Part shown: positions 1 to 35,414 of the stretch, in pieces
Position numbering within the stretch: the stretch's first letter is position 1
Layout of the letters: each line of letters starts with the position of its first letter
Assembly: GCA_025453925.1 (NCBI GenBank)
Contig: JALOPK010000002.1
Coordinates: 1 to 35,414 of the forward strand
Length of the DNA stretch: 35,414 nt
Reading direction: 5' to 3'
DNA from: Candidatus Eiseniibacteriota bacterium
GTDB taxonomy: Bacteria; JAFGKV01
The notes under the pieces: generated by a model
Databases searched by the model: none
The model's input: the letters and a program-made list of their open reading frames with translations, nothing else
What the model was told of the DNA's origin: nothing
Program-made: the position numbers and the translations under genes

Positions 1-131
1 CACCAGCGGCCCGCACCCTTGAACGGGGCAAGGCTGAACAAGAGAAACTCGAATCCGAAACGGCTCCGGAAGCGTGAACTCTGCCCCCGATGTCTCACTC
101 GCGCCGCGACGGATATCGCCCCACAGGCCCT

Positions 132-989
132 CTATCCGGTTCGTTCAGCGGCCACAACAACGTTGTGCATGAGCATGGCAACTGTCAAGGGTCCGACTCC
201 CTTCGGCACCGGGGTCACGGCAGACGCAATCTCCCTTACTTCACTGAACGCCACATCGCCGACCAGCCGGTCTCCCACCCGGTTGATTCCGACGTCCACC
301 ACGACGGCCCCGGGCTTGATCATGCCGGCGCTGACGAATGCCGGCCTCCCGATGGCTGCAACCAGGATGTCGGCCTCACGGCACACGGCGGGGAGATCCC
401 GCGTCCTCGAGTGGGCGACCGTTACTGTCGCATCGGCCCTCGTCAGCAGGAGCGACATGGGCATTCCGACGATGTTGCTTCTGCCAAGGACCACCGCCCT
501 CGCGCCCGCAATGACGATGTCGTAGAAATGCAGCATTCTCATGACGCCCGCCGGTGTGCACGAGACGAACAGGGGCTCGAAACCCTTGAGTGCCAGCGCC
601 CCCATGTTCATGGGGTGGAAGCCGTCTACATCCTTGGATGGCATCACCGCCTGCTGGATGTGGGCGGTGTCGTACCCCGGGGGCAGGGGAAGCTGCACCA
701 GAATGCCGTGCACACCAGGGTCGCGGTTCCAGGCATCGAGCCGCTCCGACACCGCGGGTTCGCCGGCGTCGGCTGGCAGGTGCTCCTGGCGGGAGTCAAT
801 CCCCAGCCTCGCCGCGGCGCTCACCTTCCCGCGGACGTAGGAGAGGGAGGCGGGGTCATCGCCCACCACCAGCGTGGCCAGCGTTGGAGTGCGTCCGGCG
901 CTCCGGAGCCGCTGGATACGTGAGGCTAAGTCCGCGTAGACATGGTCGCGAACCGGGCCACCCTCCAGCAGTACGAACGAACCCGCCAC
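132..989 (-). CDS. folD: Bifunctional methylenetetrahydrofolate dehydrogenase / methenyltetrahydrofolate cyclohydrolase; likely GTG start at 989 rather than the longer ORF start at 1076
   Basis: Translation contains FolD-typical segments: VVGDDPASLSYVRGK, GILVQLPLP, PSKDVDGFHPMNMG, VVLGRSNIVGMPMSLLL, ATVTVAHSRT, DVGINRV, VTPVPKGVGPLTVAML. Confidence 0.95.
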   Translation of the reverse strand: MAGSFVLLEGGPVRDHVYADLASRIQRLRSAGRTPTLATLVVGDDPASLSYVRGKVSAAARLGIDSRQEHLPADAGEPAVSERLDAWNRDPGVHGILVQLPLPPGYDTAHIQQAVMPSKDVDGFHPMNMGALALKGFEPLFVSCTPAGVMRMLHFYDIVIAGARAVVLGRSNIVGMPMSLLLTRADATVTVAHSRTRDLPAVCREADILVAAIGRPAFVSAGMIKPGAVVVDVGINRVGDRLVGDVAFSEVREIASAVTPVPKGVGPLTVAMLMHNVVVAAERTG

Positions 990-993
990 CGTT

Positions 994-2247
994 CTACTCG
1001 ACTTCAAGAAGGTCGGAGTACAGCGGGAATGCCTCGCACAACTCCCTGACCTTGACGCGCACGGTCTGCGTTTCATTCTCGTCGTCGACGTGGGTCAGCA
1101 CGCGGTCGATAAGGGCGGCGATGGCGCGCATCTCGGGCTCCTTCATTCCGCGGGTCGTCACCGCGGGGGTTCCGATGCGCAGGCCGCTGGCGATGAAGGG
1201 TTTCTCCGGATCGAAAGGAATCGTGTTCTTGTTCACCGTGATCCCGGCCTTGTCCAGCGCCTCTTCCGCCACCTTGCCGGTGAGCTTCTTGGGAATCAGG
1301 CTCACCAGGAAGAGGTGGGTATCGGTGCCGCCGGACACGATGTGGTACCCCAGTTCCGCCATCGCCCTGGCGAACGCCGTCGCGTTGAGCCGCACCTGCC
1401 GCTGATATGCGCGGAACTCCGCGGTCATGGCCTCCTTGAAGCACACCGCCTTCGCCGCGATGATGTGCATGAGCGGACCGCCCTGCGTGCCCGGGAAGTT
1501 CTGGCTGTTGATCGCCTTGGCGAAGTCCTGCTTCATCAGGATGAGCCCGCCCCGGGGCCCACGCAGGGTCTTGTGGGTGGTGCTGGTCACGATGTCCGCG
1601 TGGGGAATGGGGCTAGGGTGTTCACCGGCGGCGACCAGGCCCGCGATGTGCGCCATATCCACCACGAGGTGCGCGCCGACCTCGCCGGCAATGCGCCGGA
1701 ACGCCGGGAAGTCAAGGGTGCGGGGATAGGCGCTGGCGCCGGCCACGATGAGCTTGGGTCGTGCCTCCTTCGCGACCTTCAGCAGTTCGTCGTAGTCGAG
1801 CTGTTCCGTCGCCTGGCTCACTCCGTACTGGACCACGTTGAAGAAACGGCCGGAGAAGTTCACCGGGTGCCCGTGACTGAGGTGCCCACCGTGGGAGAGG
1901 TTCATGCCCAGCAGCGTGTCACCGGGATTCGCGATCGAGAAGTACGCGGTCATGTTCGCCTGAGTGCCCGAGTGGGGCTGGACATTGGCCGCCTCGGCGC
2001 TGAAGAGCTGCTTCGCCCTGTCTCTGGCCAGCGTCTCTGCCACGTCAACGTTCACGCATCCGCCGTAGTAGCGCTTCCCGGGATATCCCTCGGCATACTT
2101 GTTGGTCATCACCGAGCCCATGGCCTCCATCACGGCCCTGCTGGTGAAGTTCTCGCTGGCGATGAGCTCCAGGGTCGTCGCCTGCCGAACGACCTCCGCG
2201 CGGATCGCTTCGAAGATCTCGGAATCAACCGTCTTCAGATGTCTCAT
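994..2247 (-). CDS. glyA: Serine hydroxymethyltransferase; start taken at the internal Met ([12 protein letters not shown]); the ORF track extends to 2295
   Basis: [39 protein letters not shown], and the PLP-lysine region [17 protein letters not shown]. Confidence 0.97.
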
Positions 2248-2275
2248 TTCCTGGGTCCTTCCAGTCATACGCCCC

Positions 2276-4174
2276 TCACGGGGCTCCCGTGTCACATGTG
2301 GGATGAAACACAGCGGGCCGCCCGCGGATATCCGTGGCGACTACCCGGTAGTATCCTTCCGATCCGGTCAAGAAGGCCTCCCGCACAAGAAAGCATGTGT
2401 CGGCGACTGAGGCCAGTGGCCTGCCGCCGCCGACCGAAAAGGCCGCCGGTACCTGGTACACGAGATAGCCCGTCGCGCCGCTCATGCGCCGCCACGACAG
2501 CAGGAGGTCGTGGCCGCTGCGGACGCCCTCGAGGGCAAGCGGCGGGTTCCCGTTCGCCAGGGTGACGGTCATGGAATCGCACGCTACGTTTCCCGCGGCA
2601 TCGCGGACAGTGACCCGCACCACATACGCTCCGTCGGGGTGCAGCCCGGTATTGAAGGCGTGGGCCTCATCGGTGACTTCCGGCAGGCTGTCTCCGTCGC
2701 AGTTGGTGAGGATGTGGTAGAACTCCCGGGTATCATAGTCGCCCGCGGTCGGACATACGGCGTCGTGCTTCCAGAGCACGGGCACGATGAGCTCATCGAA
2801 CGCGCCGCCCTGGTACACATCGATCTCGTGATTGAAGTAGACAGCACACCGATCGTTCACCACAGGGAAGAGAGGGCGGCCCTGGGGATAGATGTGATAC
2901 CGGATCTCATGGGCGCACAGTACCCACGGGCTCTTGGTTCGGTCGCCCACGTGGGCAATGATGTCGACCAAGCCCGTGAGCGAGCCGGCCGGAAGGTAGG
3001 TGGACGTATTGTCCCGGCAGAAGGCCAAGAGCGCCCCATTGGCCTCCAGAAGGAAAGGAGCGTCACCTTCCACAACGTCGTCGGCCAGAAGGAGGGGATT
3101 GCCCGTGCAGAGCCACTCACCGTTCCACGCGGTCCCCGTGGCCGTGATTCGGGCGAAATGAAGATGGGTGAAATCCGCCACCGGCCATGGCACCAAGGTG
3201 CCCAGAAAGTCGCCCTGGGCAACGGTATCGCCCACGCTCACCGCGATGCTCAGCAGGTCAAGGTGGGCATAGAGCCAGCCCTGGCAGGGCCCGGGCCCTG
3301 CCGAATCCCCCACGGCCACGCGCCAGTGGTAGGACCCCGAGGTCGTCAGTACGGCTTTGACCACGCCGGGCGCGACCGCGTACACCGGCTCATAGTGCGC
3401 CCCCATGAAGTCCACTCCGGGATGCCGGTAAGGGAATCCGCCATAGTTCTGGTATTCGCCATAGCTGTTCCCGATGGGGGGGAGCGTGTCCGGCAGAAAT
3501 GGCCACGGGATGCCGCGGGTCGCGGGTTTGAGCGGAGGAAGCGGCATCCGCTCAGGCGGGCCGCGCCGCATGACCATTCCGTCCCAGCACAACCGCACGC
3601 GCCATGCCGACCATTCATCAGTGCCCTGGACAATGCATCCGACGACCCCTGCCGTGGAGCCAAGCCAGGTGATCCGTTCGCCGGCCGCGACGGTGAACAC
3701 CGGCACCGGCTCACGCTGGTCGAGGAGGAACACCGCGCGAGCCGTGGCAACGAGGAGCCGCTCCGCGTCCCAGGTGAGGCCCACCGCGGGGGCGGGGATC
3801 CCGATGGCGTCCGGCGCAGCCCCGCCGTGGATTTCGATGGTGCGCTCTCTGGCGACTGCCACCCGTCCGTCTATGGACACCGCAAACGGGGCACCCGCAG
3901 GATGGCCTCCGACAATCCGGCCTTCTCCATCCGTCACCACGATCCGGTCCCCGGAAAGAAACGCGAACCGCATGCCGCCCGGCGCGACCTGGGGACTGCG
4001 GAAACCCGGCCGCCTCGCCGTGCTGACCAGCCGCCCGTCGGCGGTGAAGAAGCCGATCTCACTCTGCCCCGCGTCATCCACCGCCACCTGCACGAAACCA
4101 TCACGCATGGGGAACCGGTCCACCGGAGCCTTGGTGACGAACACGGCGAAGACCAACGCAAGACAGTGCGTCAC
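2276..4174 (-). CDS. Secreted M23-family (LytM-like) peptidase with a C-terminal fibronectin/Ig-like region
   Basis: N-terminal signal-like sequence [17 protein letters not shown]23-type ligand motifs HPGVDFMG and [19 protein letters not shown] segment typical of M23 domains. Confidence 0.75.
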
Positions 4175-4190
4175 GACCTCCCTCCTGGGG

Positions 4191-6122
4191 TCACAGTTCG
4201 AGGCCTCCCGGCGAGTTGTTTCTCCTGGCCCGCCGGCTTGCGGATCCTGCTCCGGCGTCGAGGTCCGCCGCAGATGATGACGCTCTCGGTGAGGGGAGTT
4301 CGATCACTACCGTCGTCCCCTTTCCCACGGTGCTGGCGATCTCCATTTGCCCGCCATGATCCGAGATGATCCGATTGCAGACCGACAGCCCCAGGCCCGA
4401 CCCCTGCGCCTTGGTGGAGAAGAACGGCGTGAAGACCTGGGGAAGATTCTCGGGAGGGATGCCCTCTCCGGTGTCCACTACTTCGACGCGCACCGAGGCG
4501 GCATCGGCGCGCTCCACGGCGCGCACGACGAGCACCCCGCCGTTGGGCATCGACTCCACGCCGTTCAGCAACAGGTTGAGGAAAACCTGTTGTACCTGCG
4601 CATCATCCATCATGGCAAGGGGCGCCGGGGTAGGCAGTTCGATGTTTACCTTCACGGCCTTGTCCGATGCCCTCGTGCCGAGCCCTTGCACTGCCTGCAT
4701 GATCGGCCGGTCGATGGCACACGGTTCGATCCGCGGTCGGGCGGGCCTCCCCAGGGTCAGGAGATCCTGCACGATGCCGTTCACCCTGGTGATCTGCTGC
4801 ACGATCGTGTCGGTGTGGCGCTTGGCCCGTGGATCACCGGACAGAAGACTACCGAGAATCTGCACCCCGGCCAAAACGCTGGCCAGCGGGTTTCTGATCT
4901 CATGCGCCATGCCGGCCGCCATCGCCCCTAAAGATGCCAGTTGGTCCGCACGCCTGACCCGCTCTTCCAGCCGCTTCACGCCCGAGAGATCCTGGAACAC
5001 GAGGATCGATCCCCGCTCCACGTCATCGTCAGGCTCGATGGGGGCGGCGCTCACGCCCAGTACGATTGATTTTCCGCTGGGCAGGCGCACCCTCTGTTCC
5101 ATGCGCATCACCGACTCGCCTGTCCTGATGGCGCGGGAGAGGGCGTCATCCCGCTTGAGGCCGAGAATCTCCGCGGCGTGCCGGCCAACCGTGTCGGCGT
5201 CGGTCAAGGACAGGACCGCCGTTCCGTGCCGGTTGATGGAAAACACCCTTCCCTCGGTGTCGAGCACCATGATCCCCGACGGCACATGGGCGAGGAGTTT
5301 GGACACGATGCGCTTGGATCCGGCGGATCCCGCTCCGGAGAGGAGGGCGTCGATCAGCATGGAAAGTGCGGTGACCCGTTGTTGTTCCCTGGCTCCGAAG
5401 GGAGCGCCTTCCAGGCCGTGCACCAGGAAGAGGCGGAGGGTCGGCCCGGACCGGCCCAGGGGGACGACCAACACGTCACCTCCATGGGGCGTGTGCTCGA
5501 ACTCCGCACTGGGAAGCCTTTCTTTGAGAAGAACCGGGCCCTGGGCGGAGATCATCTCGCGAGCCGATCTTGCGGTGCCGGCCACGCGGTCGACCAGAGC
5601 CGCGCCGGAGAGGTCGCCGGTGTCGGCGAGCGTAACGAGGGCTCCCCGGCGGACCTCGCTCAGTCTCGCGTAGCGGCATCCGATCAGGCGGCGCGCCGCT
5701 TCAACGATGGTGTGGTGGAACCCGTCGCCAGGCTTGCTCGCGAAGATAGGCTCCCAGATGAGGTTGTCGCTCCACAGTCTGGAGAGGCGGAAACAGAGCT
5801 CATCCGGCGTATAGGGCTTGATCAGAGCCTCCCACCCCGCCGCCGCCGCCCGTTCGAGGACTTCCCTGCCGGAGGATGGGCGCCCCGTCAGCACGACGCA
5901 CCGGCAGGCGGTCTGCAGCGCCGCGATGCCCGCGGGGCCGGCCTCCTCCAGATCCACGACGACCGTGACTCCCGTCCATCGCGGGTCGCCGGGAGGCGGG
6001 AAGTCCGCGGGGGAGTGGCACGCGGTCACCAGAGCGCCTTTGGCGGCGAGAGCCCTCTCGATCTGCGGCTTGAAGTGGCGTGTTTCGAGGAGGTAGATTT
6101 CCGCGAGTTCCAGCACGTTCAC
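4191..6122 (-). CDS. PAS-domain sensor histidine kinase with an N-terminal receiver-like domain and a GAF-like segment
   Basis: H-box MAAGMAHEIRNPLASVLAGVQIL; N-box FLNLLLNGVESMPNGG; G-boxes DTGEGIPPENL and GSGLGLSVCNRII; PAS segment GIMVLDTEGRVFSINRHG. Confidence 0.9.
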   Translation of the reverse strand: MNVLELAEIYLLETRHFKPQIERALAAKGALVTACHSPADFPPPGDPRWTGVTVVVDLEEAGPAGIAALQTACRCVVLTGRPSSGREVLERAAAAGWEALIKPYTPDELCFRLSRLWSDNLIWEPIFASKPGDGFHHTIVEAARRLIGCRYARLSEVRRGALVTLADTGDLSGAALVDRVAGTARSAREMISAQGPVLLKERLPSAEFEHTPHGGDVLVVPLGRSGPTLRLFLVHGLEGAPFGAREQQRVTALSMLIDALLSGAGSAGSKRIVSKLLAHVPSGIMVLDTEGRVFSINRHGTAVLSLTDADTVGRHAAEILGLKRDDALSRAIRTGESVMRMEQRVRLPSGKSIVLGVSAAPIEPDDDVERGSILVFQDLSGVKRLEERVRRADQLASLGAMAAGMAHEIRNPLASVLAGVQILGSLLSGDPRAKRHTDTIVQQITRVNGIVQDLLTLGRPARPRIEPCAIDRPIMQAVQGLGTRASDKAVKVNIELPTPAPLAMMDDAQVQQVFLNLLLNGVESMPNGGVLVVRAVERADAASVRVEVVDTGEGIPPENLPQVFTPFFSTKAQGSGLGLSVCNRIISDHGGQMEIASTVGKGTTVVIELPSPRASSSAADLDAGAGSASRRARRNNSPGGLEL

Positions 6123-6182
6123 TCTCCGGTCTTCGATCAGCGGGACCAGGAAGATACCCTATGCGCTGATCCCGGCAAAGGT

Positions 6183-6239
6183 GGAGGATGGAGGATTGGA
6201 AGAATGGAAGGGTGCAAGAGTGGAAGAGTGGAAGAGTGG
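6183..6239. repeat. Degenerate 8-bp tandem repeat, consensus GGAAGAGT, about 7 units
   Basis: Direct reading: ggaggat ggaggatt ggaagaat ggaagggt gcaagagt ggaagagt ggaagagt gg, in the gap between the divergent kinase and regulator genes. Confidence 0.85.
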
Positions 6240-6393
6240 GGGGAGGCGCGATGACTGTGCACGGTGAACAGTGGCCGGCAGACAGTGAATTCCTGGCGCT
6301 GCGAGGCCAGTCGCAACCCTTGACCGCATGCGGCCGGCCGCTACCTTGGGTAAAGAAGGCTATGAGGTACACCAGGGATCGGGTGAGGTGCCT

Positions 6394-7656
6394 ATGACGG
6401 ACGAACTGGATGCCCTTGAGGAGGCGCCGAATCATTCGCGCCACGCCATACTCATCGTCGACGACGAGGTCACATTCCGGCGGTCGCTGTCGGAGGGTAT
6501 CTCCCTTCTGAGCGGCGACAAGTACCAGCCTGTGGGGGTCGGTTCGGTCGACCAGGCCCTGGCCCTGCTCAAGCATCGCCCCTTTGCCGCGCTGGTGACG
6601 GATATCCGGATGCCCGGGAAGGACGGTCTCCAACTCCTTCTTGAGATGAAGCGGCAGTCCATTCGGGTGCCGACTTTGGTCACCACGGCGTATGGCTCGC
6701 CGGCCGTGCATGCCCAGGCGGCGCGGAGCGGAGCAGTACGGTACATGGAGAAGCCGTTTCCTCTGGAGCACCTCATCGACTTCCTCGACGCCGCCACGGC
6801 GGAAGTTCAGACCGCCCGCGCCCGCTCGCTGGACCTCGTCGAGGTGGTGGAGATGCTGTGCATGGGCGGACGCGATATGCGGGTCGCCGTGCGCACCCGA
6901 GACATCCAGGGAAGCCTCTACATCAAGACCGGCGAGATCGTGCACGCGACCATGGGTGAGCGTACCGGCAGCGAAGCCTTGCTGGATCTGCTTGCCCTGC
7001 CGCAAACCCAGATCTCCACCGACCCGGGCGAGGAAGCGCCCGAAATCACCATCGATGTACCGTGGCGCGAGTTGACCGAGGAGGCGTGGCGGAGACGAAC
7101 GCTCATGGCGCCTCGCCACGCGGGGGCGGCGCCGCCCACGGCGCCCGAGCCCGCACCGGTTGAGGCACCCGAAACCACGATCTCGACGGAGGCCGAGCAG
7201 ATGCTCGCGAGGCCGGTTGAGCCGGCACTTCCGGCACCCGAACCATTGTCCCCCCCCGCTCCCCGTTTCTGGGCCGGCGTTGGCATTGCGGATATCGAGG
7301 CCCGGCTCGCGGCAGCGCTTGGATCCCCCCGCCCTCCGACGGTGCTCGAACTCGACGCCGCGGACCAGGCTTCGGCGCTCTTGGCAACGGGCACCGGTGA
7401 GCGCGTGGGCGTTGCGCTGGGCGCGGGAGGTCTGGTGGGGTGTGTCGTCAAAGTGGCGGGAGCGGCGCGGGTGTATGTGCCGGCGGCCAGTCTTCATGCG
7501 GTGCGCGGGGATTGTTTCGGGCCGGCCCTGCCGGAGCGCCGGCTCTATGCCTGCGCCCGGGCGGCTCTTTCCGCCTCGAAAGAACGCACGGGCCGCTGGG
7601 CCGCGCTCAGGTCTCGGGGCGGACACCGAAATGGAGGCGGTCATGGAACCCGATGA
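6394..7656 (+). CDS. Response regulator with N-terminal REC domain and PATAN/DUF4388-like domain plus an uncharacterised C-terminal region
   Basis: REC: ILIVDDEVTF, ALVTDIRMPGKDG, VTTAYG, RYMEKPFP. PATAN-like: RTRDIQGSLYIKTGEIVHATMGERTGSEALLDLL. Confidence 0.85.
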   Translation: MTDELDALEEAPNHSRHAILIVDDEVTFRRSLSEGISLLSGDKYQPVGVGSVDQALALLKHRPFAALVTDIRMPGKDGLQLLLEMKRQSIRVPTLVTTAYGSPAVHAQAARSGAVRYMEKPFPLEHLIDFLDAATAEVQTARARSLDLVEVVEMLCMGGRDMRVAVRTRDIQGSLYIKTGEIVHATMGERTGSEALLDLLALPQTQISTDPGEEAPEITIDVPWRELTEEAWRRRTLMAPRHAGAAPPTAPEPAPVEAPETTISTEAEQMLARPVEPALPAPEPLSPPAPRFWAGVGIADIEARLAAALGSPRPPTVLELDAADQASALLATGTGERVGVALGAGGLVGCVVKVAGAARVYVPAASLHAVRGDCFGPALPERRLYACARAALSASKERTGRWAALRSRGGHRNGGGHGTR

Positions 7657-7972
7657 GATCGTAGGAATCCTGGGATCACGGCCAGGAGTATCCAGCGTGC
7701 TGATTGCTGATCAGGGCGGGGCAATCCTGGGGCACGCCGGCGACACCGATCCCGAGGCCCTTGCCGCGGCCGCGGTCTTCGTGGTGTCGTGCGTCACCAG
7801 GCTCGGGGATTCGCTGGCTCTGGGTGATCCGCTGTACGTCCTCGCCGCGTCTGCGCACCGAAGGCTGGCGTTCGTCCAGGGAACCGCGGGGTTGGCGGCG
7901 ATGGAACTCTCCGGCCCGGCCGTCGCCTCAGGTGCCTGTCACGAGGCCCTCGCCCTGCTCCACGGGCGATAG
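7643..7972 (+). CDS. Roadblock/LC7-like small protein (about 109 aa); start overlaps the end of the upstream gene
   Basis: MEPDEIVGILGSRPGVSSVLIADQGGAILGHAG...DPLYVLAASAHRRLAFVQ resembles the Roadblock/LC7 fold pattern (GV..VLI.D..G..L). Alternative start at 7631. Confidence 0.6.
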   Translation: MEPDEIVGILGSRPGVSSVLIADQGGAILGHAGDTDPEALAAAAVFVVSCVTRLGDSLALGDPLYVLAASAHRRLAFVQGTAGLAAMELSGPAVASGACHEALALLHGR

Positions 7973-7996
7973 GGCCGACCGGATGGAAAAGGAGTC

Positions 7997-8689
7997 ATGA
8001 TGGTCAAAGAGCAGATTGCTCAGTTGGCGACCGTGTCAGGGGTCATCGGCTGCGGCCTGCTGGCCCGCGATGGCGCGGTGCTTCTCAACATGATGCCGGA
8101 GTTCATCTCGCCGGGCGAAGCGCGAAAGGCCGCCGACGCCGTGGTGGAAGCGATGCTCGGGCTTGAGACACTGGAGGAAGGCGTCTGGGAGATCGACATG
8201 GCCTTCGCCGAGGTGCTGTGCGTGATCCGTCCCGTCGGAACGTCTATCCTGATGCTTCTATGCGACCCCGACGCCAACTTGCCCATGCTGAAGATGAACG
8301 TGAACGTCGCGGCGAAGCGCATAGCGGCCGCGCCCGCCCACGAACTGACCGAGCTGCGGGCCGCCGCCGAGGCGACGCTCCAGGCGGAGCGACAGGCGGA
8401 GCGACAGGCGGAGCAGATCGTCGACGACTCGCTTCCAGTCGATGCGGTCAAGGCAGTCATCGCCGCGATCCGCGAACAGCTCGCCCAGAGCGACGTGTCG
8501 GACGCGATGGTCGACCAGATCCTGGGATCGACGGGTCTCAACCTGGAGGCGCCCACCCGGCCGAGCCTCAGAGCGGCACTCAATGACATTCTCGAGAAGG
8601 GGATCTCGAGGTCCATGGGCCGGGCGGAGGCCACCCGCTGGCTGAACCAACTGGTGAAACAGCACGGCCTCACAAAGCCCGGTGCGTGA
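7997..8689 (+). CDS. Second Roadblock/LC7-like protein with a C-terminal helical extension
   Basis: IAQLATVSGVIGCGLLARDGAVLLNMMPEF...LCVIRPVGTSILMLLCDPDANLPMLKMNVNVAAKRI; LQAERQAERQAEQ linker. Confidence 0.6.
   Translation: MMVKEQIAQLATVSGVIGCGLLARDGAVLLNMMPEFISPGEARKAADAVVEAMLGLETLEEGVWEIDMAFAEVLCVIRPVGTSILMLLCDPDANLPMLKMNVNVAAKRIAAAPAHELTELRAAAEATLQAERQAERQAEQIVDDSLPVDAVKAVIAAIREQLAQSDVSDAMVDQILGSTGLNLEAPTRPSLRAALNDILEKGISRSMGRAEATRWLNQLVKQHGLTKPGA
8381..8416 (+). repeat. Three copies of a 12-bp in-frame repeat (caggcggagcga)
   Basis: caggcggagcga caggcggagcga caggcggagcag, encoding QAERQAERQAEQ. Confidence 0.9.
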
Positions 8690-8787
8690 ATACTTCGGGA
8701 GGCCTTTCGATGCCCCTCAATCGCGCAGCCTACTGTCGGCGTTCCCGCGCCGATTCCTCACACCTTTTGTCCAGGAGGACACATCTC

Positions 8788-10284
8788 ATGAGAGCGCTCT
8801 CGGTTCTTGTCTGCACACTGATTCTCTCCACCGCGACCTCCCGCGCCGAATCGTACCGCGATATCGAGAAGCGGGTGACCGAGCACCGGCTGCCCAACGG
8901 CCTCACGTTCCTTTTCCTCCCCCGCGGGCAAGCCCCGGTGTTCTCATATGCCACCGTGGTCCACGCGGGCGCCGTGAATGAGCAGTACGGCATCGGTGGT
9001 CTCGCGCACATGATGGAGCACATGGCTTTCAAAGGCACGAGGACGGTGGGCACCACCGACGCCGCGGCCGAAGAGGCGGCGCTCCAGCGGGTGGACGATG
9101 CCTATGTTGCACTGCTGGCCGAGCGGCGCAAGGGGGTGCGGGCGGATTCGGCGTTGCTGGCAGATCTCACCAGCGTGTTCCGCGCTGCGCAGCAGACGGC
9201 CGGCGAGTTCGTCGTGGCCAATGAGTTCTCCAAGATCCTCGACGAGCACGGCGCCGAGGGAGTGAACGCGGGCACGGGCGCGGATCAGACCGTCTACACC
9301 TACGCGCTGCCCTCCAACAAGCTGGAGCTGTGGGCGATGCTGGAGAGCGATCGGATGACCAACACGGTTTTCCGAGAGTTCTACAAGGAGAACGAGGTGG
9401 TGCAGGAAGAGCGCCGTATGCGGGTCGAGTCGTCCGCCGGGGGACGACTCATGGATGAGTTTCTATCCGCGGTCTACAAGGAGCATCCCTACGGACACGG
9501 TTTGATCGGCACACCGTCAGACCTGAAGAGCTTCACCCGGATGGATGGCGCCCGATTCTGGGACACCTACTATCTGGCGAACAACATGACGGTGGCCGTG
9601 GTGGGCGATGTGGACGTCGAGCGCGCCAAGGGAATCGTCACACAGTACTTCTCAGTGGTTCCCTCGGGGCCGGAGCCGCCCCCCGTGATCACCGCCGAAC
9701 CGCCGCAGGCGGCGGAGCGCCGGGTCATTCTCGAAGACGCGGCCCAGCCGTTCCTGGTCGTCGCGTATCACGTCCCCGATGAGAACCATCCCGACTTCCT
9801 CGCCTGTAAGGCCGTGATGGACGTCCTGGCGGGGGGCAGGAGCTCCCGCGCCTACACACGGCTTGTGAAGGAGAGCCAGCAGGCCGTCCAGGTCGGCGGG
9901 TTCGTCGGATACCCCGGCTCCCAATACTCTACCGTGGCGCTGGTATTCGCCGTTGCCTCCACAGGCACCGATATCCACGATCTGGAGACGGCACTGCATG
10001 AGGTTGCATCGTCCATGACGAGCGACCCGATCACCAAGGAAGAACTGGACGGCCACAAGGCCCGCGCGAAGGCGCAGTTCCTTCGGCAGCTCCGCTCGGA
10101 TGAGGGGCTGGCAATGCAACTCGCTCACTTCCAGGAGTTCCAGGGCGGGTGGCGCAACCTATTCACTCATCTGGACAGGGTAGATGCCCTTACCACCGCC
10201 GACTGCAGCAGGGTGGCGGCGGACATGCTTCGACGGAACAACAGAACGGTTGGTATCATCGAGCCGCCGGCTCAGGATCAATAG
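8788..10284 (+). CDS. M16 (insulinase/pitrilysin family) peptidase, catalytically complete subunit, with signal peptide
   Basis: HxxEH zinc motif in GGLAHMMEHMAFKGT; start MRALSVLVCTLILSTATSRA at 8788 after an AGGAGG-like site. Confidence 0.92.
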   Translation: MRALSVLVCTLILSTATSRAESYRDIEKRVTEHRLPNGLTFLFLPRGQAPVFSYATVVHAGAVNEQYGIGGLAHMMEHMAFKGTRTVGTTDAAAEEAALQRVDDAYVALLAERRKGVRADSALLADLTSVFRAAQQTAGEFVVANEFSKILDEHGAEGVNAGTGADQTVYTYALPSNKLELWAMLESDRMTNTVFREFYKENEVVQEERRMRVESSAGGRLMDEFLSAVYKEHPYGHGLIGTPSDLKSFTRMDGARFWDTYYLANNMTVAVVGDVDVERAKGIVTQYFSVVPSGPEPPPVITAEPPQAAERRVILEDAAQPFLVVAYHVPDENHPDFLACKAVMDVLAGGRSSRAYTRLVKESQQAVQVGGFVGYPGSQYSTVALVFAVASTGTDIHDLETALHEVASSMTSDPITKEELDGHKARAKAQFLRQLRSDEGLAMQLAHFQEFQGGWRNLFTHLDRVDALTTADCSRVAADMLRRNNRTVGIIEPPAQDQ

Positions 10285-10299
10285 GAAGCGAGAGAGCCC

Positions 10300-12423
10300 A
10301 TGAAAACCGTCACGCCTTTGCTGAGCCTGATTCTGGCAGCACTCTTCTCGTTTGGATCGCTCGCGATGGCGGCGAAACCCTGGGAGGAGTTGACATTTCC
10401 CCCACTCTCGCCGCTTCGCGTGCCGGATGTGCCGGAGCATGTGCTCCCCAATGGGATGACGCTCCTCGCACTTGAGGACCATGAGTTCCCGCTCGTGGAC
10501 GTGACGGCCTACCTCAAGGCCGGCAAGGTCTACGACCCCGTGGAACGGGCAGGACTGGCGGAGATGGCCGCCGAGGTCATCCGCACCGGCGGCAGCACCG
10601 CGACCAGCGGAGACGATCTGGACACCTATCTGGAGTCCATTGGCGCCAGCATCGAGATCCAGTGCGACCGCGACATGGCCACCGTCAGCATGTCGTGTCT
10701 CTCCCAGCACGCCGACGCCGTTCTGGGCAAGCTCGCCGAGCTGCTGCTGAGTCCGGCGCTGCCGGATGAGAAGATCGAGCTGGCGAAGGTAAGCCAGAGA
10801 ACCGCGATCGCGGCGCGGAACGACGAGCCCTTCGACATGGCCCTCCGCGAGTACTCCAAGGTTGTGTTCGGGCGCACCAGCCCCTACGCGAGCCATCCCG
10901 AGTACGCGACCATCGAGGCCATCTCCCGTGACGATATCGAGGCTTTCCATCGCACATTCTACCGTCCCGACGCCATGGTGATGGTGGTGACGGGTGACTT
11001 CCGGAGCAAGACCATGAGGAAGTCGGTGGAGCGGGCCTTCGGCGGATGGTCGGCCCCATCGGAGCCGCTTTCCCTGCTGCCCGCCGTGCCAGAAATGCAG
11101 CCGCGAGGCGTCTACTATGCTCCGAAGCTGGATGTGACCCAGTCCACCATTCTCCTGGGCCACCTTGGATTTCGGGCCGACGACCCCGACTATCCTGCCA
11201 TGAGCCTGCTGGACCAGATACTGGGCGGGGGATTCTCCTCGCGCATCATGAACGAGGTTCGCACCAAGCGTGGGCTGGCGTACGCGGCCCAGTCCATTCC
11301 GGGTCAGGCATATCCCCGGCCGGGCATCTTTGGCGCCTTCGCCGGCACCAAGTCGGAGTCGACGCTGGTGAGCATACGGGTCATGGAACACGAGATCGCC
11401 CGCGTGACCGAGGAGCCGGTCACCACCGAGGAGCTCGAGCGCGCCCGCAGCGCGATTCTCAACTCCTTTGTCTTCAAGTATGATTCTCCCTCCAAGGTCG
11501 CCAACCGCGTCGGCTACTACCGCTTCCACGGGTACTCCCCCGACTTCCTCCGGCGGTACGAGGAAGGTGTCAGGGCTGCCACGCCACAGACGATCCTGGA
11601 TGCCGCACGGCGCAAGATCCATCCCGACAAGCTTTCCGTGCTGGTGATCGGCAACCGGGACCGATTCGGCGAGCCGCTGGAGGCCCTGGGCGAGGTGACG
11701 GAGGTCGATGTTGCGATACCGCCGCCGCCGTCCACGCTGGGCGAGGTCACCCAGACCGATGCGGGGCAGGCCGCGGCCGCCGTTCTGTTAGCACGGGCTG
11801 CCGAACTGGCAGGTGGGGAAGCTTTGCGCGCGGTGACATCGCTGAAGACGGTGTCAGACGCCAACGTGAGCATTCAGGGCATGAAGCTCGCCATCGCCGG
11901 TACCGAGATCCGCGTACTTCCTGATCGTGTCTTCACGTCCCAGAAGCTTCCCTTCGGGGAGATCGTGACCGTGGTGGACGGCGCCGGCGGCTGGATGCGC
12001 GGACCCCAGGGCGTCCAGGACCTGCCCGCGTCCATGGTTGCCGAGGCCGAGGCGGAGCGCATGCGGGAGGTTCTCTGGGTGCTCACGCACTACGGGGAGC
12101 TCTCACTGCAGATCATGGATCCCGTGACAGAGGGTGATGCCTCGCTGCAGCGGGTGTTCGTGGCTTCCGATGCGGTCAAGGACTGGGTGCTCTTCTTCGA
12201 CGCCGACGGCATGCTGGCGGGAATGGACTACCAGGGGATGGACCAGCAGGGTCCGGCCGCGATGTCGGTCCGGTACCGCGGGTTCATGGAAGTCTCCGGA
12301 ATCAAGGTTCCTTCCGCGATTGAGATCCACCGCGAAGGGGAACCCTTCCTGACCGGCACGGTCACTAGCGTCGAGGTGAATCCGGCCATCGACGAGGCGA
12401 TCTTCCAGCGCCCTGCTCCCTGA
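10300..12423 (+). CDS. M16-family inactive partner subunit with an additional C-terminal domain of about 200 aa
   Basis: LPNGMTLLALEDHEFPLVDVTAYLKAGKVYDP followed by AGLAEMAAEVIRTGG, where HxxEH is replaced; LLDQILGGGFSSRIMNEVRTKRGLAYA is typical of the M16 C-domain. Confidence 0.9.
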   Translation: MKTVTPLLSLILAALFSFGSLAMAAKPWEELTFPPLSPLRVPDVPEHVLPNGMTLLALEDHEFPLVDVTAYLKAGKVYDPVERAGLAEMAAEVIRTGGSTATSGDDLDTYLESIGASIEIQCDRDMATVSMSCLSQHADAVLGKLAELLLSPALPDEKIELAKVSQRTAIAARNDEPFDMALREYSKVVFGRTSPYASHPEYATIEAISRDDIEAFHRTFYRPDAMVMVVTGDFRSKTMRKSVERAFGGWSAPSEPLSLLPAVPEMQPRGVYYAPKLDVTQSTILLGHLGFRADDPDYPAMSLLDQILGGGFSSRIMNEVRTKRGLAYAAQSIPGQAYPRPGIFGAFAGTKSESTLVSIRVMEHEIARVTEEPVTTEELERARSAILNSFVFKYDSPSKVANRVGYYRFHGYSPDFLRRYEEGVRAATPQTILDAARRKIHPDKLSVLVIGNRDRFGEPLEALGEVTEVDVAIPPPPSTLGEVTQTDAGQAAAAVLLARAAELAGGEALRAVTSLKTVSDANVSIQGMKLAIAGTEIRVLPDRVFTSQKLPFGEIVTVVDGAGGWMRGPQGVQDLPASMVAEAEAERMREVLWVLTHYGELSLQIMDPVTEGDASLQRVFVASDAVKDWVLFFDADGMLAGMDYQGMDQQGPAAMSVRYRGFMEVSGIKVPSAIEIHREGEPFLTGTVTSVEVNPAIDEAIFQRPAP

Positions 12424-12522
12424 GCTGATTGGGGCGCCAGCGGGTCGGGGAATCGCGCACGCGGGCTCGCCCAGCACCGGGTAATCGTTGGGGAAGGAGG
12501 CCGCGTCTTCGGCGGATAGACC

Positions 12523-15500
12523 ATGACAATACGACGGACGATTCCGGTGTACATCGGGCTCACGCTCCTGTGCATCATGGCGGTGGCGTACGGTGTCGCC
12601 CACGTGGTGATGTTCCGCAGTTTTGCCCAGGTCGAGCGCCATGACGCGGAAAGGACCCTGGCGCGCGCCCTCGCCGTCCTGGATGCGGAGCTCGCCGAAC
12701 TGGATGCGTTGACGGCCGACTGGGCGAAGTGGAACGACTGCTACGACTTCGTGGGAGGAGCGGCGCCCGATTTCGTCCAGCGCAACGTGCTCGATGAGAC
12801 CTTCCGGACCCTGCGCATCGACGCTATCGTCTTCATGGATCTGGACGGTGAGATCATCGAGGCGAGGGGATTCGACCCAGTTCGCGACACCGGCGCCCCG
12901 TTGCGACAAGACCTGCTCGACTTCCTCCATGGCGGAAGTCGGGCCGCGCTCCAGCAGCGCGGCGACGGCGCGAGTCGCGGTGTTCGAGGGCTGCTTTCCC
13001 TGAGCGGCGGAGAAATGCTCATCGCTTCCTGGCCGGTTCTCACCGGCTCAGGCGCCGGCCCGCCCCGCGGCACGCTCGTCATGTGCCGCCAGCTCAGCGG
13101 GTCCTCGCTGAGAAGTCTGGGCGAGAAAGCCATGGCGCAGCTCCGCATCCGCCCGGCTCACGACCCGGACCTCCTGGATGAGCTGAACGAGGCCCGGGAT
13201 CTCGTCTCCTCGCGATCCAGACTGGTGCTGCCCCTCGACGATGCCACGATGGCCGGGTACGCCGCCGTTCCCGACCTCTCCGGGGGCTCTCCTCTCGTCT
13301 TGAGCGTGGCGATGCCGCGCACCGTCCACCACGAGGCCAAGCGCTCCCTGTGGTACCTCATGACCGCTCTGGGCATCGCCGGGGTTGTGTTCGCCGTCGT
13401 AAGCATTCTGCTGTCCGAACGACTGGTGCTGACCAGGCTCGCCGTTCTCGCCCGCGCGGTCCGCAGCCTCGGCTCCGACGGCCCGGCCAGCAGGCTCCCC
13501 GTGGAGGGGGCGGACGAGCTGGCAGATCTGGGGACGGCCATCAACTCGATGTTGGACGCAGTCCAGCGCTCGCAGATGGTGCTGAGTCGGAGCGAGGAGC
13601 GGTTCCGGCGCATGGCGGACAGCATCGCCGACGGCCTCGCCATCATCGAGGGCACGACGACCGTCTACGTCAATGACCGAGCCTGCGAGATCTTCGGCTG
13701 TCCGCGGGAGGAGCTACTGGCCGTCAGCGGCCTGGACCTGGCGGCCCCGGAAGAGCATGAACGGCTCCAGATCATCATTGAAGACGCGAAGCGGCGGGGG
13801 ATCTACCCGGACGAGCTGGAGTTCTGGATCCGGCGAAAGGACGGCACGCGACGGTGCGTGCACAATCGGTACTCCCTCAGCCGGGTGGGGGAGACGGTCG
13901 CCGGGCGCTTCGTGGTGACCACCGACATCACCGAGCGGAAGATCGCCGAGCAGGCGCTTGAGCGCCTCAAGGATTTCAACGAACGCATCGTGCAGACCAT
14001 GGCGGAGGGTATCGTGGTGGAGAACGACGCGGGGATCTCCACCTTCGTGAATCCCACGGCTGCCGCCATGCTGGGATACGACCCGGGCGATCTGGTGGGA
14101 CACCCGTGGCATGAGGTCATTCCAGCGGATCAGTGGGCGATAGTCGAGGATGCGAATCGTCGGCGGCGGGGAGGAGAGAGCGACCGCTACGAACTCGGAG
14201 TCGTGCGCAAGGACGGGCGCCGCATCCAGATTCTGGTGAGCGGGTGTCCCATGATGGAAAACGGCAAGTTCGCCGGCACCATCGCCGTGTTCAGCGACAT
14301 CACCAGCCGGAAGCGGGAAGAGCAGGAACGGGAGCTCCTCCTGCAGCACACCCGGCAGCAGGCAGCCCAGATCAGTCGAATCATGAACACCGTGCCTGAG
14401 GGCGTGGTGGTCACCGACGAGGCTCTTCACGTCGTGCAGGCGAACCGCACCGCGGAGGAGTACCTGAGCGTGCTCCGGGAGCCCGCTACCGACTCCGTCG
14501 GGCACCTTGGGGGCGTCTCCATCGCCGACCTGGTCGCGACGGAGAGCGCTGCGCGCTGGCATGAGGTTCGGCCGCCGAACTCGGAACGCGTGTTCGAGCT
14601 GACGACCAGACCGCTTGATACCCTGGGGTGGGTGATAGTCATCCGGGAGGTGACCGAGGAGTTCCTGGCGCGGATGCGTGTTCAGGACGCCGAGCGCATG
14701 GCTGCCGTCGGGCAGGTGGCCGCCGGCATCGCCCACGACTTCAACAATATCCTCTCCAGCGTGATCGGGCACGCGCAGCTCCTCTTGCGGGATCGGAGTC
14801 TTCCTCCCACTGTTGCGGACAGGGTCCACGGCATTTCGGAGCAGGGGCACCGAGCGGCCCGGCTGGTCGGCCAGCTCCTGGACTATGCTCGGGAATCCCT
14901 CACCGAACGCTCTCCCGTGGATCTCGCCGTGCTCGTGCGCGATGCGGCCACCATGCTGGGCAGGACCATTCCGGCCTCTGTCCGCCTGTCGGTGTCGCCG
15001 GTGACCGGCACGTGCCGGGTTGTCGGGAACGCCGCCCAGCTCCAGAGGGTGATAGCCAATCTCGCCCACAACGCGTGCGATGCGATGCCGTCCGGTGGCG
15101 ACCTCCGGATCTCCATGACCACCTGTCATTTGAGCCCTGGTGATCTCCCGCTTCCCCAGATGGCCCCCGGGGACTGGGCCGTGTTGCGTGTGGCCGACAC
15201 GGGAAGCGGCATCCCTCCCGAGTACATCCCGCGCTTGTTCCAGCCGTTCTTCACGACCAAGGAGATCGGAAAGGGCACGGGATTAGGGCTTGCCCAGGCC
15301 CATGGGCTGGTGCGGCAGCACCAGGGCTTCATTGACGTCGCCACGCACGTCGGGTCGGGAACCACTTTTACGGTCTACCTTCCACTCATGCATGGCGACT
15401 CGAGTCGCGCTCCCCGGACGGGCGAACCGGGGCCGCCCCGATCGGGCAAGGCGATCCTGCTGGTCGAGGATGAGCCCGCCGTCCTCGACGTGAGCACCGC

Positions 15501-15855
15501 CATGTTAGAGGAACTGGGCTTCAGGGTCCTGCCGGCCTCATCCGGAGATGAAGCCCTGGAACTGCATGGGCGGCATGCCGCGGACATCGCGCTGGTCCTG
15601 ACCGACCTTATGATGCCCGGCATGGATGGGGCCACGCTGGTCGAGAGGCTGGCGGAGCGTGATCCGACCGTCCGGGTGCTGGTTCTGAGCGGATTTCCCC
15701 CTGATGCTTCCGCGCGCCGCCGGCTCACGCCCGCGTGCGTCGGTTGGCTTCAGAAGCCGGTGGTCATGGAACGGCTCCTCGAGGCCGTGGTCGCGGCCAT
15801 GGGCTACGGCATATCGCCGGAGGAGGGTTCCGCCAACTCGTCGATGCGGGCGTGA
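12523..15855 (+). CDS. Hybrid sensor histidine kinase: CHASE4-like sensor, TM/HAMP, multiple PAS domains, HisKA/HATPase, C-terminal REC
   Basis: CHASE4-like LTADWAKWNDCYDFV; H-box GIAHDFNNILSSVIGHAQLLL; G-box GTGLGLAQAHGLVRQH; REC ILLVEDEPAVLD...LTDLMMPGMDG...WLQKP. Confidence 0.93.
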   Translation: MTIRRTIPVYIGLTLLCIMAVAYGVAHVVMFRSFAQVERHDAERTLARALAVLDAELAELDALTADWAKWNDCYDFVGGAAPDFVQRNVLDETFRTLRIDAIVFMDLDGEIIEARGFDPVRDTGAPLRQDLLDFLHGGSRAALQQRGDGASRGVRGLLSLSGGEMLIASWPVLTGSGAGPPRGTLVMCRQLSGSSLRSLGEKAMAQLRIRPAHDPDLLDELNEARDLVSSRSRLVLPLDDATMAGYAAVPDLSGGSPLVLSVAMPRTVHHEAKRSLWYLMTALGIAGVVFAVVSILLSERLVLTRLAVLARAVRSLGSDGPASRLPVEGADELADLGTAINSMLDAVQRSQMVLSRSEERFRRMADSIADGLAIIEGTTTVYVNDRACEIFGCPREELLAVSGLDLAAPEEHERLQIIIEDAKRRGIYPDELEFWIRRKDGTRRCVHNRYSLSRVGETVAGRFVVTTDITERKIAEQALERLKDFNERIVQTMAEGIVVENDAGISTFVNPTAAAMLGYDPGDLVGHPWHEVIPADQWAIVEDANRRRRGGESDRYELGVVRKDGRRIQILVSGCPMMENGKFAGTIAVFSDITSRKREEQERELLLQHTRQQAAQISRIMNTVPEGVVVTDEALHVVQANRTAEEYLSVLREPATDSVGHLGGVSIADLVATESAARWHEVRPPNSERVFELTTRPLDTLGWVIVIREVTEEFLARMRVQDAERMAAVGQVAAGIAHDFNNILSSVIGHAQLLLRDRSLPPTVADRVHGISEQGHRAARLVGQLLDYARESLTERSPVDLAVLVRDAATMLGRTIPASVRLSVSPVTGTCRVVGNAAQLQRVIANLAHNACDAMPSGGDLRISMTTCHLSPGDLPLPQMAPGDWAVLRVADTGSGIPPEYIPRLFQPFFTTKEIGKGTGLGLAQAHGLVRQHQGFIDVATHVGSGTTFTVYLPLMHGDSSRAPRTGEPGPPRSGKAILLVEDEPAVLDVSTAMLEELGFRVLPASSGDEALELHGRHAADIALVLTDLMMPGMDGATLVERLAERDPTVRVLVLSGFPPDASARRRLTPACVGWLQKPVVMERLLEAVVAAMGYGISPEEGSANSSMRA

Positions 15856-17267
15856 GTGACCTTCTGGAGACGGCGGAGCGCCAGATCGAGGTCTACCCGC
15901 GCCGCCAGGAGGTTGGTCCTGGCCCTGAAAAGCGCCAATTGGGCATCCTGGAGCTGCTGGCTGTTGATCGTGCCCGACTCGAACCGTGCGTTCGCGACGT
16001 CGTAGTTCTCCTGTGCAACGCCCAGCGCCTGTTCGAGGAGCGACGCGCGCTCCTGGGTGGTCGCAACGGCGCGGACCGTTGCCCTCACCTCCGCGATGAT
16101 ATCCTGTTCGGCCTGCGCGAGGCCGAGGTCCTCCTGATCGCAGGCGATGGAGGCCTGCCGGATCACCGCTCCCCGGCGACCGAATTCCAGCAGGGGGAAC
16201 GAGAGACCAAGCCGCAGCGTCTGATCCCGCTGGGCATGCTCCCACGCGGGCTCCAGCGTTGTGTCGCGGCGCACCAGATCGACGCCGTAGGAGAGCGTGA
16301 GAACCGGGCCCTGCGATTGCCGGGTCTGGGCCAGGCGGCTTCGCGCGAGACTCAGTCTGAGACGGTGTGACAGCATCTCGCGCCTCCGCTGCAGCGCGTG
16401 GGATACCGCCTTGTCCAACGAGACCCGGGGGGCCGCCTGCGGTTCGGGCGCTCGCAGATCGACAGGCGTGCTCAGGTCGAGGCCCAGCAGAAGCAGAAGA
16501 TCCTCCACCGTCTGCGTGCGCGCGGTCGTGCTGGAGAGGTAGCTCGCCCGCGTGGTCGCTTCCCGGAGTTGAAGATCCAGGGCGTCACCCTTGGACAGGA
16601 GCCCCGAGGCCAGCTTTCGCCTGCCCAGGTCTGCGTACTCCATTGCTACGTTGAGCTCGACGGAGTCGATGCGGGCCTGTTCCTGGGCGCGCACCGCCGC
16701 CAGGAAGGCCGCGGCCACGCGATAGTCCAGCTCCAGTTCCTCGCGCTGGTAGGAGGCCAAGGCGATTTCATGAGACAGATCTGCCTGGTGCAAAGCGATG
16801 CCTGCCCCACTGGACCGGTCCAGAATGGGCTGCTCGAGACTGAGACCCAGTGTGCTGGTGTACGTGGGCTCATCGCCCGTGCCGCTTTCCCTCGGGGCAT
16901 CCTCCCATCGCTGGCCCGACAGCGTAAGCCGCAGGGCGCCGTCGGTCGGAAGCGGGAGGTTGAGGGCCAGATCCCCCGACAGGGTTCTGCTCTCCCGCGC
17001 GTAAAGGGCCAGCTCCCCGGACTCGGGATCCACCTGTTGGGCCGTGTACTGGCGGATGGACGGCGCGGTCATCGATAGATCGAGCTGAGGAAGAAACCTC
17101 TCCGCACGGGCGCGGGTCACGCTCAGGCGGCTGCTTTCCAGGGTGAGCCGGCTCGTCCGCAGGCTCAGGCTCTGCTCGCGGGCGAGCCTCTGGGCCGTCT
17201 CCAGGTCCAGCCTGAGCATCGAACCCGCGGCCGTGAGCGCCGCGAGGAACATGGCGGCGCTATTCAT
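15804..17267 (-). CDS. TolC-family outer membrane efflux protein
   Basis: Repeated coiled-coil pattern with LDLETAQRLAREQSLSLRTSRL, YDVANARFESGTINSQQLQDAQLALFRARTNLLAARVDLDLALRRLQ. Confidence 0.9.
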   Translation of the reverse strand: MNSAAMFLAALTAAGSMLRLDLETAQRLAREQSLSLRTSRLTLESSRLSVTRARAERFLPQLDLSMTAPSIRQYTAQQVDPESGELALYARESRTLSGDLALNLPLPTDGALRLTLSGQRWEDAPRESGTGDEPTYTSTLGLSLEQPILDRSSGAGIALHQADLSHEIALASYQREELELDYRVAAAFLAAVRAQEQARIDSVELNVAMEYADLGRRKLASGLLSKGDALDLQLREATTRASYLSSTTARTQTVEDLLLLLGLDLSTPVDLRAPEPQAAPRVSLDKAVSHALQRRREMLSHRLRLSLARSRLAQTRQSQGPVLTLSYGVDLVRRDTTLEPAWEHAQRDQTLRLGLSFPLLEFGRRGAVIRQASIACDQEDLGLAQAEQDIIAEVRATVRAVATTQERASLLEQALGVAQENYDVANARFESGTINSQQLQDAQLALFRARTNLLAARVDLDLALRRLQKVTHARIDELAEPSSGDMP

Positions 17268-18531
17268 AGCGCAGCGCCTCGATGGGGGGTATCGCGGCGG
17301 CTCGCCGGGCAGGGTAGTAGCCGAAGATCAAACCGACACTCACCGACACGGTGAAGGCCAGCGCCACGGCCGGAATCGTCGGACTCGCCCTGAACTGGGT
17401 GATCAGATGGATGCTGCCAGCGAGGAGCAGGCCCAACGCGATGCCGAGCAGCCCGCCCGCCAGGCTGATAGTGGATGCCTCCGCGACGAACTGGCCGAGG
17501 ATGTCGGCTCTTCGGGCACCCAATGCCCGCCGGATCCCGATCTCGCGCCGCCGTTCGAGCACGGAGGCAAGCATGATGTTCATGATGCCGATCCCGCCCA
17601 CCAGAAGGCTGATGGCGGCGATGGCGCCCAGCACGATGTTGAACATCCGCTGCTCCTTTTGCTGCTGCGCCATCAACTCCTCGGGAACCACCAGACCGAA
17701 GTCAGCCGCGCCCATGTGGCGGCGCTCGAGGAGCCGCCGGAGGGTCACCGCCGTCGGGCGGAGCGTTTCCTTGGGTGCGACCTTCACGGTGATCTGGGTT
17801 AGCTCGGCGACAGGGGCGACGATGCGGCGGCGTGCGAGATCAGTGTCCAGCGGCACATAGATGTCTCGATTGAGATCCCTCGCCTGCAGCACCCCCGCAC
17901 TCTCGGCGATTCGGGGCGTAGACCTCATCACGCCGACCACGGTGAACCAGTCGCGTTCCACCTTCACCCTCTTGCCCAGGGGGGATCGGATCGGGAACAG
18001 GTCCCGCGCGACGCCTCCGCCCAGCACGCACACCGAGCTAGTCCTCTCGCCGTCCATCTCGTGGAGGAATCGACCGTGCGCGAGAGGCGTCGTAATCACC
18101 TGGAGGAGGTCCGGCGTGGTGGCAACCAGGAGACACTCGGCCTCTTCGTCGGCGGCCAGAACGCGTGCCTTTCGATCAGTCTGGGGGACCACGGCGACCG
18201 CCGTGGGGATCACGGATGAAACGGCATCTGCATCCCGGCGGGACAGGCCCCGCGAGAACGCCGCCCCTTCACCGCGACGGTCTTCGGAGTCCTCGCCCAG
18301 ATCCCGGATAATGATGTTGTCGCTTCCCCATGCCTCATACTTCGCGAGCGCTTCGCGCTTGGCGCCTTCTCCCACGGCCAGCATGGCGATGACCGCGGCG
18401 ACGCCAAAGACGACCCCCAGCGTGGCGAGCATCGACCGCAGCTTGTGGGCACCGAGCCCGGCGACGCCGACGTGGAGGCTTTCGGTCACGCGGGCGCGGA
18501 CCGAATCCAGCAGATCGAACGTCGGTCGCAT
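17260..18531 (-). CDS. ABC transporter permease, MacB/FtsX type, without a fused ATPase domain
   Basis: LGAHKLRSMLATLGVVFGVAAVIAMLAVGEGAKREAL, and C-terminal IGIMNIMLASVLERRREIGIRRALGARRADI...IFGYYPARRAAAIPPIEALRYE. Confidence 0.93.
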   Translation of the reverse strand: MRPTFDLLDSVRARVTESLHVGVAGLGAHKLRSMLATLGVVFGVAAVIAMLAVGEGAKREALAKYEAWGSDNIIIRDLGEDSEDRRGEGAAFSRGLSRRDADAVSSVIPTAVAVVPQTDRKARVLAADEEAECLLVATTPDLLQVITTPLAHGRFLHEMDGERTSSVCVLGGGVARDLFPIRSPLGKRVKVERDWFTVVGVMRSTPRIAESAGVLQARDLNRDIYVPLDTDLARRRIVAPVAELTQITVKVAPKETLRPTAVTLRRLLERRHMGAADFGLVVPEELMAQQQKEQRMFNIVLGAIAAISLLVGGIGIMNIMLASVLERRREIGIRRALGARRADILGQFVAEASTISLAGGLLGIALGLLLAGSIHLITQFRASPTIPAVALAFTVSVSVGLIFGYYPARRAAAIPPIEALRYE

Positions 18532-18539
18532 GAACAGGG

Positions 18540-19889
18540 CTACCCTCTCCCCCTCACGCGGGGCGCTCGGTCGCTCCTGGGCCGCTCCCCTCCCGCACGC
18601 GAGGCCGAATCCTTGGGCTCGGTGGTGAGGCGAGCGTCGGCGGCGCCCGGCTCCACCAAAGAGACCGCCTGGCCGACCGTCAGGCCGCCCGCCACGACCA
18701 CATGATTGTCATTCTTGGGGCCGAGCCGGATCGGAGTCATCACGGACCGGCCGCCCTTCACCGTATAGGCGACCGTGGTGTCGGCGGATCGGTAGACGGC
18801 GTCGATCGGGATCCAGAGGGTATCGGGTATCTCGTCTATGATGATGGTGGAACTCGCGGTCATGCCCGGCCGTAGGATCGGGCTTGGCGTTTCAACCAGC
18901 ACGGAAACCTCGAAGACCTTGACGGGATTGTCGCCGCTCTTCTCCCGGGCAAGGGTCGCCACGGATCGCACCGCGCCGGTGAACAGACTCTCGGGGAAGG
19001 CGTCGAGCCGCACCTCGACTCGCTGGCCTTCCTTGACCTTGGCGACATCCACTTCGGATACCTCGGTTATGACCTCCATCTCGTTGAGGGCCGGCAGCTC
19101 GATGATCGGCTGCCCGGGCCACGGGGTGTCGCCCTCCTGCACCTTCTTGGGCTGTTCGCCGCCCGACCAGACCTTCGGGTAGACCACCAGGCCTTCATTG
19201 GGCGCCAGCAGGGTCAGACTTCCCCGCTCCCGCTGGGCGGTCTCCAGCTGGGCCGTCGCTTGGGAGACGCGGAGCTGGAGCTTCTTCTCGTCTTCCGCGT
19301 TGATGGTGCGCTGGCTCGTCAGTTTGGTCTCGGCCTTGGTGACATCGTTGCGTGAGCGTTCCAACTGGAGTTGCTGCTCTCGCTGCTTCACCTCCGCCTC
19401 GTATTGCATCTGTTCGAGCTGAAGTTCGGCCAACTCATAGGCCGCCTTGACATTTGCCAGATTCGCCTGGAGATCCTCCATCAGGGAGACATTGGCCGCC
19501 AGAGCCCGGGAGAGGTCGGCCTGGGCGATTTCCAGCTCGGACTGTTTCTGTTCGATGGTCTTGTCCAGCGCGCTGGTGTCGAACTGGGCAAGGAAGTCCC
19601 CCTTCTTCACGGTGGACCCTTCGGGCGCCAGCTTCACGACCTGCGGGCGATCGCTCCAGTTGCCGACGCGGGGCGAGGTCACCGTGGCCGACCGGGTTGC
19701 CCGGAGCTCGCCGGTCTCGGTCAGTGAGACGATGAACGTTCCCCGCTGCACGGATGCGGTGGGCGTCTCGGGGGCGGACCGCCGGGTTGCAAGGATCACA
19801 ATCGTTATAACCAAAGCCAGAGTTGCCGCCATGATGGCGCGTTTTCGCAGCAATCCCGTCACACGCACTGGGTTTCCCTCCCCTGTCAC
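18540..19889 (-). CDS. MacA/HlyD-type periplasmic adaptor subunit
   Basis: N-terminal TM anchor; long coiled-coil hairpin; APNEGLVVYPKVWSGGEQPKKVQEGDTPWPGQPIIELPALNEMEVITEVSEVDVAKVKEGQRVEVRLDAFPE. Confidence 0.9.
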   Translation of the reverse strand: MTGEGNPVRVTGLLRKRAIMAATLALVITIVILATRRSAPETPTASVQRGTFIVSLTETGELRATRSATVTSPRVGNWSDRPQVVKLAPEGSTVKKGDFLAQFDTSALDKTIEQKQSELEIAQADLSRALAANVSLMEDLQANLANVKAAYELAELQLEQMQYEAEVKQREQQLQLERSRNDVTKAETKLTSQRTINAEDEKKLQLRVSQATAQLETAQRERGSLTLLAPNEGLVVYPKVWSGGEQPKKVQEGDTPWPGQPIIELPALNEMEVITEVSEVDVAKVKEGQRVEVRLDAFPESLFTGAVRSVATLAREKSGDNPVKVFEVSVLVETPSPILRPGMTASSTIIIDEIPDTLWIPIDAVYRSADTTVAYTVKGGRSVMTPIRLGPKNDNHVVVAGGLTVGQAVSLVEPGAADARLTTEPKDSASRAGGERPRSDRAPRVRGRG

Positions 19890-20064
19890 GCGTCATCCCT
19901 GTCCGCGGTTGCCCTCCCGGCTGGACGATATGCTCTCGTGGTCGTGACCCGGAGTACACCGGCACACCGGAAGCCACACGGATACGTCAGCAGGTGGTTC
20001 ATTCCGCGATGCCTCATCAAGCAAACACCGCGCCCCGTTCGGTACAAGCCTCCCCCGTGCGGTG

Positions 20065-20170
20065 CACGCCCCCCTCCTCTTTGGAGGAACCCGCTTCGTC
20101 GCGTCCGCGGGCGAGACCACGCCCTGCCTTGCTCTTGAGGGCCACGCTTTATCGTGTCCGCGGGCGAGAC
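20065..20170. repeat. Two adjacent diverged copies of a 53-bp unit (20065-20117 and 20118-20170)
   Basis: Both end in gtccgcgggcgagac (20103-20117 and 20156-20170). Aligned by eye, the copies match at roughly three quarters of positions without gaps. Confidence 0.7.
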
Positions 20171-20289
20171 CCACTCGGCCATTCATCATTGCCCGTCGCC
20201 TCCGTTGTCCCCGGCCTTGCCATAGGCCATATTCGGCCCGTGCCCTGAACCAGCCATCTGAGGTATCTCCCGATGCGTCGAGGGTTTCC

Positions 20290-21351
20290 ATGATCCATAT
20301 GAATCACGCCAGCCAGGCGGTCCTTCCCGAGGCTTCGATTCGGGCCGCTCATGCCGTATACTCCCACTATGCGGTCGCGGGATCGCTGCCCATCGAGAGG
20401 TGGAAGGAAATCACCGCCACGGCCCGCCATAGGGTCGCCAGCCTCGCAGCGGTCGATGCCGTTGACATCGGCTTTGTCGCCAGCACTACCCACGGTCTGC
20501 AGTGTGCGATGCAGCTCGTGCCATTCCGGCCAGGGGACCGGGTGATCGTGTCCGGGGCGTTCCCGACCATCGTCGCACCATGGATGTATGGATCCGTTGC
20601 CGGCGTGAGGCCCTTGTTCGTGGAGTGGACCGAACCGGAGGCGGTGCTGCAGGGTGTCGCCGCTGCCTGTGCGGAAGGCCCCGTAAAGGCGGTGTTCATC
20701 GATTGGGTGCACTACACCACGGGCCGCATGCTCGATCTGGCGCAGGTGAGGGCGATCATGCCCTCGGATTCCTATCTGGTCGCCGACGTCATGCAGGGGC
20801 TTGGGCTGCTTCCTTCCCCCGCCCGGCACGTCGACATCATGGCTGCCGGCGGGGCCAAGTGGCTCATGGGGCCCGAGGGAACGGGCATCCTCTACCTTCG
20901 GCCCGACCGGCAGTGGAATCCCGGCCCCGTGGGCTGGCTCTCGGCCGAGTATGACGACTTCACCCACTGCATGCCCCCACGCCCGCCTGCTCCGGGGGCT
21001 CGCCGGCTGGAGGCCGGTACCCGCAATACACCCGGCATCGCGGCGCTTTCGGAGAGCATCAACCTGATCCTCGAATCGAACGACCCATGGGGGAAGGTCC
21101 GTCCCATGGTGCAGGCCCTGATCGAGGGCGCGCGACGCCTTGGCCTGGCGACCTCAGTGACGACTCCGGAAAGCGGTATCGTGGGGATCGAGGTCGCCGA
21201 TCCGCCCGCCATCGCCGCCGGCCTGCTGGAGCGTGGCATCCGTGTCTCCGCTCGGGACCGCTGGGTCCGTATCTCCCCCCACTTCGTGAACACGATGGCG
21301 GAAGTCGACACCGTGCTCGCCGCCCTCGCGGATATCCTCGCCGGAGCGTGA
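20290..21351 (+). CDS. Aminotransferase class V (PLP-dependent, cysteine-desulfurase-like fold)
   Basis: MNHASQAVLPEASIRAAHAVYSHY; DAVDIGFVASTTHGLQCAMQLVPFRPGDRVIVS; SYLVADVMQGLGLLPS; AAGGAKWLMGPEGTGILYLRPD (PLP lysine region). Confidence 0.85.
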   Translation: MIHMNHASQAVLPEASIRAAHAVYSHYAVAGSLPIERWKEITATARHRVASLAAVDAVDIGFVASTTHGLQCAMQLVPFRPGDRVIVSGAFPTIVAPWMYGSVAGVRPLFVEWTEPEAVLQGVAAACAEGPVKAVFIDWVHYTTGRMLDLAQVRAIMPSDSYLVADVMQGLGLLPSPARHVDIMAAGGAKWLMGPEGTGILYLRPDRQWNPGPVGWLSAEYDDFTHCMPPRPPAPGARRLEAGTRNTPGIAALSESINLILESNDPWGKVRPMVQALIEGARRLGLATSVTTPESGIVGIEVADPPAIAAGLLERGIRVSARDRWVRISPHFVNTMAEVDTVLAALADILAGA

Positions 21352-21367
21352 TCGCTGCCTGTTTCTC

Positions 21368-21403
21368 ATATAGGACATGTCCAATATAGGACATGTCCTA
21401 TAT
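21368..21403. repeat. Perfect 15-bp inverted repeat with 6-nt loop, built from two GGACATGTCC palindromes; possible bidirectional terminator or protein-binding site
   Basis: atataggacatgtcc (21368-21382) aatata ggacatgtcctatat (21389-21403). The second copy alone, 21384-21403, is a perfect 20-bp palindrome. Confidence 0.9.
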
Positions 21404-21438
21404 CAAGCGCCTCCCGCTGCCGCCTTGCACATCTCCTG

Positions 21439-21579
21439 CTGGAGCAGTGTAAACCGCGACCGCTGCCCCAGTGGGAGCGACTTCAGTCGCGATCCGGTAA
21501 TCCCCCGTCGCGCCTCACGGCGCTCCAACATCGTTGGTGCACCAGCCCCGTGCCCTGTTGGAGCGGTGTGAACCGCGAC
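21439..21579. repeat. Cluster of four REP/BIME-like units in mixed orientation between convergent genes
   Basis: Units: GCTGGAGCAGTGTAAACCGCGAC (+), GTGGGAGCGACTTCAGTCGCGATCC (+), reverse complement of GTTGGAGCGCCGTGAGGCGCGAC (-), GTTGGAGCGGTGTGAACCGCGAC (+). Each has a GGAGC...GCGA frame around a short stem-loop. Confidence 0.75.
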
Positions 21580-21585
21580 GGCGCG

Positions 21586-23466
21586 TCAGCGGGCGTTGCG
21601 GACGACGCGGAACCCGAGACGGTCATTCTGGAAGCCGGGGACGATGCCCAGACGGCTGGCCGACCTGCAGGCATCGGCCCGGGTGCGCCAGCTCCCGCCA
21701 CGCTGCACCCGCAGCGTGCCCTGCGGCGGGCCTAAGGGGTTCGACACTGCCTCTGAGGGATACTCGCCGTACCAGTCCCCGCACCACTCGGCGACATTGC
21801 CGTTCATGTCGAACAGGCCCCAGGCATTGGCAGTAGTTGTGGCAACCTCATGGGTGTGGCTGCCCGCATTATCGGTGAACCAGCAGTGCTTCCCCGACAT
21901 GCTTGCGCCCCAGGGGTACGCTGTGGTCGTGCCTGCGCGGCATGCATACTCCCACTCGGCCTCGGTAGGCAGCCGGTAGCCCGGCGCCGATTGGTCCCAC
22001 CATGCCTCCCCCGATTCGACGGGCGGGTTTCCGCCGAACGCCGATGTCAACGCCTTGTCTGCGTAGTAGCAGGGTTTCAACCCTTCCTGCTGCGAACGCC
22101 GGTTGCAGTAGATGACCGCATCGAACCAGGTTACCTGTTCAACCGGACGGTTCGGCCCGCGCCACCGCGAGGGGCTCTTCCCCAGGACCGCCTCCCACTG
22201 GGCAACGGTGACCTCCGTCGCCTGCATGAAGAAGGGCGCAGGCAGCGTCACCTCATGGGAGGCTTCTCCTCCATCACGACCCGCCTCCATGGGCGGTGAT
22301 CCCATGGTGAACGTTCCCGCGGGAACCGCGACGAAGCCCTCTGGCGCCTCGAAGGGGATCGGCGCGGCCAGGCCATCGTCATAGACAAACTCCACCTCCT
22401 GCTGCAGCCATTCAGATTCCGATCCGCCATCGTCGATCGCTTGCGCATAGATGCGCTGGCGACCCTCGGCGACCTCGAACGAGAAGGTCCCCGCCGCCTG
22501 TTCGACTGCAGCCTGCGGGTCATTCACCGCACACCGGTAATGGGCGATCGCGCCATCGTCAGTGCCCTCCAGGAGCACGGTGAGAGTGGTTCCGCGTACA
22601 CGCTCACCGCTCACTGGCGACACGATGCGGACCGACGGAGGCGCATCGATCACCCGGAACTCGAACCGGTGGGGCTCGGAGTAGTTACCATCGCAGTCCT
22701 TGGCCTGGACCTGGAACACATGACTCCCGCGGGGCACTTCCGCGAGTTCCGCGCGTGCGCGTTTAGTCACCACCGGCTCTCCATCGTCCAACTGGTACCG
22801 GTACTCCTCAATGCAGCGCTCGTCGTTGCCGAGGAAGACAAAGGTCGCAAGGCGCGCATCCTTGACGTTCATGACGCCCTTGGGAGTCTCGAGAAGACGA
22901 ACGGTCGGGGGTGCCCCCGTGGCGGTCGGCACGGGCAAAGGCGCGACATAGGGGCGATCCGGCTCGGCCTGCGGCACGATTGGTGGCGCTATGGGCACGG
23001 GTTTCTCCGACGTACACCCCAGCTCCCGCGCCGCATCAGGCATGATCTTGAACAAGTCCTTCAGCCTCTGCCCCATGCGGTTCACCGAACACCTCACCTG
23101 GGCGGTCTGCACATCCACGAGCTCGGCGGTCATGAAGTAGTCGCCCTCGACCTGAGAGAGCGAACCGAGCACGATCCAACGGACATTGAGGATCTCGCCC
23201 ATCTGGATGGCGCACTCGGTCTCGGTGCAGTCGATGAGCTGCACCTGCTGCTCCTTGAGGATGGTCTCCATGTTCTTTCGATCGACCACCACGAAGTTCC
23301 GCTGGTTCACGAACTCGCTGCGCAACCGCTCCGAGATGATGTCGGCCTCCTCCGGTTTCACCAGATTGGCCTTGAAGTGCAACACGGCTAGACGTCGTTC
23401 GAGATCGCCGGCCGTGGCGGACGCTGCGATCATCGTTGCCACGCACACAGTCGCCGACCAGCGCAT
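21586..23466 (-). CDS. Signal peptide + CsgG/FlgO-like N-domain + Ig-like region + C-terminal FGE(SUMF1)/sulfatase-modifying-factor fold domain
   Basis: RLAVLHFKANLVKPEEADIISERLRSEFVNQRNFVVVDRKNMETILKEQQ...WIVLGSLSQVEG; FGE-type FTMGSPPMEAGRDGGEASHEVTL, YRLPTEAEWEYACRAGTTTAYPWG, GLFDMNGNVAEWCGDWYG, RVQRGGSW, DRLGFRVVR. Confidence 0.85.
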   Translation of the reverse strand: MRWSATVCVATMIAASATAGDLERRLAVLHFKANLVKPEEADIISERLRSEFVNQRNFVVVDRKNMETILKEQQVQLIDCTETECAIQMGEILNVRWIVLGSLSQVEGDYFMTAELVDVQTAQVRCSVNRMGQRLKDLFKIMPDAARELGCTSEKPVPIAPPIVPQAEPDRPYVAPLPVPTATGAPPTVRLLETPKGVMNVKDARLATFVFLGNDERCIEEYRYQLDDGEPVVTKRARAELAEVPRGSHVFQVQAKDCDGNYSEPHRFEFRVIDAPPSVRIVSPVSGERVRGTTLTVLLEGTDDGAIAHYRCAVNDPQAAVEQAAGTFSFEVAEGRQRIYAQAIDDGGSESEWLQQEVEFVYDDGLAAPIPFEAPEGFVAVPAGTFTMGSPPMEAGRDGGEASHEVTLPAPFFMQATEVTVAQWEAVLGKSPSRWRGPNRPVEQVTWFDAVIYCNRRSQQEGLKPCYYADKALTSAFGGNPPVESGEAWWDQSAPGYRLPTEAEWEYACRAGTTTAYPWGASMSGKHCWFTDNAGSHTHEVATTTANAWGLFDMNGNVAEWCGDWYGEYPSEAVSNPLGPPQGTLRVQRGGSWRTRADACRSASRLGIVPGFQNDRLGFRVVRNAR

Positions 23467-23533
23467 ACTCGCTCCTTTCAGTGGGGCAGAACAGGCATCA
23501 CGTGCGGGCCGACCCTTCGCTCCCTGCGTGCGG

Positions 23534-25636
23534 TCAAGGGGCGCTCTCCGTGAGGTAGTTCCGGGGAGTGATCGTGCCGTTCTGCGACAGATCGAACACG
23601 TACCACCATAGTCCGGTCCCCGATTGGGGCACGTCCCAGCTCGCGATCACACCGGTGCCTGAGTAGACCACCACCCGTGCGTTGGACTGGGTGATCGGGG
23701 TCTCGTCGCTCGAGTACTTGAGGACCGCGTACTTACAGTCAGCGATAAGCTGATAGATGGTGATCGTCTCGGGACCCTCTCCATCAGTATCGTCGCGGTC
23801 GAGGTAGGCGTAGGGCTCCGAAGTCTCGCTGCCGCGTGAGCCAAACGGATAGTAGATGTGATACTGATCACCGACCCACATATGGCTGTCGAGATCGCGG
23901 GGGCTCGTGCCCCATGACATGACGATGCGATACTGACCCTCCGCCAGTTGCCGGCTGAGCACGAAGTTGGCCACCGCCGACTGACCGGCGAGGACGACAT
24001 CCTTGTTCTCCGTGATGTACCCGGACCGGGATGCCGTCAGGTCGTAGGCCCCGTCCAGGAGCGCGGGGAATTCATACCGTCCGTCCTGACCAGTCGTTGT
24101 TGACCGTGTCATCGGTCCCGCAAGATCGAGTCGCACATCAGCAAGCGCCGAACCCGTCTGTGCATCGGTCACCAGCCCCGATATGCCGACGGATGTCGCC
24201 ACCACGCTCACCACGGCAGTCGGTTCGTCAGGATCATTGCTCAGAATGACGATGGTTCCTGAAGAGGTGTCGAGATCGGTGCCGAATTGGGCGGTCGCAT
24301 GCAGCTCCTGAGTCGCGCCCGGCGCGAGCGTGAAGGATGCAGGACTCACCGACAGCCACGTGAGGTCGTCAGCCACAGTACTCACGTTCAAGATCAGGTT
24401 CCCGATGTTGCGCACGGTGAGTGTCCCTGTCACGCTCTCACCGGGGGTGAACGGGAAGGAGAGTGTCCGCCGTGAGACGTCGATGTTGGGCCACACCTGC
24501 ACTCCGGAGCCGGAGCGAACGGGCCGGATGCCGCTGAACGATGTCGGCATTCCCGGTTCGAGGCCGGTGCGGGATGCCGAGCGGCAGGCGAAGTCGGGGA
24601 AGGCGTATGCCCCCCCGCGGATGACCCGCCACGTGCCGGTTGTCGGCCCGCGGGGGTTGGCGGACGGCGATACGGCGTAGTAGTCGGGATCGAACCAGTC
24701 ATTGCACCATTCGCTCGCATTCCCACTCATGTCATGGAAGCTCCACCCGTTGGGCTCCCGGGTGCCCCCATCGTGCGTCGTATTGCCCGAGTTCCCCGCG
24801 TGCCAGCAGAAGCGATCATCCATAGTCTCGCCCCAGTAGAACTCAGAGTTGGAGCCGGCGCGACAGGCATACTCCCACTCAGCTTCAGTGGGCAGCCGGT
24901 ACCCCGACGCATCCCAGTTCATCCCCACGGTGGGCATCTGCGCCGCCAGATCCGCAGCGTCGTAGAAGGGGACATACCCCTCCCGCAGGCTCAATGCGTT
25001 GCAGAATGCTGCCGCCAGAAACCAGCTCACGGCCTCCACTGGCCGGTCTGCTCCCGGGAATACCGAAGGGTTCTCCCCTGTGACGGTCACGTACTGCTGC
25101 TGTCGCACTTCGTTGCGGGACATCGAGAACGAGTTCACGGTCACCGTATGCACGGGCCGCTCTACACCGTCGCCTACCTGGGGCGACCCCATTTGGAATG
25201 TCCCACCCGGAACCGCCACCATGTCAAGAACCGCACCCGCCCGCGTCATCCGCACGGTTGCGGTCTGCGTCGCGCCCAGCATGACCATCACGGTGGTCTC
25301 TCCCCAACTGGAGAGCAGCCCCCCACGAAACCCCTCGACGCGGATGCGAAGCTGGCCGACCGGCACTTCAAGCTCCAGCCGGCCCCGGGCGCCTCCCTCA
25401 AGGATTTCCATGGCGCGTCGGACCACGAGATCAGGGCCCTGAAACACCATGACGTATGCGCTGTCCACCAGAGAAGGGCTCGCCATGCCGTTGCCGGGGC
25501 CCTCCCACTCCAGTTGGAGGATGAGCTGCGCGGTCTGCGGTGTGATGAGGTCCTGCTGGCAGGAGAGCCCCGCGAGACACACGAGCGGAAGCGCCACCCG
25601 GCCCAGGAACCAGTTCCGGCTTTCTTTCATGGTCAT
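23534..25636 (-). CDS. Lipoprotein with FGE-fold domain, an Ig/ASPM-like domain, a carboxypeptidase-regulatory-like domain and a C-terminal YfaP/DUF2135-like domain; start at 25636 rather than 25825
   Basis: Lipobox CLAGLSC after MTMKESRNWFLGRVALPLV; FGE-type FQMGSP, YRLPTEAEWEYACRAGSNSEFYWG, SFHDMSGNASEWCNDWFD; ISGLVTDAQTGSALADVRLDL...DGRYEFPAL; YRIVMSWGTSPRDLDSHMWVGDQYHIYY. Confidence 0.85.
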   Translation of the reverse strand: MTMKESRNWFLGRVALPLVCLAGLSCQQDLITPQTAQLILQLEWEGPGNGMASPSLVDSAYVMVFQGPDLVVRRAMEILEGGARGRLELEVPVGQLRIRVEGFRGGLLSSWGETTVMVMLGATQTATVRMTRAGAVLDMVAVPGGTFQMGSPQVGDGVERPVHTVTVNSFSMSRNEVRQQQYVTVTGENPSVFPGADRPVEAVSWFLAAAFCNALSLREGYVPFYDAADLAAQMPTVGMNWDASGYRLPTEAEWEYACRAGSNSEFYWGETMDDRFCWHAGNSGNTTHDGGTREPNGWSFHDMSGNASEWCNDWFDPDYYAVSPSANPRGPTTGTWRVIRGGAYAFPDFACRSASRTGLEPGMPTSFSGIRPVRSGSGVQVWPNIDVSRRTLSFPFTPGESVTGTLTVRNIGNLILNVSTVADDLTWLSVSPASFTLAPGATQELHATAQFGTDLDTSSGTIVILSNDPDEPTAVVSVVATSVGISGLVTDAQTGSALADVRLDLAGPMTRSTTTGQDGRYEFPALLDGAYDLTASRSGYITENKDVVLAGQSAVANFVLSRQLAEGQYRIVMSWGTSPRDLDSHMWVGDQYHIYYPFGSRGSETSEPYAYLDRDDTDGEGPETITIYQLIADCKYAVLKYSSDETPITQSNARVVVYSGTGVIASWDVPQSGTGLWWYVFDLSQNGTITPRNYLTESAP

Positions 25637-25643
25637 CCCCCTC

Positions 25644-26747
25644 CTACCACGTGCGCGCCAGGACGGAACGAACCTCAAGGCCGCTGATATCGGTCTCTCC
25701 GGACGTGGTCCATGCGGTGCCGGAAAGAGTTCCGCCGTCGATCGTGAGAGTGGTCTGCCTGCCCAACCTGAGCCGGGGCCCGATCGAGGCGCCGAACACC
25801 CGGCCTCCTCCGGATCCATACCCATTGTTCCCCTCGATTCTTAGGAAGCCGGTTGCCTCCGCCTTGAGCCAAGGGGCGATCACATACCCTACCCGAAGCC
25901 GGAGCGCACCCTCCGGGCCAAAGGAATTCGCATCTTCGTCCACCAGGCCCGCATCGCTGTCTGCCTTGCCGGCAGCCCGGAACCGCGCCCACATGCGTAC
26001 CTCAACCGGATCGAACAAGCGGGGATAGATCGTCAGCAGACCCCGGATATCGGTCCGCGGCCCAAGTCTGCGCAGCTCATCGCCTTCCCAGAGGTCGCTC
26101 CCGTACACCACCACTGCCACGTCGGTCTTGAGCAGTGCAGGTGCGCTCCCCACCGAAACGCGGCGATAGAGACCCGCCGTGAACACCAGTTCCTCTCCCG
26201 GATCCAGTTCCTCATCGCTGTCCTCATAGGGCTGATACCGCGCGCGGACCGAATAGCCGATCCCGCCCGCGAGAGTGTTCTCCCCCCACGGACGGGCCAC
26301 GGCAATGCCTGCGGTCGCACTGAATCCGTCGATCGGGCTATCCATGGCGAAGCCGAGCTCGTCGCTCGCCACCAACGCGGCGATGGGAAGTTCCTCCTGC
26401 GAGAGCCGCGTAGACGCCGTGGGGACGCTGCAGCCTGCGCGCAGCAAAAGCGTCTGATCCAACGCATACCACGAAGTCTTGAGCACGACATTCCCCACCG
26501 CGGTGAGCTCTTCGTCGGCGGCGTCAAGCACGGTCCGCCCAGGGTTGCTCTTGAGAGTGAGGCCAAACCGCGAACCAAGCGGCAGATCGAGTCTGATGGG
26601 AACGGCGATCTGAGAGACCTCCAGGGTCGTGGTGTCCGCGGATTCCCATTGCCGAAGGGCGAGGCCGAACTCGAGCCGTCCGTTTCGTTGCGCGGCGGCG
26701 GAGCACGCGAACGCCGCGGTCAGCATCACAACGAGTGTCCTTCGCAT
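25644..26747 (-). CDS. Predicted outer-membrane beta-barrel protein
   Basis: Signal peptide MRRTLVVMLTAAFACSAAAQ; alternating amphipathic strands with aromatic girdle residues; C-terminal LEVRSVLARTW. Confidence 0.65.
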   Translation of the reverse strand: MRRTLVVMLTAAFACSAAAQRNGRLEFGLALRQWESADTTTLEVSQIAVPIRLDLPLGSRFGLTLKSNPGRTVLDAADEELTAVGNVVLKTSWYALDQTLLLRAGCSVPTASTRLSQEELPIAALVASDELGFAMDSPIDGFSATAGIAVARPWGENTLAGGIGYSVRARYQPYEDSDEELDPGEELVFTAGLYRRVSVGSAPALLKTDVAVVVYGSDLWEGDELRRLGPRTDIRGLLTIYPRLFDPVEVRMWARFRAAGKADSDAGLVDEDANSFGPEGALRLRVGYVIAPWLKAEATGFLRIEGNNGYGSGGGRVFGASIGPRLRLGRQTTLTIDGGTLSGTAWTTSGETDISGLEVRSVLARTW

Positions 26748-26756
26748 CGTCTCCTC

Positions 26757-28346
26757 CTACGGGAAATCGATGTCGATCACAATGGTGGGGGGCCCTGCCT
26801 CCCCCCCGATGGAAGGCTCCCGCGAGTCCTCGCCCGGATCGACGCCTCCGGTGACCACGTCCGCCAGATCGTCGAGGAGATCGGAGGCCAGTTCCTCCTC
26901 CGTCGGGTTCGCACCGGGCCATTCCTCTTCGCCTTCCCTTGCACCCTCATCGACGACACCGGCTCCTTCGTCGCCAGGCCCCGCTTCCTCATCGGCTCCG
27001 CCGGGGCCTTCGTCGTCGGGTGCTGTTCCTTCACCACCTCCGCCTGCCCACCGTTCGCCCGTGCCTCCACCATCATCCCCGCGGCCGTGAGACGACCGCG
27101 CGAGGAACTCCTGTTCGAACTGACTGACATCATCGGCCACGCGGTCAGTCTCGGCGAGCTGCTGCACCTTGTCGGCAGCCTCCCTGAACTTCGGGTCAGC
27201 CTTCGATGCTGCTTGGTAGTGCGTATGGGCCTTGGGCCAATCGCCCGCGTCCTCGGCGGCGAGACCGCGGGAGAACTCCAGGAAAGCGAGCAGGTTCCTG
27301 GTGGGCCTTCGAGAGATCTCCTCTCGTTCGATCTCTGTGAGTTCGATGCCCAAGCGCGAAACCGCGTCAAAGACGATGCCCTTCTCCATATCAAACACGG
27401 CATCAAGCTTGCCACCCACGGGTCTCAGGTTGTCGAGCCGGCCCTGGACCACGTCGGCTACCGCGGACTCGATGTTCACCCCGCCGGGGAAATCCCGATA
27501 CACGCCGTTGAGCACTGTGCCGGCGCCTGCGATCCTTCCCATACGCAGTGCGGTGCGATCATCAACCAGGCCGCTGGCACCCAGGCCAATCTCTTCCAGG
27601 AGCGCCACGACACGCGATCTTTCCAGAACCTGCAACCTACGGACCATGGAAAGGTCGGTCGTGAGGAACTCGGCCAAGCCCCGCCCCAAGACGGCAAGCT
27701 CCGAAGACACGCCGACGTACCGGAAGGGAAAGACGCCGACCGTCAGCCGGGGGAGTGCCTTGGCACGGGATGACTCCTCCTTCACCAGCCGCCCCATCTC
27801 GGTGTGCAGTTGTTGTCGCAGTATGAACCGGATTCTCCCCCGGATCTTGCGCTGGGCGCTCCGGGAAGGGATGGCGGGATACGCCTGGTAGATCTTGACC
27901 GCGCCATCCAGGTCGCCCGCCCGCTCCCGCATCAGACCTCGATAGAGCACACCCTCGGCCGACCAGTACCCCAGGCTTTGAGCGTTGGTGAGCTTCGTCT
28001 CCGCATCTTGATGCCGGCCCGTCCGGTAGTACGCCTGTCCCAGGAGGTCGAGTACCTCGCCGTTGTTGGGGTTCTGCACCGCCAGCGCCTCCAGGATCGG
28101 AAGCGCCTCCGCGCCCTTGTCCTCTGCAACGAGAGACCGTGCCCGTCCGACGCCGCTTGACGCACATCCCAGCACGAGCGCGCACAATGGGATGCACGCC
28201 CACACCAGCAAACGGTGCACCTCACTTCCGATTGATCGCGGGCTGGGGGAAGCCGTCCGCCCTCCATTCGCGGTTCCCCTCCCTCCGTTTCGGATTTCGG
28301 ATTTCGGATTTCGGATTCCTCTGGTATCCGCCGGCTGCCGACTCAT
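26757..28346 (-). CDS. CsgG-like/TPR lipoprotein with an acidic Gly-rich C-terminal tail; true start uncertain (28346, or GTG at 28220)
   Basis: Lipobox ALVLGCASS; TPR-like GAEALPILEALAVQNPNNGEVLDLLGQAYYRTGRHQDAETKL; CsgG-like LTVGVFPFRYVG...LTTDLSMVRRLQVLERSRVVALLEEIGLGASGLVDDRTALRMGRIAGAGTVLNG. Confidence 0.75.
   Translation of the reverse strand: MSRQPADTRGIRNPKSEIRNGGRGTANGGRTASPSPRSIGSEVHRLLVWACIPLCALVLGCASSGVGRARSLVAEDKGAEALPILEALAVQNPNNGEVLDLLGQAYYRTGRHQDAETKLTNAQSLGYWSAEGVLYRGLMRERAGDLDGAVKIYQAYPAIPSRSAQRKIRGRIRFILRQQLHTEMGRLVKEESSRAKALPRLTVGVFPFRYVGVSSELAVLGRGLAEFLTTDLSMVRRLQVLERSRVVALLEEIGLGASGLVDDRTALRMGRIAGAGTVLNGVYRDFPGGVNIESAVADVVQGRLDNLRPVGGKLDAVFDMEKGIVFDAVSRLGIELTEIEREEISRRPTRNLLAFLEFSRGLAAEDAGDWPKAHTHYQAASKADPKFREAADKVQQLAETDRVADDVSQFEQEFLARSSHGRGDDGGGTGERWAGGGGEGTAPDDEGPGGADEEAGPGDEGAGVVDEGAREGEEEWPGANPTEEELASDLLDDLADVVTGGVDPGEDSREPSIGGEAGPPTIVIDIDFP
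28288..28317. repeat. Four-copy 7-bp microsatellite (TTTCGGA; CCGAAAT on the minus strand)
   Basis: tttcgga x4 at 28288-28315 plus a partial copy; minus-strand translation IRNPKSEIRN. Confidence 0.95.
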
Positions 28347-28355
28347 CTCATCTCC

Positions 28356-30125
28356 CTACCGTTCGATCCGCGCGCGAATCAGGCCGAGACTGCTTTCCTC
28401 AACGATCACTCTGAGGTTGCCGAACGGGACGCGATTGATCTCCCGGGCCAATTCTGAAGGATGCCCTTCGAATGAGATTTCGAACCGCGCCAGTTCCTTG
28501 TCACGTGAACGCGGGACCACCGTGAGCACGCCGTCAACGCTCTCCCTCACCACACGTTCGATCGTGGTGAGATCGGTCTGACTCCTCACCCCCGTGACCT
28601 CAAAGGCGACAATGCGCCGCCCGTACACTTCCTCGCGGGCGAGGCGCACCAGCTCACGTTCCAGCTCCGTGCCGACCTTCTTGCACATTTCCTGGATCGC
28701 TACCAGCCCCGACTGTACCGCCTGGGGATCGGCTCCGACGCCGCTGCCGCTGACCGTTCCAATAACCTGCCCATTGTCGGCGCGAAGGATCTGGAAGCTC
28801 CCCTCGGCGGTGCTGGAGCGGATGTTTTCGATCCCGTAGCTGCCGATCGCCCCTCCTCCCGAGAGCGCGACCCGCCCTATCACGAGCAGGTCACCACCCT
28901 GCGTGAGCACGTAGGCAGTGAGGTCCTCCGAAGGGAGGCCGGGGGACCGCGCCTGCAGAGTGCGGCGGTATTGGCCGACATCGATCACGCGGAAACCTCT
29001 ATCGGTGAGCATGCCCTGCAATCGCGTCTCTGAGTAGGTCGGCTCCCGCCCTCCACCCGGGATCCCGTACTCCGCGCCGGTGGCGTCTTCCTCCGCCACG
29101 ATCATGACCCGGGGGTGAGCCCATGCCGGGTGGAGCACGCCCAGGGCAATGAGATCGTCCTCCAGCACGCCCCTCGCCACCTGCGCGGCGATCTCCACGA
29201 TCACTGTTCCCGCGGAGTCCCGTTCGCCGGTGACCGTGAAATCGCGCACGTATTCCCGCGAACGGGGGAGCACGTCGTCGCGAATGGACGCTACGTGGAA
29301 TGAAAGGCTATCCTGGCCCATCAAACGACCTGTGGAGCGACGCACTGCCGCCCGAAGCGCATCATCCGTTGCGGCCTCCCGAGCCGCGTCCCGACCCGCG
29401 TCGGTATCGTGCCGGCCGGTGGCGCGCACCAGGCTCACTCGTGCTTCGGTCTGGATGCGGATCTCCATCCTGGCCAGAGCATCACGCGCGACCGAGAAGC
29501 CGGGATCGGTCTTCAGCGCCTCAGCGTACTCGCGCCGGGCCATGTCGAGGTCGCCGGCGTCCTCCAGGCGAATCCCCATGCCGTAGTGGGAGAACGCCGT
29601 CTCAGAGATCCCGGCGGCCGATGGCCTCTCCAGTTTCTTGCCGAGCCTGTCGGCGAACGCCTCTGCCAGCCTCCCGATGAGATCGAGCAGGTCGCCCATC
29701 TTGCCGGTCACTTGCTCCGCTTTGACGAGGCGGGTCGTCTCGGTCTCGACCATCCGCGCATCGATGCGCACCTTCTTGCCCATCACCATGAAGCTACCAA
29801 GCAGCAGATAGCGGGCTCCCACGATCCGCCCGATCCGGCCGGCCGTCTGGTCGTCAACCGCGCCGCTGGCCTGCAGACCGAGCTCCTCGGCAACCTGGCG
29901 GATCCGGGACCGCTCGACGATCTCCAAATCATGCACCTGGGAGAGCTGGGTCGCCAAGGCCGCAGAGAAACCCTGGCTCAACGGGTCGTAGGTCGTCCGA
30001 TCAGTGAGGCTGTTGTTGAGGAAGTCGACAACGGCGAGAGTCTGGGGAGTATCTGCGGCGGAGGCAGGCGCCTGCCATGCGGACAGCGCGGCAAGCGCAA
30101 GACAGGGAACGAATGGCCGGCGCAT
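28356..30125 (-). CDS. CsgG/FlgO-like protein with TPR and LPP20/FlgT-like segments; start at 30125 rather than 30179
   Basis: Signal peptide MRRPFVPCLALAALSAWQAPASAA; TLAVVDFLNNSLTDRTTYDPLSQGFSAALATQLSQVHDLEIVERSRIRQVAEELGLQASGAVDDQTAGRIGRIVGARYLLLGSFM; AREAATDDALRAAVRRSTGRLMG. Confidence 0.8.
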   Translation of the reverse strand: MRRPFVPCLALAALSAWQAPASAADTPQTLAVVDFLNNSLTDRTTYDPLSQGFSAALATQLSQVHDLEIVERSRIRQVAEELGLQASGAVDDQTAGRIGRIVGARYLLLGSFMVMGKKVRIDARMVETETTRLVKAEQVTGKMGDLLDLIGRLAEAFADRLGKKLERPSAAGISETAFSHYGMGIRLEDAGDLDMARREYAEALKTDPGFSVARDALARMEIRIQTEARVSLVRATGRHDTDAGRDAAREAATDDALRAAVRRSTGRLMGQDSLSFHVASIRDDVLPRSREYVRDFTVTGERDSAGTVIVEIAAQVARGVLEDDLIALGVLHPAWAHPRVMIVAEEDATGAEYGIPGGGREPTYSETRLQGMLTDRGFRVIDVGQYRRTLQARSPGLPSEDLTAYVLTQGGDLLVIGRVALSGGGAIGSYGIENIRSSTAEGSFQILRADNGQVIGTVSGSGVGADPQAVQSGLVAIQEMCKKVGTELERELVRLAREEVYGRRIVAFEVTGVRSQTDLTTIERVVRESVDGVLTVVPRSRDKELARFEISFEGHPSELAREINRVPFGNLRVIVEESSLGLIRARIER

Positions 30126-30720
30126 CTGCACCTCCCATGCACGGGAATTCTGATCTACCCCCGAGCGCCCCACATCCACGGACGATGGTTGAAGAAGACG
30201 TCCGCTCTCAGGGAAACAACATGGACACCGAGGCCCGGATCCGTCAAGCAGTCGACCACGGTCCCCCCGCGGTGCCCATCGGTCGGACCGCCAGTCCCGT
30301 CCGGCAGTACTGAACTATAGGGAGGCGAGGAAGCTGTACCCATCAATGGGTGGGAGTCATCGGGCTTGGGCAGCAGTGGCGCGACATGGGCCACACTGCG
30401 CGTTCCGGAGACGACTACGGCAGCGAGGGACACCGACCGTGGTGAGTGCACCATCGCCATCAGGTCCAAGCGTGCGGCCCAACCAGGAGCTCTCGTGGCG
30501 GGAGCCCGCCGTGCCACGGCGTGGACCGACGCTCTTGGCCCTTTCCGGCTCATTCGGTCCGGAGGCGCACACGCCGTTCGACAGGGGCCCGCGCAACGCG
30601 TGACAGTTGCCCTGACCGGGTCGTGTTGTGTATGTTTGATGCCCGGCTCGAATCGAGCGCATTCCAGGCGCCCGCTGACCGAGCCGGAACACGGCGACTA
30701 CTCACTCCGGAGGTCATCCG

Positions 30721-30996
30721 ATGCCCAAGCTATACCGAACTGACGTCCCATCCGAAGCTCATCTGAAGGTCTTCGTCACCGATGTCCGCCTGGACGCGGA
30801 CCTGGTTGTTTTCGAGACGAACGACCCCTGGGCCGCCACGGAAAGCGGCGTATGGTACTATACCGACATCAGGTCAGACGCCGACAAGATCGTGTGCTAC
30901 ACCGACATCCGGTCGGAGGCGGACGTGGTCGTGTACAAGACCGACTCGCAATGGGACACGGGTTGGATCAACAACAACAAGGCAGGGCTCCTGTAG
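30721..30996 (+). CDS. Small DUF6150-like repeat protein (91 aa)
   Basis: Recurrent strand motif: LYRTDVPSEAHLKVFVTDVRLDADLVVFETN...WYYTDIRSDADKIVCYTDIRSEADVVVYKTD; ggagg RBS upstream near 30709. Confidence 0.75.
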   Translation: MPKLYRTDVPSEAHLKVFVTDVRLDADLVVFETNDPWAATESGVWYYTDIRSDADKIVCYTDIRSEADVVVYKTDSQWDTGWINNNKAGLL

Positions 30997-31003
30997 ATCA
31001 TGC

Positions 31004-31077
31004 CCTCCTGCTCCTTTGCCGGCCGACGCATCATGCAACCCCGCGGCGCGGAGCGAATCCGGCAAAGGAGCAGGAGG
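31004..31077. repeat. 19-bp perfect inverted repeat with 36-nt spacer
   Basis: cctcctgctcctttgccgg (31004-31022) and its exact reverse complement ccggcaaaggagcaggagg (31059-31077). Confidence 0.95.
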
Positions 31078-31110
31078 CGGGGTTCACGCGGACCAGTTGA
31101 CGTACTCTGA

Positions 31111-32052
31111 ATGAGTGGACTTCCATTGCTTCCCGGTCTCACCGGTTGGGCCTCGGTTCTGGACCACCAGAATCGGCTCCTGGCTTCGCTGCTTCTGGTG
31201 CTGCTGCTATGGCTGACCCGTTCCGTCATCCTGCGGGCGGTCCTCAAGCAAACCACCGAGCCCCGGACCCGCTATGCCTGGCAGAAAGGCTCAGGGTACG
31301 CAGTCGCCTCTCTGGCGGCCGTGTTGCTCGTCTTGCTGTGGGTGGAGAGCCTTCGTTCCATCGCCACCATGATCGGTATCCTGACTGCAGGGCTTGCTAT
31401 CGCGCTCAGGGATTTGCTTGTGAATCTTGCGGGCTGGCTGTTCATCATCTCGCGCCGACCGTTCGGACTGGGTGACAGGATACAGATCGGCTCCCACCGT
31501 GGCGATGTCATTGACATCAGACTGTTTCAGTTCACGCTGATGGAGATCGGCAACTGGGTCGACGCGGATCAGAGCACGGGCAGAATCATCCACGTTCCGA
31601 ATGGCATGGTCCTGACCACTCCACTGGCGAACTACAGCAGGGGTTTCCACTACGTCTGGAATGAGATGCCGGTCTTGATTACCTTCGAGAGCAACTGGCA
31701 GGCGGCCAAGGGAATTCTCCTCCGAGTTGCGGAAGCCCACGCAGAGCATCTGACAGATGAGGCGCGACGCCGCGTGATCGAGGCGAGCAGTCGCTTCATG
31801 ATCTTCTACACGAAACTGACCCCTATCATTTATACATCAGTGAAAGACAGCGGCGTGCTGCTGACCATGCGCTACCTCACCGATCCGAAGCACCGCAGAG
31901 ACAGCGAGCACGCGATCTGGGAGAGCGTCCTCACCGAATTCGGCCAACGAAAAGACATTGAGTTCGCGTACCCCACTTGGCGTGCATATGTCCGCGGTGA
32001 GCCTCCACCGCAGGGAGAATCCCCGGCTTTCGTGCCTCCACCTCCCTCTTGA
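31111..32052 (+). CDS. MscS-family mechanosensitive ion channel
   Basis: TM helices then IATMIGILTAGLAIALRDLLVNLAGWLFIISRRPFGLGDRIQIGSHRGDVIDIRLFQFTLMEI...VPNGMVLTTPLANYSR. Confidence 0.92.
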   Translation: MSGLPLLPGLTGWASVLDHQNRLLASLLLVLLLWLTRSVILRAVLKQTTEPRTRYAWQKGSGYAVASLAAVLLVLLWVESLRSIATMIGILTAGLAIALRDLLVNLAGWLFIISRRPFGLGDRIQIGSHRGDVIDIRLFQFTLMEIGNWVDADQSTGRIIHVPNGMVLTTPLANYSRGFHYVWNEMPVLITFESNWQAAKGILLRVAEAHAEHLTDEARRRVIEASSRFMIFYTKLTPIIYTSVKDSGVLLTMRYLTDPKHRRDSEHAIWESVLTEFGQRKDIEFAYPTWRAYVRGEPPPQGESPAFVPPPPS

Positions 32053-32109
32053 GTGGAAGGGGCGCGCGTTTCCGTCTTCTCCGCGTCACTCGTGAAGTCC
32101 CGCAGATTC

Positions 32110-32124
32110 GGGCTCGCGGAGCCC
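32110..32124. terminator. Possible terminator hairpin between convergent genes (6-bp stem GGGCTC/GAGCCC, 3-nt loop)
   Basis: gggctcgcggagccc in the convergent gap 32053-32221; no clear adjacent T-tract. Confidence 0.3.
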
Positions 32125-32221
32125 GGCGGGTCGGTGGACACGGGTGATCTCGCCGGGGTTTTGTCGTCGGCTGCTGAGACCCGCATGGCGGGAGCGTATC
32201 GCGAGGCGCCCCGCGAAGTCG

Positions 32222-34522
32222 TTACCGATACATGCTCGTGATGACGCGGCGGTACTTCTGCTGGATCACGCCTCGGCGTTTCTTCAAAGTGTGGGTCAGT
32301 TCGTCCCCGACCTTGAACTCATCGCGGATCAGCCTGAACTGCGATATTCGTTCAAAGGTCTTGAATCCGTTGGCGGGCGAGATCAGGCGCTTGACCTCGT
32401 CCTGGAACAGCTCGATGACCTTCCGGTCGCCGATCATCTCGTCGGGGTCTTGTGGAAGCCCCTTCTCCTCGGCGACCTTGGTCAACGCATCGAAATCCGG
32501 GACCAAGAGCGTGGCCAGGGACTTCTGGTCTTGCCCCACGACGACGGCCTGGGAGATGAACGGGCTCTCCTCGATCTTTGCCTCTATGGGGTAGGGCTCG
32601 ACGTTTTCGCCGCCCAACAGAACGATGGTGTCCTTCGCCCTTCCGAGGAGTTGGATGTCTCCGTTCACGGAGAGACGCCCTATGTCGCCGGTGTTGAACC
32701 AGCCATCCTCGCTCAGCACCTCGCCGGTCGCTTCGGGGTTCTTGTGATACCCCTGCATGACCTGCGGCCCCTTGACGAATACCAGGCCCTTATGGCCCTT
32801 GAGCACCTGTTTCGAAGGGTTCTCCAGACTTCGGATTTCGACCTTGGTGAAGGGGATGGGCGGACCGACCGTGCGGAACATCGACTTGCGGGGGAGCCGG
32901 GCCGATACCACCGGTGACGTCTCGGTGAGGCCGTAGCCCTCGACGATCCTCAGACCGACGGTGTCGAAGAACTCGTCGACATGCTGGGGTAGCGCGCCGC
33001 CTCCCGAGATGGGGAGGATCAGGCGGCCTCCCATCTTCTGGCGAATCGCCGAGAAGATCCTGTGATCGGCGAAGTGGTAGATCGGCGCCAGCAGCGTCAC
33101 GACGAGAACCGCCTTTGCGCGTCGAAGGAACTCCTCCCATGGGAGTGACGTCGCGAATCGGGGCTCTCTCCCTTCGATGACCCGCCAGGAGCGGGAATAC
33201 CACATGGAGAGCTTGAGCAGTGTGAAGAACAGCTTCTGTTTGGATGGTGGCTGCTGCCGCACATTGTTGAGAATACCCTTGTGCAGCCCCTCCCAGACTC
33301 TGGGCACGCTGGCGATATAGTGCGGACGCAGAAGCTCGAAGTCGCGCAACAGCACCTGGCGCAGGGGTTTCGAGTAGGCCAGACTGACGCCGCTGGCGAG
33401 GATGATGTACTCCACGGTCCGCTCGAACACGTGCCAGGGCGGAAGGATCGACATGAAGATCGTGCCGGGCTTGATTCCGAAGTAGTCGGGAAGCACGTCG
33501 ACATTGTGCATGACGTTGGCGTGGGTGAGTACTACGCCTTTCGGTACCCCCGTCGTGCCGGACGTGTAGATGATGGTCGCCACGTCGGTCGGCTTCACCT
33601 CCGCCGCGTAGTCAAGGAACTTGCGGGGGCTCACTGCGCGTTCTTTGCGGCCTTTCTTCAAGAGCAGATCCAGTGGTATGGCATGCTCGGGGCCGCCGTG
33701 GTACTCTTCGTCGAGGACCACGATCGTCTTGAGTTCCGGAAGCTGGTCTCTGATCTTGAGGAGCTTGGAGAGGTCCGTCCCTTCCGGCAAGGCTTCTCCT
33801 CGCTCCAGCTCGCGGCTCAGCCTGGCCAGCCGGTCCAGGACTGCCGCGTACCGTCCCTTCGGTGAAGGAATGGCCTTCAAGGACCGGAGCACGTCGCGCA
33901 CTTCACCTTCAAAGTAACCCATCTCTGCCAAGGCCAGCGCCGCCTCTTGCTTGACTTCCGGGTCCTTGGACCCGAGGAGATCCACCAGCTTGTCGCGGGC
34001 GCCCGCCACTCGGTCGATGTCCCAGAGAGCCCTGGCCAGGGGGATGGCGAGCGCGGGATCCACCGTGGTATCGAAGAGGGCCTGCAAGGGGGGCAGGACC
34101 TTCTCGGGGTCGCCGTGGTGGCCCAAGATGTCGATGGCTGCAATCTTCACTTCCTTGGATCCGGCGGACCTGGCCAGGTTCTCCAGCGCTGCGTGGGCCT
34201 CGGCTTTGGAGTCCTCATCTTCGCTGCCGAGGAGGACTCTCGCGCACGCAAGCTGCCCTCGCTCGCTCGAGCGCAAGAGCTTCGACCTCAAGGCGGGCTC
34301 TGCCGACTTGCCGAGGGACTCGAGCTTCCTCATGGCGGTCCAGAGACCGGCTCCTTCGCCGGAGTCCGCGAGTCCGAGCGCGCTCTCGACCGCAGGGCCT
34401 ACACTGGAGGCTTCCGCCTCCGACTTGCCGGGAGATGAGTCCTGGCCCGGCTTCTCCTCCCGCGCAGGAGCGGATCCCAGGATGACCGGGAAGGCGAGGA
34501 CGATGGCGATGAAGGCGCGCAT
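32222..34522 (-). CDS. Fusion ORF: N-terminal signal peptide + HEAT-repeat-like region joined in frame to an N-terminally truncated long-chain acyl-CoA synthetase (AMP-binding)
   Basis: N-part: MRAFIAIVLAFPVILGSAPA and HEAT-like KEVKIAAIDILGHHGDPEKVLPPL...KDPEVKQEAALALAEMGY. C-part: SKLLKIRDQLPELKTIVVLDE, TIIYTSGTTGVPKGVVLTHANVMHN, VEGYGLTETSPVVS, DGWFNTGDIGRLSVNGDIQLLGRAKDTIVLLGGENVEPYPIE. Confidence 0.85.
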   Translation of the reverse strand: MRAFIAIVLAFPVILGSAPAREEKPGQDSSPGKSEAEASSVGPAVESALGLADSGEGAGLWTAMRKLESLGKSAEPALRSKLLRSSERGQLACARVLLGSEDEDSKAEAHAALENLARSAGSKEVKIAAIDILGHHGDPEKVLPPLQALFDTTVDPALAIPLARALWDIDRVAGARDKLVDLLGSKDPEVKQEAALALAEMGYFEGEVRDVLRSLKAIPSPKGRYAAVLDRLARLSRELERGEALPEGTDLSKLLKIRDQLPELKTIVVLDEEYHGGPEHAIPLDLLLKKGRKERAVSPRKFLDYAAEVKPTDVATIIYTSGTTGVPKGVVLTHANVMHNVDVLPDYFGIKPGTIFMSILPPWHVFERTVEYIILASGVSLAYSKPLRQVLLRDFELLRPHYIASVPRVWEGLHKGILNNVRQQPPSKQKLFFTLLKLSMWYSRSWRVIEGREPRFATSLPWEEFLRRAKAVLVVTLLAPIYHFADHRIFSAIRQKMGGRLILPISGGGALPQHVDEFFDTVGLRIVEGYGLTETSPVVSARLPRKSMFRTVGPPIPFTKVEIRSLENPSKQVLKGHKGLVFVKGPQVMQGYHKNPEATGEVLSEDGWFNTGDIGRLSVNGDIQLLGRAKDTIVLLGGENVEPYPIEAKIEESPFISQAVVVGQDQKSLATLLVPDFDALTKVAEEKGLPQDPDEMIGDRKVIELFQDEVKRLISPANGFKTFERISQFRLIRDEFKVGDELTHTLKKRRGVIQQKYRRVITSMYR

Positions 34523-34766
34523 GGGCAAGACAAGTGATTCGAACGTTCCGGGAAGGAGCCAGGAAGTCCTTGGAAGCATGTGTCGGCTGCTTTCTCCACG
34601 ATGGGGGAACCTCGGATGCGGACCCTCGCCATCCTAACATTCCGGAGAAGAGCGAGGCAAAGAATTCATTTCCTGCGACCCTTCGGGGACGATAAAATTC
34701 CACCTCCTGCCTGGGTTTTTCGCGCGGGCCAGCTTTGTCGCCTCGAAGGCTCGAGGTGCGGTGCGC

Positions 34767-35414
34767 ATGGAAGACGTCCCATCGACTCCAGCCGGCCCGA
34801 TCGACCGGCGGCCTCCCTTCCTTCAAGCCGAGTTCCCCTTTCCCTCCCCCCTGCCCAGCGCGTCTGGAAGGACCGCGCCTCGAAGGACCATCGTCAGGAT
34901 CCTCAGCGGGGACTTCCTCGGGATCGAGGGGCGGCCGGTGGAGGTCCAGGTGGATGTTTCCGCGCGTGGTTACCCGGGCTTCCACATCGTCGGGCTTGCC
35001 GGCAAGTCCATCCGGGAAAGCCGTGAGCGGATTCGAGCGGCCCTGCGTAACTGCGGGTACCGGTTCCCTCACGATCAGAGGGTCGTCATCAACCTGGCAC
35101 CCACCGCGGAGGAGAAGGAAGGCTCGGGTTTTGACTTGGCGGTGACGCTGGGCCTCCTCCTTGCAAGCCACCAGCTCAGCTTGAGCGAAGACCTGCTGCG
35201 GGGGGATGGGCTCGTGGCGGGTGTGGGGTTCCTGGGCGAGGTCGGGCTCAACGGGGAGATCCGGCCGGTGCCCGGCGCCCTGCTCGTGGCCCACGCGCTC
35301 AAGGAGCGCGGCGCGTCGCGCATCGTGGTGCCCCGCGAAAATGCCCGCGAGACCGTGCTCGTGGAGGGAATGTCTTCCTTTGCCGCCGGTGACCTGCACG
35401 AGGCCATCGCAGCG
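34767..35414 (+). CDS. comM: ComM/YifB-family Mg-chelatase-like protein, N-terminal part; truncated by the window end
   Basis: In-frame reading from ATG 34767: ...IVRILSGDFLGIEGRPVEVQVDVSARGYPGFHIVGLAGKSIRESRERIRAALRNCGYRFPHDQRVVINLAPTAEEKEGSGFDLAVTLGLL; no stop before 35414, so absent from the ORF track. Confidence 0.85.
   Translation, partial: MEDVPSTPAGPIDRRPPFLQAEFPFPSPLPSASGRTAPRRTIVRILSGDFLGIEGRPVEVQVDVSARGYPGFHIVGLAGKSIRESRERIRAALRNCGYRFPHDQRVVINLAPTAEEKEGSGFDLAVTLGLLLASHQLSLSEDLLRGDGLVAGVGFLGEVGLNGEIRPVPGALLVAHALKERGASRIVVPRENARETVLVEGMSSFAAGDLHEAIAA

Follow-up and report, generated by a model that had tools for sequence, protein, structure and literature searches.

Does an open reading frame that runs from a secreted HEAT-repeat protein straight into a long-chain acyl-CoA synthetase (ACSL) encode a fusion protein, or does it join two genes that never belonged together? 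The frame lies near one end of the window, i.e. the complete stretch of 35,414 nt from Candidatus Eiseniibacteriota that was analyzed here, which is the entire contig C478 of an assembly of 502 contigs that is 82% complete. It is 785 aa long and open at 32222-34579 on the minus strand, with a single frame from the HEAT part into the ACSL part. The second methionine, at nt 34522 (MRAFIAIVLAFPVILGSAPA), is the likely start and coincides with the end coordinate given in an earlier, sequence-only reading of this DNA. Pfam detects HEAT_2 in the first third of the frame (E 1.3e-10, best stretch 174-245), and AMP-binding (E 2e-49) and AMP-binding_C_3 (E 8.4e-10) in the same frame. That reading described a signal peptide and HEAT-like repeats continuing in frame as an ACSL, a description borne out by the open frame and the Pfam matches, with the signal peptide read by eye from the sequence. 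The AMP-binding domain is incomplete, with only profile positions 110-384 of 384 covered. The following features are referred to below:

1800-33772, no strand assigned: native part of the contig, based on DNA matches to a genome of the same genus (G001), which do not cover all of it
32222-33772, minus strand: C-terminal ~517 residues of a native long-chain ACSL without its first ~116 residues, based on DNA and protein matches to G001 and on Pfam
33752-33784, minus strand: the join, a stretch (EGTDLSKLLKIRD) that resembles both parents, based on anchored nucleotide comparison
33773-34522, minus strand: signal peptide and HEAT repeats, the N-terminal part of an exported HEAT-PDZ-S41 C-terminal processing peptidase of Planctomycetota, based on identity to planctomycetes
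34761-35414, plus strand: foreign yifB/comM (Mg chelatase-like AAA ATPase), divergent from the HEAT gene and ending at the contig edge, based on TIGR00368, identity and a tree

From residue ~269 on, the frame is alike to FadD-like ACSLs (AMP-binding PF00501) and retains intact TSGTTG and GYGLTETSP motifs, but differs from them in that the first ~116 residues are swapped for foreign sequence. The congener G001 (this genome being G000, and G002 a genome of the same family) encodes a separate, ordinary ACSL of 633 aa (C102:28709-30610, minus strand). The ACSL half is 80% identical to that contig at the DNA level (window 32230-33772) and 84% identical to its ACSL at the protein level (residues 239-784). 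This comparison yields the ~116 missing residues, in agreement with the 100-150 aa of N-terminus estimated as missing from the sequence alone. Collinear DNA blocks of 70-80% identity to the same congener contig cover window 21688-33772 and end inside the ACSL gene, and local DNA alignment revealed no clear similarity to G001 upstream of this point in the gene. G001 DNA also aligns with much of 1800-21700 (67-75%), so that the contig body is native. An intact full-length ACSL is present in G002 as well, and the best matches in G001 and G002 in an ACSL search across 40 relatives are ordinary ACSLs. When this genome was searched, neither the lacking N-terminus of the ACSL nor the gene located upstream of ACSL in the congener was found; therefore, the native continuation appears absent from the bin. 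The real gene almost certainly encodes a complete, cytosolic ACSL of about 633 aa, and its 5' end is missing from the bin.

Two other observations concern the native part of the contig. A small ORF of 91 aa with repeated YRTDVPSEA/YTDIRSEAD/YKTDSQWD units (window 30721-30996) precedes an MscS-like ORF and is part of a region that shows synteny with G001. Short stretches within window ~21360-21585 (query positions 19560-19783) match many G001 contigs at 73-92%, which suggests, from sequence similarity, a repeat family in the genus.

The HEAT half has different relatives. G001 and G002 contain no ortholog of it, with one weak match of 36%. A search of the genome collection returned one match, in a Planctomycetota groundwater MAG, where the HEAT half corresponds to the N-terminus of a C-terminal processing peptidase composed of a signal peptide, HEAT repeats, PDZ and S41. 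Identities amount to 54-56% for G060 and G059 and 43-44% for L051 and G040; TIGR00225 and PF03572 were both found in L051. HEAT relatives occur in 27 of the 29 genomes of one Planctomycetota class, the nearest being 54-55% identical, and all 20 planctomycete loci examined have S41 downstream of HEAT, with ACSL in none of them. Residues 1 to ~268 of the window frame are thus 43-56% identical to Planctomycetota C-terminal processing peptidases (TIGR00225, Peptidase_S41 PF03572), but PDZ and S41 do not follow the HEAT repeats, because the contig switches to ACSL at this point. When the S41 half was searched for in G000, G001 and G002, only ordinary S41 peptidases were obtained (33-42%); given this outcome in G000, the other half of the foreign peptidase is not in the bin. 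Exported HEAT-PDZ-S41 peptidases are a conserved feature of one Planctomycetota class (loci L056-L084), and a literature search returned no description of this architecture or of its pairing with comM.

The gene next to the HEAT half has planctomycete relatives as well. A divergent yifB/comM adjoins the HEAT-S41 gene in 16 of the 20 planctomycete loci, and the window matches this arrangement, with HEAT on the minus strand beside comM on the plus strand. The genome has its own comM (G000:C188:1238-2944), 88.8% identical to that of the congener. To this own copy the window comM is about 42% identical, versus 65%, 57% and 55% to the planctomycete comMs of G060, G059 and G040, respectively. In the comM tree, the own, G001 and G002 copies form a 100/100 group without the window copy, which groups with planctomycete rows at 90/87, a placement that is not strongly supported and in which the window row is fairly long. 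Judged by identity and tree, the comM in the window is foreign, an additional copy that comes from another phylum. Composition also sets the end of the contig apart: the tetranucleotide distance of 33773-35414 from the rest of the contig is 0.359, exceeding the values of all 81 same-length native segments used as controls (0.235 ± 0.028, maximum 0.317). The G+C content is similar on both sides of the join and does not discriminate between them.

The junction had been placed near nt 33765-33795 from the sequence alone, and similarity to the congener indeed begins at nt ~33772, in the LSKLLKIRD motif, with the local DNA alignment starting at CTCTCCAAG of this motif. The residue number given for it, 268, holds when counted from the start of the 785-aa frame and not when counted from nt 34522. 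The join stretch corresponds to GTDLAKLLKLKE or GTDPAKLVKIKE in planctomycetes versus VLSKVLKIRDELP in the native ACSL; planctomycete relatives read ..EGTDLAKLLKLKE.. or ..EGTDPAKLVKIKE.. where the window has ..EGTDLSKLLKIRD.. The KLLKI motif is similar in both parents, the planctomycete side being judged from relatives (the nearest ~55% identical) and not from the exact donor. That the parents are alike in the same frame at the switch point, a natural spot for sequences to be joined falsely, explains both why the join is located there and why the frame stays open. Only 1.6 kb past the join, the contig ends within the foreign piece.

The frame has two parents of different origin, with a sharp break between them and a foreign comM beside it, and the two flanks of the join go back to different lineages. 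We are highly confident that the HEAT/ACSL open frame does not represent a fusion protein but a chimera of metagenome assembly, located at the end of a contig, and we infer that the join was made by the assembler, not in the cell. The fragmented assembly and the position of the foreign piece at the contig end count in favor of this reading, whereas the frame maintained across the join and the failure to find the missing ACSL 5' end elsewhere in the bin count against it. The last ~1.64 kb (33773-35414) would stem from a Planctomycetota genome and comprise the 5' part of a HEAT-PDZ-S41 gene and the 5' part of the divergent comM. This piece would have been joined to the interior of the native ACSL gene at a short look-alike stretch (..CTCTCCAAGCTCCTCAAGATCA..), and the reading frame would have been kept because both parents read the look-alike motif in the same frame.

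Among the three options offered by the sequence-only reading, the assembly chimera is retained, as the halves come from different phyla, and the in-frame deletion and the new architecture are abandoned. Searching the halves separately, as it had advised, led to separate parents, namely the congener ACSL and the Planctomycetota HEAT-PDZ-S41 peptidase, and the junction it had proposed to look for in related genomes is absent in all relatives of either half examined. The topological conflict that it had pointed out, an exported ATP/CoA enzyme, vanishes, since the export signal comes with a secreted protease, and the enzyme is a cytosolic one from a different bacterium. GUNC (PMC8201837) addresses the problem of chimeric contigs in metagenome-assembled genomes. 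As in such contigs, genes of two lineages share one contig here with a sharp boundary near its end; the difference is that the join occurs within a gene, with the frame preserved, and thereby mimics a fusion.

An in vivo interphylum transfer, in which a planctomycete fragment (5' HEAT-S41 plus comM) recombined into the ACSL gene by micro-homology and created a true fused gene, would account for the frame being open across the join and for the donor piece being a contiguous natural gene pair. We consider it improbable: the piece is cut off by the contig end after 1.6 kb, neither a mobile element nor a second boundary was seen, both parent genes would be truncated, a native comM is already present in the genome, and the congener is without the junction. 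The product would probably consist of the exported portion of a peptidase from a planctomycete, spliced to a truncated, broken ACSL, and an ACSL that lacks its first ~116 residues and follows a signal peptide is unlikely to be functional.

A new conserved architecture, i.e. an exported HEAT-repeat acyl-CoA synthetase, has the single open frame as its only argument and is extremely improbable, as the ACSL half matches ordinary ACSLs in G001 and G002, the closest relatives searched, the HEAT relatives examined are S41 peptidases in 20 of 20 cases and the halves trace to different phyla. Neither sign of a genuine fusion was encountered: the same junction did not occur in an independent genome (40 relatives, 20 HEAT loci), and the halves are not both native, with the HEAT half absent from the congener and the flanking comM foreign. 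An in-frame deletion between two neighboring native genes, with which the shared strand and frame of the two parts would agree, was rejected because no HEAT gene lies beside the ACSL of the congener, and is just as implausible given that the congener genome has no good HEAT match and that the adjoining comM is also foreign.

Taken up in a database, the fusion would pass for an exported acyl-CoA synthetase and a new domain architecture, an error that is prevented by tracing its halves to parents in different phyla. The last 1.64 kb of the contig, including the duplicate comM, is flagged as contamination. With two comM genes of different phyla in the bin, single-copy and contamination estimates for this genome may be affected.
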